NCBI RefSeq assembly: GCF_024347595.1 | Contig: NZ_AP025507.1 | Span: forward strand, 682,001-746,000 | Direction: 5' to 3' | From: Vibrio pomeroyi | GTDB lineage: Bacteria; Pseudomonadota; Gammaproteobacteria; Enterobacterales; Vibrionaceae | DNA length: 64,000 nucleotides | Shown: positions 1 to 64,000 of the stretch, piece by piece | Numbering within the stretch: position 1 is the first letter of the stretch | Layout: each line of letters opens with the position of its first letter | Translations under genes and position numbers: made by a program | The notes under the pieces: generated by a model | What the model was told of the DNA's origin: nothing | Database searches by the model: none | The model's input: only the letters and a program-made list of their open reading frames with translations

Positions 1-691
1 CCGCGAGCTGACGAGTAGACCATGGGCCAGCCACCACGTGAGTGACATCAATGATTTTAAGCCCTTCAAGTGGACGATGTTTTGCTTGAGTTAACTTTTT
101 AGACTTTGCATCGCCTTGTTGATCAACCAATACCAGAGGATGCTTAGCCATAGCTTGCCCTTGCGGATGTGCTAGCCATTGTTCTGGTGTGTAAAGCGGC
201 GCCATACATAGGCCTTGCTCTTCAAAATCGGCTTCAATTTTTGCAATGTCAACTTTAGCAACTTGGTCGCTCAAGCTTTGGTAGTTATTTGCTGAATCGA
301 AGTAATTTAAAATACCATCGCGTAAATGCGGGTAAGCACCATTCATACACATCCATTGACCGTCTTTCGATTGTTGGATGCTGTTCACTGGAACTTCGAT
401 TTCACCACCAAGAATTAGTGTACCATTTAGGTAATGGTATGCCGGGTCGTTCAAACTCATGGTCGCATGGCGTCGGTCAACGGTTACGCTCTGTTTTGGC
501 AGGCCTCGTAGTTCGCCAATCTCTTCCAAGCTAGCCCCAAATGCTGCAATCACACCGGTAATGTAATCTGCAGTTGCTAGATCTTCTTTTAGGTAAGTCG
601 GTGTTTGAACCACATTGATATCTGATGCTGGTGTAGATAGATTAAGTGTATCTGCAATATGTTGATAAACTTTGTGTTGATTCGTATTCAT
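1..691 (-). CDS. CoA-transferase family III (CaiB/BaiF), 3' part outside window
   Basis: The minus-strand frame is open from the ATG at 691 to the window edge, giving 230 N-terminal codons. Near the visible end, at about residue 209, it reads LEGLKIIDVTHVVAGPWSTR, which is the usual N-terminal opening of class III CoA-transferases (CaiB, BaiF, formyl-CoA transferase). In a normal family member this opening lies within the first ten residues. Here about 205 residues come before it, and they contain a stretch (WMCMNGAYPHLRDGIL) that resembles a degenerate second CaiB-like half. The protein is therefore probably one of the long, duplicated CoA-transferases that move CoA between organic acids. 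The substrate cannot be read, and the catalytic Asp lies beyond the edge. It follows a SnoaL-like gene and an outer-membrane protein gene on the same strand, probably as one operon. TAGAGA upstream of the ATG serves as the ribosome site. Confidence 0.8.
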   Translation of the reverse strand, partial: MNTNQHKVYQHIADTLNLSTPASDINVVQTPTYLKEDLATADYITGVIAAFGASLEEIGELRGLPKQSVTVDRRHATMSLNDPAYHYLNGTLILGGEIEVPVNSIQQSKDGQWMCMNGAYPHLRDGILNYFDSANNYQSLSDQVAKVDIAKIEADFEEQGLCMAPLYTPEQWLAHPQGQAMAKHPLVLVDQQGDAKSKKLTQAKHRPLEGLKIIDVTHVVAGPWSTRQLA

Positions 692-775
692 AATATTTGT
701 CTCTAATTCTTACTTTATTGAGCGCTGCTGGGTATAACGGCAACGCTGCCAATGGAATTTGTTTTGATAAGGCGC

Positions 776-1180
776 TTAGTTTTTCGGTTTGTGCTGCTCA
801 AGTTCTGGCGGATAATCGACGACATAACGTTCAACTAAGTTATTTTCATCAAGCCACAGAATGTTCAATAGCGAATCAAAAGAAATGACATTATCAAGGT
901 TCTGTTTTTCTGTGATTTTTGCACCACCGTTCATAATGATCGCGTTACCCACTTGGTAAACGTCGTGAATAAAATGCTCAGTGATGAAGGGTTCATCTAT
1001 TTTTTTGAAGTAAGCTTTCGCGTTCTCAAGGCCGATGATCTTTTCCTGTCCAAATTGCATCACAATATCGTCACGCAAGATTTCGAAGCCTGAATTTTCA
1101 GAAAAATCTAATGTATCAATTGCCTGAAACAGTTTTGGCAGCCATGTTGGTGCTTCGATTTTTGTCATATGTGTATTCAT
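776..1180 (-). CDS. SnoaL/NTF2-like fold protein
   Basis: A 134-residue cytoplasmic protein without signal peptide or membrane segment. Its length and alternation (helical N-terminus, EKIIGLENAKAYFKKI, FITEHFIHDVYQVGNAIIMNGGAKI, then a Trp-containing strand) fit the SnoaL-like branch of the NTF2 superfamily, whose members are small cone-shaped enzymes or binding proteins. The start at 1180 is supported by TAGGAGA six bases upstream; a second ATG lies four codons in. It sits 84 bases before the CoA-transferase gene and 103 bases after the outer-membrane protein gene on the same strand, so the three are probably co-transcribed. No catalytic residue can be assigned and the ligand is unknown. Confidence 0.6.
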   Translation of the reverse strand: MNTHMTKIEAPTWLPKLFQAIDTLDFSENSGFEILRDDIVMQFGQEKIIGLENAKAYFKKIDEPFITEHFIHDVYQVGNAIIMNGGAKITEKQNLDNVISFDSLLNILWLDENNLVERYVVDYPPELEQHKPKN

Positions 1181-1283
1181 GGTATGTCTCCTATCCTAAT
1201 AAATATTCAGTTAACTCATTGGTTATGAAATGTTATTTATTAGGATTGATAGTGATTAAAATTAATGAGGTTGATTCTCGTTG

Positions 1284-2048
1284 TTAGAATTTGTAGTTAA
1301 ATTCAAATCCACGTGTTGCGTCTGAGTAGTCTTGTTCTGAATCCCATTCTTCATGGTATTGAACGTCTAAATCTGCGGTGATTTGGTACGTTAAGCGTAT
1401 TTCGTTCGTGAATAGTGTGTCTTCACCGTTGTAATAGTGATCTGTGTAAACCGTTGCACCGCCCAATGTGCTGCGCCATTCTGGGTTATACATAAAATCC
1501 AAGTTGTCTAAGATTTTCACTTTTGCGTACGCACCGATTTGGCCGTAAGTACCTGGTAGGGTGTAGCCTGTAACGTGGTCATCAATTGGGTAACCATTTT
1601 CTTCAAGAGGCAGTTCGCCGTTCATGATGGTTAAGCCAACACCCGCATAAGGTAAAACTTCAATGCGGTTGTATTGGTATTTCCAAGTGATGTTTGCTGA
1701 TAGATCAAGCTGTTCTTTTTCTACGTCATATTCGGTATCAATGTAGCTACCGATGTTCGATGCCTTGTCAGTATTGAAGTAACGAGCTCGAACGCTATCA
1801 ATTGAATCATCACGCTCGCTTGAGCCAGACCAACCTAGGTTGTCCCCTGCAATGCCTTTTACTTCAATAATACTTTTGGTTTGGTTTGCTTCAGTTTGGT
1901 CATCGAATTGAACTTTTACGCTTGCGCCGTAGTTGTCAAAGCCAATACCTGCGGAAACAGAAGAAGTGTCTGTATTGCTAGCTGCTAGAACGCTAGTTGA
2001 AGCCAGTGAAGCAATTAGGATAGCGGTTGTTGTGGTATTAAGTTTCAT
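1284..2048 (-). CDS. Outer-membrane beta-barrel protein, paralogue of the 13.7-kb gene
   Basis: A 254-residue protein with a signal peptide (MKLNTTTTAILIASLASTSV followed by LA) and a C-terminus ending in alternating hydrophobic residues and a final Phe (FEFNYKF), the signature of proteins inserted by the BAM complex. An in-frame TTG lies 18 bases further upstream, but the AAAGAGA ribosome site is correctly spaced only for the ATG at 2048. It shares a clear pattern with the protein at 13739-14527: E(V/I)KGIAG then GW, DDSIDS, R-x-R-x-F, LPYAGVGL/FYPLAGVGI, YAK, YNP and the terminal FNY-F. They are therefore paralogues of one family, which I cannot name; a passive channel or ligand-binding barrel is likely. 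It heads a probable operon with the SnoaL-like and CoA-transferase genes. Confidence 0.7.
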   Translation of the reverse strand: MKLNTTTTAILIASLASTSVLAASNTDTSSVSAGIGFDNYGASVKVQFDDQTEANQTKSIIEVKGIAGDNLGWSGSSERDDSIDSVRARYFNTDKASNIGSYIDTEYDVEKEQLDLSANITWKYQYNRIEVLPYAGVGLTIMNGELPLEENGYPIDDHVTGYTLPGTYGQIGAYAKVKILDNLDFMYNPEWRSTLGGATVYTDHYYNGEDTLFTNEIRLTYQITADLDVQYHEEWDSEQDYSDATRGFEFNYKF

Positions 2049-2556
2049 GATGTTTTTCTCTTTCAATTTAAAATTTGGCGTAGTGCCGTGTTGTTGAGAG
2101 AGAGTATATTCACCACCTTGTTTTCGATAAATATCTTGAATTACGCTTCATAATTGCACTGGTGCAAAAGTGGATTTGTAGAAGATTATTGCGTGAAAAA
2201 AAAGGGTTTGCATTTGCATGTATTGGGGGAGGATGGCGATAAATTTAGATTGAATACGATCAGCATGTGTTCAATTATTTTCAATAAAACAACATGTTAC
2301 ACGGACTAAAAAACTGAATGAAATGGTCGATATTGATAATCGGAATAGTAATGAAGAGATCGAAGCTTTCGATTTATCGTTTAAAATGGAGTTATTGCAT
2401 TAAGCTGGTGGGGATGAGCTTTCGATTTTAGAATAACAATAGTAACTTAGTACTGTGAGATATTGCCATTAATCCTGAAGCCCTGTTTTGTTAGATGTCG
2501 AGCGTAGCCAATCACGCCATGAGTAACACAATAACTAATGGCGAAGTGAATCGAGG
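2049..2556. other. 508-bp intergenic stretch with a palindromic operator candidate
   Basis: AT-rich and without a convincing open frame. It separates two minus-strand transcription units. On the minus strand a possible -10 (TATACT, 2103-2108) with a weak TTATCG -35 lies about 55 bases ahead of the outer-membrane protein gene. The palindrome at 2154-2167 is listed separately. Nothing recognisable was seen between 2200 and 2550. Confidence 0.5.
2154..2167. promoter_or_regulatory. Perfect palindrome TTGCAC-TG-GTGCAA upstream of the outer-membrane protein gene
   Basis: TTGCAC and GTGCAA are exact reverse complements around a two-base centre. The site lies about 106 bases upstream of the ATG at 2048 and about 45 bases upstream of the proposed -10, a position suited to an operator or activator site. 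The regulator is unknown. The resemblance to NtrC sites is superficial, because those arms are spaced further apart. Confidence 0.4.
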
Positions 2557-3558
2557 TTAATTAGTGGATACTGGATGATTCTTACGTTTATGCCGTAGCA
2601 CGAAGTACACGATGACATTTAAGACTGCCCAAATGCATGCCATATCAAACATTCGTTCAACAAAAGGCTCTACATGGAAACCATTTGATTGTGTATAGAG
2701 GGTCACAGGGACTAATACTGCCGACATAAAACCTACTTCGAAGTTCGGAATATCTTTGTGTCGCAACTCTTTATGGAATGAAAAGTAGTGAACCACGCTA
2801 GTTAATACAAACAATAGTAAGGCAAAGAGCGCAATGTTGTTTGGATGACCAAGCAGTAAAAGGTGGAATAGTAGCGCCATTAAGCAGCCTGTAATTTGCA
2901 CTGGGATAATGGATTGAACGACCAATTTACCTTGCTTAATACTGCTTCGTAGCGCGGCATTGATTACGACAGAAAGACAAAAAATAGCACCACCAATATC
3001 CATGGTCAGAAATGTGACTAAAGCGCACGTTATCAGGACAACTATCAGCAGTTTATGCAGTTCTGAAATCGTAGGTTCCTTGGCTGTGCTTTTTGTTTTG
3101 GGAAGCTCGTTGTCAGACGGAAACAGTTTAAAGCAGAGCCACCCGAGCGGAATCATAAATGAGACCCCTTGTAGTAACTCTAGAATTGTATTTTCGACGA
3201 CTAAGCCACTGGTTGTATTGATAAAGGCATAACAATACAGAAAAACGGGTGACGTGTAGGCCATGATTTTTGATGGGTATTTTATGCCAGTCATCAAGCA
3301 CCAGAATAATGAGGCACTCAACATGACTGCAAACATCTGGTTGTTATAAAACATCTCCCCAACCAACATGCCTACCACCACAAAAGCTAAGATTCGCATC
3401 AGGAAAATGACTGACACTCTCAGGCTAAATTTATGACCACTGATGATTGCAGGCCCTAGGAAAACACACAGCACGACTTGCTGCATGTTTAATAACTCTG
3501 CAATCACGATGGCGACGGTAAAAAATAGACTAGCTCGAAGAACTGGGCGTATATTCAT
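2557..3558 (-). CDS. DUF2955/FUSC-like inner-membrane protein
   Basis: A 333-residue polytopic inner-membrane protein made of two similar hydrophobic halves of about five segments each, separated by a hydrophilic stretch near residues 150-168 (PSDNELPKTKSTAKEPTISE). This layout and size match the DUF2955 family, relatives of the FUSC/AaeB aromatic-acid exporters, which work with a periplasmic HlyD-type adaptor. The gene starts 10 bases after the end of an HlyD-family gene, so the two are almost certainly co-translated partners. It is the last gene of a four-gene operon (yiaW-like, yiaV-like, hlyD, this gene). The transported substrate cannot be predicted. No ATP-binding motif is present, so transport would depend on the proton gradient. 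Confidence 0.75.
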   Translation of the reverse strand: MNIRPVLRASLFFTVAIVIAELLNMQQVVLCVFLGPAIISGHKFSLRVSVIFLMRILAFVVVGMLVGEMFYNNQMFAVMLSASLFWCLMTGIKYPSKIMAYTSPVFLYCYAFINTTSGLVVENTILELLQGVSFMIPLGWLCFKLFPSDNELPKTKSTAKEPTISELHKLLIVVLITCALVTFLTMDIGGAIFCLSVVINAALRSSIKQGKLVVQSIIPVQITGCLMALLFHLLLLGHPNNIALFALLLFVLTSVVHYFSFHKELRHKDIPNFEVGFMSAVLVPVTLYTQSNGFHVEPFVERMFDMACIWAVLNVIVYFVLRHKRKNHPVSTN

Positions 3559-3568
3559 GGTTCAAGAT

Positions 3569-4630
3569 CTAATAGATGTAGCGAAATAGGGAGATGAACT
3601 TCATCACGGTGACAGAGAACAAGCTCCAAAATCCGGAACCTTCCGGCTTGATCATCGTAGTAGCTTTAGAGCCAGATATGAGTTCAGCGGGTAAGTCTTC
3701 GACTTCAATCACTGTTCTTACTTGTTGGCTTTTTCTTATCCAACGCTCATCACGCTGCACAAATGCTTCTTTGCCCATATCATTATCGTTGCGCTGGTTC
3801 ACTTGCACTGCGGAGTCTTTGGATTTGATTGTTCCAGTAAATATCTCACCGGGTAGGGCATCAAATACGATCATGACGGTTGCACCTTCTAGTCGCCCTA
3901 GTGCTTTTTCATTGAAGTTCGCCACTAGGTTGGCATTGTGATCTAACGTGATAGCCACTTGAGGGTTGCGGTTATTAATAAACTCACCAACATTAAGTTG
4001 TAAGTTCGTGACCCAGCCTGAAACCGAAGCAAACGTGATCGCTTTTGAGATCTTTCTATCCGCTCTATTGAGTAGAGCTTGCGCTAACATTAGCCCGCCA
4101 TTTTCACCTTCTTCTCCCAATTGAACCGTTTTGGAGTCTAGCTCAAGTTTGTCCTTTTTAAGTTCTTTTTCAGCGTCTAAATAAGCTAAATGCGCATCAT
4201 CAAACATCTCTTGGCTGATGGTTCCTTTGGTAAGTAGTGCCTTGAAGCGTTGATAATGCGTTCGTGCGTTATCAACAATTTCTTGTTGCTGATCCACCTG
4301 TTGTGTTGCTTGTTTTATTTCGATTTTTAAGCGAGTCAGATGCTGCTGAATAACCACCATATTGGCGTAAGCGATGTCTTTATTTTCAACCAAATCGTGC
4401 TCATCAATGGCAAAAATTGGGTCGCCTTTCTTGATGTAGTCGCCGTTTTTCACAAAGATCTCACTAACGTTGCCTTCTGCTCCTGTTGTTACTGAGATGA
4501 TGTCTTTTTTTAGATAGGCGTTAGTCGTGAATGGCGCGTTAATATCACTAAACACCATGCTTACACCAAACAATACGAGCGCGACGAATACGCTCTTTCC
4601 TACTTTGTTGGTGATGTGTTGCAAGTTCAT
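3569..4630 (-). CDS. HlyD/EmrA-family membrane-fusion protein
   Basis: A 353-residue adaptor. An N-terminal membrane anchor (about residues 13-30) is followed by the first half of a biotinyl-lipoyl-like domain (TGAEGNVSEIFVKNGDYIKK), a long coiled coil rich in Gln, Lys and Glu (about residues 85-185), the second lipoyl half (SGWVTNLQLNVGEFI) and a beta-barrel region. This is the standard order for periplasmic adaptors of tripartite exporters. It lies 10 bases ahead of the DUF2955 membrane gene, its presumed pump. The operon also encodes a second HlyD-type protein upstream, so two different adaptors are made together. Confidence 0.85.
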   Translation of the reverse strand: MNLQHITNKVGKSVFVALVLFGVSMVFSDINAPFTTNAYLKKDIISVTTGAEGNVSEIFVKNGDYIKKGDPIFAIDEHDLVENKDIAYANMVVIQQHLTRLKIEIKQATQQVDQQQEIVDNARTHYQRFKALLTKGTISQEMFDDAHLAYLDAEKELKKDKLELDSKTVQLGEEGENGGLMLAQALLNRADRKISKAITFASVSGWVTNLQLNVGEFINNRNPQVAITLDHNANLVANFNEKALGRLEGATVMIVFDALPGEIFTGTIKSKDSAVQVNQRNDNDMGKEAFVQRDERWIRKSQQVRTVIEVEDLPAELISGSKATTMIKPEGSGFWSLFSVTVMKFISLFRYIY

Positions 4631-4689
4631 TTTGTTTTCTCTGTTAAGTTAAATGTTATTTTTGATAAATACTTTTTTATAGGTTATTT

Positions 4690-5808
4690 CTAACCTTCAA
4701 AAACCCAGTTTTGCCAACTTTGCATGCGTAGAATTACTTTACGTACGATAGAGAACATTTCCCATTTCGGTGAATACACGGCGACATGCGCGTCTGTACC
4801 TGCAGGGATAGGCTGACCATCCAATAACTCCGGTTGAACAAGTTCGACTTTCACTAACACGCGGCCACCGACTCTCTCAATTGGGTCATTCAGATTGCCC
4901 GATGGCGTGACGGCACCTTGTTTAAAGATGTCCATTACATCGACGACTTTTGCTCGGTAAGCATGGCCGGGAATGGTTTTGAAAGTCACTTCTGCTTCGT
5001 AGCCGGGTTTGATATAACGCGCTGGGTTTTGTTTGAATGCCGCGACAATGGTTTTAGATTCGTCATGCACAAAGGTTAAGTTTCCTTGGAAAGGGACGAC
5101 ACGGCTTTTCATGCCAGGGCGTAATGCCACCTGTGTAACGTAGCCATCTGTCGGTGCGACAACCAATGTTTTATTGAGGTCGAACTGAGCTTTATCGAGC
5201 TCAGATAGGTGAACATTTTTTGCGGCCAATTGTTGTGCAATCTTTGAATCAGCCACGTCTAATTGAATGTGATTTTGTGCCTGAACGGCTTTGAGTTCTG
5301 CTATCGAGTCAGTAAATTTGTCTACTTTTGTTTGAGAAGCAAAATCGCTCTTTGCCAACTCATTAAAACGGCTTAATTCCTTTTCGTTAAAGACAAGTTG
5401 AGCCTGCGTTTTGTTGATGGATTCGCGGATGTCTTGTTTAGACAGAAGCAATTCATCAATGGTGGCGCTTGCCGCGGTGACTTCTGCTTTGGCTCTGTCT
5501 ACTGTTGCTTGAAATGGCGTTGGGTCGATTTGGTACAGAGGATCGCCTTTCTTCAAAGCAACATTGCCTTTTACAAAAACGTCGGTGACTTCACCTGAAA
5601 CTTCTGAGGTGATTGGGGTAGTCACACTATACACACCGGCCACTCTTGCTACTGGCTGGTACATCGCCATGTATAAAAATATCCAACCGACTAAGAAGGC
5701 ACCAATGACAGTTGCGGTGGTAATTGTCCATTTGTTTTTAGGCAGCTTTAAGACACGAAATACAATCACACATAGTGCGACGTAGCTTAGGATTATCAAG
5801 GTTTCCAT
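4690..5808 (-). CDS. yiaV: YiaV-like HlyD-family membrane protein
   Basis: A 372-residue protein with two N-terminal membrane segments (about residues 3-20 and 28-48), a lipoyl half (ITSEVSGEVTDVFVKGNVAL), a coiled-coil hairpin (about residues 85-205), a second lipoyl half (APTDGYVTQVALRPGMKS) and a beta-barrel domain. Length, double membrane anchor and pairing with a DUF3302 gene match Escherichia coli YiaV, which stands next to YiaW. Its ATG shares one base with the stop codon of the preceding yiaW-like gene (TAATG), so translation is coupled. The symbol is used by analogy. E. coli YiaV has no firmly established function, though a role in export or envelope maintenance is plausible. Confidence 0.8.
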   Translation of the reverse strand: METLIILSYVALCVIVFRVLKLPKNKWTITTATVIGAFLVGWIFLYMAMYQPVARVAGVYSVTTPITSEVSGEVTDVFVKGNVALKKGDPLYQIDPTPFQATVDRAKAEVTAASATIDELLLSKQDIRESINKTQAQLVFNEKELSRFNELAKSDFASQTKVDKFTDSIAELKAVQAQNHIQLDVADSKIAQQLAAKNVHLSELDKAQFDLNKTLVVAPTDGYVTQVALRPGMKSRVVPFQGNLTFVHDESKTIVAAFKQNPARYIKPGYEAEVTFKTIPGHAYRAKVVDVMDIFKQGAVTPSGNLNDPIERVGGRVLVKVELVQPELLDGQPIPAGTDAHVAVYSPKWEMFSIVRKVILRMQSWQNWVFEG

Positions 5809-6116
5809 TACTTTTCCCCCTCGCTTTTTGCTTGCAGCGCATTGATACGTTGTTCGAGCTCATCGAGCTTTGATTGTTCTGCATTCGTCGTTCTCAATGG
5901 TTCACTCAACATCGCCCAAACCCAGAGCAGCGGCCACATGACGTGTAAGAAAAATAGGCTGATCCAACCGGCTACGTGGATGGCATCTTGATGAGGGTGA
6001 TTGCGTTTTACAGCAATCTCATAAGGAATATCGTGAATCACAATCAGGCCGTACACTAAGATCAGTAGTACGAGGATCAGAATACCCAAAGATAAGTAAT
6101 CTAAAGTAAGGTTCAT
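5808..6116 (-). CDS. yiaW: YiaW-like DUF3302 inner-membrane protein
   Basis: A 102-residue protein with two membrane segments (about residues 7-27 and 47-67), the family-typical segment YGLIVIHDIPYEIAVKRNHP, a Trp-rich second segment (MWPLLWVWAML), and a short Glu/Gln-rich coiled-coil tail. These features define DUF3302 (YiaW). The frame is open 26 codons further upstream, but GGAGAG six bases before the ATG at 6116 fixes the start. The stop codon overlaps the yiaV-like start by one base. YiaW and YiaV are probably one inner-membrane complex. Confidence 0.82.
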   Translation of the reverse strand: MNLTLDYLSLGILILVLLILVYGLIVIHDIPYEIAVKRNHPHQDAIHVAGWISLFFLHVMWPLLWVWAMLSEPLRTTNAEQSKLDELEQRINALQAKSEGEK

Positions 6117-6209
6117 AAGGCTCTCTCCATTACGGATGAAATCGACCATTAATTTCAGCAGTATCAGAAAGCATAAAAGCGAACCCTTACCCAATCGATA
6201 GGGTAAAGG

Positions 6210-6224
6210 TTAAATGACATTTAA
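6210..6224. promoter_or_regulatory. Palindrome TTAAATG-A-CATTTAA ahead of the yiaW operon
   Basis: Two exact 7-base arms around one base, 94 bases upstream of the yiaW-like ATG and just past the 3' end of a LysR regulator gene. Position and symmetry suit an operator of the yiaWV-hlyD-DUF2955 operon, with the neighbouring LysR protein as the simplest candidate regulator. AT-rich palindromes of this length can arise by chance. Confidence 0.35.
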
Positions 6225-6276
6225 GTACTGCTTAATCGAAAGTGCGCTTTGGCTTAATTGAAGGGGAGGGTATTGT

Positions 6277-7188
6277 TTAGTTGATAGATTGAGTCGACGT
6301 AATTAGAGCATCGCGAAACCATTTATGACCGTTGTCGTTGCGTTGAGAATGATGCCAAGTCATATAGATGGGAACGGGCTCAGTCGAGAAGGGTAACTCG
6401 ATGATCTGATATTTATCGCTTTTAGACACTTTGTCTGCAATGGAACTCGCGGTGACACATAGCCAATCAGTTTGGCTGGCTAATACCAACCCAGTGAGCG
6501 CGGAACTTGTTGTGTAAGCGACTTTGCGCACGGGCAGTGGAACATTACTGACCGAGTTGAGTGTGTAGTCATTCATTCTCTGTGTTTGCCAAATGATGTG
6601 TTCTTCGGCAAAAAACTGTTCCATCGTTATGTTGCCTTGAATGCGAGGGTGACTTGCATTGAGTACCACGACAAGGCGCTGTTCAAACAGCTTCACGTTG
6701 TCATAACCGTGTTCTTCTAGGGGAACGGTAGACAAGATCACATCGACTTTGCGTTGTCTTAAATCGGCTTGTCGAGATTGCTCATCAAGGTGTTCAATGT
6801 CGGCTTCGATATTGGTATTGGGAGCATGTTCGTTTCGATATTTGGTTAATGTAGGAACGACTAATATGTCGATGTCTTTGTGGCTGGATATTCGAAAGGT
6901 GCGGCGACTATTTTGGGCATCAAAATGTTGACGAGATTTAGACCCATTTAAGAGTAAATTCAAAGGCTCTTGTACTTCCGCGTGTAACTCAATGGCAAAG
7001 TTTGTTGGCGCAATACCGCGTCCTTCTCGTATGAATAAAGGGTCGTTATATTGCTCCCTCAATCGATTAAGGGATTGGCTTACTGCCGGAGCTGAAATGC
7101 CCAATGCTTCCGCCGCAACGTTAACACTTCGTGCCTTCATTACCGCATCGAGAGTTTTGAGAAGATTAAGATCCATGACATAAACCAT
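6277..7188 (-). CDS. LysR-family transcriptional regulator
   Basis: About 300 residues, the normal LysR length. The N-terminal winged helix-turn-helix covers residues 5-65 (SVNVAAEALGISAPAVSQSL, then NRLREQ and DPLFIREG), followed by a periplasmic-binding-protein-like effector domain. The frame has two possible starts, ATG 7188 and ATG 7176; LysR proteins usually begin close to the MDLNLLK found at the second, and neither has a strong ribosome site. It lies directly upstream of the yiaWV-hlyD-DUF2955 operon in the same direction and is its likely regulator. The effector is unknown. Confidence 0.85.
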   Translation of the reverse strand: MVYVMDLNLLKTLDAVMKARSVNVAAEALGISAPAVSQSLNRLREQYNDPLFIREGRGIAPTNFAIELHAEVQEPLNLLLNGSKSRQHFDAQNSRRTFRISSHKDIDILVVPTLTKYRNEHAPNTNIEADIEHLDEQSRQADLRQRKVDVILSTVPLEEHGYDNVKLFEQRLVVVLNASHPRIQGNITMEQFFAEEHIIWQTQRMNDYTLNSVSNVPLPVRKVAYTTSSALTGLVLASQTDWLCVTASSIADKVSKSDKYQIIELPFSTEPVPIYMTWHHSQRNDNGHKWFRDALITSTQSIN

Positions 7189-7401
7189 TTAAGCTAACGT
7201 TAACAATAATTAGATTATGGTTGAATCTTGGCTTAATTCTAGCCTTCAGAGCTATGCTTATCGATTTCCTGACAATAAATTAACGGTAGCGCTGAACTGC
7301 TTGATTGTTGTTGCGTTCTCAACGATGTCGTCCACACCTAAGTCGATGTGAACGTTCTCGATGATGAGTAAATCTGTGACCAGTCTTTACTGGTGCTCAC
7401 A

Positions 7402-7641
7402 CTATATTGTTGGTTGTGGCTTTGAGTCGGTATTTTGCGTTAGCTTCTGAGCCTCGGCGGATTCAGCTTCATCTGCAGGCACAAAATGTTTATCTGTTAG
7501 CGTCACTGTCATTGCTTCATGTTTTACCGTTATGGTCGGCGTTTCTGATGGAGCTTCGTTGGTGGTCGTCGGTTCAGCGAATGCCATTAGTGAGGTTGTA
7601 AATACGATTGTTGCTAGTACGATTTGAGTGAGTGTTTTCAT
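7402..7641 (-). CDS. Small exported protein of unknown function
   Basis: A 79-residue protein with a clear Sec signal peptide (MKTLTQIVLATIVFTTSLMA, then FA) and a mature part of about 57 residues rich in Thr, Glu, Pro and Gln, without Cys. AGGATA lies upstream of the ATG at 7641; 17 further upstream codons are open but carry no start with a ribosome site. The mature protein looks largely disordered. I do not recognise a family. Confidence 0.5.
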   Translation of the reverse strand: MKTLTQIVLATIVFTTSLMAFAEPTTTNEAPSETPTITVKHEAMTVTLTDKHFVPADEAESAEAQKLTQNTDSKPQPTI

Positions 7642-7837
7642 TTGGCTGTATCCTATTGAGTAAAGGTAATTACAAATAGCTGATACGGGCACTATAAAAA
7701 TTATGTGAAGGTGGTTCTTATCATTTTACGCCATCATAAAACTTATATGATGTCGTGATGTATTTATCATGAGTATGGATAAAGGGCGGTTCACTTACGT
7801 TTGTTTGCCAGGACTCACCTCGGTAGTGTTGGTCAAA

Positions 7838-8719
7838 CTATTGCCACATCACCAAGACTGCGGCGATTGAAAGCAAGATTAACGCAAGAATGTCTTTGCG
7901 AGCGATGCTTTGTCCCAACCAGAAGTAAGAAATCAGCACCATAAAGACCACTTCAATTTGTCCCAGTGTTTTCACATATGGCACGGCTTGAAGTGACATC
8001 GCGCTAAACCAACCAAGAGAGCCAATCACACTGGCTAGGCTTGTCATCACAACCAGTCTCGACTTCTTGAATATCTGGCGTAATGTGTCGCGTTCTTTGA
8101 AGAAGAGGTAAGTACAGATGATGAATGTCTGAAGGGTAATCACCAGAAACAGCACCCAAGCAGCGCTATGAGGGAAAGGGAGTCCAATACTTAGGCTCGC
8201 TTCACGTACCCAAAGCGAGGTCAAGGCAAAGGCGGTGCTACATGCCATACCCAAGCAAAAGACTTTAGGAGAGAGGCTTCGCCAGCCGGAAGCGCTACTC
8301 ATGATCAATACACCTAAGGTACCAATTAACACGCCTATCCAGCCTGTTAAGGTTAATGCCGTACCAAAGAAGAGCACCGAAAGCACAGCTGAAACCGGAG
8401 CCTCACACTTGGCAAGCCCAGCACCAATCGCATAGTTTTCTAGCTTAAACAGCATCACCATTAAGCCTGTCGCAAGGATCTGCATGATTGCCGCAGCAAC
8501 TATGTAGAAAACAAACTCACCGGAAAAATTAGGCGCGGAGACTGGCTGCCATTGATATAAAGCGTAGAGGTAGAGAAGTGCAATCGGCCCTGCCCAAATA
8601 AAACGAGCCAGCGTCACACCAGCCACGCTCATTGTGCCGGCTAGCTTGCTTTGAAAGGCATTGCGCCAAGATTGGCTGAAGGCAGCAAGCAGGGTAAAGG
8701 CGATCCAACTAAAAGACAT
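7838..8719 (-). CDS. EamA/DMT-family transporter
   Basis: A 293-residue inner-membrane protein with ten hydrophobic segments arranged as two EamA repeats of five, the architecture of the drug/metabolite transporter superfamily (RhaT, YdcZ, RarD relatives). The start at 8719 is preferred because GGAAG lies six bases before it; the frame is open 14 codons further up. It is a single-gene unit. The substrate cannot be read from sequence; exporters of amino acids or small metabolites are common in this family. Confidence 0.8.
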   Translation of the reverse strand: MSFSWIAFTLLAAFSQSWRNAFQSKLAGTMSVAGVTLARFIWAGPIALLYLYALYQWQPVSAPNFSGEFVFYIVAAAIMQILATGLMVMLFKLENYAIGAGLAKCEAPVSAVLSVLFFGTALTLTGWIGVLIGTLGVLIMSSASGWRSLSPKVFCLGMACSTAFALTSLWVREASLSIGLPFPHSAAWVLFLVITLQTFIICTYLFFKERDTLRQIFKKSRLVVMTSLASVIGSLGWFSAMSLQAVPYVKTLGQIEVVFMVLISYFWLGQSIARKDILALILLSIAAVLVMWQ

Positions 8720-8862
8720 GACGCTTCCATGAGTGATGTAATTTGGTGGTGATACTAACAAAAAATCACATGATAAGAAGTGTCATCATCTGTTTATAGC
8801 CACAGGCTCACCTTTATTCTTAATTCGGCAGTAAAGATCTCTTCAACAGTTCGATGCTTTCT

Positions 8863-10194
8863 TCAGAAGATCGGCTGTTTCTTGTTTTTGAAATAGAACA
8901 GCGCGCTAATCAAAGCGAACAATAAGGCGAAGTAATAGCAGAACGAAGACAGCGATGCTAAGAAGGCGAGGTTCTGTTCTATTTCTTGCTCGGTGTAATT
9001 ATTTGAGACCAATTTGTAGTAGTAAGCATACAAAATACCGATCAGTCCGTATCCGAGGTTAAACATCAAACCTTTGAAACTAAGAACCGTGGCTCGGTTG
9101 TGTGACTCGGTCTTTTTGTTCAGGTGATAACTGATGAAAATGTTCATCGTCATGATGATAAAGATAAGTACCAGAGCTGGAATCACTCCATAAATTGACC
9201 ACCCTAAACTGATCCAATAATAGGTCGCGATACTTGCTAAGCCCATGACAATAATAAAGGTTTTTGGCTCGATACTTTCTGCTAACCTGCGGCTTTGCCC
9301 CGCTAAAATGATTTTTAGCAGACTGATTCCCGCGCCAATAAAACCAAAATAGATAATAGGAATATCAATCGCGAGATAGTATTGGCTGTTCATGGTTAAG
9401 AACATGCGTGAAGTGTGTTCGAACAGGCTGTAATAGAGCAGGATGAACAGCACGTAAGGCGTAGCAAGTACCCACTTACCGGTATCAGCCGTTAACTTGA
9501 GGCTGGCGACAGTCGTTGCTAATTTGCTTTGATCGCTTGGCATCACCTTCTTTTCTTCACGCATGTTTACTGCGGCATAAATCGCGAGCAACGCGACCAA
9601 TAGCGTGGCAAATACAGGAATACGCATCAGGTCTTTGGTGCTTTCTGGTTCTGCTAATCCAAGAGCATGAAAGATGTTCGCCATGAAATTCACATCGTAC
9701 ATCGCTGCACCGATCAAGGTGACAAAGATACCAACGCTTGAGGCGATACGGAGCTGTATTTGTAACACTCGCGGCCATAATTCTTCATTGCCTTGTTCTT
9801 TCAGGGTGTCGTAAGCCAATGCCTCATCGGCACCACTTGCCAGTGCCATTGCTAGCCCGCTGAGTATCCGGTTGACCAAGAAGACCATGAACACCAAGTT
9901 AGCGTCTCCGGTCGGCACGAGCGCGATCATCGCTATCTCAATGAACATGACAATCGAAGACAACACCACAAGCTTTTTACGCCCTAAGGTATCGGCGAAC
10001 GCCCCTGATGGGACTTCTGCAAGCACGATGGTCGCTGCCCAAACTACGTTGAGCATGGCAAACTGAGAAAGGGTTAAGCCGTAATCTAAAAAGAGTAGGG
10101 TGAAAATAGGGTAATAAAAACGCGCAAAGTAGCTGCTTCTGAACATCAAGAAGTAGCGGACATTGGGAATTTTCAGGATTTCTTTGAGCGTCAT
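8863..10194 (-). CDS. MFS transporter
   Basis: A 443-residue inner-membrane protein with about twelve hydrophobic segments and the major-facilitator loop 2-3 motif (VPSGAFADTLGRKK, about residues 61-74). A longer cytoplasmic loop rich in Lys and Glu (MREEKKVMPSDQSK) separates the two six-helix halves. The sequence suggests a general efflux or uptake carrier without a recognisable substrate signature. It is divergent from kduD across 318 bases, so a link with sugar-acid metabolism is possible but unproven. Confidence 0.82.
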   Translation of the reverse strand: MTLKEILKIPNVRYFLMFRSSYFARFYYPIFTLLFLDYGLTLSQFAMLNVVWAATIVLAEVPSGAFADTLGRKKLVVLSSIVMFIEIAMIALVPTGDANLVFMVFLVNRILSGLAMALASGADEALAYDTLKEQGNEELWPRVLQIQLRIASSVGIFVTLIGAAMYDVNFMANIFHALGLAEPESTKDLMRIPVFATLLVALLAIYAAVNMREEKKVMPSDQSKLATTVASLKLTADTGKWVLATPYVLFILLYYSLFEHTSRMFLTMNSQYYLAIDIPIIYFGFIGAGISLLKIILAGQSRRLAESIEPKTFIIVMGLASIATYYWISLGWSIYGVIPALVLIFIIMTMNIFISYHLNKKTESHNRATVLSFKGLMFNLGYGLIGILYAYYYKLVSNNYTEQEIEQNLAFLASLSSFCYYFALLFALISALFYFKNKKQPIF

Positions 10195-10512
10195 GATAAT
10201 TTCAGTACTTTAAATAACACATTATTATGTATAAACCTTTTTACCTTATAAATCATGGAATTGTTGTCATAATCCAAAATTATCTGATTTAGAGAATCTT
10301 CGGGCTCTCTATTCCTTATCTGTTGCAGATTGACTCCTCTTCAGATCACCACCCCATACATTCATTTTGTTGTGATCGTTTCAACTTGTAAGACGGGTTT
10401 TGGTTCAAGATCGAACTTCTACAATGTCGCTCTCGCATTTACATCTTATTGTATGATTTAATTGTTGGTAATAACGATACGCAATGAATCCAATGTAATT
10501 GAGGAAGCGAGC
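10195..10512. other. 318-bp divergent promoter region (MFS gene / kduD)
   Basis: No open frame. GAGGAAG just before 10513 is the kduD ribosome site. A half-match to a CRP site (TGTGATCGTTTCAAC) lies near 10371-10385, but its second arm is poor. I could not identify a KdgR- or ExuR-type palindrome. Confidence 0.4.
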
Positions 10513-11274
10513 ATGATCTTAGAGTCATTCAGTCTGGAAGGGAAAGTAGCGATAGTGACGGGCTGTAATACAGGGCTTGGGCAAGGTATTGCGTTAGGCC
10601 TAGCAGAAGCAGGTTGTAAAGTTGTCGGTGTTAACCGTACAGAGCCTGAAGAGACTATTGAGAAAATGAATGCAGCAGGCCATACGTTCCTAAACGTTCG
10701 TGCTGACCTTCTCGATCAAGCGTGCATTCCCGGGGTTATAGAGCGCACTTTGGCTGAGTTTGGCCAAGTCGACATCCTCGTGAACAATGCCGGAATTATT
10801 CGTCGCCAAGATGCTATTGAGTTCTCAGAGCAAGATTGGGATGACGTAATGAATGTGAACACCAAGACTGTGTTCTTTATGTCTCAGGCGGTTGCAAAGC
10901 AGTTTAAGGCTCAAGGCACTGGCGGAAAGATCATTAACATTGCGTCGATGCTTTCATTCCAAGGTGGCATTCGAGTTCCTTCTTATACGGCTTCAAAAAG
11001 TGCTGTGATGGGAGTGACACGTGCGATGGCGAACGAATGGGCGCGCGACAATATCAATGTGAATGCGATAGCACCCGGCTATATGGAAACGAACAATACT
11101 CAAGCTCTACGTGAAGATGCCGTGCGCAATCAAGCGATCCTTGAGCGCATTCCGGCTGAACGTTGGGGGAAACCGCAAGACATCGCAGGCCCTTGTGTGT
11201 TCTTAGCATCATCAGCATCGGATTACATTAACGGCTACACCATTGCTGTTGACGGTGGTTGGTTAGCACGCTAA
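10513..11274 (+). CDS. kduD: 2-dehydro-3-deoxy-D-gluconate 5-dehydrogenase
   Basis: A 253-residue classical short-chain dehydrogenase. The N-terminal NAD-binding motif is TGCNTGLGQG, the NNAG motif is VDILVNNAGIIRR, and the catalytic group is Ser plus Y-x-x-x-K (SYTASKS). The opening MILESFSLEGKVAIVTG, the R-R after NNAG and the terminal DGGWLAR are typical of KduD, which interconverts 2,5-diketo-3-deoxygluconate and 2-keto-3-deoxygluconate during breakdown of unsaturated uronates from pectin, alginate-like or glycosaminoglycan polymers. GAGGAAG fixes the start at 10513. It is followed after 52 bases by an RpiB-fold isomerase gene, which could carry out the preceding step. Confidence 0.88.
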   Translation: MILESFSLEGKVAIVTGCNTGLGQGIALGLAEAGCKVVGVNRTEPEETIEKMNAAGHTFLNVRADLLDQACIPGVIERTLAEFGQVDILVNNAGIIRRQDAIEFSEQDWDDVMNVNTKTVFFMSQAVAKQFKAQGTGGKIINIASMLSFQGGIRVPSYTASKSAVMGVTRAMANEWARDNINVNAIAPGYMETNNTQALREDAVRNQAILERIPAERWGKPQDIAGPCVFLASSASDYINGYTIAVDGGWLAR

Positions 11275-11326
11275 TTGGTTATTTATTCTAAATTTTGAGT
11301 TTGCAGCAATCTTGCAGGAGAAGTAA

Positions 11327-11965
11327 ATGAAAATCGCTTTAATGATGGAAAACAGTCAGGCAGGTAAAAATGCCATGGTTGCCGCTGAGCTAGAGTCAGT
11401 GGCGGGTGGCATTGGTCACGATGTTTTCAACTTAGGTATGACAGACGAGAACGATCACCACTTAACGTATATCCACCTCGGTATCATGGCGAGCATTCTG
11501 ATCAACTCAAAGGCTGTGGATTTTGTTGTGACCGGTTGCGGTACAGGTCAAGGTGCTTTGATGTCACTGAACCTGCATCCGGGTGTGGTGTGTGGTTACT
11601 GCCTAGAACCATCAGATGCGTTCTTGTTTAACCAAATCAACAACGGCAATGCTATCGCTCTTGCTTTTGCTAAAGGCTTTGGCTGGGCTGGTGAGCTGAA
11701 TATCCGTTATATATTCGAAAAAGCTTTCACAGGTGAACGTGGCCAAGGTTACCCACTGGAGCGCGCAGAACCACAACAGCGTAACGCAGCGATTTTGAAT
11801 GAAGTGAAAGCGGCGGTGGTAAAAGACAACTTTATTGATTCGCTAAGAGCAATCGACCAAGATCTCGTGAAAACAGCGGTTGGCAGTGAGCGTTTCCAAC
11901 AATGCTTCTTTGATCATTGCCAAAACCCAGACATTGCGGATTACGTTCGTTCACTTTTAGATTAA
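11327..11965 (+). CDS. RpiB/LacAB-fold sugar isomerase, probable unsaturated-uronate isomerase
   Basis: A 212-residue protein of the ribose-5-phosphate isomerase B/LacA/LacB fold, with the family segment VDFVVTGCGTGQGALMSLN, where the conserved Cys-Gly-Thr-Gly loop is the active site, followed by GVVCGYCLEPSDAFLFNQINN. It is longer than classical RpiB (about 150 residues) because of a C-terminal helical extension. Gene order is kduD then this gene, and no kduI is present. In streptococci an RpiB-fold enzyme, DhuI, isomerises 4-deoxy-5-hexosulose-uronate and is paired with a short-chain dehydrogenase, DhuD. By analogy this protein probably replaces KduI. AGGAGAAG precedes the ATG. A strong terminator follows. 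Confidence 0.75.
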   Translation: MKIALMMENSQAGKNAMVAAELESVAGGIGHDVFNLGMTDENDHHLTYIHLGIMASILINSKAVDFVVTGCGTGQGALMSLNLHPGVVCGYCLEPSDAFLFNQINNGNAIALAFAKGFGWAGELNIRYIFEKAFTGERGQGYPLERAEPQQRNAAILNEVKAAVVKDNFIDSLRAIDQDLVKTAVGSERFQQCFFDHCQNPDIADYVRSLLD

Positions 11966-12010
11966 GTTTATCAAGAGCTTATTTAGCTGCTTGATGAAGA
12001 TAGAAGATAG

Positions 12011-12038
12011 AAAAGAGGAGCCCTGAGGCTCCTCTTTT
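12011..12038. terminator. Rho-independent terminator after the kduD operon
   Basis: Perfect 12-bp stem (AAAAGAGGAGCC / GGCTCCTCTTTT) with a CTGA loop and terminal T run. It can act in both directions and also closes the minus-strand DUF1254/DUF1214 gene. Confidence 0.92.
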
Positions 12039-12106
12039 GTTTTGCTCTGTGAGGCTGATTAGCTATTTTTGGCGTGAACAGGTCATATATGGCTCGCTTT
12101 AGTTGA

Positions 12107-13618
12107 TCAGTTCACACGCTTGAAGTTAGGCAACAAGGTCTCTGGCTGCTGCGCTACAAATGCTTTACTTGGTGAGTATGCACGGAAGTAAACAAACCAG
12201 TTTTCGTCTTCTCGAGTTTGCACCCAGTTAGCTTCATTCACACCTGCTGGCTTAGTTGGCGAGAAGTGGAAGGTGTAATTACCTTGTGCGTCTTTGACCG
12301 TTCCTTCGATGTTTGAACCTACATCGGCACGCTCAATGTCGTTGTCGATAATGGCGCGGTTCTCAACGTTATAAACAGTGATTGTCCAGAACAAATCGGC
12401 GAAGTTTACATCACCATCCAGAGTCAGAGTGTAGTGGTTGCTGCCATTAAGCCCTTTACCGCTGTCATCACGGTAGTTGTCTAGATAGATCTGACCCCAA
12501 CCGCCATTCTCAAAACCGTGCATTGCAACGTCATTAGTCACAGCTTCATAGAACCACGCTGCGCGACCATCGAGATCCATACCGTAGTAACGGTCTTGGT
12601 TCGGCGTTGAAGCCGTTGCGACTTCCCAAAAGTTGCCTTCTTTACCGTAAGCTGCGTGTGGCAAGCGTTCTGTTTTGTTGAAGTCGATGTTCTTAACCAT
12701 CGCTTCTCCCATCACGACAGCTTGTTCTAAAATCTCACGCTGTTGAGCCGATGGGGCAAATGCTTTGTCTTTTTCAATACCCAGTGGGCGTAGCATGTCG
12801 TGCATCATGCGATCACGCTCTGCTACTGGTTCTGCTTGAATCGCTTCATTCAACGTATTCCAAAATGCCATGCCTCTTGGGTGTTTGGCATCTTCACCGC
12901 GCTCAGGGAAGTTTACGCCGTTATTGCTCAGCGGCTTACCGTTGAGGTCGGTAATTTTGAGAGCCTCTAAGTCTTTCATACGTTGTTTGTCTGAATCTGC
13001 CATTAAACGAACGCCGAAGAAAACATAGTTGGTATCAGACTCAAAAACCTTAGCGCCTTTTGGCAGGTTAGTTGGTGTTTCTGCTCCTTTGGCTTTTACC
13101 ACGTAGACGCCCGGTTCAGTCATCTGAGAAATACCGATTTGCCACATGGTGTGCACTGCACCGCGCAGTTCATCTGTTGGAATTTCTATAACGACTGGCT
13201 CTTTTTCTACGTTAAACCAAGTAATCGCGTAAGGCGTAGAGGTGTTGTAAGTTAAACCTCCTAGCTTAGATTCATGGGACTCAACATAAGTTATTTGACC
13301 GTCCTCTGCACCCATGTCGGCATAAGCTTGTTTCCATGCGTAGTTTGAAACCAAAGGCACCGACCAAATGTAAGCTTGTGACGCACGTTGATAGTCCATC
13401 AGTTCAAACAACTTCGCTGAACTTTCTTGTGTTGGAATACCATGAAGAAAGTCGGTTTCGAAGGTGAAGTCTCCCGCACGTGTTTGAAGGGTTTCTGTTG
13501 GATTATCGTTCCCAGCAATCGCTGTTGCAGAAAACAAAGCCGTTACAGAAACGAGCATCGCTGTCGATCGCAGTGGGCAGGTGAAAGTACCGGCTATCGC
13601 TTTATATAAAATGTTCAT
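12107..13618 (-). CDS. Exported DUF1254/DUF1214 protein
   Basis: A 503-residue protein with an N-terminal signal sequence (hydrophobic core about residues 20-33, ending ATAIA). The first half carries DUF1254 features (YIWSVPLVSNYAWKQAY, TYNTSTPYAITWFNVEKEPV, GVYVVKAKG) and the C-terminal third DUF1214 features (LFWTITVYNVENRAII, ENWFVYFRAYSPSKAF). The family is widespread in bacteria, periplasmic or secreted, and without an agreed activity. The gene lies 120 bases downstream of an outer-membrane protein gene on the same strand, across tandem repeats. A shorter homologue is at 16666-17718. LysR genes flank both. Confidence 0.8.
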   Translation of the reverse strand: MNILYKAIAGTFTCPLRSTAMLVSVTALFSATAIAGNDNPTETLQTRAGDFTFETDFLHGIPTQESSAKLFELMDYQRASQAYIWSVPLVSNYAWKQAYADMGAEDGQITYVESHESKLGGLTYNTSTPYAITWFNVEKEPVVIEIPTDELRGAVHTMWQIGISQMTEPGVYVVKAKGAETPTNLPKGAKVFESDTNYVFFGVRLMADSDKQRMKDLEALKITDLNGKPLSNNGVNFPERGEDAKHPRGMAFWNTLNEAIQAEPVAERDRMMHDMLRPLGIEKDKAFAPSAQQREILEQAVVMGEAMVKNIDFNKTERLPHAAYGKEGNFWEVATASTPNQDRYYGMDLDGRAAWFYEAVTNDVAMHGFENGGWGQIYLDNYRDDSGKGLNGSNHYTLTLDGDVNFADLFWTITVYNVENRAIIDNDIERADVGSNIEGTVKDAQGNYTFHFSPTKPAGVNEANWVQTREDENWFVYFRAYSPSKAFVAQQPETLLPNFKRVN

Positions 13619-13633
13619 GTTGTGTCCTCAAAA

Positions 13634-13679
13634 ATTCGAAACTTTTTTTATTCGAAACTTGGTTTTTAATTTGAAACTG
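13634..13679. repeat. Three copies of an ATTCGAAACTT-type repeat
   Basis: ATTCGAAACTT occurs exactly at 13634-13644 and 13650-13660, and as AATTTGAAACTG at 13668-13679. The copies are separated by T-rich spacers. The array lies between the outer-membrane protein gene and the DUF1254/DUF1214 gene, immediately before the start of the latter, and adjoins a second unrelated tandem repeat. Confidence 0.6.
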
Positions 13680-13695
13680 TTCTTAGAAATACTCA

Positions 13696-13751
13696 GTTAA
13701 AACGGCTTTGCTAAAACTGATTGGTTAGAACTGATTTGTTAAAACTGATAG
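13696..13751. repeat. Four tandem 14-bp units overlapping the end of a gene
   Basis: Units at 13696-13709 (GTTAAAACGGCTTT), 13710-13723 (GCTAAAACTGATTG), 13724-13737 (GTTAGAACTGATTT) and 13738-13751 (GTTAAAACTGATAG). The last copy encodes the final Y-Q-F-stop of the outer-membrane protein on the minus strand, so the array probably grew from the gene's 3' end by slippage. No hairpin is apparent. Confidence 0.7.
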
Positions 13752-14527
13752 TTAAATTCGATGCGGTGATCACCGTCTTCGATACTGGTGTTTTCAGTCC
13801 AGTTTGCGAAATAACGAACGTTGGCTCTTGGAGTGATCTGATAGCTTGCTGCAAATTCATGCGCGAGTACGGAGTCACTGCCCTCAAAGCCAAAATCTTT
13901 GAACGTTGAAGACCCCGACATTGTGCCTAAATACATTGGGTTATAGTTCAGCCAAATCTTGTCAGTCAGTTGCATCTTGGCGTACATACCTGCGACGTAG
14001 AAAGTACCGTGCATGTTGTAGCGGTCGCGAAGTTGATCGGCATCGAGATCGCCTCCAGTGCCTTCAACCAACTCTTCACCTGCAGCGATACCGACACCAG
14101 CGAGTGGGTAAAAGTTAAACATGCCCATTTGTGGTAAAGCTTGAATAAAGCTGTAAGACGCGCTGCCTTGGTTGTTATCGAAGTCCCAAGACATATCAAC
14201 TTGCGAGCCTCTGCCATTAGTTAGGTCTACACCGAAGTTTCTAAAGCGGAAGGAATCAATACTGTCGTCTGCACCTCGACCGTTCCAACCAATCGCCTCA
14301 CCAGCGATACCTTTGATTTCGAACACATTCATGCCCATGGTGGTATCACTGCCAGTGTCGTAGGTTTGTCCGACTTTTAGGTTTAAGCCTTTGTCGGTGT
14401 AGCCGAAGCCTGCTTGTGTGTAGACCGCTAATGGGTCTGACATATCTTGAACTTCTGTTTCTTCAGCGATAGCACCGCTAGCTAACAGAAGAGGGGTTAG
14501 AGAAAGGATCGAACGTTGTAATAACAT
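13739..14527 (-). CDS. Outer-membrane beta-barrel protein, paralogue of the 1.3-kb gene
   Basis: A 262-residue protein with a signal peptide (MLLQRSILSLTPLLLASGAI then A, cut before EETEV) and a C-terminal barrel signature (HRIEFNYQF). It shares EIKGIAGEAIGW, DDSIDSFRFRNF, FYPLAGVGI, YNPMYLGTM and the terminal pattern with the protein at 1284-2048. It is probably co-transcribed with the DUF1254/DUF1214 gene downstream, which suggests an envelope-located system. It is divergent from a LysR gene; the 129-bp gap holds a perfect 8-bp inverted repeat. Confidence 0.7.
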   Translation of the reverse strand: MLLQRSILSLTPLLLASGAIAEETEVQDMSDPLAVYTQAGFGYTDKGLNLKVGQTYDTGSDTTMGMNVFEIKGIAGEAIGWNGRGADDSIDSFRFRNFGVDLTNGRGSQVDMSWDFDNNQGSASYSFIQALPQMGMFNFYPLAGVGIAAGEELVEGTGGDLDADQLRDRYNMHGTFYVAGMYAKMQLTDKIWLNYNPMYLGTMSGSSTFKDFGFEGSDSVLAHEFAASYQITPRANVRYFANWTENTSIEDGDHRIEFNYQF

Positions 14528-14600
14528 AGCTGCCTCATAGAGTTATCTCACTACATCCGTGTACTTCGTGAAGGTGGGATAACTATACAAAGTGGACTTT

Positions 14601-14626
14601 GTTAAGTTAATTCATATAAACTTAAC
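14601..14626. promoter_or_regulatory. Inverted repeat GTTAAGTT-N10-AACTTAAC between a LysR gene and the outer-membrane protein gene
   Basis: Two exact 8-base arms (14601-14608 and 14619-14626) separated by aattcatata, lying between divergent genes 31 bases before the LysR start. A further GTTAAG half-site follows at 14632-14637. Dyads with about 10 bases between AT-rich arms in LysR-target divergent regions are typical recognition sites. The presumed binder is the LysR protein encoded at 14657. Confidence 0.65.
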
Positions 14627-14656
14627 CATTCGTTAAGCAATGCTTTATGGTGTCTC

Positions 14657-15583
14657 ATGAAACTGAACAATGTCGATCTGAACTTATTGAAAGTGTTTGT
14701 GGTGGTGTATCAGGAGAAGAGCTTGAGAAAAGCGGCTGAGAGGTTGTTTGTCTCGACACCAGCGGTTAGCCAAAGCATCAAGAAGCTTAAGGAATCCTTA
14801 GGTGAAGAATTGTTTGTGCTGTCTCATCAGCAGTTTTTACCGACGCCTTATTCGGACGACCTTTATCAACGCGTTTTCCCGCTATTGGACGGATTGGTTA
14901 CGGCGATAGAAGAAGGAAAACAGTTTAATCCCGCGGACCTCAGTGAAGATTTTAAGATTGAGGCGAATCCTCATGTTCTGCCTTGGTTGACTCCGGCTCT
15001 GTTTCATCAGCTATCAGTAGAAAGTCCACTTTCAAGATTGATCAGCCATACGAGTTCCCAAAACTCTTTAGAAAGGCTTAAGAGTGACGAGATTGATTTT
15101 GTCATTCATTTCGAAGCTAAGAATTTGCCTGCTGAGATCATTGCCGTCCCTCTCGTGAACTTAAAGTTTGTATTGGCAGTAAGAGAAGATCATCCTTTCA
15201 AGGCGTCCATCGCGACGATTGATGATTTGTTGTCGTTTCCATTTGCTCACGTTGACCTCGCTTATTTCGACCAAAACAAACATTCACGGTTGGAAGAGGA
15301 AGTGTTGAGCCAAGGTAAGACAATTAACATGGCACTGCGAACGACTTCTATTGTCGGGTTAATCGAAACGATCAAGCATTCCAATATTATCGCCCCTTGC
15401 ATGCCTCCGGTGATTGAACAACACAAAGGGGTATTACGCTCAATCGTGATTGAGGGACTGGAAGAGGGAACCGAGGAGATGGAGGTATTCGCTTATCTTC
15501 ATAAGAAAAACCAGCACTCAGCCAAATACAAATGGCTGTTGGATTTGATTGAAACGGCAATGGCAGAGGCTAATCATCAGTAA
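14657..15583 (+). CDS. LysR-family transcriptional regulator
   Basis: A 308-residue protein with the N-terminal winged helix-turn-helix (MKLNNVDLNLLKVF, then KSLRKAAERLFVSTPAVSQS at about residues 20-39) and a LysR effector-binding domain with FVIHFEAKNLPAEI and VGLIETIKHSNIIAPCMPP. It is divergent from the outer-membrane protein gene, with the inverted repeat at 14601-14626 between them, so it probably regulates the outer-membrane protein/DUF1254 operon and itself. There is no strong ribosome site before the ATG. The effector is unknown. Confidence 0.86.
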   Translation: MKLNNVDLNLLKVFVVVYQEKSLRKAAERLFVSTPAVSQSIKKLKESLGEELFVLSHQQFLPTPYSDDLYQRVFPLLDGLVTAIEEGKQFNPADLSEDFKIEANPHVLPWLTPALFHQLSVESPLSRLISHTSSQNSLERLKSDEIDFVIHFEAKNLPAEIIAVPLVNLKFVLAVREDHPFKASIATIDDLLSFPFAHVDLAYFDQNKHSRLEEEVLSQGKTINMALRTTSIVGLIETIKHSNIIAPCMPPVIEQHKGVLRSIVIEGLEEGTEEMEVFAYLHKKNQHSAKYKWLLDLIETAMAEANHQ

Positions 15584-15619
15584 GGCTAGCTTTGTTTTAC
15601 ACTTTCAGAGCTGCAGTAA

Positions 15620-16537
15620 CTAACCTCTGAATACGTCTTCGATACACGATTCTAACCAGCGCATTTTCGGTTGATTGCGATGTTTACGCCCGATAGTCAT
15701 GCCAATATCGCCATTTGGCATGTTGGGCATGTGAGGAAACTGCACAAAGGAAAATTCATCTGAAAGCGAATTGGCCAGTAGTTTTGAGCATGGGAATAAC
15801 ACGTCGCTCTGCTTCACTATAGACAATAAGCTGTGTAAGTAAGTCGAACGTATTTTGACCTCAGTCTTGATGCCGACATCGGCTAACACGTTCGGTGCTA
15901 AAGCAATATTGTCGTTCCAATCACTGACGACCAAGCTCGCTAATTGCAAAGGTTCTTGCTGGTCACTTTTCAATAATGTGTTGGCAAGCGGGTGTCCTGT
16001 GCGACATACCAATACAAAATCATCACTTGCGACACGTTTTTGGTAAACCTGTTTAGATAGTTCTAGTGGGTAATAATTGACCCCTAAATCAACCTCGCCT
16101 GAGGTGAGTAAATCTAACGTATGGGTTCCCCAATCTACAATATTCACTTTTACCTGTGGTGCCTGTGCTAACAATATCTGAGTTAGCTTTGCTGAGATGC
16201 TGTTGGCAATAAATCCGTTAATCGCGATGTTCACTGTGCCATCAAACTGAGCAACGTCAAATTCAGATTCTGGTTCAAGCACTTGTTCTAACTGCGATAA
16301 CACGGGTAATAAAGTCTGCTTAATTTCAAGCAACTTGGCGGTCGGTTCTAGGCCATGTTGGGAGCGTATGAACAGCTCATCGCCAAAGTAATCACGAAGT
16401 TTTTGTAGTGAGCGACTGATTGAAGGTTGGCTGGTAAACAGCAACTCTGAAGCCTTGCGGGTATTTTTCACCTCAATCAACACCTTCAATACTTTAAGTA
16501 AATTGAGATCTAGTTGTTTAAACCGGTTACTCATCAT
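15620..16537 (-). CDS. LysR-family transcriptional regulator
   Basis: A 305-residue protein with the usual LysR layout: helix-turn-helix at about residues 22-60 (KNTRKASELLFTSQPSISRS, then LQKLRD and DELFIRSQHG) and a C-terminal effector domain (INGFIANSISAKL, VDLGVNYYPLEL). It starts with two Met codons; GGAG lies seven bases upstream of the first. It is convergent with the preceding LysR gene and divergent from the DUF1254/DUF1214 gene at 16666. The palindrome at 16564-16588 in that gap is its likely binding site. Confidence 0.86.
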   Translation of the reverse strand: MMSNRFKQLDLNLLKVLKVLIEVKNTRKASELLFTSQPSISRSLQKLRDYFGDELFIRSQHGLEPTAKLLEIKQTLLPVLSQLEQVLEPESEFDVAQFDGTVNIAINGFIANSISAKLTQILLAQAPQVKVNIVDWGTHTLDLLTSGEVDLGVNYYPLELSKQVYQKRVASDDFVLVCRTGHPLANTLLKSDQQEPLQLASLVVSDWNDNIALAPNVLADVGIKTEVKIRSTYLHSLLSIVKQSDVLFPCSKLLANSLSDEFSFVQFPHMPNMPNGDIGMTIGRKHRNQPKMRWLESCIEDVFRG

Positions 16538-16563
16538 CGCGGGACTCCATCATCGAAATGGTT

Positions 16564-16588
16564 AAGATATACCTATATTGTATATCTT
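16564..16588. promoter_or_regulatory. Perfect inverted repeat AAGATATAC-N7-GTATATCTT in the LysR/DUF1254 divergent region
   Basis: Exact 9-base arms at 16564-16572 and 16580-16588 around CTATATT. It lies 27 bases upstream of the minus-strand LysR gene and 78 bases upstream of the plus-strand DUF1254/DUF1214 gene. The T-N11-A style dyad and the placement fit an autoregulatory LysR site that also controls the divergent target. Confidence 0.7.
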
Positions 16589-16665
16589 GATTTCATATAA
16601 TCAATTGGAGCATATCACGCAGCATCTACATACTGAGCTCATCGAAACAAACATGAGAAACCATT

Positions 16666-17718
16666 ATGAAGAAAACGACGTTAGTGACGTTCTTGGCGTT
16701 AACCGCATTCGGCGCAACGGCTGCAGACAATAGCAGTTCAGAGGTTTATGACCACGCGTCTATCGGCGGTGTTAATTGGGATAACTACCCTGAAGCGGAG
16801 TCTGACTGGAACTTCCTTGGCCTGCAAAACAAAGTCGGTGTAAACCATTGGCTGCACGCTGACCCTGTATCTAAAGACGCACAAACGGTGATTCGCTCTA
16901 ATCGCGATGTCGTTTACTCAACCATGGTTGTGGATGTATCAGAAGGTGCGACATTCCATGTGCCGGACGAGGACAATGACTACTTCCAAATTATTCATAT
17001 CATGGACGAAAACCACCTTGTTCATAAAGTGGTTCGCCGTGGTGAAACGCTCAATCTGACCGCCGATGATCTAACGATGGGTACTCATGTTCATGTACTA
17101 GCAAGAACACGTATCGCTGAATCAATCGAAGATACCAAGCGTCGTCAGAGTCTACTGTCTATCAAAGCGAACTCTAACAAGCCTTATCAAGGCAAAGGCT
17201 ACAACCCAAGTGACGTTGAAAACTACCGATTAAAACTGATCAATAACGTGATGAAACATGGCGCGCCTATTGAAGGATTGAAAGGATTTGGTGCGACTTT
17301 GGATGACGTAGAAGATCACCACTTTAAATACGTGACGGCATTTGGTTATGCCGGACTACCAGCAGACACTGCACAGTATTTAGAGCGTGTTCCTGGACAA
17401 GGCAAAACGACCTGCCAAGAATGGACGATTCCAACACCAAACTTGGACTTTGAAGGGCGTGGTGGTTATTACTCTTTGACAACCTATGGTGCAGACGGTT
17501 GGATTGATTCTGAGCATTTTTATGCGTCGGGTGAGTCTATGCGTGATAACGGTGATGGTACTGTGTCAGTGACATTCAACTGTGGCTCAGGTGAAGCTTA
17601 TGATTTTGAAGTGTCTGAAGGTTGGGCGGGAGTGTTGCGTTTATACGAGCCAGTCGATGTGAATGAAACTTTGGAGTACATGGAAACGCTGCGTCAGATC
17701 GAGATTAAAGAGCTTTAG
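16666..17718 (+). CDS. Exported DUF1254/DUF1214 protein, short form
   Basis: A 350-residue protein with a cleavable signal peptide (MKKTTLVTFLALTAFGATAA, cut before DNSSS). It has the DUF1254 part at about residues 60-150 (NRDVVYSTMVVDVSEGATFH, YFQIIHIMDENHLV) and the DUF1214 part at the C-terminus (GGYYSLTTYGADGWI, GWAGVLRLYEPVDV). It is about 150 residues shorter than the homologue at 12107-13618. It is a single-gene unit between a divergent LysR gene and a strong terminator. The activity of the family is not established. Confidence 0.8.
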   Translation: MKKTTLVTFLALTAFGATAADNSSSEVYDHASIGGVNWDNYPEAESDWNFLGLQNKVGVNHWLHADPVSKDAQTVIRSNRDVVYSTMVVDVSEGATFHVPDEDNDYFQIIHIMDENHLVHKVVRRGETLNLTADDLTMGTHVHVLARTRIAESIEDTKRRQSLLSIKANSNKPYQGKGYNPSDVENYRLKLINNVMKHGAPIEGLKGFGATLDDVEDHHFKYVTAFGYAGLPADTAQYLERVPGQGKTTCQEWTIPTPNLDFEGRGGYYSLTTYGADGWIDSEHFYASGESMRDNGDGTVSVTFNCGSGEAYDFEVSEGWAGVLRLYEPVDVNETLEYMETLRQIEIKEL

Positions 17719-17782
17719 ATTGCCCTTTATTTAGGTGACTCTCTATTTAGATTATTATCTCTAGGCTGATTTTATTCAAATT

Positions 17783-17820
17783 AAAACGCCCTCAAGACTG
17801 GTTTCTTGAGGGCGTTTTTT
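17783..17820 (+). terminator. Rho-independent terminator after the short DUF1254/DUF1214 gene
   Basis: Perfect 15-bp stem (AAAACGCCCTCAAGA / TCTTGAGGGCGTTTT), loop CTGGTT, then a long T run. Confidence 0.93.
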
Positions 17821-17863
17821 TTCTAGAACATTCATGAAATGACAGTTCGAATATTGGCTTTCA

Positions 17864-18772
17864 TCAGAAAGATGGCTTGTTACGGAGTACCTGATTCTTA
17901 ATCACTTTAGCGGCCACGTCGATGATTTGAGATTCTTGTTCAGACGCTTTAGAGGATAGGTTGTAAAACATAATGCAATCTTGCTGAATCATATTTGGCG
18001 CTTCTTGGAGCTCAATCTCACGTACCTCACCACTTTTTATGTATTGGGCTAGGTTCTCCCGAGGGCAGACAACCCATCCGTCTTTCTTTAGCTTTTCTAT
18101 AAGCAGGCTTTGTGATGTGATCACTTCAAACTCGCTACTGATCTTGGTATGTCTGAGCTCGTTCGCAATGTCATTCTCAGTGATTAATTGACGAAAGGTG
18201 GCCAGTTCAGCAATCGAAATCGTTCGGTTTGGAATGCTAGAGTCAACGGACGTGAACAGGCTCAGCTGAAAAGATCCAAGGTTGATATTACCGATACCTG
18301 CGCTCGGGTGTAAGTTGCCCATCCCAGGCATAATGGCAAACAGGGCATCTCCGTCTTCTATCTGCTGTAAACAGTGGTTTCTGTCTCGTTGCAGCCAGTT
18401 GATCAGCATGTGAGGGTGAAGAGCCTTGATCGAAGACTCAATGCTAAGTAATAGCTGACAAGGGATCGAGCTATCGTGATAAACAGTGATGTTGTTGAGC
18501 TCGCCTTTGTAGGCAGATAAGGCTATGTTCTCGAACTCTAACGACTGTCTCGCCAGTAACCGTGCTCTTGGGTACAGACGATGAGCAATGTCCGTTGCAA
18601 CTGCCTTTTTTCCTTCGATAGAAAACAGCTCCATTCCCATCAAATCTTCCAATGCGTTGATTCTCTCTCGCACCGTAGAGCGAGCCTTGTTCAACCTTTT
18701 GCTGGCAGCGCTGTAGCTTTGAAGTTCATAGACACTGGTGAAGCATGCCACCTGTTCATTCGAAATCATCAT
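17864..18772 (-). CDS. LysR-family transcriptional regulator, divergent from a serine hydrolase
   Basis: A 302-residue protein. The helix-turn-helix is at about residues 18-58 (QSYSAASKRLNKARSTVRER, then INALEDLMGMELF); RSTVRER in place of the usual PAVSRQ makes the recognition helix unusual. The effector domain follows and is more divergent than in the other LysR proteins here. The frame is open 27 codons further upstream, but AAAGG eight bases before the ATG at 18772 and family alignment favour this start. The divergent neighbour at 18877 encodes an exported serine hydrolase, its likely target. Confidence 0.8.
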   Translation of the reverse strand: MMISNEQVACFTSVYELQSYSAASKRLNKARSTVRERINALEDLMGMELFSIEGKKAVATDIAHRLYPRARLLARQSLEFENIALSAYKGELNNITVYHDSSIPCQLLLSIESSIKALHPHMLINWLQRDRNHCLQQIEDGDALFAIMPGMGNLHPSAGIGNINLGSFQLSLFTSVDSSIPNRTISIAELATFRQLITENDIANELRHTKISSEFEVITSQSLLIEKLKKDGWVVCPRENLAQYIKSGEVREIELQEAPNMIQQDCIMFYNLSSKASEQESQIIDVAAKVIKNQVLRNKPSF

Positions 18773-18876
18773 CTGATTACCTTTGTACTGTTCGGGCGTA
18801 CATTTTGGATTTATATGTTTGAACTTAGCAAAGTAATCTACATCCGTACACACAAGATTGTTAACGGAGATTTCAG

Positions 18877-20178
18877 ATGAGAAAGTCGATTATTTCATTG
18901 GTCACTGCGGGCTTATTTTCGACAACCGCGATGGCGGATATCAAGCCTATGTCTACAGTGCCAGCAAAAGCGAATGAGCAAGTTACACTGGAGAACTGGA
19001 CGCATGCGCCATTCAATAAATGGGCTTTCCAGAACATGGGAATCCATCCAACGGTTATGGTTTCTAGAGATGGTGCAATCAACGAGATCCCACAAGCATT
19101 GAATGCGGAAGTCGCCCAGCACAAATTTACTTATGCCGGAGAAGAGCTGACTTTTCGTGATGCGATGATTAATGATCACACTGATGGTTACATTATTATT
19201 CAAGATGGAAAGATACTGCATGAAGAGTACTTTGGTGACTTCACAGCAAGAGATCACCACCTGTGGGCTTCAAGTACCAAATCTTTGGTTGGGCAAGCTT
19301 TAGGTTTGTTGGTTGAGCAAGGTAAGGTTGATGTTGAGAAAAAGGTCAGCACATACATCGAAGAGCTTAAAGGAACACACTTTGGTGAGCAGACTTTACG
19401 AACTTTACTGAACATGACCTCTGCGATTGATTACAGCGAAGACTACGTCAACATGGCACCGGGTGATGTGCATTTCGAATACTTCCGCCGATTAGGTTTT
19501 ATTCCAGCGTATGACTTGCTGGCATTGGACCCAACAAAGACAGATAAGCCTCGTGATTTGCTGAGCTTCTCTGCGATGTTTGATCAGAATGAAAATTTAA
19601 AGGTGAACGAGAAGTTTGAATACCACAGCCCGAACGTTGATGTTATTGGTTGGGTTGTCGCTCGCGTTTCCGGTCAAACGCTTGATCAATTTATTGCTGA
19701 CAACATCTGGAACAAGCTTGGTACGGAGCATGATGCCTTCTTCATGACAGACATGAACTACAACCCAGTCGCAACCGGTGGTTTCAATACTACGCTAAGA
19801 GACTTTGCGCGTGTTGGGCTAGCGATGGTCAACAATGGCGAATACAACGGCCAGCAAGTCTTCTTTGAAAAGTGGGTCAAAGACAGCTTCAATATTACGC
19901 CAGAAGAAAATCGACACATGATGAACAGTGTCTACAAAGATACTGAGGCTCGAGTTTTTGATTCACACTTAGAGGGTTACAAAAACTTCCTTTGGGTACA
20001 TGACTCAGACAAAAATATTGCGACATATCGTGGGGTATTTGGTCAGTTCTTGTATATCAACCAAGACAAGAACGTCGTCATCGCAACCTTCTCTTCAGCA
20101 GAAAGCGCTTCGAATGCAGCGCGTGAAGAATCAAAAGTGAGAGTAGAAGCTTTTGAGTCGTTAGCTAAGTCGTTATAG
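18877..20178 (+). CDS. Exported serine hydrolase of the class C beta-lactamase fold
   Basis: A 433-residue protein with a signal peptide (MRKSIISLVTAGLFSTTAMA). The catalytic S-x-x-K is S132-S-T-K135 (WASSTKSLVGQALGLLVEQG), and the Tyr of the second motif is Y249 (EKFEYHSPNVDVIGW). A C-terminal RGVFGQFLYI segment fits the third motif region. This pattern matches the serine hydrolase/6-aminohexanoate-dimer-hydrolase type esterases and amidases more than true AmpC enzymes, whose KTG motif is not obvious. The enzyme is periplasmic or secreted, with unknown substrate. ACGGAGA precedes the ATG. It is divergent from a LysR gene and closed by a terminator. Confidence 0.85.
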   Translation: MRKSIISLVTAGLFSTTAMADIKPMSTVPAKANEQVTLENWTHAPFNKWAFQNMGIHPTVMVSRDGAINEIPQALNAEVAQHKFTYAGEELTFRDAMINDHTDGYIIIQDGKILHEEYFGDFTARDHHLWASSTKSLVGQALGLLVEQGKVDVEKKVSTYIEELKGTHFGEQTLRTLLNMTSAIDYSEDYVNMAPGDVHFEYFRRLGFIPAYDLLALDPTKTDKPRDLLSFSAMFDQNENLKVNEKFEYHSPNVDVIGWVVARVSGQTLDQFIADNIWNKLGTEHDAFFMTDMNYNPVATGGFNTTLRDFARVGLAMVNNGEYNGQQVFFEKWVKDSFNITPEENRHMMNSVYKDTEARVFDSHLEGYKNFLWVHDSDKNIATYRGVFGQFLYINQDKNVVIATFSSAESASNAAREESKVRVEAFESLAKSL

Positions 20179-20195
20179 CGGTAGGTGTCTAAATT

Positions 20196-20233
20196 AAAAG
20201 TCCCCTCAAGATAGGTTCTTGAAGGGACTTTTT
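20196..20233 (+). terminator. Rho-independent terminator after the serine hydrolase gene
   Basis: 16-bp stem with one C-A mismatch (arms 20196-20211 and 20217-20232), loop TAGGT, followed by T residues. Confidence 0.88.
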
Positions 20234-20300
20234 CGTTCCATTTTTACGAATATCTAACTGCTAACTGCTATTAGATAACTAACAGTAAGTCAGCGAGTCG

Positions 20301-22946
20301 CTACTCGTTTTCTGTTTGCTTAGAAGCGTTGGATGTTTTGCCTTGCTTCAACCAGTTGTCGAGTACATGTTGCAGCGCATCCAATGACGTTGGCTTTTCT
20401 AGGCGGCCATCCATTAACTTGCTGATCATGTCGAGTTCACGTTGTCCCGATTCGCCAGACAGAGCAATGATTGGCGTATTAGGGGAGCGTGCCTTGATGA
20501 TCTGGCTTGCGTCAAAACCGTTCATTACCGGCATCTGCACATCCATCAAGATCAAATCAACTTGATGGGTTCTAAACAGTTCAACCGCATTCTCACCATT
20601 CTTGGCTTGTAAGCTATTTACGCCGAGCCTGCTCAAATACATCTGAACAAGGGTGCGTTGTACCTCTTTGTCATCAACGATCAGTACGGTTGGTGCAAGA
20701 TGGTTTGATGCTGGTGGATTTGTTGTTTGTGTCTTTTCTGGCTCAGTTTTAGGTGCAGGCGCTGGCTCAGAAGCGTTATCAGCACTTGGCGTTGGGTTCT
20801 CTGCTTGCGCTTCTGCTTCGGCTTGATCTTCCGTCGGTTGGTTGTGTTTCCAATCGTTGAAGTAAGGCGTACGCAGGTCATCCGCTTTCGGTGCATTCGG
20901 CACAACAGGGAAGTACAGGTGGAATTCTGTAAACTCACCAAGCTTAGATTTGCACTCTACTCTGCCACCAAAGGAACGCATCACACGTTGGCAATAACCT
21001 AAACCTAAGCCACTACCGCCACTCTTTTGGTAAGAGAAAAAGTCATCGAAGATCTTATGGGCGATGGTCTCATCAATCCCCGGACCTGTATCTCTGAAAA
21101 CGAGCACGTTCTCGTAAGATCCCGTTTTAGTGCTGATTTCGATTTGGCTGTCTGGATACGAATCAAAGTAATAGATTGCGTTACGAATTAGGTTAAAGAT
21201 AACGAAGTTGAATAAAGTCTCGTTCAGCTTTGCCACAAAATCAGCGTGTTGTGGCAGGCGAATCCTTTCAATGATCTTTTCGTTCTCAAAACCATAATGA
21301 CTCACTGCCTGATCCACGGCCTTGTGGATTGAGGTCATGGTGACGGGGCCATGCTCAGGTGAGCTGTCACTGACTTCACGCAAAATGATATCAATCAACT
21401 GTCGGCCACGTTGGATCGCAGCTTGTCCGTTCTCGATATCAAGTAGGATCTGTTTCGCTGGCGCTTGGTTATCGATGTGCTGCTTTAGTACTTCGAAGTG
21501 CAGTTGCACTTGAGCAAGCGGGTTACGCATCTCATGGGCAATGGAGTTAGCCAGAGCACGACTTTGGCGAATGCGTCTATCCGCTTCGATGGTACTTTGC
21601 ACACGAGTTAACAAGGTTTGCAGTGCAGAGATCTCTTCGTTAGAGAACATCTGATCGTTGCTCTTGTGTGATGATACCAACAAGTGCGTGACCGATTTTC
21701 CCTGACCAAACAGAGGCATCACTAAGGCGGTGTTGTTCGAACTCATCTTCTCATAGAGCGCCTTGATCGAACGTTTTGCTGGCGCAGTGTAGTCGAGCTC
21801 TTCAGACAGCTCATCGAACACCAAAACCGACTTGTTGGTCGACAAGTAGTCTTCGTAGAAAGTCTCGTTGTAGTTGCTGTTAACAAGGCGAAGTTTGTCT
21901 TCTGGGATTTGCAGTAGGCTACCCAAACGACGCATCGCATCATCAATTGATAGCTTGAAATCTTCCTCTAGAGCAAGGATTTGCTGCACTGGCGTTTTCT
22001 TGTTTCCGTAGACAAAGAAGGAAGCATAACGGCTCACTCGTTTGTAGAGCACATGCCAAGTAATGCCTATCAGCGCGCAGATTGGAATCGCTATTAGCCA
22101 TTGATTATCTTCGGTCAGCGGGATGAATATCGCACCAAATGGTATCACTAAGATCGCGCACACCAACAGGGCGTTCAGGCTCATGTACGCAAGGTATTTC
22201 ACGCTGTAGAAACGAGAAGTCAGCAGGGCATATCCAACGAACAACATCTCACTAATAGATAAGGCTGGTGGTAGCCAAGTCAGTGAGAAATCACGCAAGA
22301 AGTAAGTCATACCAAGGTGGATCGTTGCTGTAGACAGCATGAACACCAAGATACCTGCAATCATGTAGCTGGTTTTAGTGAGCGTGAGCTTGCTACTGTT
22401 GGCGCGCATTGCCACTAGATTACCCAGTGTCAGTACCACAAAGCTGATCATGCCGATGAAGAAGTACGAAGTGTGCGGGCCAAATTCAATCACAAACTGA
22501 CTTGGGCCAACAATGATAACGTCTTCAACGGTTAAGCTCGGGCTTAAGTTAATAAACAAGGAGTAGACGGTTAGGGTGACGAAAATCGCTTGTTGCCATA
22601 GGTGCACCTTACCGTTGCGTTGCTCGGCGGCAAGCTGACACGAGAAGTAATACGCGAAGGCAAACGCAAAGAAAGAGGCGAGGTTGGCAAATTTGGCTGC
22701 AAACACAGCTGCTGACGGCCCAAGTTCTGGCAATAAGTCGGTATGGAAATACGCATTACTGCTGATCCAAGCAACAATACAGACCGAGTAGGCGATGTAG
22801 GCAACGTGGTGTGTACCTGCTATCGCTTCGCTCTTTAGTTTCAGACGGTAGCAATAGTAGAGTAACCACATCACGACCACAGCAACCGTCGCAAGAAGCG
22901 TTATCGCTTTGGCGTGGATGATGGCTTCTAAGCCGAAATCAAACAT
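20301..22946 (-). CDS. luxN: LuxN: autoinducer-1 hybrid sensor histidine kinase
   Basis: An 881-residue inner-membrane quorum-sensing receptor. The N-terminal 300 residues hold about nine membrane segments forming the acyl-homoserine-lactone sensor. A histidine-kinase region follows: H-box [12 protein letters not shown] with phospho-His H471, N-box [12 protein letters not shown]-boxes DTGPGID and [10 protein letters not shown] receiver domain (about 752-866) has phospho-Asp D802 in [10 protein letters not shown]471 is exactly the V. harveyi LuxN position, whereas the receiver Asp is shifted by about 31 residues because an Ala/Glu/Pro-rich linker (about residues 702-750) is expanded. By family knowledge, LuxN feeds phosphate to LuxU and LuxO without ligand and acts as a phosphatase with ligand. 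The start overlaps the luxM stop by 8 bases (ATGTTTGA) with AAGGA upstream, so the two genes are translationally coupled. Confidence 0.95.
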
Positions 22947-24192
22947 GTTCGTCCTTATTTACCGAGCTTGGCTGTTGCAGAGAATCTGGTTTTTGAACAG
23001 AGCTTAGTTTTTCTGCTGAGCTAAGCTTTCTGCTGTTACGCACGGCGCGTTTGTAGCCTTTAAAATCGGTGTCATTGAATACGTTGACCATCAATTCGAA
23101 ATTCCAAAAGCCACGGTAAATGGTGGTGCCGTCATCGTTCAATTCGCAATATCCCGAATGGAAATACGCTTTTGGCTCAATAGCTTGATAAAACTGAAGC
23201 ATGAAAGGTTGTTCAATGATGGTGAAGCCAATTTTGTAGCCAACTTGATGTAAGACGCTCATCAGCTCTTTTTGAGCGAGATAGAGGAAGTAGAGTTTTT
23301 GTTGGGTATTTCCACTGACGGTTAAGCGCAGAACTTCACATATGGCTCGAGTTTCGGATAGTTGTAACTGAAACTGATTATCGAATTTTGGCAGAGAATC
23401 ACATTTTGACAATATCGGTGGCGTGAATAGCTGTAACCCTGAAAGTGAATCGTAACCATGATTTGGTAAGCAGTATTGCCAGTGATCATTGCTGAACGGC
23501 GGGGCGTAGCTCAGCCAGGTTTCATTTTTTGACCAATCTTGAATCAATGCGGAAGAAACTAATGTCGGGAAGGCTTCATCGTCTGGGTGTTTGAGTAGAA
23601 TAAAGTGCTTACCCGCTTGTGACAGGTGCAATAAAGGCAGCATCTCAAACCATTTTTCACCCTTGATGAAAACCTCAAGGTTGCTTAAAGCGATGGCATT
23701 ACTGATAGGCATGCCTTGTGGGTGACTAGGTGTTTGTACAACAAGTTGATCATCTTCTATCTGATCGATGATCGCACTGTAATAAGCGCTGTCTTTAATC
23801 GGCAGATCGATACTAGAGGGTGAACTATTATCGAGCGGCGACTTTGCCTTAATAGCAGCAATTTCGCATTCGCACCAAAAGTCCAACCAATGCATGTAAC
23901 ACTGACCTGCCGCTTCCTCTAGCAATGCCATCTCGGTCGATAAGCTACTTGGATAGCGTTGAATGAGATCGCGATAGTCCATCAATTCAAATAAAACGGA
24001 GAGGCTTTTGTGTTGATGTTCTGGGAAGAACGATTCCAATAGTCGTCTACGGTAGTCTGTGACGGTTTGGAAAAGCGCAGTGCGATCTTGTGGCTGATAA
24101 GTGTTGATCACGAGCTCGATTAGCGCGTGTTGTTTCTTTTCGATAGTCAGACTGCTAGCCAACAGTGAGACTAAAGACGACGTTAATTCCAT
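22939..24192 (-). CDS. luxM: LuxM: autoinducer-1 (acyl-homoserine lactone) synthase
   Basis: A 417-residue cytoplasmic protein directly upstream of luxN and overlapping it by 8 bases. It has the LuxM/AinS/VanM-type C-terminal region ([51 protein letters not shown]). This family makes acyl-homoserine lactones from S-adenosylmethionine and acyl donors without being homologous to LuxI; V. harveyi LuxM makes N-(3-hydroxybutanoyl)-homoserine lactone. The acyl chain made here cannot be predicted. The last 29 residues are an odd tail of degenerate six-residue repeats, listed separately. The ribosome site AGG lies within GGCTAGGT, complementary to the conserved core of Vibrio Qrr small RNAs. The gene is divergent from the collagenase gene. 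Confidence 0.93.
22957..23028 (-). repeat. Degenerate 18-bp tandem repeat encoding the LuxM C-terminal tail
   Basis: Residues 389-412 of LuxM read as four six-residue units, [18 protein letters not shown] and QPSSVN, each from an 18-base unit. The repeats are imperfect but in register. They lie just outside the conserved synthase fold and directly upstream of the luxN start. Confidence 0.7.
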
Positions 24193-24620
24193 GGTGTTAA
24201 CCTAGCCTAGGTTTATATAATTATTTTTATTGGATTTGCACTCGTTAACCAGACATGAATTGTTATTAAGTTATTTGATATAAAGTTACTTTGTTGAGAT
24301 TGAGTAACTCTAATTGTGTCTATAGTTTTTAAAAACAAGTTGCATAATCGAGCGTAAGTTTACTACTTGCGCTACCCCTTAACAACAGAACATTTACTAG
24401 TTTATAAGTTGCTAAATTAGAATATTCTCAATCACTTAGAGCCTAACCTTGCTCCGAGTCTGACCTGTATCAATTGAGCATAATCCTTTGAATTTATAAA
24501 TTAACGCAAAATATCTATTTTTTGAACCAAGCTCATAAATCATACGCAACTGAATTCACCTTATTAATCGTAAGGAATATAACGGCGAACCTAAATATAT
24601 AATTAACTAATGAGTGTTGT
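24193..24620. other. 428-bp divergent promoter region (luxM / collagenase)
   Basis: AT-rich, without open frame. It holds the luxM ribosome-site dyad (24201-24211), an inverted repeat with arms AGTTACT (24284-24290) and AGTAACT (24303-24309), and a 9-bp hairpin with one G-T pair (arms 24351-24359 and 24365-24373). I saw no convincing full-length LuxR/HapR palindrome. The collagenase start at 24621 has no strong ribosome site. Confidence 0.5.
24200..24207 (-). promoter_or_regulatory. Putative Qrr small-RNA pairing site at the luxM ribosome site
   Basis: The luxM mRNA reads GGCUAGGU just upstream of its start codon. Its complement, ACCTAGCC, is the sequence I recall as part of the invariant Qrr target-pairing region (GGGTCACCTAGCCAACTGAC). 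The site covers the likely ribosome-binding AGG. In V. harveyi, luxMN is a known Qrr-repressed target. The segment is also part of a CCTAG-C-CTAGG dyad (24201-24211). Confidence 0.6.
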
Positions 24621-27077
24621 ATGTCTCATAACCGTTTATTTCCACGTCATCGTTTGGCTCTCGCTTGTATGCTAGCCAGTGTTTCCAGTTTCTCCTTTGC
24701 TCAAAGTCAGTGTGAGGTGCTGGATCTTCAGCAGGCGTCTGACCTTGCTCTCGCTGTCTCATTAGCAGACAACAGTTGCTATGGCGCTTGGTTCTCTGCT
24801 CAAGAGAGTTCGTTAAATAATATCTATAGCGAAGCGAGCCTAAGCCGTATTCAAGTAGCACTTAACCTAGAAATTGCCCGTTACCGGGGTGATGCTGAAC
24901 AGGCTCGTAAACTTGAAAACCTTGGCGAATTTGTTCGCGCCGCTTATTACGTTCGTTATAACGCGCGAGCGCAGGATTTTTCCGAGGCGTTGAGCAAGGG
25001 TTTCGCTCAATCTATTAATGCTTTTCTGGCGAACCCTAATGCATTCGACCAAGGCCGTGAGCAAGTTGGGGCGATGAAAAGTCTGACGCTGATGGTCGAT
25101 AATGTTAAGCAACTTCCACTGACTATGGATGCGCAACTTGCGGCATTGAATCACTTTAACCGTGTAACAGCGCAGGATTCACAATGGGTCGATGGTCTCA
25201 ATAATCTGTTTCGAGCAATGGCAGGGCATGCCGCTCGAGATGACTTCTACGATTACATGGCAAACCACACCCAACATATCGATACGCTGGCGACTTTTGC
25301 TCGTGATAACACGTGGGCGTTGGATACGGATGCGAGCTTTCTGGTTTATAACGCCGTGCGTGAAACAGGTCGCTTGTTAGCCAGTCCGGACAAAGCAACC
25401 AAAGACAAAGCGATGCGGGTTATGCAGCAAGTGATGGTGCAAAATCCACTGGGAACCGAGCACGATAAACTATGGCTAGCAGCCGTCGAAATGATGAGTT
25501 ACTTCGCACCAGAAGGCTTGAATGGGTTAGACCTAGAGCAAGCGAAACGCGAATTGGCAACGCGTGTACTTCCCCATCGTCATGAGTGCCAAGGACCTGC
25601 GATTATTCGCTCTCAAGATCTAACGGAGTCACAAGCGATGGAGGCGTGTGATGTGTTGGCTGCCAAAGAGGCCGACTTCCACCAAGTCGTGAATACGGGT
25701 CAACAACCTGTCGCTGATGATAACAACGAGCGAGTAGAAGTCGCGGTGTTTGGCAGCAAAGGCAGTTACATTGATTATTCATCGTTCTTGTTTGGCAATA
25801 CCACAGACAATGGCGGTCAGTATTTAGAGGGTAATCCTGCAGAAGTCGGTAACGTCGCTCGCTTTGTGGCTTATCGCTATGCCAATGGTGATGATCTTTC
25901 TATTCTCAATTTAGAGCATGAATACACTCACTATCTTGATGCTCGCTTTAACCAATATGGCTCATTCAACGACAACCTAGCACATGGCTATGTAGTGTGG
26001 TGGTTAGAGGGCTTTGCCGAATTTATGCATTACAAGCAAGGCTACGATGCAGCGATTGGTTTGATTAGCAGTGGGAAGATGAGCCTGTCGGATGTGCTTG
26101 CGACCACTTACTCTCACGATTCTAATCGAATATATCGCTGGGGATACTTGGCGGTACGCTTCATGCTGGAAGAGCATCCTCTAGAGGTACAAGGTTTACT
26201 GGCATTGTCTCGTACTGGCCAATTTTCCGAATGGGCACAACAAGTAAAAGTGCTAGGGCAGCAATACAACGGGGAGTTTGAGCGTTGGTTAGACTCGGTT
26301 TCAAGTGAACCCACAGAGCCTACAGAACCAACTGATCCCACTGAACCGACAGATCCTACGCAACCAACAGACCAAGCCATAGTGCTTACAGCAAACCAGA
26401 GTGTGGTGTTGAGTGGTGAAGCGTATAGTGAGCAGTTGTTCTATGTCGATATTCCAGACAACACGACGCATTTTGAAGTGTCTATTGAGGGGCAAACTCA
26501 AGGTGATGCTGACCTCTACATGAGCTACAACAAACCAGTGCATTACTACGACTTTGAATTCAGCCAGTACGGCAATGGCAGCAATGAAGTGGTGACGTTT
26601 GAACAAGAACCTTCGGGTTACATCAAGTCGGGTCGCTACTACATGAGTGTCACGGGGCGTACCGATTTTAATGAGGTGTCGCTAATCGCATCGGTAGTCA
26701 CAGAAACGCCAACGCCTCCAACTCAACAGCAAGATGATTTAACGCCTGTGGTATTGGAGTCCGGTCAGGCTCAAGTGCTTACCGTGCACCAACGACGTTA
26801 TGCCGCTGTCTATGTACCGGAAGGCGTACAAGAGGTGCGAGTATGGCTCAGCGATAAGAGCGACACTGCTGAAAACGAACAATCGAATTCGGGTAACGTT
26901 GATCTGTTCGCCAGCCACTCATATTGGCCAACAGCTGGGCAGCATGACTACGCGTCTGATTACCGTGGAAGCAATGAGTATCTGCAAATCCCTATAACAG
27001 AAGAAGGCTATATACACTTCTTATTGAGTGCAGATCAGCAAGGGGATGATGTCGAGATGTTGGTGTATTTTCACTGA
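24621..27077 (+). CDS. Secreted M9-family (Vibrio-type) collagenase
   Basis: An 818-residue secreted zinc metalloprotease. It has a signal peptide (residues 1-27, ending SSFSFA), an M9 activator region, and a catalytic domain with zinc motif H433-E-Y-T-H437 and a downstream EGFAEF segment (463-468) supplying the third ligand. A Thr/Glu/Pro linker of tandem TEPTDP-type units follows (about residues 568-588). After it come two PPC-type beta-sandwich domains (about 592-690 and 707-818) likely to bind collagen. Order and length match Vibrio collagenases of about 814 residues. It degrades collagen and gelatin outside the cell. It is divergent from luxM, so quorum control is likely but not shown by a recognisable site. 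Confidence 0.92.
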
Positions 27078-27184
27078 CAGAATAGGCGTTAGGTAATTGG
27101 CATTAAAAAAGGGGGCATCCCCAAGCTGTATTAACGACAATGTCACTAAACTAATCGGTTAAATATCAATAAAGTAGACGGATA

Positions 27185-27216
27185 AAAGCCGGGCATCAGT
27201 GTCTGGCTTTGTTTTT
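27185..27216 (+). terminator. Probable terminator after the collagenase gene
   Basis: AAAGCC (27185-27190) pairs with GGCTTT (27205-27210), extended inward by GGGCA/TGTCT with G-T pairs around a TCAG loop, and followed by GTTTTT. Confidence 0.7.
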
Positions 27217-27352
27217 CTGACAATCTTCTGTGTTTATAGAGTAGTTACACCATAATCTCTGATGAAGTGATGACATTCGAGGTTTATGCTTGTCTGCATA
27301 TGAAACATCATTGCGAGTAACCTCTCGCGAGTGATAGAGGTAGAGATAAATT

Positions 27353-27727
27353 ATGAAGAAAGTACTATTGGTAACCATATTTAGTGTCGCTGCGTTAGCA
27401 GGGTGCAGTCAGAAATCTGAGGTTCCAGAACAAGCACAAGAGACTGCAAATCCAATCTGTAGCACTAAGAACCTGACAGGTGGTTGGTCACAAAGTGATA
27501 TTACCCCAGAAGCCAAGCAAGCTTTAGATGTGGTTCTTGGACAAATGAATACCTCAGCAAAGCTTGAAAGAATCTTGAGCGTTCGCACTCAGGTTGTCGC
27601 GGGTTTGAACTACGCGATCGAGTTTGAAATGGATAATGGTCAGGTGTGGAATACTGTTGTTTATCGTTCACTTCAAGGTGATATCGAAATGATGCAGGCT
27701 GCACAGCAAGGTCGTTTGTGCCAATAA
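27353..27727 (+). CDS. Lipoprotein with a cystatin-like motif
   Basis: A 124-residue protein with a lipoprotein signal (LAALAGC-type lipobox; Cys18 is the lipidated residue). The mature domain has an N-terminal GGWS, a helix (PEAKQALDVVLGQMN) and the strand-loop RTQVVAGLNYAIEFEM. QVVAGxNY is the papain-inhibitory loop motif of cystatins, and helix-then-strand order with two late Cys-adjacent segments fits a cystatin fold. It could be a periplasmic inhibitor of cysteine peptidases or merely share the fold. GAGG lies before the ATG. It follows the collagenase gene but is separated from it by a terminator. Confidence 0.65.
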   Translation: MKKVLLVTIFSVAALAGCSQKSEVPEQAQETANPICSTKNLTGGWSQSDITPEAKQALDVVLGQMNTSAKLERILSVRTQVVAGLNYAIEFEMDNGQVWNTVVYRSLQGDIEMMQAAQQGRLCQ

Positions 27728-27783
27728 GCAAGTTGATTAGAGAGTTGAGTCAGATTACTGACTAGGCTCGATGAACGAATAAG

Positions 27784-27813
27784 AAAAATGGCTCCCAATT
27801 GGGAGCCATTTTT
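27784..27813. terminator. Bidirectional terminator after the cystatin-like gene
   Basis: Perfect 13-bp arms (AAAAATGGCTCCC / GGGAGCCATTTTT) around AATT. T runs on both strands allow use by the convergent gene at 27890 as well. Confidence 0.93.
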
Positions 27814-27889
27814 GATTCTAATAAGGTCGGTTTATTACTTCCAGAGAAGGTCGTTTTTAATCCGTTTGCTTTGGTTACGAAAGGGCTCG

Positions 27890-28480
27890 TTAAGAAAGCG
27901 CGGGTTCAGAAAGGCTTAGCTCAGACAGCTCTTGTACACAAGCTCGGCTGATGTCTTCATCAATGTAAGCCATCCCCAGCTTGTTCAAGTAATCCATACG
28001 ATCAGCAGTGCGAAGTTCAATGTCTGGGCCTGCGATGTTGTTTTCTTGATAAACCTTAGCCATATGAGCCATGAATTGCTCGCCCACACTCATCATTAAC
28101 AGGCTCATCGCACCCACGTCCGGCCTTACTTTTGCACGCTGCTTTTCAGACAGGTTTACCGCTAACACGATAGGTTGTTCTTCTCCTTCGAAACGAACAC
28201 TGCGCTCACGAACGGTTTGTTGTGCCCAGTAATACGCAAGTTCTTTACTCTGAGTTAGGAACACAGGTTCAACCGACTCGGTGTAGGTATTGCCGATCGT
28301 TGCCATGGTTTTTGAAGCGGCTTCATTGAGTGCTTTGTCTCCAGAACGTTTCAGGCCTTGGCCTTTAATTGAAGCAAGCAAGGCTGAAGACGTGCCGTGA
28401 TACCAAGTATCACCCGTTGCGAAACCATTTTCTGATAGCAGCGTTTTTGCATCTTGTAGGTGTTTAGGTATTGAAGTCAT
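27890..28480 (-). CDS. Unknown protein with an ADP-ribosyltransferase-like N-terminal half
   Basis: A 196-residue cytoplasmic protein. Near residue 22 it reads TWYHGTSSALLASIKGQGLK, then VFLTQSKELAYYWAQQ near residue 72. This is the H-G-T-S strand, helix ending in GL, and (F/Y)-x-T/S-x-x-x-x-A-Y-x-W-A pattern common to ART-fold proteins (Tpt1/KptA, PARP-like and related). A possible third acidic residue is in PDIELRT. GAGAG five bases upstream supports the ATG at 28480 over the TTG four codons earlier. It is downstream of isocitrate lyase on the same strand, separated by strong hairpins, so it may be transcribed alone. Function unknown; the ART assignment is tentative. Confidence 0.5.
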   Translation of the reverse strand: MTSIPKHLQDAKTLLSENGFATGDTWYHGTSSALLASIKGQGLKRSGDKALNEAASKTMATIGNTYTESVEPVFLTQSKELAYYWAQQTVRERSVRFEGEEQPIVLAVNLSEKQRAKVRPDVGAMSLLMMSVGEQFMAHMAKVYQENNIAGPDIELRTADRMDYLNKLGMAYIDEDISRACVQELSELSLSEPALS

Positions 28481-28592
28481 AGGCACTCTCAATCAAAAGA
28501 AATATCAACAAACAGGAATCTTAACAACATGAATACAGTTAGCTTAAACAGATGTTGCTTAGCTGACCGTGGTGTAGAACACAATTCTTAGA

Positions 28593-28631
28593 CTTTGAGA
28601 TAAAGCCGGCAGTACAAGCTTTATCTCAAAG
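28593..28631. repeat. Perfect 13-bp inverted repeat
   Basis: CTTTGAGATAAAG (28593-28605) and CTTTATCTCAAAG (28619-28631) are exact reverse complements around a 13-base loop. It lies between aceA and the next minus-strand gene and shares four bases with the hairpin at 28628-28680, so only one of the two can fully form in an RNA. Confidence 0.75.
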
Positions 28632-28680
28632 CCTTCCCCCGGATCTTACCGAAGTAAGAGAGAAGGGCGGGGGAGGCTTT
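28628..28680 (-). terminator. GC-rich hairpin downstream of aceA
   Basis: Arms AAAGCC-T-TCCCCCG (28628-28641) and CGGGGGAGGCTTT (28668-28680) pair over 13 bases with one bulged T. The stem lies 22 bases past the aceA stop codon. The T run is short, so it may act as a terminator or an RNA 3'-end stabiliser. Confidence 0.6.
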
Positions 28681-28701
28681 AGTTCTAGTGATTAATCAAG
28701 A

Positions 28702-30300
28702 TTAATCAAATTGGTTAGACGTATTCGCTTCGCCCGCTGCTTTCAGTGCATTCTCACCAGCGAAGTACTCTTTGTGGTCATCACCGATGTCTGAACCAGA
28801 CATGTTTTGGTGTTTAACACATGCGATGCCTTGGCGGATCTCTTTACGTTGAACATTTGCAACGTAACCCAACATGCCTTGGTCGCCGAAGTACTCTTTC
28901 GCAAGGTTGTCGGTAGACAGCGCTGCAGTGTGGTAAGTCGGTAGCGTAATCAAGTGGTGGAAGATACCTGCTTCACGAGATGCGTCCGCTTGGAATGTAC
29001 GAATCTTCTCGTCAGCACTTGCAGACAGTTCAGTTTCGTCGTATTCCGCGCTCATTAGGTTTGCACGGTCGTATGCAGATACATCTTTACCTTCAGCAAC
29101 CAATGCATCGTAAGCTTGCTGACGGAAGTTTAGCGTCCAGTTGAATGATGGAGAGTTGTTGTAAACCAGTTTCGCGTTAGGGTGAACTTCACGAACGCCG
29201 TCCATCATCTCTTTGATTTGACCGATGTGTGGCTTCTCAGTCTCAATCCAAAGTAGGTCAGCACCTGCGTTGATTGCTTCAATACAGTCGAATACACAAC
29301 GGTCTTCACCAGTACCTTGGCGGAATTGGTATAAGCCTGAAGGCAGACGCTTAGGTCGAACTAGCTTGCCGTCACGGTTAAAGCAAACGTCGCCTTCTGC
29401 CATATCTGCAACATCGATCTCTTCAACATCTAGGTATGAATTGTAGATATCACCTTGGTCGCCCGGCTCTTTCACTACTGCGATTTCTTTTGTTAGACCA
29501 GCACCTTGAGAATCGGTACGAGCAACAATAACGCCGTTGTCGATGCCTAGTTCAAGGAAAGCGTAACGAAGTGCGCGAAGTTTTGCGTGGAAGTCAGCGT
29601 GTGGAACCGTTACTTTACCGTCTTGGTGACCACATTGCTTCTCATCGGCAACTTGGTTTTCAATCTGTAGACAACATGCGCCCGCTTCAATCATCTGCTT
29701 AGCCATTAGGTAAGTCGCTTCTGCGTTACCGAAACCTGCATCGATATCCGCAATGATTGGCACCACGTGTGTTACGTGATTGTCGATTTTGTCTTGGATA
29801 AGGTCTTGTTGGTTAACGTCGCCCGCTTCACGTGCAGCGTCTAGCTCACGGAATAAACCACCCAGTTCACGTGCATCAGCTTGGCGCAGGAATGTGTATA
29901 GTTCTTCTACTAGGCCAGCAACCGATGTTTTCTCATGCATTGATTGGTCTGGAAGTGGACCAAAATCTGAGCGAAGTGCAGCAACCATCCAACCTGAAAG
30001 GTATAGGTAGCGGCGATCTGTCTTGCCATCAAAGTGCTTCTTAATAGAAATCAGCTTTTGTTGACCGATAAAACCATGCCAGCAACCTAAAGACTGAGTG
30101 TATTGAGAGCTGTCTTTATCGTAAGCCTCCATATCCGCACGCATGATATCTGCCGTGTATTGCGCGATATCTAGACCTGTTTTGAATTTGTTTTGAGCTC
30201 GCATACGAGCAGCAGATTCAGCATTGATTGCATCCCATGGAGCACCTGCAGCGCTTTTTGCAACTTCTATCATTTCGATATCTTGTGTAATTTGCGACAT
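28702..30300 (-). CDS. aceA: Isocitrate lyase (long form)
   Basis: A 532-residue enzyme cleaving isocitrate to succinate and glyoxylate, the first step of the glyoxylate shunt. The catalytic signature is K221-Q-C-G-H225 (family consensus KKCGH), preceded by the Mg-binding PIIADIDAGFGNAEATY. Length and the Q in the signature match the long Pseudomonas-type isocitrate lyase rather than the 434-residue E. coli enzyme. It is divergent from a LysR gene at 30431 and 1.2 kb from malate synthase G, so the complete shunt is encoded here. Confidence 0.95.
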   Translation of the reverse strand: MSQITQDIEMIEVAKSAAGAPWDAINAESAARMRAQNKFKTGLDIAQYTADIMRADMEAYDKDSSQYTQSLGCWHGFIGQQKLISIKKHFDGKTDRRYLYLSGWMVAALRSDFGPLPDQSMHEKTSVAGLVEELYTFLRQADARELGGLFRELDAAREAGDVNQQDLIQDKIDNHVTHVVPIIADIDAGFGNAEATYLMAKQMIEAGACCLQIENQVADEKQCGHQDGKVTVPHADFHAKLRALRYAFLELGIDNGVIVARTDSQGAGLTKEIAVVKEPGDQGDIYNSYLDVEEIDVADMAEGDVCFNRDGKLVRPKRLPSGLYQFRQGTGEDRCVFDCIEAINAGADLLWIETEKPHIGQIKEMMDGVREVHPNAKLVYNNSPSFNWTLNFRQQAYDALVAEGKDVSAYDRANLMSAEYDETELSASADEKIRTFQADASREAGIFHHLITLPTYHTAALSTDNLAKEYFGDQGMLGYVANVQRKEIRQGIACVKHQNMSGSDIGDDHKEYFAGENALKAAGEANTSNQFD

Positions 30301-30430
30301 AACTATTCCTTAGTTTCACGTGGGGTATGGTTGCCAAATTGGCTTGGATTAAAACTTTGCTATGGACAAAGAATAACCACGCATGTGATAATTTTGTTAA
30401 TTTATAGTTATTATATTCGGTATTTTTCTT

Positions 30431-31384
30431 ATGAATATTGCTCGTATAGACCTTAATTTGCTTGTGTATTTAGACATGTTGCTACGTGAAAGAAACGTTA
30501 CACGAGCGGCAAATCAATTAGGAATAACTCAACCAGCCATGAGTAATGGACTGCGCCGACTGCGCGATCTGTTTGAAGATCCACTATTGGTGAGAACCAG
30601 TGAAGGGATGGTGCCGACCGAGCGCGCGCAAAAGTTGCAGCCGTTGATTCGTAACATTTTGGCGAATGTAGAAAAGACACTACAACCGACCACAGAGTTT
30701 AATGCAGAAGACAGTGAACGCGTGTTTCGTATCATGGCGAGTGACTATGCAGAGTCGACCATTATTCAGCCGCTATTGAAAAAACTGAGCGAGATAGCGC
30801 CGAAAATACGACTGGATATAATGACGCCAAGTGATGTGAGCTATCAGGATGTTGAGCAAGGCACAGTGGATATTATCATCAACCGTTTTGATGACATTCC
30901 ACAGTCCTTTCACCAGATGAGCCTTTGGCATGACGGGTTTTCTTGCCTATTCAGCTGTGATAATCCAATAGCCGATAACTTTGATATTTTGTCCTATTTA
31001 AAGGCGCAACATATCTGGGTAAGTAAGACGGGCATGGGGACCGGAGTCGGGATCAACCCAAGTGAAGCGCAAAAGCTCGGTTGGATAGATGAAGCATTAA
31101 TGCGCATTGGTAAAACCCGCAACATCACGGTGTTTACCCGACATTACCTGTCTGCGATTCTCTTCGCTCAACAGAAAAACCTTATCCTTACTATTCCAAC
31201 CAAAGCCGCGCAGTTGCAGCGCAACAACCCGAATTTGTTAATCAAACCAGCTCCATTTGCGATTGAACCTTTTGAGGTGAAGATGGCGTGGAGCCCATTG
31301 TTACAAACCAATCCAGACCACCAGTGGATGCGTCGCTTGATCAAAAGTGTCGCCAATGAAATCGAAAGTGGTGTGACGGGATAA
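30431..31384 (+). CDS. LysR-family regulator between aceA and malate synthase G
   Basis: A 317-residue protein with the LysR helix-turn-helix (MNIARIDLNLLVYL, then RNVTRAANQLGITQPAMSNG, LRRLRDLFEDPLLVRTSEGM) and a NodD/LeuO-like effector domain (FRIMASDYAESTII, DIIINRFDDIPQSF). It lies between the divergent aceA and the co-directional malate synthase G gene, so it probably controls the glyoxylate shunt in response to a C2-derived metabolite. No clear palindrome was found in the 130-bp aceA/lysR gap. Confidence 0.86.
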   Translation: MNIARIDLNLLVYLDMLLRERNVTRAANQLGITQPAMSNGLRRLRDLFEDPLLVRTSEGMVPTERAQKLQPLIRNILANVEKTLQPTTEFNAEDSERVFRIMASDYAESTIIQPLLKKLSEIAPKIRLDIMTPSDVSYQDVEQGTVDIIINRFDDIPQSFHQMSLWHDGFSCLFSCDNPIADNFDILSYLKAQHIWVSKTGMGTGVGINPSEAQKLGWIDEALMRIGKTRNITVFTRHYLSAILFAQQKNLILTIPTKAAQLQRNNPNLLIKPAPFAIEPFEVKMAWSPLLQTNPDHQWMRRLIKSVANEIESGVTG

Positions 31385-31501
31385 CACAGTTTTTGTGGTA
31401 TTTCTTTTGTGAATATCCAATATAAATGGCATAAATTAGCTAAATTTTCGTCAGTTACGTAAATTTATTTAGTAGTCAGCGGTTAATTTGAGAGAGATTT
31501 T

Positions 31502-33688
31502 ATGAGCAGTCGTATTCAACAGGGAAGCTTGAGCATTGATAGCACCCTCTACCAATTAATTAATGAGCAAGTCATTCCTGGAACAGGCATTGTCGCAGAG
31601 GACTTTTGGCAATCTTTCGCCGCCATCCTTAAAGATCTGGCACCAAAGAATCGTGCTTTGCTTATCAAGCGTGAAGATCTTCAACATCAAATCGATGTGT
31701 GGCACCAAGAGCGTGCTGGTCAAACACTGGATGCAGCAGAGTATAAGCAGTTCCTACAGCAGATTGGCTACCTAGTACCTGAAGGCGAAGACTTTCAAGT
31801 TACCACCGCGAGCGTAGAGCCTGAAATCGCAACACAAGCTGGGCCGCAGCTTGTGGTGCCTATCATGAACGCGCGATTTGCACTTAACGCAGCAAACGCG
31901 CGCTGGGGCAGTTTATACGATGCGCTCTACGGCACTGATGTGATTAGTGAAAGCGACGGTGCCGAGAAAGGTGGAAGCTTTAACCCTGTTCGTGGCGCTA
32001 AAGTAGTGAGCTATGCTCGCGGTTTCCTTGACGACGCCGCACCGCTGAATGGTGTTTCTCATAAAGACGTGACGAAATACAGCATCAGTAATGTGAGTAT
32101 TGGCAACACGCTGACAGCAACGCTAGATAATGGCGAAGAAGTCACTCTCATTGATCGCAACCAGTTTATTGGTTACCAAGGAGACGCAAGCGCGCCTTCT
32201 TGTATCCTGCTTAAACACAACAATCTCCATATCGAAATTCAAATCGACCCGAGCGCGCCAATTGGTAGCGTCGATGTGGCGGGTATTAAAGATGTATTGG
32301 TGGAATCGGCACTGACCACGATTATGGATTGCGAAGATTCTGTAGCCGCCGTTGATGGTGAAGACAAAGCATTGGCTTACCGCAACTGGTTAGGCTTAAT
32401 GAAGGGTGACCTGCAAGAGTCGCTAGAGAAAAACGGCAAGACCATTGTTCGTAACCTGAATCCAGACCGTCAATACACCAGTGTGACGGGTGGTGAAATT
32501 TCCCTTAAAGGTCGCAGCATGTTGTTCATACGCAACGTGGGCCACCTAATGACTAACCCTGCGATTATTGATGCCGAAGGTAATGAAGTGCCTGAAGGTA
32601 TCATGGATGGCATGGTGACATCGCTGATCGCGATGCACGATTTAAAGGGCAATAGCCCTTACCAAAACTCGACCGCAAGTAGCATCAATATTGTAAAACC
32701 TAAGATGCATGGCCCTGAAGAAGTGGCTTTTACCAATGAGTTGTTTGGTCGCATTGAGGATGCACTAGGTTTAGACCGCTTCACAATCAAAGTCGGTATT
32801 ATGGACGAAGAGCGTCGTACCTCTGTGAACTTGAAAGAGTGTATTCGCGCAGCCAAAGATCGTGTTGTGTTTATCAACACAGGTTTCCTAGACCGAACGG
32901 GAGATGAGATCCACACCAGTATGGAAGCGGGTCCTTTTGCTCCTAAAACACAGCTTAAAACCATGACATGGATTGGCGCATACGAAGATCAAAACGTTGA
33001 TCTTGGCTTAGCTTGTGGCCTGCAAGGTAAAGCCCAGATTGGTAAAGGTATGTGGCCAGAGCCAGATAACATGGCCAAGATGATGGACGCGAAAATTGGA
33101 CACCCACAAGCGGGTGCCAATACCGCTTGGGTTCCTTCTCCAACTGCGGCGACTCTGCATGCCTTGCACTATCACAAGGTGAGTGTTCCTAGCCGTCAGA
33201 AAGAGCTTCGTGAGCGTGTGAGAGCAAATGTTGACGATATTCTTACTATCCCACTGTTAGGCAATCAAAAGCTGACAGCTCAAGATATCCAAAATGAACT
33301 GGACAACAATACACAAGGCATTCTTGGTTACGTAGTTCGTTGGATTGACCAAGGCGTAGGTTGTTCGAAAGTGCCTGATATTAACGATGTAGGACTAATG
33401 GAAGACCGTGCAACGCTGCGTATTTCAAGCCAACACATCGCTAACTGGTTACGTCACGGTATTTGCGAGGAAGCCCAGGTAATGAAAACCATGAAGCGCA
33501 TGGCAGCTGTGGTTGATGAGCAAAATGCTGGGGATCCAAGCTACCAAAACATGGCGCCTGATTTCGAAAACAGCATTGCCTTTTCAGCAGCGTGTCAGTT
33601 GGTATTTGAAGGCTGCGCTCAGCCGAGTGGTTATACTGAGCCAGTGTTACACGCGATGCGTCTAAAGCTGAAAGCGCAGAGTGCTTGA
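31502..33688 (+). CDS. glcB: Malate synthase G
   Basis: A 728-residue monomeric malate synthase joining acetyl-CoA and glyoxylate. Visible family segments are an N-terminal helical clasp, [40 protein letters not shown], the barrel residues in [41 protein letters not shown] and the C-terminal plug [19 protein letters not shown] with the catalytic Asp just before it (MED). Length matches GlcB (about 723). GAGAGA precedes the ATG. A separate 190-residue protein at 51048 resembles only its alpha/beta domain. Confidence 0.95.
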
Positions 33689-33822
33689 GTCGGAAAGTGC
33701 TAAATCGCAGATAAGCGAAAGCACAAAAAGCCTAAATCACTGAAATAGCAAAGTGATCTAATAATAAAAACAGAGAAAGAAAAATACTAAAAAAAGAAAC
33801 CCCCTTTAACCGAGCCCAAGGT

Positions 33823-33850
33823 GCCGCGCTTTATAGCGCGGCTTTTTTTT
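33823..33850 (+). terminator. Rho-independent terminator after malate synthase G
   Basis: Perfect GCCGCGCT / AGCGCGGC stem, loop TTAT, then eight T residues. Confidence 0.93.
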
Positions 33851-33970
33851 AGCTGTTAGTTAGTGCGAGGGTCTGAGATTAGATGCGGAATCAGAGGTTA
33901 GAAATGAAAAGCAGTTATCTTATCTATCATCAAACCTAATTTTCGCCAAAACCTTAGTTCCGACCGAAGC

Positions 33971-35398
33971 TTAGTTGCCACCGAAGCATAGATACTTAAT
34001 ATCCATGTACTCATCGATGCCTTCTTTAGCGCCTTCACGGCCAATGCCTGACTGTTTAACCCCACCGAAAGGTGCAACCTCAGTTGAGATCATGCCGTCA
34101 TTAATACCAACCATACCGTATTCAAGGGCTTCTGCTACCTTCCACACTCGGTGGATATTCTGACTGTAGAAGTAAGACGCCAAACCATAAATGGTGTCGT
34201 TCGCCATTTCGATCAGCTCTTCATCGCTGTCGAACTTCATAACCGGAGCGACAGGGCCAAAGATCTCTTGTTGAACGATGTCCATATCGTGTTTCACATT
34301 TTTGAGAATGACAGGCTGGATGAACAAGCCCGCAAGCTCTTGAGTTGGGGTGACAGGTTGCGCGCCTTGTTCAATGGCGCGGTCAATTAAACCTTGAATG
34401 TTTTGTTTCGCTCTTTCACTGATCACAGGGCCAATGTTGACGCCTGCGTCTAAGCCGTTGCCAATTTTAAGTTGCTGAACCGCTTGGTCGAATTTAGCGA
34501 CAAACTCATCGTGTACTTTACTGTGAATATAGAATCGGTTAGCACAAACACAGGTTTGGCCTGCATTACGGAATTTCGAAGCCATCGCGCCTTGAACTGC
34601 AGCATCGATGTCCGCATCGTCAAACACGATAAACGGAGCATTACCACCAAGTTCCATTGAGGTGCGTTTGATGCCTTTTGCCGCTTGAGCCATCAAGATA
34701 CTTCCGACGCGAGTAGAACCAGTAAAAGAGATCTTCTTGATCAATGGATGTGATGTGAATAGCTCACCAATCTGTTCTGGGCTGTCACCCAATACCACTT
34801 GAAGCAGATCTTTAGGGATACCCGCTTGGTAAGCCAGCTCAACAACAGCAAACGCAGAAAGTGGCGTTTCGTCAGAAGGCTTCACAATAAAACTACAGCC
34901 AGCCGCTAGAGCAGGCGCAGCCTTACGAGTGATCATCGCAATCGGGAAGTTCCACGGTGTGATGGCACATGCGACGCCAATTGGCTGCTTGATTGTCACT
35001 AAACGCTTATCCCCGGCGGTACTTGGAATCGAGTCACCATAAGTGCGCTTGGCTTCTTCGGCGAACCATTCGATAAAGCTTGCACCATAAACCACTTCAC
35101 CTATAGCTTCTGCCAATGGCTTGCCTTGTTCTATCGTCATTAAGTGAGCAAGGTCATCCTTGTTTTCAAGGATCAGTTGATGCCAAGCCTTCAGTATCGC
35201 AGCGCGAGATTTAGCCGGAATTTTCGCCCACTCTTTCTGCGCAATATGAGCTCGCTCGATAGCACTGTCCAATTCTGCCTCAGATGAGATAGGCGCATGT
35301 CCAATAAGCTCACCCGTTGCTGGATTGGTCACGGCAACCGCGTTATTCGCTTCTGTCACCATAAAAGAGAGTAAGCGCTGGTTATTAATTTCTAGCAT
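33971..35398 (-). CDS. gabD: NAD(P)-dependent succinate-semialdehyde-type dehydrogenase
   Basis: A 475-residue aldehyde dehydrogenase close to GabD. It shows CAITPWNFPIAMITRKAAPA, the NAD(P) loop SFTGSTRVG, the general-base Glu in SMELGGNAPFIVFDDADID, and the nucleophile Cys in NAGQTCVCANRF; the adjacent second Cys is typical of GabD. The usual substrate is succinate semialdehyde. Its position at the edge of a taurine cluster makes sulfoacetaldehyde or another C2/C3 aldehyde a possible alternative, as in the SafD branch of this superfamily. It lies 94 bases downstream of the IclR gene on the same strand. Confidence 0.8.
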   Translation of the reverse strand: MLEINNQRLLSFMVTEANNAVAVTNPATGELIGHAPISSEAELDSAIERAHIAQKEWAKIPAKSRAAILKAWHQLILENKDDLAHLMTIEQGKPLAEAIGEVVYGASFIEWFAEEAKRTYGDSIPSTAGDKRLVTIKQPIGVACAITPWNFPIAMITRKAAPALAAGCSFIVKPSDETPLSAFAVVELAYQAGIPKDLLQVVLGDSPEQIGELFTSHPLIKKISFTGSTRVGSILMAQAAKGIKRTSMELGGNAPFIVFDDADIDAAVQGAMASKFRNAGQTCVCANRFYIHSKVHDEFVAKFDQAVQQLKIGNGLDAGVNIGPVISERAKQNIQGLIDRAIEQGAQPVTPTQELAGLFIQPVILKNVKHDMDIVQQEIFGPVAPVMKFDSDEELIEMANDTIYGLASYFYSQNIHRVWKVAEALEYGMVGINDGMISTEVAPFGGVKQSGIGREGAKEGIDEYMDIKYLCFGGN

Positions 35399-35492
35399 GT
35401 GATTCCTTCTTGATGATTACTTAACACGTGTTGGTGCTGTTATTGAGTTGATGTCTATGGCAGTGCTGATGATTCGCTTTAGCCTGCCAAGG

Positions 35493-36326
35493 TTATTCTT
35501 GCGCCCAGTTGTCTGCTTCTATCTTCGCTAGTGCTTTCGCGGCTTTTTGTAGAGCAGGTAGGAACTTGATCGCCTCGTCCGGCTTTACTCGAATCACAGG
35601 TGCTTGGATTGCTAAGCCGAGATTAGATTGGCCCGTTGGCGACGGAATGAGTACCGCAATACACACCAAACCCGGTAGAAATTCTTCGTCATCAATCGCA
35701 AAGCCTTGGATCTTCGCTTCTTCGATGTCTTGCTCTAACACTGAGTAGTCGGTGATGGTTTTGACTGTGTACTGAGTCAATGGCACGTTTTCGATCAGTC
35801 TTCTGCGCTGTGATTTCGACATGTGAGCCAAAAACAGTTTGCCTGTCGCTGAGCAGTGCACAGGAACGCGAGAGCCGGGTTGCAGGTGGAAGCGAAGTGG
35901 CGCTTCGGTTTCTGCGCGGTCAAGGTAGATGATCTCACCGCTCGATAGTGCGGTTAGGTTGCAGCTCTCGCCGACTTCTGCTCGAAGGTTTTCAAGAATC
36001 GTGCGTCTTGCGCTGTGCATGGTGCTGTTGAACAGTAGGTTTTCAGCCAGCTTTCTGAGTCGAATGCCAGAGCTGTAATGTTTTTCATCACCGTCTCTTT
36101 GAATGATGCCTGCGGATTCTAATTGTTGCAGCATACGGTGCAGAGTGGGTTTCGGTAGTCCTGTTTCTTCGACGAGCCCTTGAAGGGAAATAAACTCGTC
36201 TTTTTGCGCTATCACCTCTAATAGTGCAAAAAGTCGGAGAGTGGGCGTATCTCCTTGAACTTGTGGTGTTTCTGTTTGCATACAGTGATTCATCCTTGCG
36301 ATATGTCTATGTGTAAGAGTGTACAT
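35493..36326 (-). CDS. IclR-family regulator, candidate regulator of the taurine cluster
   Basis: An IclR protein of up to 277 residues: N-terminal winged helix (FALLEVIAQKDEFISLQGLV, then EETGLPKPTLHRMLQQLE) and C-terminal ligand-binding domain (GESCNLTALSSGEIIYLDRA, SRVPVHCSATGKLFLAHMSK, QGFAIDDEEFLPGLVCIAVL). The N-terminal start is uncertain: in-frame ATGs are at 36326, 36293 and 36281, with AAGGA near the last two. It is divergent from pta, and a motif in that gap (36402-36414) recurs ahead of xsc. Other bacteria often use the MocR-type TauR for taurine genes; none is visible here. Confidence 0.82.
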   Translation of the reverse strand: MYTLTHRHIARMNHCMQTETPQVQGDTPTLRLFALLEVIAQKDEFISLQGLVEETGLPKPTLHRMLQQLESAGIIQRDGDEKHYSSGIRLRKLAENLLFNSTMHSARRTILENLRAEVGESCNLTALSSGEIIYLDRAETEAPLRFHLQPGSRVPVHCSATGKLFLAHMSKSQRRRLIENVPLTQYTVKTITDYSVLEQDIEEAKIQGFAIDDEEFLPGLVCIAVLIPSPTGQSNLGLAIQAPVIRVKPDEAIKFLPALQKAAKALAKIEADNWAQE

Positions 36327-36401
36327 ACCAAATCAATATTCTTCAATTATCTGAATAAAATTTGACCTTTTTTATTATTTCAATAATATAAATGTAAATT
36401 A

Positions 36402-36414
36402 TGGAACAATTAAT
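36402..36414. promoter_or_regulatory. TGGAACAATTAAT motif upstream of pta
   Basis: TGGAACAATT followed by AT one base later is repeated, in reverse orientation, upstream of xsc (41290-41303, TGGAACAATTCATT on the minus strand). It lies 22 bases before the pta ATG in the iclR/pta divergent region. It is a candidate site for the IclR-type regulator. Confidence 0.45.
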
Positions 36415-36435
36415 CTCAATAAATGGAATTTTAAG

Positions 36436-37572
36436 ATGAAGGCAATTAAACGGATTATTGATAAGGCGCACTTAGATCGTAAGCGTGTGGTTTTGAGCGA
36501 AGCGGAAGACCCTCGTGTACTGAAAGCGGCACGATTAGCAATAGATAAACAGCTCGCTTATATCACGCTGGTGGGCGACGAAAAGGCGATTATCGAAGCC
36601 GCTCAGCTGCATCATATTAATCTCGCGGGCATTCATATTGTTTCACCACAAACATCAGCACTCAAAGCTGTGTTGGCTGAACGAATGTATGAGTTAAGAA
36701 AAGCCAAAGGCATGACTTATGAAGATGCATTGGAGAAGGTTAAAGACCCACTGATTTTTGCCAACTTGATGGTAAGAGAAGGGCTGGTTGACGGCACGGT
36801 CAATGGCGCGGTTTATACCACATCAGATGTGGTGCGAGCTGCGCTGCAGATCATTGGTCCAGCGCCAGACAGTGAATTGGTATCGAGTTTCTTTTTAATG
36901 ATGTTGTGCGAGCCTTTCCATAACCTTAAAGGCGGCATGATTTTCAGTGATTGTGGATTGGTAATTAACCCCAATGAAACCGAGCTTGCATCAATTGCAG
37001 TGGCGGCTTCAAACAGTGCACAAACGCTGTTGATGGAAGAACCGAAAGTGGCAATGCTCTCGTTTTCGACCAATGGCAGTGCCAAACATGAATCAGTCGA
37101 TAAGGTACGTAATGCCGCCCAGTTAGTGAAGCAACGTTGCCCGGGAATTGCGGTTGATCAGGATGTTCAACTCGACGCGGCGATTGTCACTGAAATAGCA
37201 GCGAAAAAATTGCCCGATTCCGAGGTGAAGGGTGAATCTAACGTGCTGATATTTCCTAACTTAGAAGCAGGTAATATCGGTTACAAGCTTGCTGAAAGGC
37301 TAGGTGGTGCGGTTGCGATTGGTCCGTTGTTGCAAGGGCTGAATCAACCTGCCAATGACTTATCCAGAGGGTGCAGTGCCGAAGATATCTTTAATGTAAT
37401 CGCGGTGACTGCCGTGCAAGCACAACAAAGTAAAACGACAAATCCAACGACGGATGTTGAAGCTGATGCTCAAGAAGCTTCAGTAGATAAAAAAGCTTCA
37501 GAAGATCAAAATGCTTCAGAAGATCAAAAAGCTAAAGAAACAGCAGAATCAGGATTTGAGTTTAGGTACTAA
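36436..37572 (+). CDS. pta: Phosphate acetyltransferase (taurine-cluster type)
   Basis: A 378-residue enzyme converting acetyl phosphate, the product of Xsc, into acetyl-CoA. The PTA/PTB domain covers about residues 3-330 (RVVLSEAEDPRVLKAARLAI, DGTVNGAVYTTSDVVRAALQ, SFFLMMLC, MLSFSTNGSAKHESVDKV, SNVLIFPNLEAGNIGYKLAE). It lacks the long N-terminal regulatory region of housekeeping Pta. About 40 extra C-terminal residues are low-complexity and repetitive (KKASEDQNASEDQKAKE), from an 18-bp tandem repeat. It is followed after about 57 bases by a TauE-type exporter gene. Confidence 0.9.
   Translation: MKAIKRIIDKAHLDRKRVVLSEAEDPRVLKAARLAIDKQLAYITLVGDEKAIIEAAQLHHINLAGIHIVSPQTSALKAVLAERMYELRKAKGMTYEDALEKVKDPLIFANLMVREGLVDGTVNGAVYTTSDVVRAALQIIGPAPDSELVSSFFLMMLCEPFHNLKGGMIFSDCGLVINPNETELASIAVAASNSAQTLLMEEPKVAMLSFSTNGSAKHESVDKVRNAAQLVKQRCPGIAVDQDVQLDAAIVTEIAAKKLPDSEVKGESNVLIFPNLEAGNIGYKLAERLGGAVAIGPLLQGLNQPANDLSRGCSAEDIFNVIAVTAVQAQQSKTTNPTTDVEADAQEASVDKKASEDQNASEDQKAKETAESGFEFRY
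37477..37530 (+). repeat. Three 18-bp tandem repeats in the 3' end of pta
   Basis: Copies at 37477-37494, 37495-37512 and 37513-37530 all begin GCTTCAG(A/T)AGAT. The last two differ at a single base. They encode a disordered A-S-(E/V)-D-(Q/K)-(N/K) tail outside the enzyme fold, a site prone to copy-number change without loss of frame. Confidence 0.85.
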
Positions 37573-37629
37573 GACTCACGCTTAAAGCTCGCACTCATAC
37601 TAAGTAAAAACACCTAATTAGGATTGCTA

Positions 37630-38397
37630 ATGGAGTTACCTGTTTTACTCGCCATTCTCGCCACCATTGCGGTAGGTACCTATTTCCAAACCGTCACTGG
37701 ATTTGGACTTGGCATTATCGTGATTGGTCTAACGGTCAGCCTTAATCTGGTTTCGTTGCCCGTGATTGCCGCCGTGGTCAGTATCGTGACCTTGTTTAAT
37801 TGTTTGGTCGCGTTGATGGGTAAGCCACTGCTTGGGGAACTCAAGATTCTGGTGGTGTTAGTGATCGGTATTATCCCCGGCGTGTCGTTGGGCGTATTTT
37901 TACTGGATGAGTTAAGTGAGTCGGCAACGCATATCCTGCGAGGGCTATTGGGCGCTATGGTGTTATTCGCAGGTCTGAGCTTTATGTTCAAACCTAAAAC
38001 CAGAAAAGATCGCTCGGCAACGATATCCTTCTTGTTGTCTGGCTTTAGTTCTGGGCTCGCGGGAGGCTTGTTTGGTATGGCGGGCCCACCGATTGTTTAC
38101 CATCTCTATCGACAGCCTTTTACGCTCGATCTGGTACGGAGCACACTTTTGATGGTGTTCGCTTGTACCTCTATGTCTCGTACTGTGAATGTCTACGCTG
38201 CAGGTGACATGGATGCGAGCATACTGTGGTTGTCTGCAATTGCAGTTCCTTTGGTGGCGCTTGTTACTATATTTGCTCGGCGCTTCCCGCCGCCGTTGTC
38301 GAATGACCAACTGAGGAAGTTAGTATTTATGGTGTTGATGTTGATTGGTGGGTATTTGATGGCCGTATCGGCATGGTCGTTGTTTGGCTTTTCGTAA
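37630..38397 (+). CDS. tauE: TauE/SafE-family sulfite/organosulfonate exporter
   Basis: A 255-residue inner-membrane protein with about eight hydrophobic segments in two repeats. The family-typical segments are TVTGFGLGIIVIG near the N-terminus and GFSSGLAGGLFGMAGPPIVY in the second repeat. TauE/SafE proteins export sulfite or sulfoacetate released from sulfonates. Here it would remove the sulfite set free by Xsc. AGGA six bases before the ATG at 37630 sets the start, rather than the TTG two codons earlier. It is co-directional with pta and probably in its operon. Confidence 0.85.
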   Translation: MELPVLLAILATIAVGTYFQTVTGFGLGIIVIGLTVSLNLVSLPVIAAVVSIVTLFNCLVALMGKPLLGELKILVVLVIGIIPGVSLGVFLLDELSESATHILRGLLGAMVLFAGLSFMFKPKTRKDRSATISFLLSGFSSGLAGGLFGMAGPPIVYHLYRQPFTLDLVRSTLLMVFACTSMSRTVNVYAAGDMDASILWLSAIAVPLVALVTIFARRFPPPLSNDQLRKLVFMVLMLIGGYLMAVSAWSLFGFS

Positions 38398-38415
38398 AAC
38401 CACTTTCGACAAAGG

Positions 38416-38436
38416 AGGCTAGCGGTTCGCTAGCCT
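38416..38436. terminator. Hairpin between convergent tauE and cobT-like genes
   Basis: Perfect 9-bp stem (AGGCTAGCG / CGCTAGCCT) with a 3-base loop. It can be extended by AAAGG/CCTTT outside. T tracts are short on both sides. Confidence 0.7.
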
Positions 38437-38448
38437 AAGCCTTTCTGT

Positions 38449-40170
38449 TTAAACTCGCTTTAGCATCTCAAAGATACTCCTAGATAACCCAAACAAGCAG
38501 CTTTCCTGTACATCTAAAGTAATGTTACTGCGGTAGTACGGGCTTAAATCGACGCCCATTCCCACACCATGAATCTCAATACCGTTTTTGGTCGACTCGC
38601 GCTCAATCACTTGTTTGAGATGGTTATCCAAATAGAACTGATCATTGGCTGTGCTGGTGGCGGTATCCATCGGACAGCCGTCTGAGAACACAATCAACAC
38701 CTTTCGCTGTGCGCTATGTTGCTGCAAGCGCTGGCTAGCGAACTGAACCGCTTCTCCATCAATCCCTTCTTTAAAGATGTCTGCTTTGCGAAGACTGGCA
38801 ATGCCAAGGCGAGAGCGTCTCCAGTGGGTATCAAAATCCTTAAACACAATGTGTCGAACTTCGTTTAAACGGCCTGGGTGTTTCGGTTGACCTTGCTTGA
38901 GCCACTGTCGGTAAACCTTGCCACCATTCCAGTTGTTGGTGGTGAAGCCGATAATCTCGAAAGGGATGTTGGCTAGCCCGACCGATTTGAGAATAGTATC
39001 CATCAGTAGGCTGAGCTTATGACTGTGTTTTTGCATTGAACCTGAGCAGTCCATCAAAAACGTGATGGCACATTGATGGGATGCGCCAATGCCAGGTTGA
39101 TAGAAGACAGCACGATCCAACGGCGAAGTGATGAGTTTAGTGAGAGTGGTGGCGTTAACAATGCCTTCTTCTAAATGATCCTGACGTCGATTCCTTTCGG
39201 GCGTCGCAACAAAGCGGGCGAGCATAGCAGCCAAGCGGCGAGTGTTAACTTGTCTCGCCATAATGTCATCGGTGAGTTTTTGCCTAAGTTCGAGTAACAG
39301 GGCGCGCCTGACGAGTTTATCTGCCGCGATCACTTGGTCAAATTCGGAATTAAAGACCTGATAATTGGCGCCCGAAAGTTCAAACACCTTGCTGCTGCCT
39401 GTTATGTCGGTATCGACGTCTTCATCTTGAATGTCGCCATCAACGATAAGAGCAAGCTGCGCGAGGATCTTGATGTCTTCTTCAACCGTAGGTGTCGGCG
39501 AGTTATTACTCTCTTGTTCTTGGTTGATGAGTTCTTGCGCTAAAGAGGCCAGTTCATTGGTGCAGTGAGCAAACTGTAGTTGGTCGGCTCGATGTTCCTT
39601 CAAGCGCTTCAAGCTGCTTCCGAAAATAGGCACGATGCCCGCACGAGTTGATTCAATGGTTTCAGCAATCGGCTCAGAGACTGGAACACCGGTTAAGCGG
39701 GTGTGGATGACCTGCATCAGCGTGAACAGTAACATCCCAATTCGTGATTCAGTAAAGCCATTCTGATGATATTGGTCGCTCCAATACGCAAAGTTGAACT
39801 GAATGCTCTTAGTCACACCTTTTAGGTAAGACGGGACTTGTGACTCGATTCGTACCTGTTCGCAAAAATCATATAACAGACGTTCGACTTCGTTTTTCGG
39901 TCGTAATGAATAGTGAAGATCAGTATCTGACAACAAGAGTCGCAGCGCTGATGAATCGATCTTACCTTGCATTGAGAGCTTGCTGTTTGTTAACTCATGG
40001 CGAGAAACAAAGGTGAGATCGTTGGTGTGTGCAGACTGATAATAGCAGGGGTTATTGCCGTTATAGAGACGCTCTCCCCGATAATTCAGGTTCAATTCTC
40101 CACTGACCGCTCTAGCGACAGACACACCAAGGTCGAGGATCTTTTTCTGCTGAGAAGAAACATTGGCCAT
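38449..40170 (-). CDS. CobT-like VWA-domain protein
   Basis: A 573-residue protein resembling the aerobic cobaltochelatase subunit CobT: an N-terminal region of about 210 residues, an acidic middle (EQESNN to DIQDEDVDTD, about 217-255), and a C-terminal von Willebrand A domain with MIDAS motif D374-C-S-G-S378 and VLIVFSDGCPMDT. It follows the CobS-like ATPase gene after 3 bases, so the two are made as a pair. No cobN or other cobalamin gene is in the window. AAA+/VWA pairs of this kind act as metal-insertion or remodelling machines; the target here is unknown. Confidence 0.85.
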   Translation of the reverse strand: MANVSSQQKKILDLGVSVARAVSGELNLNYRGERLYNGNNPCYYQSAHTNDLTFVSRHELTNSKLSMQGKIDSSALRLLLSDTDLHYSLRPKNEVERLLYDFCEQVRIESQVPSYLKGVTKSIQFNFAYWSDQYHQNGFTESRIGMLLFTLMQVIHTRLTGVPVSEPIAETIESTRAGIVPIFGSSLKRLKEHRADQLQFAHCTNELASLAQELINQEQESNNSPTPTVEEDIKILAQLALIVDGDIQDEDVDTDITGSSKVFELSGANYQVFNSEFDQVIAADKLVRRALLLELRQKLTDDIMARQVNTRRLAAMLARFVATPERNRRQDHLEEGIVNATTLTKLITSPLDRAVFYQPGIGASHQCAITFLMDCSGSMQKHSHKLSLLMDTILKSVGLANIPFEIIGFTTNNWNGGKVYRQWLKQGQPKHPGRLNEVRHIVFKDFDTHWRRSRLGIASLRKADIFKEGIDGEAVQFASQRLQQHSAQRKVLIVFSDGCPMDTATSTANDQFYLDNHLKQVIERESTKNGIEIHGVGMGVDLSPYYRSNITLDVQESCLFGLSRSIFEMLKRV

Positions 40171-40173
40171 GGT

Positions 40174-41154
40174 TTACGACTCCGACTGCGCATAACTCTG
40201 AGTAGGCGTTTCTAGGGCCTCACCAAAGCAGCGGAAGTAATATTCGCTCACCAACTCTTTCTCTTCATCTTCACAACGGTTAAGGAATGAAAGCCTAAAT
40301 GCTGTGGCTACGTTATCGAATATTCGGATATTTTCAGCCCATGTGATCACGGTTCTCGGAGACATTACCGTCGACAGATCGCCTGCTCTAAAACCATTTC
40401 GCGTTAAACCAGCAGTAGCGATCATTTTCTCAACTAACTGCTGACCACTTTCATTGTTCAGCTCTGGGCGCTTGGATAACACGATCTTGGTTTCATGTTG
40501 CGGATCTAAATAGTTAAGCGTAGCGATGATGTTCCATCGGTCAAGCTGGCTATGGTTAAGCACTTGAGTACCGGAATACAAACCCGAGAAATTACCTAAC
40601 CCCAACGTGTTACAGGTGGCAAATAGGCGAAAAGAAGGGTGAGGCGTAATCACTCGGTTTTGCTCTAAAGAGGTGTATTTGCCGTCTTGCTCTAAGAGTT
40701 GTTGGATCACAAACATCACATCTGGTCGTCCTGCATCGTATTCGTCTAATACCAGAGCGATGGGTTGCTGGATACTTTGCGGAAGAATGCCTTCTTTAAA
40801 CTCTGTCACCTGCATTCCATCTTTAATGACGATGCTGTCCTTTCCTATGAAATCCAATCTGCTTAAGTGTCCGTCTAGGTTGATCCTCAAACACGGCCAG
40901 TTCAATCTCGCAGCAATCTGTTCAATGTGGGAAGACTTACCTGTTCCGTGTGTACCTTGTATCAACGTGCGGCGATTAGAGGTGAAACCCGCCAATATCG
41001 CTAGTGTTACTTCAGGATCAAAACAGTAGTTAGGATCGACCTTGGGTACATACTCTCCCGCATGTTGAAACGCCAATACCGTTAGGTTGCTGTCGATGCC
41101 AAAACACTCTCTCACACTTACTGGTTGCGTTGGTATCAATTCCGCATCATTCAT
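40174..41154 (-). CDS. CobS-like AAA+ ATPase
   Basis: A 326-residue AAA+ ATPase close to CobS of the CobNST cobaltochelatase and related to MoxR ATPases. Walker A is G67-T-H-G-T-G-K-S74, with the CobS-typical continuation HIEQIAARLNWPCLRINLDG. Walker B and the following loop are ALVLDEYDAGRPDVMFVIQQ, and sensor region FATCNTLGLGNFSGLY is present. It lies immediately upstream of the CobT-like gene and is divergent from xsc across 265 bases containing shared inverted repeats. A role in activating or maintaining an enzyme of the taurine pathway is an inference from position. Confidence 0.87.
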   Translation of the reverse strand: MNDAELIPTQPVSVRECFGIDSNLTVLAFQHAGEYVPKVDPNYCFDPEVTLAILAGFTSNRRTLIQGTHGTGKSSHIEQIAARLNWPCLRINLDGHLSRLDFIGKDSIVIKDGMQVTEFKEGILPQSIQQPIALVLDEYDAGRPDVMFVIQQLLEQDGKYTSLEQNRVITPHPSFRLFATCNTLGLGNFSGLYSGTQVLNHSQLDRWNIIATLNYLDPQHETKIVLSKRPELNNESGQQLVEKMIATAGLTRNGFRAGDLSTVMSPRTVITWAENIRIFDNVATAFRLSFLNRCEDEEKELVSEYYFRCFGEALETPTQSYAQSES

Positions 41155-41289
41155 TTTTCATCCCTCTTAATAGCTTCCATTGACTGCCGCGATGGGCGGT
41201 ATGTCATCGATTATTAACAGCTCACTCTAAGTTAACGGCACTTTTTGTACGAAAAACTATCAATAATGTGATCTGGTTTTATTAATTAG

Positions 41290-41378
41290 AATGAATTGTT
41301 CCAATTTAATATAAAAAGTTGACGCGCAAAAAATCTACTACTAAGGTGAAAATGAATTCGAAAAAGAGACAATTCATT
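41290..41378. promoter_or_regulatory. xsc promoter with three AATGAATT half-sites
   Basis: A -35 TTGACG (41319-41324) with a poor -10 TAAGGT (41342-41347) precedes xsc. AATGAATT occurs at 41290-41297 and 41351-41358, and its complement AATTCATT at 41371-41378, so the last two form an inverted repeat with 12 bases between arms, placed at the expected transcription start. The first is part of the motif shared with pta. Placement downstream of the -10 suggests repression relieved by substrate. Confidence 0.55.
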
Positions 41379-41419
41379 CCGAAAAATGAAATTTTGGTTA
41401 ACTCAAGGAGAATGGAAGA

Positions 41420-43231
41420 ATGAGTGAGCAAGAAAAACGTACGGTTGTTTCCGGCACAGTAACAATGACACCATCAGAAGCGTTCGTTGAAACTATGGTT
41501 GCTAATGATGTTACCGACATGTTCGGCATCATGGGGTCAGCATTTATGGACGCAATGGATATCTTTGCTCCTGCTGGCATTCGATTGGTCCCAGTGGTAC
41601 ACGAGCAAGGTGCTGCTCACATGGCAGATGGCTACTCTCGTGTATCTGGTCGCCATGGTGTGGTTATCGGGCAGAATGGCCCAGGTATTAGTAACTGTGT
41701 AACTGCGATTGCAGCGGCATTCTGGGCACACAGCCCGGTCGTGATTGTGACGCCAGAGACTGGCACTAAAACAATGGGCTTAGGTGGTTTCCAAGAGTGT
41801 AACCAACTTCCAATGTTCCAAGAGTTTACTAAGTATCAAGGACACGTAACGCACCCAGACCGTATGGCAGAATACACGGGCCGATGCTTTGACCGAGCAA
41901 TGAGCGAAATGGGTCCGACTCAACTGAATATCCCACGTGATTATTTCTACGGTGAAACTCAAACCGAGATCCCTAAACCAGCGCGTTTAGATCGTGGTCC
42001 TGGTGGTGAAAAGTCTCTGAATGAAGCGGCAGACCTAATTGCTGAAGCGAAATTCCCAGTCATCATTTCTGGTGGCGGCGTGGTAATGGCTGATGCAGTT
42101 CAAGAGTGTGCGGCATTGGCAGAAAGACTAGGCGCCCCCGTAGTAAACAGCTACCTACACAATGACTCTTTCCCTGCGAGTCACCCATTATGGTGTGGTC
42201 CTTTAGGCTACCAAGGTTCGAAAGCAGCAATGAAGTTGATGGCTCAAGCGGATGTGGTTATCGCTTTGGGTACACGTCTTGGTCCATTCGGTACCTTGCC
42301 TCAACATGGCATGGATTACTGGCCGAAAGACGCGAAAATCATCCAGATCGATGCAGACAACAAGATGCTTGGCCTCGTTAAGAAGATCTCTGTTGGTATC
42401 TGTGGCGATGCAAAAGCAGCGGCTGTGGCATTAGCTGAAAGACTGGAAGGTCGTGCACTGTTGTGTGATGACAACAAAGGCGCTCGCCAAGACACAGTAG
42501 CAACAGAAAAAGCGTTGTGGGAAAAAGAGCTTGATGAGTGGACGCACGAACGTGACTCGTTCAGCTTGGATATGATTGAAGAAAACTCGCACGAGACTCC
42601 GTTCTCTGGTGGTGAATATCTACACCCACGCCAAGTATTGCGTGAACTAGAAAAAGCGATGCCAGAAAACGTTATGGTCTCAACGGATATCGGTAACATC
42701 AACTCGGTTGCAAACAGCTACTTACGCTTTGAAAAACCACGCAGCTTCTTTGCGGCAATGAGTTTCGGTAACTGTGGTTACGCGTTCCCGACCATCATTG
42801 GTGCGAAAGCAGCAGCACCTCATCGTCCAGCTATCTCTTATGCAGGTGACGGGGCGTGGGGCATGAGCTTGATGGAGACCATGACATGTGTTCGTCATAA
42901 CATTCCAGTGACAGCCGTGGTGTTCCACAACCGTCAATGGGGTGCAGAGAAGAAGAACCAAGTCGACTTCTACAACCGACGCTTTGTTGCTGGTGAACTG
43001 GATAACCAAAGCTTTGCGGAAATCGCACGAGCAATGGGCGCTGAAGGTATCACGGTTGATAAGCTAGAAGATGTAGGCCCAACTCTTCAAAAAGCCATTG
43101 ATATGCAAATGAACGAAGGCAAAACAACCATCATTGAAATCATGTGTACTCAGGAACTGGGCGACCCGTTCCGCCGAGATGCACTATCAACGCCGGTTCG
43201 TTTCCTAGATAAGTACAAAGACTACGTATAA
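41420..43231 (+). CDS. xsc: Sulfoacetaldehyde acetyltransferase
   Basis: A 603-residue thiamine-diphosphate enzyme that converts sulfoacetaldehyde and phosphate into acetyl phosphate and sulfite. The N-terminal domain holds the catalytic Glu in VPVVHEQGAAHMADGYSRVS and MFGIMGSAFMDAMDIFAPAG. The C-terminal ThDP motif begins SYAGDGAWGMSLMET and ends about 25 residues later at VVFHNRQWGAEKKN. Length and these segments are typical of Xsc, and its co-localisation with pta, tauXY and tauKLM supports that over acetolactate synthase. AAGGAG lies before the ATG. It is divergent from the CobS/CobT-like genes. Confidence 0.95.
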   Translation: MSEQEKRTVVSGTVTMTPSEAFVETMVANDVTDMFGIMGSAFMDAMDIFAPAGIRLVPVVHEQGAAHMADGYSRVSGRHGVVIGQNGPGISNCVTAIAAAFWAHSPVVIVTPETGTKTMGLGGFQECNQLPMFQEFTKYQGHVTHPDRMAEYTGRCFDRAMSEMGPTQLNIPRDYFYGETQTEIPKPARLDRGPGGEKSLNEAADLIAEAKFPVIISGGGVVMADAVQECAALAERLGAPVVNSYLHNDSFPASHPLWCGPLGYQGSKAAMKLMAQADVVIALGTRLGPFGTLPQHGMDYWPKDAKIIQIDADNKMLGLVKKISVGICGDAKAAAVALAERLEGRALLCDDNKGARQDTVATEKALWEKELDEWTHERDSFSLDMIEENSHETPFSGGEYLHPRQVLRELEKAMPENVMVSTDIGNINSVANSYLRFEKPRSFFAAMSFGNCGYAFPTIIGAKAAAPHRPAISYAGDGAWGMSLMETMTCVRHNIPVTAVVFHNRQWGAEKKNQVDFYNRRFVAGELDNQSFAEIARAMGAEGITVDKLEDVGPTLQKAIDMQMNEGKTTIIEIMCTQELGDPFRRDALSTPVRFLDKYKDYV

Positions 43232-43241
43232 GTCATAGGAA

Positions 43242-43308
43242 GTTTGCCCGACCAAAACCGTCTCGTGAATACTAGATAAAGAGTTATCGAGAATGTGGTT
43301 GGGCAAAC
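43242..43308 (+). terminator. Two-tier hairpin after xsc
   Basis: Outer arms GTTTGCCCGACC (43242-43253) and GGTTGGGCAAAC (43297-43308) pair over 12 bases with one G-T. Inside, TCTCG (43261-43265) pairs with CGAGA (43288-43292). There is no T run, so it may stabilise the xsc transcript or terminate with help. Confidence 0.6.
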
Positions 43309-43661
43309 AAATTAAGCTCTAACACTAGCCATTAATTTTAAATTGGATGATGAAATATAGTGGCTTAACGACAGAGTTTTTTTCAAAGATTCTTAATAGT
43401 ACTGATATCTAAATATTGGGTCATATATTTCTATTATTTCGCCCTAAATATTCGAGCCCTAATGAAATAACCAAGATTAATAGGTGCTCGGTTTCAGTAA
43501 TAGAGACTTATCAATAATTATTATTAGTTGCTTTTAAATAGTAATTAACGACAAGTCGATAGAGTTATTAGACTTTAGTCTGTGTATTTTATTACATGTC
43601 AGTTTTTAACGAATAAATTTAAATTTAGTTATTTATATTGTCGGAGTAGTTGGAACCAAGT
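43309..43661. other. 353-bp AT-rich stretch before the FRG gene
   Basis: Strongly AT-rich, with no open frame that I can support and no recognisable repeat. Its composition differs from the flanking taurine genes and resembles that of the FRG gene and of the region after it (44469-44730). Confidence 0.5.
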
Positions 43662-44468
43662 ATGAACAATAAACGTTATATCAGCACACTCGAAGAACTG
43701 TATAAAATAATTGATTCACTAATGAATGAATGCAGTGATCAACGTGGTTTGATGTATAACGTGTGTGATTATGAAAATAATAATCTAATGCCAAGTTTAG
43801 GCCGGTCCAATCGTAAGAACATACGCCGTGTCGAACAAGAGCTGCTTTCAACAGTGAGAGTTTACGGTGGTCACTCGCTGAGTTCTAACGACATAAATGA
43901 CTGGTTATTGATGTGTTTAGCCAAGAAGCAGGGCTTTCCCACACGTTTACTGGAATGGACTGATAACCTGTTAAATGCGCTTTGGTCGGTGTGTCACAGC
44001 CAAAGTAAAGACTGCATAAATATAATTAAAGCTATTGATTATCATCGGGTTAGTGTTTTTAACTCGCCGTGTGATCTCAACAACACTCAGATGTTTAATG
44101 TGGCGGATTGCGATCAGCAAGAGCCACGCAAGGACAAGTGGTATTCCATTCACCCATTTAAGGAAGGTGGCAATGATGCCATTCAGCCTTTGTACGATGA
44201 GAAAGAATGTTCAAACGGTCTAGTGTCCGTTCATATTCTTCCATCAGTGAAAGTAAACCTGATAAAGGAGTTAATATCCATGAATGTTTTAAATGAACCG
44301 ACAGAGTATGTCGAAGAGAAACTAACGGATTTAAAAAACGAAGCACATGCAGATAACAACCAAGTAATAAATAAAGGTGACGGCAATATCGAATTGCAAG
44401 TTAATACTCATGATCGTCAACTTGAACAGTATGGTCGTAAGTATCATCAAGACTTTGATTTCGACTAA
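43662..44468 (+). CDS. FRG-domain protein, likely acquired
   Basis: A 268-residue cytoplasmic protein. The FRG domain spans about residues 10-140: QRG in place of the F-R-G motif, then NLMPSLGR, and the diagnostic DWLLMCLAKKQGFPTRLLEW followed by TDNLLNALWSVCH (family form: AQHhGlPTRLLDWT). The C-terminal half is unlike anything I recognise and is hydrophilic. GGAA six bases upstream supports the ATG at 43662; a TTG four codons earlier is possible. AT-rich codon use and AT-rich flanks set it apart from the surrounding xsc and tauXY genes, suggesting insertion into the cluster. FRG proteins are often found in mobile or defence-type regions; function is unproven. Confidence 0.75.
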   Translation: MNNKRYISTLEELYKIIDSLMNECSDQRGLMYNVCDYENNNLMPSLGRSNRKNIRRVEQELLSTVRVYGGHSLSSNDINDWLLMCLAKKQGFPTRLLEWTDNLLNALWSVCHSQSKDCINIIKAIDYHRVSVFNSPCDLNNTQMFNVADCDQQEPRKDKWYSIHPFKEGGNDAIQPLYDEKECSNGLVSVHILPSVKVNLIKELISMNVLNEPTEYVEEKLTDLKNEAHADNNQVINKGDGNIELQVNTHDRQLEQYGRKYHQDFDFD

Positions 44469-44730
44469 AGGCTAACACGTTCTAGTTTAATTATACCTCT
44501 TATATCGTGAGTGAAAAGTCGAGTAAATAAAATTAGAACACTAATTAATTTATAAAAAGATGAAATCTGTGAGCTTAGAGATTGTTTATAACCTAACTCG
44601 AAGTTAGAGTGATGAACCTTGTTATCAAGTTGTTAAATTTTCACGGGTCTAGTTTAAACACTCTAATAAAAAAGTGGCGCAAAGCTACTGAAATTTAAAC
44701 CAATAACGAAAACATAAAGGATTCTGGAAT

Positions 44731-45168
44731 ATGAATATGCAAACCAATGCAGCGACATTCGTGCAGGAAAACCAAGTCGATACCGCCTTTTTACAGTCTT
44801 TTAGTGATGCGTGGAATAACCATGATATTGAAGCGCTGATGTCTTTCATGACAGAAGACTGTGTATTCCACACGGTGGCAGGAGAAGGCTTGCTTGGAAA
44901 CACTATCGAAGGGTACGAAGCGGTTCGAAATAGCTTTGAATTGGTTTGGCAGAACTTTCCAGATGCGGCTTGGAGCGACCCTGTCCACTTTGTGTGCGGT
45001 GACCGTGCTGTGAGTGAATCAACGTTTTCTGCGACTAACCCAGATGGCAGCGTCATCGAAGCTCGCATGGTCGACGTGTTTACCCTCAGAGATGGAAAAA
45101 TCAGCGTAAAAAATGCCTTCCGTAAAACAAGACCTCTTTTGACTCCTAACAACACTCCCAAGAGCTAG
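44731..45168 (+). CDS. tauX: Taurine dehydrogenase small subunit, SnoaL-like
   Basis: A 145-residue SnoaL/NTF2-like protein (FLQSFSDAWNNHDIEALMSF, MTEDCVFHTVAGEG, IEARMVDVFTLRDGKISVKN). In Rhodobacter and relatives TauX, a small subunit of this kind, pairs with the flavoprotein TauY to oxidise taurine to sulfoacetaldehyde and ammonium. Gene order tauX-tauY with 48 bases between them supports that role. AAAGGA precedes the ATG. The fold alone does not prove the function. Confidence 0.8.
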   Translation: MNMQTNAATFVQENQVDTAFLQSFSDAWNNHDIEALMSFMTEDCVFHTVAGEGLLGNTIEGYEAVRNSFELVWQNFPDAAWSDPVHFVCGDRAVSESTFSATNPDGSVIEARMVDVFTLRDGKISVKNAFRKTRPLLTPNNTPKS

Positions 45169-45216
45169 ACACGAAACCACAACCCGTTCACGTGTTATGA
45201 CTAGGAGAGTCGAATT

Positions 45217-46665
45217 ATGAGTTTAGTAATGGAACAACCGACAGCCGATGTGCCGCCAAAGGTGAAAAGCACCCAAGCAAAAGATAAATACGATCCAAAA
45301 TACGATCCACTTAAAGACAAGAGCCCAGGTCACGGCAAGGAATACGCCCCGACTTATTGGGTAGATACCGCAGGCGCACCACCTGAAGATGATGGCCCAA
45401 TCACGTCAGACATGGATGTCGATGTGGCCATTATCGGTTCAGGCTACACAGGCTTAAGTACCGCGATACACCTTGCTGAAATGTACGGCATTAAAGCGAC
45501 GGTGATTGAAGCTAACCGTATGAGTTGGGGCTGCAGTACCCGAAATGGTGGCCAAGCACAGTGTGCTTCTGGGCGTTTGAAGCGTTCTCAGTGGATTGAA
45601 CGCTGGGGCCTAGAAACGGCGCTAAAAATGCACCGCGAGTGTGTGGATGGCATGGAAACGTTCAAGTCACTGATCAAAGACATCGATTGTGACCCACAAC
45701 CGGGTGGTCACCTATATGTGGCTCACCGTCCAAAAGTGATGGCAACGCTTGAGAAAGAAGCTAAGTTGCTGCGTGACACGTTCGATTACGATGCGCAGAT
45801 CTTAGATGCGGAAACTGTAAAGCGTGATTATGTTGGCGACCAAGAAGCGGCTGGCGCGATGCATGAACCCGAAGGGATTGGTATTCATGCAGGGAAACTG
45901 GTGTTTGGTTACCTAAGAAAGGCGCGAGCACTCGGCGTTAAAGTTCATCCATCTAGCCCAGTGATGGGTTGGGAAACTCGTGGCGGTGTGCATTACCTGA
46001 AAACGCCAGGTGGTGTTGTGAAGGCGCGTTCTGTTGGTGTTTGTACGGGTGGGTATACCAGCCAAGGTTTGCATTCTGAGCTTAAGAACCGCCTGTTGCC
46101 AGTGCTTTCGAACTCGATGGTGACACGTCCGTTAACTCAAGACGAAATTGCCGCGTGTAACTTCAAAACCAATCAAGTGATTACTGATACTCGAATTCTG
46201 CGCCACTACTACCGTTTGCTACCAGATAACCGAGTGCAGATTGGTACACGCAGTGCCATCAGTGGCAAGAACGCACCTGAAAAGAAATATGAAGACATGT
46301 TGAGAGCGGATTTAACCCGAAAATTCCCGTCTCTCGATCAGATCCAAATCGATTATTCATGGTGGGGCTGGGTGGATGTTAGCCACGACATGATGCCGAG
46401 AATTTATCAGCCGAATCCAAAACAGTCCATCTTCTACGCACTGGGTTATGGCGGCAATGGCGTGATGTATTCCGCTCAAGCAGGGAAGCGCCTTGCACAG
46501 TGGATAGCAGGTGAAGGTCACAAGCTCGACCTACCAATATTTGAATCAAAACTTCCGTTCCCCAACGTGAGGGAAGTGGTGGAATCAGAGATGTTTGCAC
46601 CGTTTCGAAGAATGGGGCAGCGGTTCCTTTATCAGTGGTATTCGTTAAAGGATGAAAGGCTGTAA
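45217..46665 (+). CDS. tauY: Taurine dehydrogenase large subunit, FAD flavoprotein
   Basis: A 482-residue DadA/GlpO-type FAD oxidoreductase. An N-terminal extension of about 65 residues rich in Lys, Asp and Pro precedes the dinucleotide-binding motif VDVAIIGSGYTGLSTAIHLA, then EANRMSWGCSTRNGGQAQCA, a substrate-side domain, and the C-terminal FAD loop ALGYGGNGVMYSAQAGKRLA. TauY takes electrons from taurine and releases sulfoacetaldehyde. Position between tauX and the TRAP transporter genes and upstream supply to Xsc support the call. TAGGAGAG precedes the ATG. A general amino-acid oxidase is the alternative. Confidence 0.85.
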   Translation: MSLVMEQPTADVPPKVKSTQAKDKYDPKYDPLKDKSPGHGKEYAPTYWVDTAGAPPEDDGPITSDMDVDVAIIGSGYTGLSTAIHLAEMYGIKATVIEANRMSWGCSTRNGGQAQCASGRLKRSQWIERWGLETALKMHRECVDGMETFKSLIKDIDCDPQPGGHLYVAHRPKVMATLEKEAKLLRDTFDYDAQILDAETVKRDYVGDQEAAGAMHEPEGIGIHAGKLVFGYLRKARALGVKVHPSSPVMGWETRGGVHYLKTPGGVVKARSVGVCTGGYTSQGLHSELKNRLLPVLSNSMVTRPLTQDEIAACNFKTNQVITDTRILRHYYRLLPDNRVQIGTRSAISGKNAPEKKYEDMLRADLTRKFPSLDQIQIDYSWWGWVDVSHDMMPRIYQPNPKQSIFYALGYGGNGVMYSAQAGKRLAQWIAGEGHKLDLPIFESKLPFPNVREVVESEMFAPFRRMGQRFLYQWYSLKDERL

Positions 46666-46782
46666 CTACCCGAACATTGTTTCCAAAATAGGGAAATAGA
46701 ACTACGACCAGGAAAGTTGTACCAGGTCACCTTGTGAGCAAAGTACAGGCAGGAAGTCTGTATGATAGGAAAGGTTAAGACT

Positions 46783-47784
46783 ATGAAATTGATTAAAAAT
46801 AAAATTATTGCTGGTGTCACTATTGTAGCAACAGCGGTGTTATCTCATACCGCGGCAGCAGCGAATTTTAAAATGGCTATCGGTGATGCTGCTGGTGGTA
46901 CGCAGTGGGAATTGGCGACCTCATTCTCTGAGCTGATGGAGCAAAAAACAGACGGTAAAGTGAAAATCGATCTGTTCCCGAACGGCCAATTAGGCAATGA
47001 GCAAGACACCGTGAACGATGCGGCAATCGGTCTTCTCGACTTCTCTGTACTGGCGATCAACAACGTGACGCCTTTCTCCCCAACCGTTGGTCTATTGACC
47101 ATGCCTTACGTGATTCAAAGCGCAGAAGAAGCAGTGCTACTGACTCAAGGCCAAGTAGGCCAAGATTTAGTTGATAACACGATTCGTGACGCTGGTGTTC
47201 GTATTGTCGGTTGGGCTTATTCTGGCTTTAGGGTTTTGACTAACTCGAAAAAGCCTGTTGCTTCACCAGAGGATCTTAAAGGGTTAGTGATTCGTGTACC
47301 TCGTAACGAAATCATGATCGCGTCTTACCAAGCATGGGGTGTAAACCCAACACCAATGGCATGGTCTGAGACTTTCACTGGCCTGCAACAAGGCGTGGTT
47401 GATGGTCAAGACAACCCTTACATTACAGTCCACGCGATGAAGTTCAACGAAGTACAAAAGTACGTGACCAACATTCGCTACATTTTCTCTCTAGAACCTC
47501 TAATCGTGAGTGAAACGGTCTTCCAACAACAGACACCTGAAATGCAAAAGATCATTCTTGAAGCGGGTCAGGAAGCGACAGAGCATAGCTTTGCTTATCT
47601 AGAAAATACGGAAAACAAGATCCGCGAAGAGCTACAAGCGAAAGGCATGGTATTCACAGACCCAGCAGACAACGAGCAAGAGTGGATCAGCAAGGTGACT
47701 AAGTCAGTTTGGCCTAAGTTCTACTCAAGCATTGGGGGCAAAGACAAGTTAGACGACGTTCTTGAGTTACTAGGTAGAAAGTAA
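46783..47784 (+). CDS. tauK: TRAP transporter substrate-binding protein, probable taurine
   Basis: A 333-residue periplasmic DctP-family protein. It has a Sec signal (hydrophobic core IIAGVTIVATAVLSHTAAAA), then the family's opening FKMAIGDAAGGTQWELATSF, ELMEQKTDGKVKIDLFPNGQLG, and the central signature VGWAYSGFRVLTNSKKPVAS, DLKGLVIRVPRNEIM with the conserved ligand-binding Arg. AAAGG eight bases before the ATG at 46783 sets the start; a second ATG is 21 bases earlier. Taurine as ligand is inferred from the tauXY/xsc context. It is followed by a long hairpin before the permease genes. Confidence 0.87.
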   Translation: MKLIKNKIIAGVTIVATAVLSHTAAAANFKMAIGDAAGGTQWELATSFSELMEQKTDGKVKIDLFPNGQLGNEQDTVNDAAIGLLDFSVLAINNVTPFSPTVGLLTMPYVIQSAEEAVLLTQGQVGQDLVDNTIRDAGVRIVGWAYSGFRVLTNSKKPVASPEDLKGLVIRVPRNEIMIASYQAWGVNPTPMAWSETFTGLQQGVVDGQDNPYITVHAMKFNEVQKYVTNIRYIFSLEPLIVSETVFQQQTPEMQKIILEAGQEATEHSFAYLENTENKIREELQAKGMVFTDPADNEQEWISKVTKSVWPKFYSSIGGKDKLDDVLELLGRK

Positions 47785-47795
47785 CGATTAGATTC

Positions 47796-47853
47796 GCCCT
47801 ATCTGCTGTTCTCCGCTACTTAATCACCTAGCGATAGAACAGTGAGATAGGGC
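47796..47853 (+). repeat. Long hairpin between tauK and tauL
   Basis: Three stacked stems pair over 21 bases: GCCCTATCT/AGATAGGGC, CTGTTCT/AGAACAG and CGCTA/TAGCG, with single unpaired bases between and a 10-base loop (47819-47828). There is no T run. Position directly after a binding-protein gene suggests protection of the tauK mRNA from 3' decay or partial termination. Confidence 0.85.
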
Positions 47854-47948
47854 ATTTACATGGCTGTACTCGTTGATCTGTTCTGTACCTGATCTTTTTA
47901 GGACCGTGAGCGACTGGTTGTCATGTGGAAATCAACATTGGAGGTTAT

Positions 47949-48491
47949 ATGTCAGTCGCTAAAACAATAAAAAAGCACTTAAACAACATTGAGGAATATA
48001 CATGTTGTCTGCTGCTCGCAAGCTTTGTCCTATTGCTGTTCACACAAATCCTTACTCGTCAGTTCTTTGATTACTCTATCCCTTGGGGGGATGAGGTCGC
48101 TACTTACATGTTCGTTTGGTTTGCCTATCTAGGGGCTGTTGTTGCGGCCAAGATGTCGGCGCACAACCGAGTGAGCTTTCACTTTAAATTCTTTCCGCCA
48201 ATCGTGCAGACCGTGAGTGAAACCATCGCTGACTTCTTATGGCTCTGTTTCAACGGCTACTTCGTTTACCTCAGCTACGACTTCGTGTTCAACAAAATGA
48301 ATCTGTTTTGGAAGTCTCAGACCACAGGTATCCCAATGAAGTACTTCTACATGATTTTACCTATCGCGTTTTCACTGATGATGATTCGAATTATCTGGAA
48401 CAACTATGAGCGTTTATTCAAAGGCGCAACCAACGAAGATCCAGAAGTCAAAGAGCTGCGCAAAATGACGGCACAAAAGTCAGCGCAATAG
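47949..48491 (+). CDS. tauL: TRAP transporter small permease
   Basis: A 180-residue DctQ-family protein with four membrane segments (about residues 22-42, 52-72, 90-110, 128-150) and the signature LTRQFFDYSIPWGDEVATYM, then FVWFAYLGAVVAA. GGAGG four bases before the ATG at 47949 fixes the start; eight open upstream codons lack a ribosome site. It pairs with the large permease 37 bases downstream. Confidence 0.88.
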   Translation: MSVAKTIKKHLNNIEEYTCCLLLASFVLLLFTQILTRQFFDYSIPWGDEVATYMFVWFAYLGAVVAAKMSAHNRVSFHFKFFPPIVQTVSETIADFLWLCFNGYFVYLSYDFVFNKMNLFWKSQTTGIPMKYFYMILPIAFSLMMIRIIWNNYERLFKGATNEDPEVKELRKMTAQKSAQ

Positions 48492-48528
48492 TCATCACAG
48501 AGAATAGTCGTAATAGAGAGATGTAATA

Positions 48529-49869
48529 ATGGAATCCTATTTAACTCTAATTTTATTTGGTGGCTTTTTAACGCTGTTAATTCTGGGCGCACCAATCACA
48601 GTATCACTGGCCGGCGCTTCGATGGCGGCTTATATGTTGCTCGACAAAAATCCCATCGCCTTAGTACAAATCGCGTTTACCTCGGTGGGCAACTTCCCAT
48701 TAATGGCGCTGCCAGCCTTTGTTCTTGCGGGTGCATTAATGGAGGCGGCGGGGATCTCCAAACGTCTGGTGGATATCGCCGAAAGCTTAGCTGGTCCCGT
48801 AACAGGTGGCCTTGGCGCGGCAACGGTAATGGCGTGTCTTTTCTTTGGCGCTATCTCGGGTTCAGGCCCTGCAACCACCGCCGCGGTAGGTATGCTAATG
48901 GTGCCTGCGATGGTGAAACGTGACTACGATAAGAGCTACGCCTCGGCCGTTACGGCGGCATCCGGTGGGTTGGGCATTATCATCCCGCCGTCCATTCCTC
49001 TTGTTATCTTTGGTATCTCGGCAATGGGCTTAATGGCGCCTCCAGAAGCCATTGCTCAACACGGCCAGTTTGCTTCTTTATCGATTCCAAAACTGTTTGT
49101 CGCTGGGGTTGTACCTGGCTTCATCATGGCGTCGACGCTAGTGGTAACTAACTACTTCATTGCTAAGCGAGAAGGCTATAAAGGGCTGACCGAAACGTGG
49201 TCGTTTGGCGATGTAAGGCATTACTTACGCCGCGGATTATGGTCGATATTAGCGCCATTCTTGATTCTTGGCGGTATCTACAGCGGCATGTTCACACCAA
49301 CAGAATCCGCAGTTGTAGCGATATTCTATTCGTTGTTTGTTGGGCTTTTTATTCACCGCGAGCTTTCGTTCAAAAGCGTGATGAAATCTCTATCGACCAC
49401 GACATGGATCACCGGACGTGTGTTGTTGATCCTCTTTGCAGCTACCGTGTTTGGACGCTTGTTGATCGAGCAAAAGATCCCGGTTGTCGTAGCGGAATCG
49501 CTACTCAGTTTCACCGATAACATGTACATGGTGTGGGCGCTTACGATTACCTTGTTGTTGTTCATCGGCATGTTCATGGAAACCTTGGCTGCGATCATGA
49601 TCATCGTGCCAGTGTTACTACCAATCATGTACATGCTGGGCGCTGATCCAACTCACGTGGGCATTGTGGTGGTGTGTACCTTATCGATTGGTTTTGCAAC
49701 GCCGCCACTTGGGGAGAATATCTTTGTCGCATCGGGAATAGGGGGCTCAACGGTTGAGCAAATCACCGCGAAGATCCATCCCTTTGTTCTTGCTTCTGTT
49801 GTGGGCGTATTCGTTATCGCTTTCTTCCCACAAATTACGCTTTGGCTACCGTCCTTAGTCGGCTATTAG
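48529..49869 (+). CDS. tauM: TRAP transporter large permease
   Basis: A 446-residue DctM-family permease with about twelve membrane segments. Family segments include FPLMALPAFVLAGALMEAAG, FFGAISGSGPATTAAVGMLM, GGLGIIIPPSIPLVIFGISA and SIGFATPPLGENIFVASGIG. Together with TauL it forms the sodium-driven channel unit served by TauK. It ends 11 bases before the Cache-domain gene, so that gene belongs to the same operon. Confidence 0.9.
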   Translation: MESYLTLILFGGFLTLLILGAPITVSLAGASMAAYMLLDKNPIALVQIAFTSVGNFPLMALPAFVLAGALMEAAGISKRLVDIAESLAGPVTGGLGAATVMACLFFGAISGSGPATTAAVGMLMVPAMVKRDYDKSYASAVTAASGGLGIIIPPSIPLVIFGISAMGLMAPPEAIAQHGQFASLSIPKLFVAGVVPGFIMASTLVVTNYFIAKREGYKGLTETWSFGDVRHYLRRGLWSILAPFLILGGIYSGMFTPTESAVVAIFYSLFVGLFIHRELSFKSVMKSLSTTTWITGRVLLILFAATVFGRLLIEQKIPVVVAESLLSFTDNMYMVWALTITLLLFIGMFMETLAAIMIIVPVLLPIMYMLGADPTHVGIVVVCTLSIGFATPPLGENIFVASGIGGSTVEQITAKIHPFVLASVVGVFVIAFFPQITLWLPSLVGY

Positions 49870-49880
49870 GAGAGATAACC

Positions 49881-50801
49881 ATGAATTTATCCAGAATCAT
49901 CCTCATTGGTTGTGCCGTGTTTGCAGTGGTGAGTGGCATTAGTTTGCGTGCCGAACACTCTGAAACAGAGAAAGAAGCCAAGCCTGTTAATGTGCTTGAT
50001 ATTTCTGAACCACATGTTGTCAGCAAGGCTGAAAGAAGAGCCAAAACCTTGCTGGCTAAGGCAGTGGTCCACGTTCAAAAAGAGGGCGACGATAGCGTTA
50101 AAGACTTCATGAGTGACCCTGAATATATCGATGGGGAGCTATATGTGTTTGCTTTGGGCATTGACGGCCAATTCCTAGCCAGCGGCGGCTCGTCAATGGT
50201 GCTAGTGGGTGACAGTGTTTTAGATACGCAAGACGTTTACGGTAATCCTTTTTTCCGTGAAATGATCACCAAAGCAGTACACAACGGTTTTGGTGAAGTG
50301 AAGTATCACTGGACCAACCCAACCGACCGCATGGGTGAGCCGAAAACCACGTTCTTTGAGCGAGTAGGCGATGTGATTGTCGCTGTCGGTTATTACCCAG
50401 AACGTTCGAGTGCGGCCGAAGCAAAAAGTTTACTCGCGAGAGCGATGACCGCGATAGTGGAGTCAGAACAAGAGAGCCTGACTGAGTTCAATGACGCCGA
50501 GGGCAGTTTTGTAGAAGGGGATTTGTATGTGTTTGTGATGGATATGAGCTCTGGAAAACTGCTGGCGCACGGAGTCTCTCCTGAGCTAGTCGGGCGTTCA
50601 CACAACGAGATTCTAAGCCCTGACGACAAACCAATTCTTACTGAAATGCTGAACCTTGCCAAAGAAAACGGCCGAGGTGTTTACACTTATCGTTGGTTGA
50701 ATCCGCTGTCGAGTAAAGTCGAAACCAAGCACACTTATTACCGTGTTGTTGACAATAAGCTAGTAGGGGTCGGTTATTACACAAATTCAAACAAGACGTA
50801 A
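49881..50801 (+). CDS. Exported double-Cache-domain protein linked to the TRAP operon
   Basis: A 306-residue protein with a signal peptide (MNLSRIILIGCAVFAVVSGI, then SLRA) and two tandem single-Cache domains. Each begins with A-K-(T/S)-L-L-A-(K/R)-A, continues with G-(E/D)-L-Y-V-F-(A/V), and ends in V-(A/G)-V-G-Y-Y (about residues 52-185 and 186-303). There is no second membrane segment, kinase or methyl-accepting domain, so it is a soluble periplasmic ligand-binding protein rather than a complete receptor. AGGAGA precedes the ATG, 11 bases after tauM. It probably binds a small ligand such as taurine or a related acid and passes it to, or regulates, the TRAP system or a separate sensor. Confidence 0.78.
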   Translation: MNLSRIILIGCAVFAVVSGISLRAEHSETEKEAKPVNVLDISEPHVVSKAERRAKTLLAKAVVHVQKEGDDSVKDFMSDPEYIDGELYVFALGIDGQFLASGGSSMVLVGDSVLDTQDVYGNPFFREMITKAVHNGFGEVKYHWTNPTDRMGEPKTTFFERVGDVIVAVGYYPERSSAAEAKSLLARAMTAIVESEQESLTEFNDAEGSFVEGDLYVFVMDMSSGKLLAHGVSPELVGRSHNEILSPDDKPILTEMLNLAKENGRGVYTYRWLNPLSSKVETKHTYYRVVDNKLVGVGYYTNSNKT

Positions 50802-50898
50802 AAATGAGCGTTCTGTGATCGTAAGTCTATTTAAATTAATGGCTTACGACTCATTTAACCCCTAAAAATAGGAGTGTGTAAAAAGCAATTTAGTAAAA

Positions 50899-50932
50899 TT
50901 CACACTGTGAAATTTTTGTTGTGAAATTGTGA
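50899..50932 (+). promoter_or_regulatory. TTCACA-C-TGTGAA palindrome and repeated TGTGA
   Basis: TTCACA (50899-50904) and TGTGAA (50906-50911) form a dyad. TGTGAAATT recurs at 50906 and 50920, with a further TGTGA at 50928. The cluster lies about 115-150 bases upstream of the malate-synthase-like gene at 51048. The arms are in the wrong order for a classical CRP site. Confidence 0.4.
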
Positions 50933-51047
50933 CAAAAATACAAGTAGTATGAAAAACATGGAAACCACACAGTAAAGAACAATTTTGAAAAGGGTCAATT
51001 GGGATGTTTGACCTTAATGAAATTTAAAGCCGTACGAGGGATAGACT

Positions 51048-51620
51048 ATGAATATGCTGACACTAGACAAAACAGAACTTCACAGAAACCATTCAACTTT
51101 TATTGCTGAAGCTGTCTTTGCCGTCGAAATGGTGAAAGCAGACAAGCAACTCGAAAAGCAGAAAATGGCGAAACAGTTGCTTGATACTCTATTCCCTCTC
51201 GAGTCGGGTTCTCACGAAGATGTAGTGAGCTACGAGATTGACTACCGACACGTTCAGGTTTACTTCAAAAACGGTGAACACACAGGTTTGAAACGCGCTA
51301 AGCACTTTGTGGCTTACACGGGTGACAAGTCTAAACCTTCTTCAATCCTGTTCCGTGATGAGAGCGGTACGCACGTTGAAGTGACAATCGGCGCTCGTAA
51401 AGGCACGGGTCATTTGGAATTGGTTGATATTGAAGATATTCAACTAGAGACGTGTACCACATTTGGTCAAACTGAGGCTAGTCGCTCTTCAGGAATCCGT
51501 CACTGGGTGAGCCTAGTGAAGGGCGATGAAAGTGGTCGACCGAATGCATCGAGTGAAGACAAAGAGTTCACAGCGAAAAATGGCGAAGACTACAACCTAG
51601 GTTTTTGCTTCGCGATCTAA
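51048..51620 (+). CDS. Stand-alone protein resembling the alpha/beta domain of malate synthase G
   Basis: A 190-residue cytoplasmic protein. Its middle aligns by eye with malate synthase G at 31502: YTGDKSKPSSILF against [33 protein letters not shown] against [33 protein letters not shown] against [15 protein letters not shown], and WVSLVKGDE against WLGLMKGDL. The segment corresponds to the alpha/beta domain inserted in the enzyme's barrel. The catalytic barrel and C-terminal plug are absent, so it cannot be an active synthase. It may bind a ligand or interact with the enzyme. GAGG lies upstream of the ATG. It follows the taurine operon but has its own AT-rich promoter region. Confidence 0.65.
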   Translation: MNMLTLDKTELHRNHSTFIAEAVFAVEMVKADKQLEKQKMAKQLLDTLFPLESGSHEDVVSYEIDYRHVQVYFKNGEHTGLKRAKHFVAYTGDKSKPSSILFRDESGTHVEVTIGARKGTGHLELVDIEDIQLETCTTFGQTEASRSSGIRHWVSLVKGDESGRPNASSEDKEFTAKNGEDYNLGFCFAI

Positions 51621-51707
51621 TGCTCTCTATAGCGATTTAATATCTTAGCGCTGCGATATGTGGCGCTAAAATCGCACTATCGATTTCTCTTTTACCTTTG
51701 GTAATTT

Positions 51708-51733
51708 CCCCGCCCCTATAGCGGGGCTTTTTT
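51708..51733 (+). terminator. Rho-independent terminator after the malate-synthase-like gene
   Basis: CCCCGC (51708-51713) pairs with GCGGGG (51721-51726), followed by a T run. A second small hairpin (TTAGCGC 51645-51651 / GCGCTAA 51663-51669) lies upstream of it. Confidence 0.88.
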
Positions 51734-52105
51734 GTTAGAGCTATAAGTAAATTAAGCGGTTCTAAAAATTATCTCACAAAAGTTTTCAAAAACTCATTCT
51801 GACAAGATTGTGTGCTTAAGTATTTGTAATTTAGCGGTTTTTATGTTGTTTTGAATTGGTTTTTTATAGGCTTAATGACCATAAATGACAGTGCGCTGAG
51901 TGACTATTGAGCAAAAACCCAGTCAAAATGCTTCGTGCTGTGCTATAATGCGCGTCCTGGGATTGAGCTAGTAAGTCCATTTATCACCTTGCTCGGTGGT
52001 TTTTATCACGTTTTATTTTAGTGAAATGGCGAGCCAATCAAGTCGTAGTTGGATATGGAGAGCGTCCTTATATTCGTTGAACCGGATATGCGAACATCAT
52101 AATTT
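51734..52105 (+). promoter_or_regulatory. Promoter and long leader of the BCCT transporter gene
   Basis: An extended -10 TGCTATAAT (51941-51949) stands about 150 bases before the ATG at 52106, so the transcript has a long leader. A small hairpin ATCACC/GGTGGT (51983-51988, 51995-52000) followed by TTTT lies early in the leader and could attenuate transcription. The -35 region is weak (GTCAAA). The start codon has no strong ribosome site. No open frame is seen in this stretch. Confidence 0.6.
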
Positions 52106-53713
52106 ATGAGTTTTAAATCAAAAAAATACAGTATCGATTCTACTGACTATCAAGTTGGTCAAGACAACGTCAGTAAATGGGGCATGGATGTCCATAACAC
52201 CGTCTTCGTAGCCTCAGTTGGCTTATCTCTTCTTTTCATCATCACTCTTCTTGCTCTTCCTCCTGCAGACGCTAAAGCTGCAATTGATTCTATTAAGGGT
52301 GCTGTTCTATCAAAGTTTGACTTCCTGTTTATGTGGGGAGCCAACATCATGTTAGTTTTTGCCGTTGTTCTTGCATTCTCACCTCTAGGCAAAGTTCGCT
52401 TAGGTGGTGAAGACGCGACAGCGGATTATTCAATGGCATCTTGGATTGCGATGTTATTCGCAGCAGGTATGGGTATTGGACTTATTTTCTGGGGTGTTGC
52501 AGAGCCAACTGCGTTCTTCACTAACTGGTTCGGAACACCATTAGACGCAGAACCTTTCACAGCCGCGGGTCGTGAATTAGCATTGGGTGCAACCGTATTC
52601 CACTGGGGTTTTCATGCATGGGCTATCTATGGCATGACGGCACTTTGCCTAGCGTACTTTGTTTACAATAAAGGTCTGCCGCTATCAATGCGCTCTGTGT
52701 TCTACCCAATTTTGGGTGAGCGAGTATGGGGCAAAACCGGTGATGTTATCGACGTACTAACTGTATTAGTTACTCTGTTCGGTCTTGCGACTTCATTGGG
52801 CTTAGGTGGCACACAAGCAGCAAGTGGTATCAGCCACGTGTTCGGCTTGGACAACAACATCTTCCTTCAGCAATCGATCATTGTTCTGATCATGGGCTTG
52901 GCGATCATCTCTGTTCTGCGTGGCATGGACGGCGGTGTTAAGTTCCTAAGTAACCTGAACATGGTTATTGCGTTCGTATTCCTTGGTCTTATCGCAGTAT
53001 TGAACTTCACAACTGTGCTTGATTCAATGGCAACGGCAGTAACAGGTTATGTGAAAAACATCGTTGCGTTGAGCCAAAGTGCAGGTCGTGAAGACACAAC
53101 ATGGCTGCACGGCTGGACTGTGTTCTACTGGGCATGGTGGGTAGCGTATGCACCATTCTTCGGTATGTTCGTAGCGCGTATTTCTAAAGGCCGTACGGTT
53201 CGTGAGTTCCTACTTTGCGTACTGATCATTCCAACGTTAGTTACTTCGGCTTGGATGTCTATCTTCGGTGGCGTGGCTATCGAACAAGTGATTAATCAGG
53301 TAGGGCAACTTGGCCTTGACCAAGGCATCACAGACGTATCTCTAAGCTTGTTCTACATGTTAGATGCTTACGAGTTTGGTAGCATCCTGTCTGTTATCGC
53401 AGTTGCACTGATCATCGTGTTCTTCGTTACAACGCTAGATTCTGGTTCTATCGTTATCGATGGCATGACGGCGGGTGGTAAACTTGAAGTGCCTGTGAAA
53501 CAGAAAGTGGTTTGGGCGGTTATCTCAGGTGCTATCGCAATGGTGATGCTGTGGATTGGTGGTACTCAATCAATTCAAGCACTGCAATCTATTACGATTA
53601 TTGCAGCACTGCCGTTTACGATCATTCTTCTGCTTGGCTGTGTAAGCTTGCTGAAAGGCCTACTGACTGAAATCGGTAAAGGGCAAGAAACGGTTACTCC
53701 GGCAACTAAGTAA
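52106..53713 (+). CDS. BCCT-family betaine/choline/carnitine-type transporter
   Basis: A 535-residue inner-membrane transporter with twelve hydrophobic segments. BCCT hallmarks are GMGIGLIFWGVAEPTAFF, FHWGFHAWAIYGMTALCLAY and the Trp-rich segment VFYWAWWVAYAPFFGMFVAR, then ISKGRTVREF. Members import compatible solutes such as glycine betaine, proline betaine or dimethylsulfoniopropionate by sodium or proton symport. Both termini are short, so no obvious C-terminal osmosensory extension is present. Taurine-like solutes cannot be excluded given the neighbouring cluster. It is a single-gene unit with a long leader and a terminator. Confidence 0.9.
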   Translation: MSFKSKKYSIDSTDYQVGQDNVSKWGMDVHNTVFVASVGLSLLFIITLLALPPADAKAAIDSIKGAVLSKFDFLFMWGANIMLVFAVVLAFSPLGKVRLGGEDATADYSMASWIAMLFAAGMGIGLIFWGVAEPTAFFTNWFGTPLDAEPFTAAGRELALGATVFHWGFHAWAIYGMTALCLAYFVYNKGLPLSMRSVFYPILGERVWGKTGDVIDVLTVLVTLFGLATSLGLGGTQAASGISHVFGLDNNIFLQQSIIVLIMGLAIISVLRGMDGGVKFLSNLNMVIAFVFLGLIAVLNFTTVLDSMATAVTGYVKNIVALSQSAGREDTTWLHGWTVFYWAWWVAYAPFFGMFVARISKGRTVREFLLCVLIIPTLVTSAWMSIFGGVAIEQVINQVGQLGLDQGITDVSLSLFYMLDAYEFGSILSVIAVALIIVFFVTTLDSGSIVIDGMTAGGKLEVPVKQKVVWAVISGAIAMVMLWIGGTQSIQALQSITIIAALPFTIILLLGCVSLLKGLLTEIGKGQETVTPATK

Positions 53714-53765
53714 ATCGCGAACTCAGTAAGTCGCTAGATAGGGACTTACTCTAGTTAGTAGATTC

Positions 53766-53800
53766 AAAGCTCCCTTACACCGCGTGCAAGGGAGCTTTTT
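53766..53800 (+). terminator. Rho-independent terminator after the BCCT gene
   Basis: 11-bp stem AAAGCTCCCTT (53766-53776) / AAGGGAGCTTT (53788-53798), loop with inner CAC/GTG pairs, then a T run. Confidence 0.92.
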
Positions 53801-53835
53801 TATGCCGTAGAAGAAATCAGCAAAAGAAGAAACAA

Positions 53836-53873
53836 AAAAGAGCCACAAGTGAGTAGTCACTTGTGGCTCTTTT
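53836..53873. terminator. Bidirectional terminator between BCCT and M14 peptidase genes
   Basis: Perfect 17-bp arms (53836-53852 and 53857-53873) around GTAG, with A and T runs at the ends, serving the convergent M14 gene. Confidence 0.92.
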
Positions 53874-53920
53874 AGTTCTTAGTTCTTGCTATTAGATACT
53901 GATTATTAGCGGGTTTGCAC

Positions 53921-54847
53921 TTACGCGTTCAATTCGTGTTGAATAACGTAATCTAAAGCACCAACAACAGCAGCAACTTGAGCATCGTTACACTCTTCGT
54001 CTGTTACTTTGTCGCTGTCTGGGTAAACCTCAGTGGTTGTGCCGTATTTACAATCCGTCACACCGCCACATAAACCAAGCTTCTTCATTGGGTAGTTGAT
54101 CACGCCGAGTTGAGTGACGTCTGAACCAATGATCTTGCCTTCGTCATCTGCTGGCGCAATGTGGGTTACTTTTTCAACTGAAGCGATGACAGCAGCTTGG
54201 AATTCAGGCTGAGGGTTTTCAGTGTCACCCACCGTGTAGAAACCGTCTGGGATCATGCCTTCGATGTACTCAATGCCATCACGTGCAGCGAGTGCAGGGC
54301 GGAATTCAGTTTCATCAGAATCGGTTGTCTCGTGAAGGTCAACGTGAACCAATACTTCTGGCAGAGACGCAACTAATGCACGTAGGTTTGCTGATTCTTC
54401 AGCAGGCGTACCGTCATAGAAAGAGCGGTTTGGATCAACAGCATTTGGGTTCCAGCGGTTGATGACTTCGTAACCCCATGGGCTCACACAAGGTGCAACA
54501 ACAATGTTGAAGTGCGCTATGTACTTTTCTGCTTGAGTTGCAGCGAATTTGATTGCGCCATGTACACCACTGGTTTCGTAACCGTGAACACCACCTGTCA
54601 CGAGGATAGTTGGCTTTGATGCATCCCAGTTTTTGCTCTTGATAGCGAAGAGTGGGAAGCGAGCTTCATCGTAGCTCAGTGCGCCGTATTGCTCGATGTC
54701 AAAGCGGTCTGCCAGTGCTTTAATCTTTGGCACGACTTCTTGTTGGTATTCACGCTTAACCGTTCTTTGAGCAAACCATGCTTGACGCTCTGCTTCTTGC
54801 CATTTTTTTCCTGGCTCACCAATAGGGTAGGTGTAGGTACTTTCCAT
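53921..54847 (-). CDS. M14-family metallocarboxypeptidase-like protein
   Basis: A 308-residue cytoplasmic protein without signal peptide. The zinc motif H88-G-Y-E91 (LVTGGVHGYETSGVHGAI), third zinc ligand H172 (VHVDLHETT), and catalytic Glu E273 (GTTTEVYP) give the M14 arrangement. The short spacing places it in the succinylglutamate desuccinylase/aspartoacylase-like or small bacterial carboxypeptidase branch. It probably releases an amino acid or acyl group from a small peptide or N-acylated substrate. It is a single-gene unit facing the BCCT gene. Confidence 0.83.
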   Translation of the reverse strand: MESTYTYPIGEPGKKWQEAERQAWFAQRTVKREYQQEVVPKIKALADRFDIEQYGALSYDEARFPLFAIKSKNWDASKPTILVTGGVHGYETSGVHGAIKFAATQAEKYIAHFNIVVAPCVSPWGYEVINRWNPNAVDPNRSFYDGTPAEESANLRALVASLPEVLVHVDLHETTDSDETEFRPALAARDGIEYIEGMIPDGFYTVGDTENPQPEFQAAVIASVEKVTHIAPADDEGKIIGSDVTQLGVINYPMKKLGLCGGVTDCKYGTTTEVYPDSDKVTDEECNDAQVAAVVGALDYVIQHELNA

Positions 54848-55029
54848 TGTTTTATCTCTGTGGGGTACGTTGTGATGAAGTGAGAATAATCAGCAGAATG
54901 GCATCGTGCAACTCTTATTGAACCTGTGTATGTAAATGACGGCCAACATTCCAAATAACATATGTGAGTACAAGTCATGTGATGGTTAAGTGAGAGGAAC
55001 CCTTGATATGCTTGATACCAATGTTTGGG

Positions 55030-56232
55030 TTAAGCGGAGACAGTTCCTTCGAATTCTCCTTTGCACACGGTATTCCGTCCTTGTTCTTTTGCGTGGTACA
55101 AGGCTTTATCTGCACGCTCAATCAGATTCGTTCGTTGGTCATTAGGGTGCAATTGAGCGACCCCAAAGCTCGCCGTTAATGGCTTCTCTTGTTGTTTCCA
55201 GAAGGTGTGACTTTCAATCAGTACTTTGAGTTTTTCGGCCGCTGTACATGCATCATTGATTGCCGTGTCTGGCAGCATGATTAAGAACTCTTCACCACCG
55301 TAACGAAACGCCACATCGTGCGCTCTTAGATTATTGATGAGTATTTGGCCAAGGTTGTGCAACACACGATCACCGACTTGGTGGCCATAAACATCATTAA
55401 CCTGCTTGAAGTGGTCGATGTCTAAAATGATCACCGACAGAGCGTGTTTATGCCGCAGGCTACGTGTCAATTCTCGGCTGGTCATCTCGTTCATCGCTCT
55501 TCGATTATAAAGCTGCGTGAGACTGTCTTTTAATGAAGAACTATAGAGTGACTCCATCAATCGAGCATTAAGAATCCAATTGTAAGTAAAGCCAAGAGTA
55601 CTTAGAAGAACCGCAGTCATGATGATAGCGAGCTGGTGGACATTACCGGCATGAAGGAAGTCGCCGATATTAGGCTCGCGTAGGGTGCACCAGATTCTAA
55701 ACAGCATAAACAGAGAGTGAATAATAAGCACGCCCGTGAGCAGCATGATCGGCAGTTTCAGGTCTTCTACTTGGCTTTTATTGACGACAATCGCGCTTGA
55801 AAGCGTACAAAGAGTGACATACACAGAGATGACAACCACACGCGCATTTGTAGAAGGTTCAATGACGGAATAATAGATCAATGCAGCTAGCGCGAGTGGT
55901 AAACAAGAGAAAACAACCAGTGGGTAGATTAAGGGAGCGTGCCTGATCTGATGCAAACTGAGTACGACCAGAGCGAACCCTAAAGCAATACAGAAATTGG
56001 CAGCGACCTTTGAAAGCCAGAAGGAAATATCATCGCCAAAGCTGAGCAGGGAAAATCCTGCCATTAAAAAAAATACAGCATAGAACAGGCTCCTAGTACC
56101 TTGAGCCGGTGCTTGATTTCTTTGTTTAATTATTAGCCCGATGCAATAGGTCCCAGAAAGGAACACCATAATTAAACATAGAGTACGAACGTCTAAGCCT
56201 AAACTCATCACTATCCATGTAAATTTATGCAT
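55030..56232 (-). CDS. Membrane-bound diguanylate cyclase
   Basis: A 400-residue protein. About seven hydrophobic segments fill residues 10-222, followed by a GGDEF domain with DSLTQLYNRRAMNE at its start, metal-binding D271 (ILDIDHFKQVND) and active-site G312-G-E-E-F316. R303-A-H-D306, five residues before it, is a complete R-x-x-D inhibitory site, so product inhibition is expected. It makes cyclic-di-GMP from GTP in response to an unknown membrane signal. There is no clear ribosome site at the ATG; a second Met is at residue 9. Confidence 0.9.
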   Translation of the reverse strand: MHKFTWIVMSLGLDVRTLCLIMVFLSGTYCIGLIIKQRNQAPAQGTRSLFYAVFFLMAGFSLLSFGDDISFWLSKVAANFCIALGFALVVLSLHQIRHAPLIYPLVVFSCLPLALAALIYYSVIEPSTNARVVVISVYVTLCTLSSAIVVNKSQVEDLKLPIMLLTGVLIIHSLFMLFRIWCTLREPNIGDFLHAGNVHQLAIIMTAVLLSTLGFTYNWILNARLMESLYSSSLKDSLTQLYNRRAMNEMTSRELTRSLRHKHALSVIILDIDHFKQVNDVYGHQVGDRVLHNLGQILINNLRAHDVAFRYGGEEFLIMLPDTAINDACTAAEKLKVLIESHTFWKQQEKPLTASFGVAQLHPNDQRTNLIERADKALYHAKEQGRNTVCKGEFEGTVSA

Positions 56233-56292
56233 TGTATGGAATAAGATTAGGCGCTAATGGCCTAGAATCAAGGGAATTAAGACATAATTAAA

Positions 56293-56321
56293 AAAGCCCC
56301 TCACTTAATGTGAAGGGCTTT
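56293..56321. terminator. Hairpin between the diguanylate cyclase and pyrC genes
   Basis: AAAGCCC (56293-56299) pairs with GGGCTTT (56315-56321), extended inward by TCAC/GTGA past a one-base mismatch. It lies past the pyrC stop codon on the minus strand, with an A run (T run on that strand) beside it. Confidence 0.75.
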
Positions 56322-56367
56322 GAAGTTTTTGATTTAAACAAGAAATCTCGTTTAAAACGGTGCTGCG

Positions 56368-57396
56368 TTATTTAACAGCCCAAGCAATCGTCTCGCCGCC
56401 ACGGATTGGCACAACGATGTCTGAACCGAAAGGCATTGTCTCAGATACATTCCACTCTTCTTTTACTAGAGTGATGGTGTCTGTGTTACGTGGGATACCG
56501 TAGAAGTCAGGGCCGTTGTGGCTCGCAAAACCTTCTAGGTTCTCAAGCTTACCTTCTAGCTCGAACACTTCTGTGTAAAGCTCTACTGCTGCGTGCGCAG
56601 TGTAAGAACCCGCACAACCACATGCTGACTCTTTAGCGCCTTTCGCGTGTGGTGCTGAGTCTGTACCCAAGAAGAACTTCTTGCTGCCGCTTGTTGCCGC
56701 TTCGATAAGCGCTAATTGGTGAGTGTTACGCTTAAGAATAGGTAGGCAGTAGAAGTGTGGCTTAATGCCGCCAACCAGCATGTGGTTACGGTTGTAAAGC
56801 AAGTGGTGAGCGGTGATCGTTGCAGCAACGTTATCGTTCGCGTTCTTCACGAAAGTCGCAGCATCTGCAGTTGTGATGTGCTCTAGAACAATCTTCAGGT
56901 TAGGGAAGTCGTTCACAATCGGTGCTAGTACTGTGTCTAGGAACTGCTTCTCACGGTCAAAAATATCAACATCGTGAGTCGTTACTTCACCGTGTACCAA
57001 AAGTAGCATGCCAACTTCCTGCATTGCTTCTAGTACGTGGTAGATGTTTTTAGCAGAGGTTACGCCTGAATCAGAGTTTGTTGTTGCGCCTGCAGGGTAG
57101 AGTTTAGCTGCAACGACTGCGCCAGACTCTTTCGCTTTGCGAATTTCATCAGGTGTTGTGTTGTCTGTCAGGTAAAGTGCCATTAGAGGCTGGAACTGTT
57201 CACTTGGTTGTTCTGCCATGATGCGTTCACGGTAAGCAAGAGCCATTTCGGTATCGGTTACCGGTGGGATGGTGTTTGGCATGATTAACGCTCGACCATT
57301 GTAGCGGCTGATATCGCGCACTGTATCTTTTAATACGTCGCCATCGCGTAGATGAACGTGCCAGTCGTCAGGACGAGTAATCGTAAGTTGTGTCAT
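56368..57396 (-). CDS. pyrC: Dihydroorotase
   Basis: A 342-residue zinc amidohydrolase closing carbamoyl-aspartate to dihydroorotate in pyrimidine synthesis. The metal site is H13-V-H15 ([17 protein letters not shown]), the carboxylated Lys is K98 ([15 protein letters not shown]), and FLGTDSAPH carries the catalytic Asp. Length and these segments are those of the type II (E. coli PyrC) enzyme. It is a single-gene unit in the minus direction. Confidence 0.95.
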
Positions 57397-57588
57397 TGAA
57401 GGCTCCCACCATTTGAAGTGTTATGTAGTTGGAGCCTAAACTCGGCGAAATCTGTGAAAGCAATCGCTTACGTTTAGGCGACAGGATGATAGTGGAAAAG
57501 CACTTTCATTTCATCCTATTTTTAACTCTTCAGGGTTAGGAGCTTGTTTTTCTGAGTATTTTATTCGGTATTTATTTTTGACGACGGG

Positions 57589-57747
57589 TTAGCGGGTGGC
57601 TACCCAGAGCCCGTGAATCATTCCCGGTACCCAGAAGAAGAAGGTAAGGACAATGTTGATTAGCAAATCTTTACCTGCGCCACGAGCGAAAAACACGCCA
57701 ACAGGCGGAAGCAGTACACATAAAATGATAATGACGAGTTTGTTCAT
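57589..57747 (-). CDS. PMP3/YqaE-family small membrane protein
   Basis: A 52-residue protein, MNKLVIIILCVLLPPVGVFF at its start and a second hydrophobic segment (LLINIVLTFFFWVPGMIHGLW) after a short GAGKD loop. The P-P-x-G-V-F and W-x-P-G-x-I-H-(G/A) segments define the PMP3/YqaE (UPF0057) family of two-span membrane proteins, linked in yeast and plants to ion homeostasis and membrane potential under stress. AAGGA six bases before the ATG fixes the start. Confidence 0.9.
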   Translation of the reverse strand: MNKLVIIILCVLLPPVGVFFARGAGKDLLINIVLTFFFWVPGMIHGLWVATR

Positions 57748-57965
57748 GATAAATCCTTTTTATTCAATGAAAGTTCAATGCGGTAACCGTGCTCATATTA
57801 TAGAACGTCTGGAGAGTGTTAATGCATTGCTGTCTTTATGTATAGAAGACAGTCGTTTAAACATCTCAAGATATTAGCTTGGTATCAAGTGTTTAATGCC
57901 TGCCAGTTTATCTATTTATAACCATTTGTTAGCATTGGGACAAACAACAAAACATTGGAATCGTT

Positions 57966-59822
57966 ATGTCGCAGTCACCTTTAGATCAAAAGGCTTCAGG
58001 TCAACAGCCTTCTTTATCTCAAATCAATGTGTTTCCGGTAAAATCAGTGGGCGGCATCTCGCTCTCTTCTGCTTGGGTTGAAAAACAAGGCCTTACCTTC
58101 GACAGACGTTTTATGTTGGCATTGGCTGACGGTTCAATGGTCACGGCACGTAAGTACCCGAAGATGGTTAAGGTATCTTCAAGCTTGCAACCAGACGGTT
58201 TGATTTTCACTTATGAAGGCAAAGAACCGCTGCGACTAAAATACGCGAACTTCAAGATGCAAGAAGCGCCAGCAACGGTTTGGAAAGACAGCTTCACCGC
58301 TTACACCACTAACGATGAAGCCGATGATTGGTTCAGTGACGTGTTGGGTGTTCGTGTTGAGTTATTGTTCTCAGGCGAGCAATCGAATCGTGTTCGTGAA
58401 AAGCTCGGCCAGAACGTAAGTTTCGCTGATGGCTATCCAATGTTGGTGATCAGCCAAGCATCCCTTGATGAGCTGAATCGCCGAAGCCCTGAAGTCCATT
58501 CGATGGACCAGTTCCGCACCAATTTTGTTGTTTCCAATACAGAAGCCTTTGCTGAAGATGGTTGGAAGCGTATTCGAATCGGCGAGGTTGAATTTGAAGC
58601 GGTGAAACCTTGTGAGCGCTGTATTTTGACTACGGTGGATGTTGAACGTGGTGAATTTAGAGCAACAAAAGAGCCGCTGAATACCTTCTCGACTTTCAGA
58701 GCCAATGAGCGTGGTGGTGTGTTCTTTGGTCAAAACCTAGTGGCAAAAAATGAAGGTTTAATCAAAGCCGGTGATGTAGTTGAGGTACTAGAAACCAAAG
58801 AGAAAGAGCACTACGAAGACACATGGGGGGAGTCGCTGCACTTAACCTGTGTTGAACGTGAAGAGATCGCTCGCGACTTTACAACGTTTTGGTTAGAGCC
58901 TGCGAAAGAAAACCACTCACTGCCAAGTTATCAACCGGGACAACATTTACCGATTGAAATGGTGATTGATGGCGAGAAGGTCTCTCGTCGTTACACCTTA
59001 TCTTCTAGCCCGTCACGAGCGGGTCGCTTAGCGATTTCAGTGAAGCGTGTCGATGATGGTCAAATCTCTAATTGGCTAAATGATCACTTCCAAGTGGGTG
59101 ACACGCTAGTCGCTCAAAATCCAGATGGCGCATTCTACTTAGAAGATAACCCAACACATCCATTACTACTGTTGTCAGCGGGAAGCGGCATCACACCAAT
59201 GTTGTCGATGCTTCGTTACTTAGCCGACCACGGTCAAATTGATGATGTGGTGTTCTATCACCAATGCAGCAGCGAAGAAGATATCCCTTATCAAGCTGAG
59301 ATTGATAAGATCGCTCGCGAAAATGCTGGTCTAAGTGTGATCTATTCACTAAGCCAACCGACGAAAGAGTGGGATGGTCTGTCTGGTCGTTTGAGCGTGT
59401 CTCATGTCGCTAAAATTGATGAGTTACACAAGCGCCAAGCCTTCGTGTGTGGCCCTGACGGCTTTATGGATAATGCCAAGAAACTGCTGATTCAAATGGG
59501 GCTTAACCCTCAGCATTATCATCAAGAAGCGTTTGGTGTTGCTCAATCAACGGAAGAAGCGGTGAAGCAACTGCAGTTGAGCGTTAACGGCTACCTGTTC
59601 GAAGGCAATAACCAATCAACACTACTAGAGCAAGCTGAATCGGCAGGTGTGTCTATCGCATCAAGCTGTCGCGCGGGTTTCTGTGGTGCTTGTAAAGTGA
59701 CCCTTGAGTCTGGGCAAGTTCATCAACCGGATGTACCGGCGTTGCAAGAGCATGAACGCAACATGGGGCAAATACTGGCGTGTTGCAGTGTGCCTCAAAC
59801 TGATATCGAAGTCGTAGACTAA
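57966..59822 (+). CDS. MOSC-FAD/NAD-ferredoxin fusion oxidoreductase
   Basis: A 618-residue three-part protein. Residues 18-275 are a YcbX-like MOSC region (INVFPVKSVGGISLSSAWVE, CERCILTTVDVERGEF, where Cys is the likely molybdenum-cofactor ligand). Residues 285-515 are a ferredoxin-NADP reductase-type unit (RRYTLSSSPS for FAD, LLLSAGSGITPMLSMLRYLA for NAD). Residues 530-618 are a 2Fe-2S ferredoxin with C-x4-C-x2-C in SCRAGFCGACKV and a fourth Cys in ILACCSVP. E. coli YcbX has only MOSC and ferredoxin; here the reductase is built in, so electrons from NAD(P)H could reach the molybdenum site directly. Detoxification of N-hydroxylated compounds is the known YcbX role. GGAA precedes the ATG. Confidence 0.88.
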   Translation: MSQSPLDQKASGQQPSLSQINVFPVKSVGGISLSSAWVEKQGLTFDRRFMLALADGSMVTARKYPKMVKVSSSLQPDGLIFTYEGKEPLRLKYANFKMQEAPATVWKDSFTAYTTNDEADDWFSDVLGVRVELLFSGEQSNRVREKLGQNVSFADGYPMLVISQASLDELNRRSPEVHSMDQFRTNFVVSNTEAFAEDGWKRIRIGEVEFEAVKPCERCILTTVDVERGEFRATKEPLNTFSTFRANERGGVFFGQNLVAKNEGLIKAGDVVEVLETKEKEHYEDTWGESLHLTCVEREEIARDFTTFWLEPAKENHSLPSYQPGQHLPIEMVIDGEKVSRRYTLSSSPSRAGRLAISVKRVDDGQISNWLNDHFQVGDTLVAQNPDGAFYLEDNPTHPLLLLSAGSGITPMLSMLRYLADHGQIDDVVFYHQCSSEEDIPYQAEIDKIARENAGLSVIYSLSQPTKEWDGLSGRLSVSHVAKIDELHKRQAFVCGPDGFMDNAKKLLIQMGLNPQHYHQEAFGVAQSTEEAVKQLQLSVNGYLFEGNNQSTLLEQAESAGVSIASSCRAGFCGACKVTLESGQVHQPDVPALQEHERNMGQILACCSVPQTDIEVVD

Positions 59823-59864
59823 CTCGGTAGGTCGAAAGACCAGTAAGAAAAGCGCATTGAATAG

Positions 59865-59905
59865 AAAAGGCCGGAAGTTCACTGAAATGAACTTCCGGCC
59901 TTTTT
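59865..59905. terminator. Bidirectional terminator between the MOSC fusion and nadE
   Basis: Perfect 17-bp arms (59865-59881 and 59888-59904) around CTGAAA, with T runs on both strands. Confidence 0.93.
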
Positions 59906-59928
59906 GATTCTGAGACTAATTCAGAAAA

Positions 59929-60759
59929 TTAATCGTAGATCGTTGGGATTGGTTGACGCTTGTGTTGTGTTGCTTTGTAGATGCTCACCAAGCGGTCTGA
60001 TACGTCTTGAGGTACTTCTTTACCTTCAAGGAAATCATCGATTTGGTCGTAAGAAAGGTTCAATGCTGCTTCGTCGGCTTTCTGTGGATCAAGCTCTTCT
60101 AGGTCGGCAGTAGGAACTTTCTTAACCAATAGCTCTGGCGCACCTAGCGTTGCTGCAAGTTCACGAACTTGACGCTTGTTCAGGCCAAACAAAGGCGCTA
60201 GATCACAGGCACCGTCACCGTGTTTGGTGTAGAAACCAGTGATGTTTTCTGCTGAGTGGTCAGTACCAATTACAAGACCGCCAACGTAACCAGCAATTTC
60301 GTATTGCGCGATCATGCGAGCGCGAGCTTTCACATTACCTTTCACAAAGTCGATTTTTGCTGAGTCTGTTGGTAGTAAACCTGTACCTTCAAGTGCAACG
60401 TGAGATGCAGCGTGAAGCCCATCAACACCCGCTTTGATGTTTACAGAAACAGATTGAGAAGGCTGGATGAAAGAGAGAGCAAGTTGTGCTTCATCTTCAT
60501 CTTTTTGCTCGCCGTAAGGTAGGCGAACCGCAATGAATTGGTAGTCGTTGCTGCCAGAGTTTTCATTCAGGCTATCAACGGCCATCTGTGCCAAACGGCC
60601 ACAGGTCGTTGAGTCTACACCGCCACTGATACCAAGGATCAGAGACTTGCAGCCTGACTGCTGAAGTTTCGTTTTAATAAAGTCCACACGACGAGTCACT
60701 TCGAAGTGAGGGTCAATTGAAGGTAGTACGCGCATTTCGTCACGAATTAACTGTTCCAT
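59929..60759 (-). CDS. nadE: NAD+ synthetase, ammonia-dependent
   Basis: A 276-residue enzyme of the N-type ATP pyrophosphatase family that amidates nicotinate adenine dinucleotide to NAD+. The ATP loop S45-G-G-V-D-S50 ([20 protein letters not shown]), [18 protein letters not shown] and [20 protein letters not shown] are diagnostic. There is no glutaminase domain, so ammonia is the nitrogen donor. It is divergent from a NadD-like gene, suggesting coordinated NAD metabolism. Confidence 0.95.
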
Positions 60760-60868
60760 TCGTATTCCTTTCCTGCAAGCAAATTAAAAATCTAGTGTTA
60801 TCATACCTAAATCATCCGATTTAAAAACCTCTTTGCACAAGCTTAGAAAGAGAAGGCAGTAATAAATA

Positions 60869-61390
60869 ATGGAAAAAATAGCCATTTTCGGTAGTGCGTT
60901 TAATCCACCGAGCCTAGGGCATAAAAGTGTGATTGATTCGTTGGCTCACTTTGACAAAATTCTACTCGTTCCAAGTATTGCCCATGCTTGGGGAAAAGAG
61001 ATGCTAGACTTTGATACGAGGTGTCAGTTAGTTAACGCATTTATTAGCGATCTTTCACTGGATCAAGTTGAGCTTTCATTGATCGAGAAAAGCTTGTTTA
61101 CGCCCGGTGAAAGTGTGACGACTTATGCTGTACTCAGTGAATTGCAAAAGTTACATCGTGACGCTGAACTGACGTTTGTGATCGGGCCGGACAACTTCTT
61201 TAAGTTCTCATCTTTCTATAAGTCCGATGAGATTACTGAACGTTGGTCTGTAATGGCTTGCCCTGAAAAAGTGAAAATTCGCAGCACTGACATACGTAAT
61301 GCACTGATAAGTGGAAGCGATGTTGCAAAATTGAGTACTAAGTCAGTTACAAAGATGTTGCAAGATAGTGGACTGTATCAGATAATGTGA
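60869..61390 (+). CDS. NadD-like nicotinate/nicotinamide-nucleotide adenylyltransferase
   Basis: A 173-residue nucleotidyltransferase. The ATP site is IFGSAFNPPSLGHKSVI, with S15-L-G-H18 as the (H/T)-x-G-H motif, and the second motif is IRSTDIRNAL (family ISSTxIR). It probably transfers AMP to nicotinate or nicotinamide mononucleotide. It is shorter than E. coli NadD (213) and may be an accessory paralogue. It is divergent from nadE across 109 bases and followed after 27 bases by a small exported protein gene. Confidence 0.8.
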   Translation: MEKIAIFGSAFNPPSLGHKSVIDSLAHFDKILLVPSIAHAWGKEMLDFDTRCQLVNAFISDLSLDQVELSLIEKSLFTPGESVTTYAVLSELQKLHRDAELTFVIGPDNFFKFSSFYKSDEITERWSVMACPEKVKIRSTDIRNALISGSDVAKLSTKSVTKMLQDSGLYQIM

Positions 61391-61417
61391 GTTCACTAAT
61401 CAAGAGGTCAGAGGACT

Positions 61418-61900
61418 ATGCTAAAGAGCGCGATACCAGCGACGTTGATCATGGCAGCATGCAGTATGCCTGCTTATGCTGAATGTGATTTTTTTAGCTT
61501 AGATTCGATCATGCTGACTTCTGATGACGACAACTGTTTGGATTTTTCTTCGAGCATTGAGTCTTTCGGCCAACGTATGATGGAAATCAGTGGGCTGAGC
61601 GATGAAGAAGCGCAGAGTACACCTGACTATTGGTCTGACTGGGTACTTCAAAGTAAAGACGCACCGCTACTGACACAAAGCATAGAATCAAACTATGTAG
61701 GTTTGGGGATGTGGTTTCCTGAAGATCTGGAAGATGAACAGTATGATATGTCTACAGAGGAGTGGCTGCTAAACCATGGCTTACAACTCAGCATTGGTTT
61801 TGGTGAGAAGGTCGAAGGGCAACCTCGTATGCGATTTGACTACCGTTGGCACGACTCGCGTGATGCTGACCTAATGATGCAAGTTGAATTGCCTTTCTAA
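61418..61900 (+). CDS. Exported protein of unknown function
   Basis: A 160-residue protein with a signal peptide (MLKSAIPATLIMAACSMPAY, then AEC). The mature part is acidic, with two Cys near the N-terminus (C23 and C39 by position, able to form a disulphide), a GLGMWFPEDLEDEQYDM segment and a C-terminal alternating pattern ending in Phe (RMRFDYRWHDSRDADL then QVELPF). The terminal Phe hints at a small outer-membrane barrel piece. It is 27 bases downstream of the NadD-like gene and ends before a strong terminator. I do not recognise a family. AGAGG precedes the ATG. Confidence 0.55.
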   Translation: MLKSAIPATLIMAACSMPAYAECDFFSLDSIMLTSDDDNCLDFSSSIESFGQRMMEISGLSDEEAQSTPDYWSDWVLQSKDAPLLTQSIESNYVGLGMWFPEDLEDEQYDMSTEEWLLNHGLQLSIGFGEKVEGQPRMRFDYRWHDSRDADLMMQVELPF

Positions 61901-61951
61901 ACGAAGAAGCCGAAGATTTGCTCTGAACCTTGAACAGACGTTGAAGAATTA

Positions 61952-61986
61952 AAAAAGCCGCAAAAACTCAGTTTTTGCGGCTTTTT
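61952..61986. terminator. Rho-independent terminator, usable in both directions
   Basis: Perfect 16-bp arms (61952-61967 and 61971-61986) around a 3-base loop, between convergent genes. Confidence 0.94.
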
Positions 61987-62028
61987 AGTATCTGGACTGT
62001 GGTTTTTATCGTTCTCAGTCTCTGGTGC

Positions 62029-62655
62029 TTATAGATCGTCACCAAAAACAAGCATGCACAGTTGTTCAAACTCTTCTTCTTTTCCTGAGAACAGATCATC
62101 GATCACAGCTGCTCGCTTCTGACCTGACTGCATTCGCTTCTTCGCTTCGCGCATTACCATCACCAAGGTGTGCTCTTGTGGCAGGTTAGAATCATCAATG
62201 TTCCATTGATTGAATCGCTGAGACAGGGCACTTTCACAAAGCAGCGGCTTGAACGACAACACTTCTTGCTTTAATACGGCCAGCATATCTTTACAGGCTT
62301 GCTCGGTATTGTTGGCACTTGAAGCGCGGGATTTCGTCAACTCTAGCTTTTCGAGTAGTGCCAAAGAAAGGTTGGTTTGCGTGATGTAACCCGCTTGTCT
62401 CGGGAATGAATCCGTCAAACGTACAGAAAAATCGACACGGTTAATCTGAGTGTTTGGAAAGTAGGTCAGCGATGTTAGGCAGTCGTATGGGATCCAAACG
62501 CTTTGTCCTGGTTCAACGGCGTACTCTTGTTTACCCAGCTTTATCAAAACCAAGCCACTTTGAACCGATACAAGGCTATGTTTAAGTACTTTCTTGCGTG
62601 GTGTGATCACCAAGTGTGAAAAGTAAGCCGATGTATATTCAATAGCGAAGTTCAT
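62029..62655 (-). CDS. AraC-type cupin sensor domain without DNA-binding domain
   Basis: A 208-residue protein. Residues 8-100 form a cupin-like ligand-binding region as in AraC-family regulators (HSLVSVQSGLVLIKLGKQEY, AVEPGQSVWIPYDCLTSLTY, FSVRLTDSFPRQAGYI). The C-terminal half is helical, ending in EEEFEQLCMLVFGDDL. The two helix-turn-helix units expected at the end of an AraC protein are absent: a full member would be about 280-300 residues. It may be a truncated regulator or a partner that modulates another AraC protein. AAGG lies upstream of the ATG. Confidence 0.6.
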   Translation of the reverse strand: MNFAIEYTSAYFSHLVITPRKKVLKHSLVSVQSGLVLIKLGKQEYAVEPGQSVWIPYDCLTSLTYFPNTQINRVDFSVRLTDSFPRQAGYITQTNLSLALLEKLELTKSRASSANNTEQACKDMLAVLKQEVLSFKPLLCESALSQRFNQWNIDDSNLPQEHTLVMVMREAKKRMQSGQKRAAVIDDLFSGKEEEFEQLCMLVFGDDL

Positions 62656-62830
62656 AGATAGTACCTTAATTTTGGGGCGTCAAGATTACCGTTAATCTCA
62701 AAGAATGCCAACAATAACAGGGGATTTTCAATGTTTCTGGTCTGACCTTGTCAAAAGTATGGGCTCTGTAGCTGCGAGAAGTCAAAACAACGCGTAGAAT
62801 GAGCCAGCTTTTTATTATATGAATTAAAAA

Positions 62831-63937
62831 ATGACCTCTCCAACCGATCCATATGTTGATATTCGTCCTTACGGCGATGATGAAATTCCAGCGGCACTAA
62901 ACCGCCTTATTAATGATGAAGAATTTATCAGTGCGATACTGCACTACCGTTTTTCAAACCATGCGTCTTGGTTCAAAGCATTAATGAGTCCAATTTTACG
63001 TGTGTACTTAAAAATGAAGTGGAGCAAGCTGACTAGCGTTGAATCCATTCAGATTGAAGTGAAAAAGTACTTACGTGACACGCTTGCTAAAACTACAAAC
63101 GGTGTGACTTACACCGGTGTAGAGTCACTGGATGCAAATCAAGCTTACCTGTTTGTATCAAACCATCGTGACATTGCTATGGATCCGGCGTTAGTAAATT
63201 ACGCTCTGCATCAAAATAATCATCAGACTTGTCGCATCGCGATTGGTGACAACCTGTTGAAGAAGCCATGTGCGACTGAATTGATGCGTCTGAACAAGAG
63301 TTTCATTGTTAAGCGCTCTTTAAAAGGGCCGCGTGAAATGATGAAAGCGCTAGGTCAACTGTCTTCTTACATTAAGCACTCTCTAGAGACAGGTAACTCT
63401 ATCTGGATCGCTCAAAAAGAAGGCCGTGCTAAAGACGGTAACGATTTTACAGAGCCAGCTATCTTGAAGATGTTCCATGTTGAAGGACGTAAGCAGAAGA
63501 TCGCTTTCCCTGAGTATGTGAAATCATTGAAGATCGTACCAGTCGCTATTTCTTACGAAAATGATCCGTGTGATACGGCTAAAGCCATCGAACTTTTTGA
63601 AAAAGACGTTAACGGCAGCTACGAAAAAGGTGAGTTTGAAGATATCGAAAGTATCATTCAGGGCATCATCGGTAATAAAGGTCGCGTGCATGTTGGTTTC
63701 GGTCAGGTTATCGACCAAGATTTTGATACTCCAGAAGCATTGGCTGAAGAGATCGATCGTCAGATCCACGAGAACTACAAACTGTTCCCAGTAAACCTAT
63801 TGGCGGCAGAAAAAGAAGACGAGTCGATTACTGCTGCGGTTAAGCAAGAGTTTGAAGAGAAACTTTCGAGCTTGCCAAAAGGTGCGCGTCAGTATCTGAT
63901 TGATAGCTATGCGAACCCAGTGAAGAACATTGGTTAG
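62831..63937 (+). CDS. PlsC-like 1-acylglycerol-3-phosphate acyltransferase-family protein
   Basis: A 368-residue protein with an acyltransferase domain in its middle (about residues 90-285). The catalytic block is LFVSNHRDIAMDPALVNYAL, where His is followed by Asp at +6 rather than the usual +5 (H-x4-D); the substrate block is SIWIAQKEGRAKDG (family EGTR-like), followed by IVPVAISYEND. A helical N-terminal region precedes it and there is no clear membrane anchor. It may acylate lysophosphatidate or a related lipid. No strong ribosome site is seen before the ATG. Confidence 0.72.
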   Translation: MTSPTDPYVDIRPYGDDEIPAALNRLINDEEFISAILHYRFSNHASWFKALMSPILRVYLKMKWSKLTSVESIQIEVKKYLRDTLAKTTNGVTYTGVESLDANQAYLFVSNHRDIAMDPALVNYALHQNNHQTCRIAIGDNLLKKPCATELMRLNKSFIVKRSLKGPREMMKALGQLSSYIKHSLETGNSIWIAQKEGRAKDGNDFTEPAILKMFHVEGRKQKIAFPEYVKSLKIVPVAISYENDPCDTAKAIELFEKDVNGSYEKGEFEDIESIIQGIIGNKGRVHVGFGQVIDQDFDTPEALAEEIDRQIHENYKLFPVNLLAAEKEDESITAAVKQEFEEKLSSLPKGARQYLIDSYANPVKNIG

Positions 63938-64000
63938 CGAACATCTCGCTTAATGAGCATTAGTTGATTAATTGACTGAATTGAAAAAGGAGCCTTGAGC

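Follow-up and report, generated by a model that had tools for sequence, protein, structure and literature searches.

Among the described systems that combine an AAA+ ATPase with a VWA protein, CbbQ/CbbO is encoded next to its client Rubisco; the MIDAS of CbbO grasps an exposed Asp of Rubisco, and CbbQ/CbbO is needed by some Rubiscos only, as described in the available excerpt of PMC5385338. NorQD serves iron insertion into the membrane enzyme NO reductase, and the accessible part of PMC13036017 presents CobST and NorQD as relatives serving metal insertion. The window (the whole analysed stretch of 64,000 nucleotides) contains a pair of the AAA+/VWA (MoxR-type) kind, in which an ATPase gene with Walker A and B motifs adjoins a VWA gene with a MIDAS. 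As with CbbQ/CbbO, the pair is encoded beside its proposed client; however, this client is another enzyme, sulfoacetaldehyde acetyltransferase (Xsc), and the similarity of the window CobS to a CbbQ/NorQ-domain chain is weak (38 bits). No Rubisco gene was found among the window neighbours scanned (xsc, pta, tauE, tauXY, the regulator, and the TRAP genes). Unlike NorQ/NorD, the pair is accompanied by no such membrane enzyme among the cluster genes scanned, and no NO reductase genes were found among these neighbours.

Both genes are located on the minus strand. They lie inside a taurine cluster and are divergent from xsc, as the original prediction had described. The nearest named relatives place the source of the window in the splendidus group of Vibrio. 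The CobT-like gene (38449..40170, 573 aa) encodes an N-terminal helical domain, a disordered linker, and a VWA domain with the MIDAS. It is separated by 3 bp from the gene of the CobS-like AAA+ ATPase (40174..41154, 326 aa; Walker A GTHGTGKS, Walker B LVLDE), and both ORFs are open at these coordinates. The intergenic region of 265 bp between cobS and xsc (41155..41419) is common to both genes, in line with the predicted shared regulatory region. The xsc gene (41420..43231, plus strand) encodes the enzyme of the desulfonating step for taurine and other C2 sulfonates, which splits sulfite off sulfoacetaldehyde; its product scores 1061 bits against an NCBIfam cut-off of 676, and domain and profile matches assign it to the thiamine-diphosphate enzymes. 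On the other side of the pair are the genes of a TauE/SafE-family (sulfite) exporter (37624..38397, plus strand), the phosphate acetyltransferase Pta (36436..37572, plus strand), and an IclR-family regulator (35493..36326, minus strand), which often neighbours the pair. Beyond xsc, all on the plus strand, are an FRG-domain gene (43650-44468), a SnoaL-like small protein gene that we take to be tauX (44731..45168), a gene of a FAD-dependent oxidoreductase of the DAO family, presumably TauY (45217..46665), and the TRAP transporter genes DctP, DctQ, and DctM (46762..49869). The order is thus pta-tauE-(cobT-cobS)-xsc-FRG-tauX-tauY-TRAP genes, with the pair in the interval between tauE and xsc. The tauE-cobT-cobS-xsc order was found again in 12 of 14 related Vibrio loci; the thirteenth, L003, keeps it although the contig ends within tauE, and the remaining locus, L010, has no tauE at this position. 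Such recurrence is more than chance. No RNA elements reached the gathering score across the window.

The CobT-like protein matches Pfam CobT_C (139 bits) and CobT (61 bits), and its NCBIfam CobT score of 238 bits is below the equivalog cut-off of 759; the CobS-like protein, with 468 bits for NCBIfam CobS, is likewise below its cut-off of 558. The likeness to CobNST consists in a 433-bit match of the window CobS to CobS, in the N-terminal and VWA parts of the CobT-like protein, which are homologous to the solved CobT of CobNST and align to it, and in the adjacency of the two genes. However, no CobN was found in the window genome, the pair is linked to xsc with no B12-gene linkage seen, and the solved CobT has a longer linker between its N-terminal and VWA parts. 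In addition, the window-type CobS proteins form a separate, supported clade: in the tree of 62 CobS proteins, a branch with 99/99 support parts 38 rows of the xsc-linked type from 24 canonical rows (12 from genomes outside the class and 12 from within it). Eight near-identical rows were omitted from this tree and eight from the Xsc tree considered below, and the G756 genome was also omitted. The MIDAS residues D374, S376, S378, T411, and D497, of which T411 and D497 are putative assignments, do not vary across an alignment of 32 CobT homologues, although identity to the window protein falls as low as 37%. The predicted VWA part has a NorD-like shape in a structural comparison; the 50 structural matches listed include no CobT chains, which is uninformative, as the sequence search does find CobT. 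Members of the very group to which the window CobT belongs, in Vibrio, Photobacterium, Halomonas, Aromatoleum, and others, bear the database name "cobaltochelatase CobT-related protein" or similar, which gives neither a function nor the link to xsc. A phage defence role was rejected, as PADLOC gives no CobT match and a CobS match of 21 bits.

A genome-wide search for CobN (PF02514) gave no match in the window's own genome (5.66 Mb, two contigs, completeness 100), and the single CobT_C match of this genome is the window gene. When ten genomes with the pair were surveyed, no CobN match was found in seven, while G485, G543, and G143 have CobN. Two of the three CobN genes of G543 adjoin their own ChlI-like and VWA genes; the CobN neighbours examined in G485 and G143 (four and three, respectively) are not AAA+ or VWA proteins. 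A second CobST set, belonging to the canonical clade, was also noted (L051-L063), and 8 of the 11 gammaproteobacterial genomes with only that type are without a CobN match. The neighbours of these canonical-clade genes include an AurF-like oxygenase (L054, L056) and XdhC with a B12-binding protein (L051). Canonical-clade pairs in genomes without a CobN match may have other clients.

The genetic linkage of the pair with xsc is strong. In Vibrionaceae, the CobT-like gene was found in 38 of 197 genomes and xsc in the same 38 and no others; the two are divergent in every case, with a separation of 1.3-2.3 kb. Matches at E 0.001 occur in 195 of the 197 genomes via other thiamine enzymes; xsc was counted when over the cut-off, as it is in 37 of the 38 pair genomes and in none of the other 159, and in G756, where it is in two pieces. 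The broken xsc of G756 is attributed to assembly quality, the likely cause, because CobT, Xsc, TauX, and DctM are all fragmented in this genome. In the family f188, which would be Burkholderiaceae judging by named plasmid matches, the CobT-like gene is present in 49 of 150 genomes, xsc over the cut-off in 51, and both in 48; CobT is matched in 62 of these genomes, and 13 with weak matches alone (43-68 bits) were excluded from the count. The only genome with CobT alone (G933) has it on a 4,957-base contig that starts inside xsc, and in the three genomes with xsc alone its score is 961-983 bits, below the 1056-1088 bits of the top-scoring xsc in the 48 pair genomes. In all 48, the CobT-like gene and xsc share a contig, 42 at less than 5 kb (30 convergent and 12 divergent) and six at 17-28 kb. 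The Fisher p value for the association, with kinship ignored, is 2e-41 in Vibrionaceae and 2e-34 in f188. Counted by genus, the pair and xsc change together in 12 of 12 genera of mixed state (four of Vibrionaceae and eight of f188 among the rows listed, with xsc of other subtypes set aside; sign test 0.0005).

Outside these families, a class sample of 303 genomes yielded five with the window-type pair, all five with xsc, compared to 18 of 303 with xsc overall. CobT was matched in 25 genomes of this sample, nine of them weakly only; of the other 16, five have the window type and 11 the canonical type only, G265 carrying both. In a phylum sample of 398 genomes, 139 were matched by the CobT search and seven have the window type; these seven are from the same class, and all have xsc. 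In total, 92 distinct pair genomes (38 + 49 + 5) contain xsc whole in 90 cases, in two pieces in G756, and as a fragment in G933. In a Chromatiaceae MAG, about 10 kb separate the pair from an xsc truncated at the contig end. Eight plasmid records were matched, of which three were inspected: the pair and xsc are annotated on pNK83 of Caballeronia sp. NK8 and were mapped here in Cupriavidus campinensis MJ1 and Photobacterium sp. DA100. The CobT of a Sinorhizobium plasmid (29% identity) is probably of the canonical type. Gene arrangements vary: G143 has an operon-like row of xsc, a phosphotransacylase gene, cobS, and cobT; in G047, an operon-like row consists of dddP, pta, cobS, and cobT, with xsc on a separate contig; and in G265, the pair and xsc are also on separate contigs. 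As a control, 13 canonical-type CobST stretches fetched from class genomes contain no xsc label, and the 6 of 11 canonical-only class genomes that have xsc carry it on contigs other than those of CobST. Thus, the association is near-complete in two families and extends to five genomes outside them, which supports the functional link proposed in the original prediction; neither outcome set beforehand as refuting it arose, CobN not being found and the xsc association being present in other genomes.

The pair tracks one Xsc subtype, and the taurine dehydrogenase and the Pta type fit its distribution less well. In the Xsc tree of 53 rows, a clade of 40 rows (99/96) comprises all 38 pair rows and two pair-less ones, G042 and G183, while the remaining 13 pair-less rows fall outside it; a first quick tree gave the identical split with a support of 60. 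The G042 and G183 drafts belong to one genus, have completeness of 96 and 87%, and show no CobT match. Loss of the pair is possible in both, because the branch parting them from the 38 pair rows lacks support (46/9). Three f188 genomes with another Xsc subtype have no pair. The most telling cases are G934 and G911 of this family, where xsc is located beside tauX, tauY, a permease gene, and an IclR gene, the Xsc is of another subtype, and the pair is absent.

Comparison of the Xsc sequences points to an acidic linker loop (about residues 384-400 in the window protein). The loop is 19-23 residues long in 46 pair rows, many of which are closely related; among pair-less rows, it has 13-16 residues in the six nearest and 19 in G042, G183, and a distant group. 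Glu at position 392 is shared by all 46 pair rows, G042, and G183; the six nearest pair-less rows have a gap there. Position 387 is acidic in all 46 pair rows and in one of the eight nearest pair-less rows (Ala in G042 and G183). This pattern was found by inspection and is a lead, no proof. Exposure of the loop was judged by alignment alone because no solved Xsc was found within E 1e-60, the best match being BbmA (2.6e-60).

The best reading of these data, in which we have moderate confidence, is that the pair would be a CobN-independent AAA+/VWA remodelling machine, an activase or maturase dedicated to one Xsc subtype and acting in the manner of CbbQO towards Rubisco or NorQD towards NO reductase. 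The original prediction of a dedicated machine for a sulfonate enzyme can thereby be narrowed to a client, best placed in one Xsc subtype, and its "activation" part would fit the AAA+/VWA precedents. The pair travels with Xsc and probably maintains or activates it; that Xsc is the physical client is proposed from the linkage. The CobS-like protein would form the ATPase ring, and the CobT-like protein would serve as the adaptor, coupled to the ring via its N-terminal part and the segment preceding the VWA domain. The MIDAS of the adaptor would grip Xsc, with the acidic E387 or E392 of the Xsc linker loop (window numbering) as the best guess for the contact. ATP-driven motion would then open Xsc, either for maturation or, more probably, to rescue it when its cofactor is damaged or caught in a dead-end state. 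Bisulfite cleaves thiamine, and Rubisco activases release inhibitory sugar phosphates. By analogy, a tentative version of this mechanism is that the sulfite product attacks or traps the thiamine diphosphate and the pair pulls Xsc open and frees the ruined cofactor. To our knowledge, no AAA+ activase for a thiamine-diphosphate enzyme has been described earlier. Several observations run counter to this reading: G042 and G183 lack the pair although their Xsc is of the pair-linked subtype, G047 and G265 have xsc on a contig other than that of the pair, and CobN is present in three of the ten pair genomes surveyed. The contact at position 387 is weakened by a distant pair-less Xsc group, in which this position is acidic in six of seven rows. 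In the openly licensed PMC literature, no description linking the pair to xsc or taurine was found. If the reading is true, AAA+/VWA machines gain a new client class, and genes labelled "cobaltochelatase CobT-related" gain a function and are no longer misread as signs of B12 synthesis. It would also give a simple prediction for growth on taurine and for the production of active Xsc in other hosts.

A less probable, though conceivable, reading makes the pair a required component of this pathway with Pta, TauE, TauXY, or the regulator as its target, so that its co-occurrence with Xsc would be indirect. All these candidates are in the same cluster, the G047 pair joins pta and dddP in one row away from xsc, and most mapped loci have an IclR gene close to the pair. 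However, 5 of 16 pair genomes examined have no close TauY, whereas G042, G183, G911, and G934 have TauY without the pair. As for Pta, the pair of G143 accompanies another phosphotransacylase type, and G042 and G183 have the window Pta type near xsc but no pair. No TauE gene was seen near the pair in nine full g434 stretches. This distribution makes TauXY, the Pta type, and TauE less likely as clients than the Xsc subtype.

Metal loading, in which Xsc or another enzyme of the cluster would receive a metal from the pair in the way that NorQD supplies iron and CobNST cobalt, is improbable, and this part of the original prediction gained no positive support. Xsc is of the thiamine-diphosphate type; such enzymes need Mg2+, and we know of no metal-inserting helper for them. 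The relatives CobST and NorQD do serve metal insertion (PMC13036017, accessible part), and a CobW-family GTPase gene adjoins the pair in L154 (10621-13238) and L144 (11692-14306) and lies about 9.6 kb off in L137 (16821-19423). However, CobW was found in only these three of the loci searched, each time accompanied by an amidohydrolase gene included in these coordinates, and was rejected as a constant partner of the pair. For comparison, the TauR regulons described in the available part of PMC5320631 include COG523 and COG1574 members. Passive co-transfer, with the pair as cargo of a mobile gene cluster and without a role in taurine use, appears equally doubtful. The cluster is indeed patchily distributed, and the pair is found on large replicons and plasmids; nevertheless, the linkage to xsc survives changes of gene order and strand and holds without tauXY, the motif residues stay invariant although identity drops to 37%, and similar clusters with other Xsc subtypes lack the pair. 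The last alternative, true cobalt chelatase subunits partnering a CobN or acting as spare B12 genes, is very unlikely: despite the full-length homology of both proteins to CobNST subunits and a joint use with CobN that is possible in G485 and G143, the canonical B12 role is rejected for the window pair on the basis of the negative CobN search, the sub-cut-off scores, and the CobS clade, and the missing CobN in 7 of 10 pair genomes, the xsc linkage, and the two G543 CobN genes with neighbours of their own point the same way.

The region between cobS and xsc contains a candidate IclR-type operator, TAGAATGAATTGTTCCA (41287..41303), with one mismatch to TGGAAY-N5-RTTCCA, a motif picked after inspection; a weaker candidate copy with two mismatches is located upstream of pta (36402..36418). 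In 42 cobS-xsc regions, many of them near-identical and some from genomes represented twice, the best site has zero or one mismatch in 21, two in 15, and three in six, the last being no better than shuffles. A scan for exact inverted repeats (7-base arms, spacer of up to 9) found none in the window cobS-xsc region.

Several further features of these loci can be noted. The FRG gene of the window matches the PADLOC candidate PDC-S15 (83.5 bits); it has a diverged counterpart (23-29% identity) in g439-type loci, and none was seen in g434-type stretches. In L071, a gene of the Cons_hypoth698 family, presumably that of the sulfate exporter TauZ, occupies the interval between xsc and the FRG gene (5040-6077), as also in Photobacterium sp. 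DA100. Two xsc copies flank pta, tauE, and the pair in G953 (L134, 4737-13100). In G047, the dddP (DMSP lyase) gene of the row with pta, cobS, and cobT (L050, 9171-14220) exceeds its cut-off of 600 with 665 bits. In the window itself, a 190-aa ORF on the plus strand (51048-51620) has the malate synthase G insertion domain as its sole domain. Beside the taurine cluster (28702-33688), a LysR regulator gene accompanies genes for malate synthase and for a member of the isocitrate lyase family, a set fitting growth on taurine-derived acetyl-CoA.
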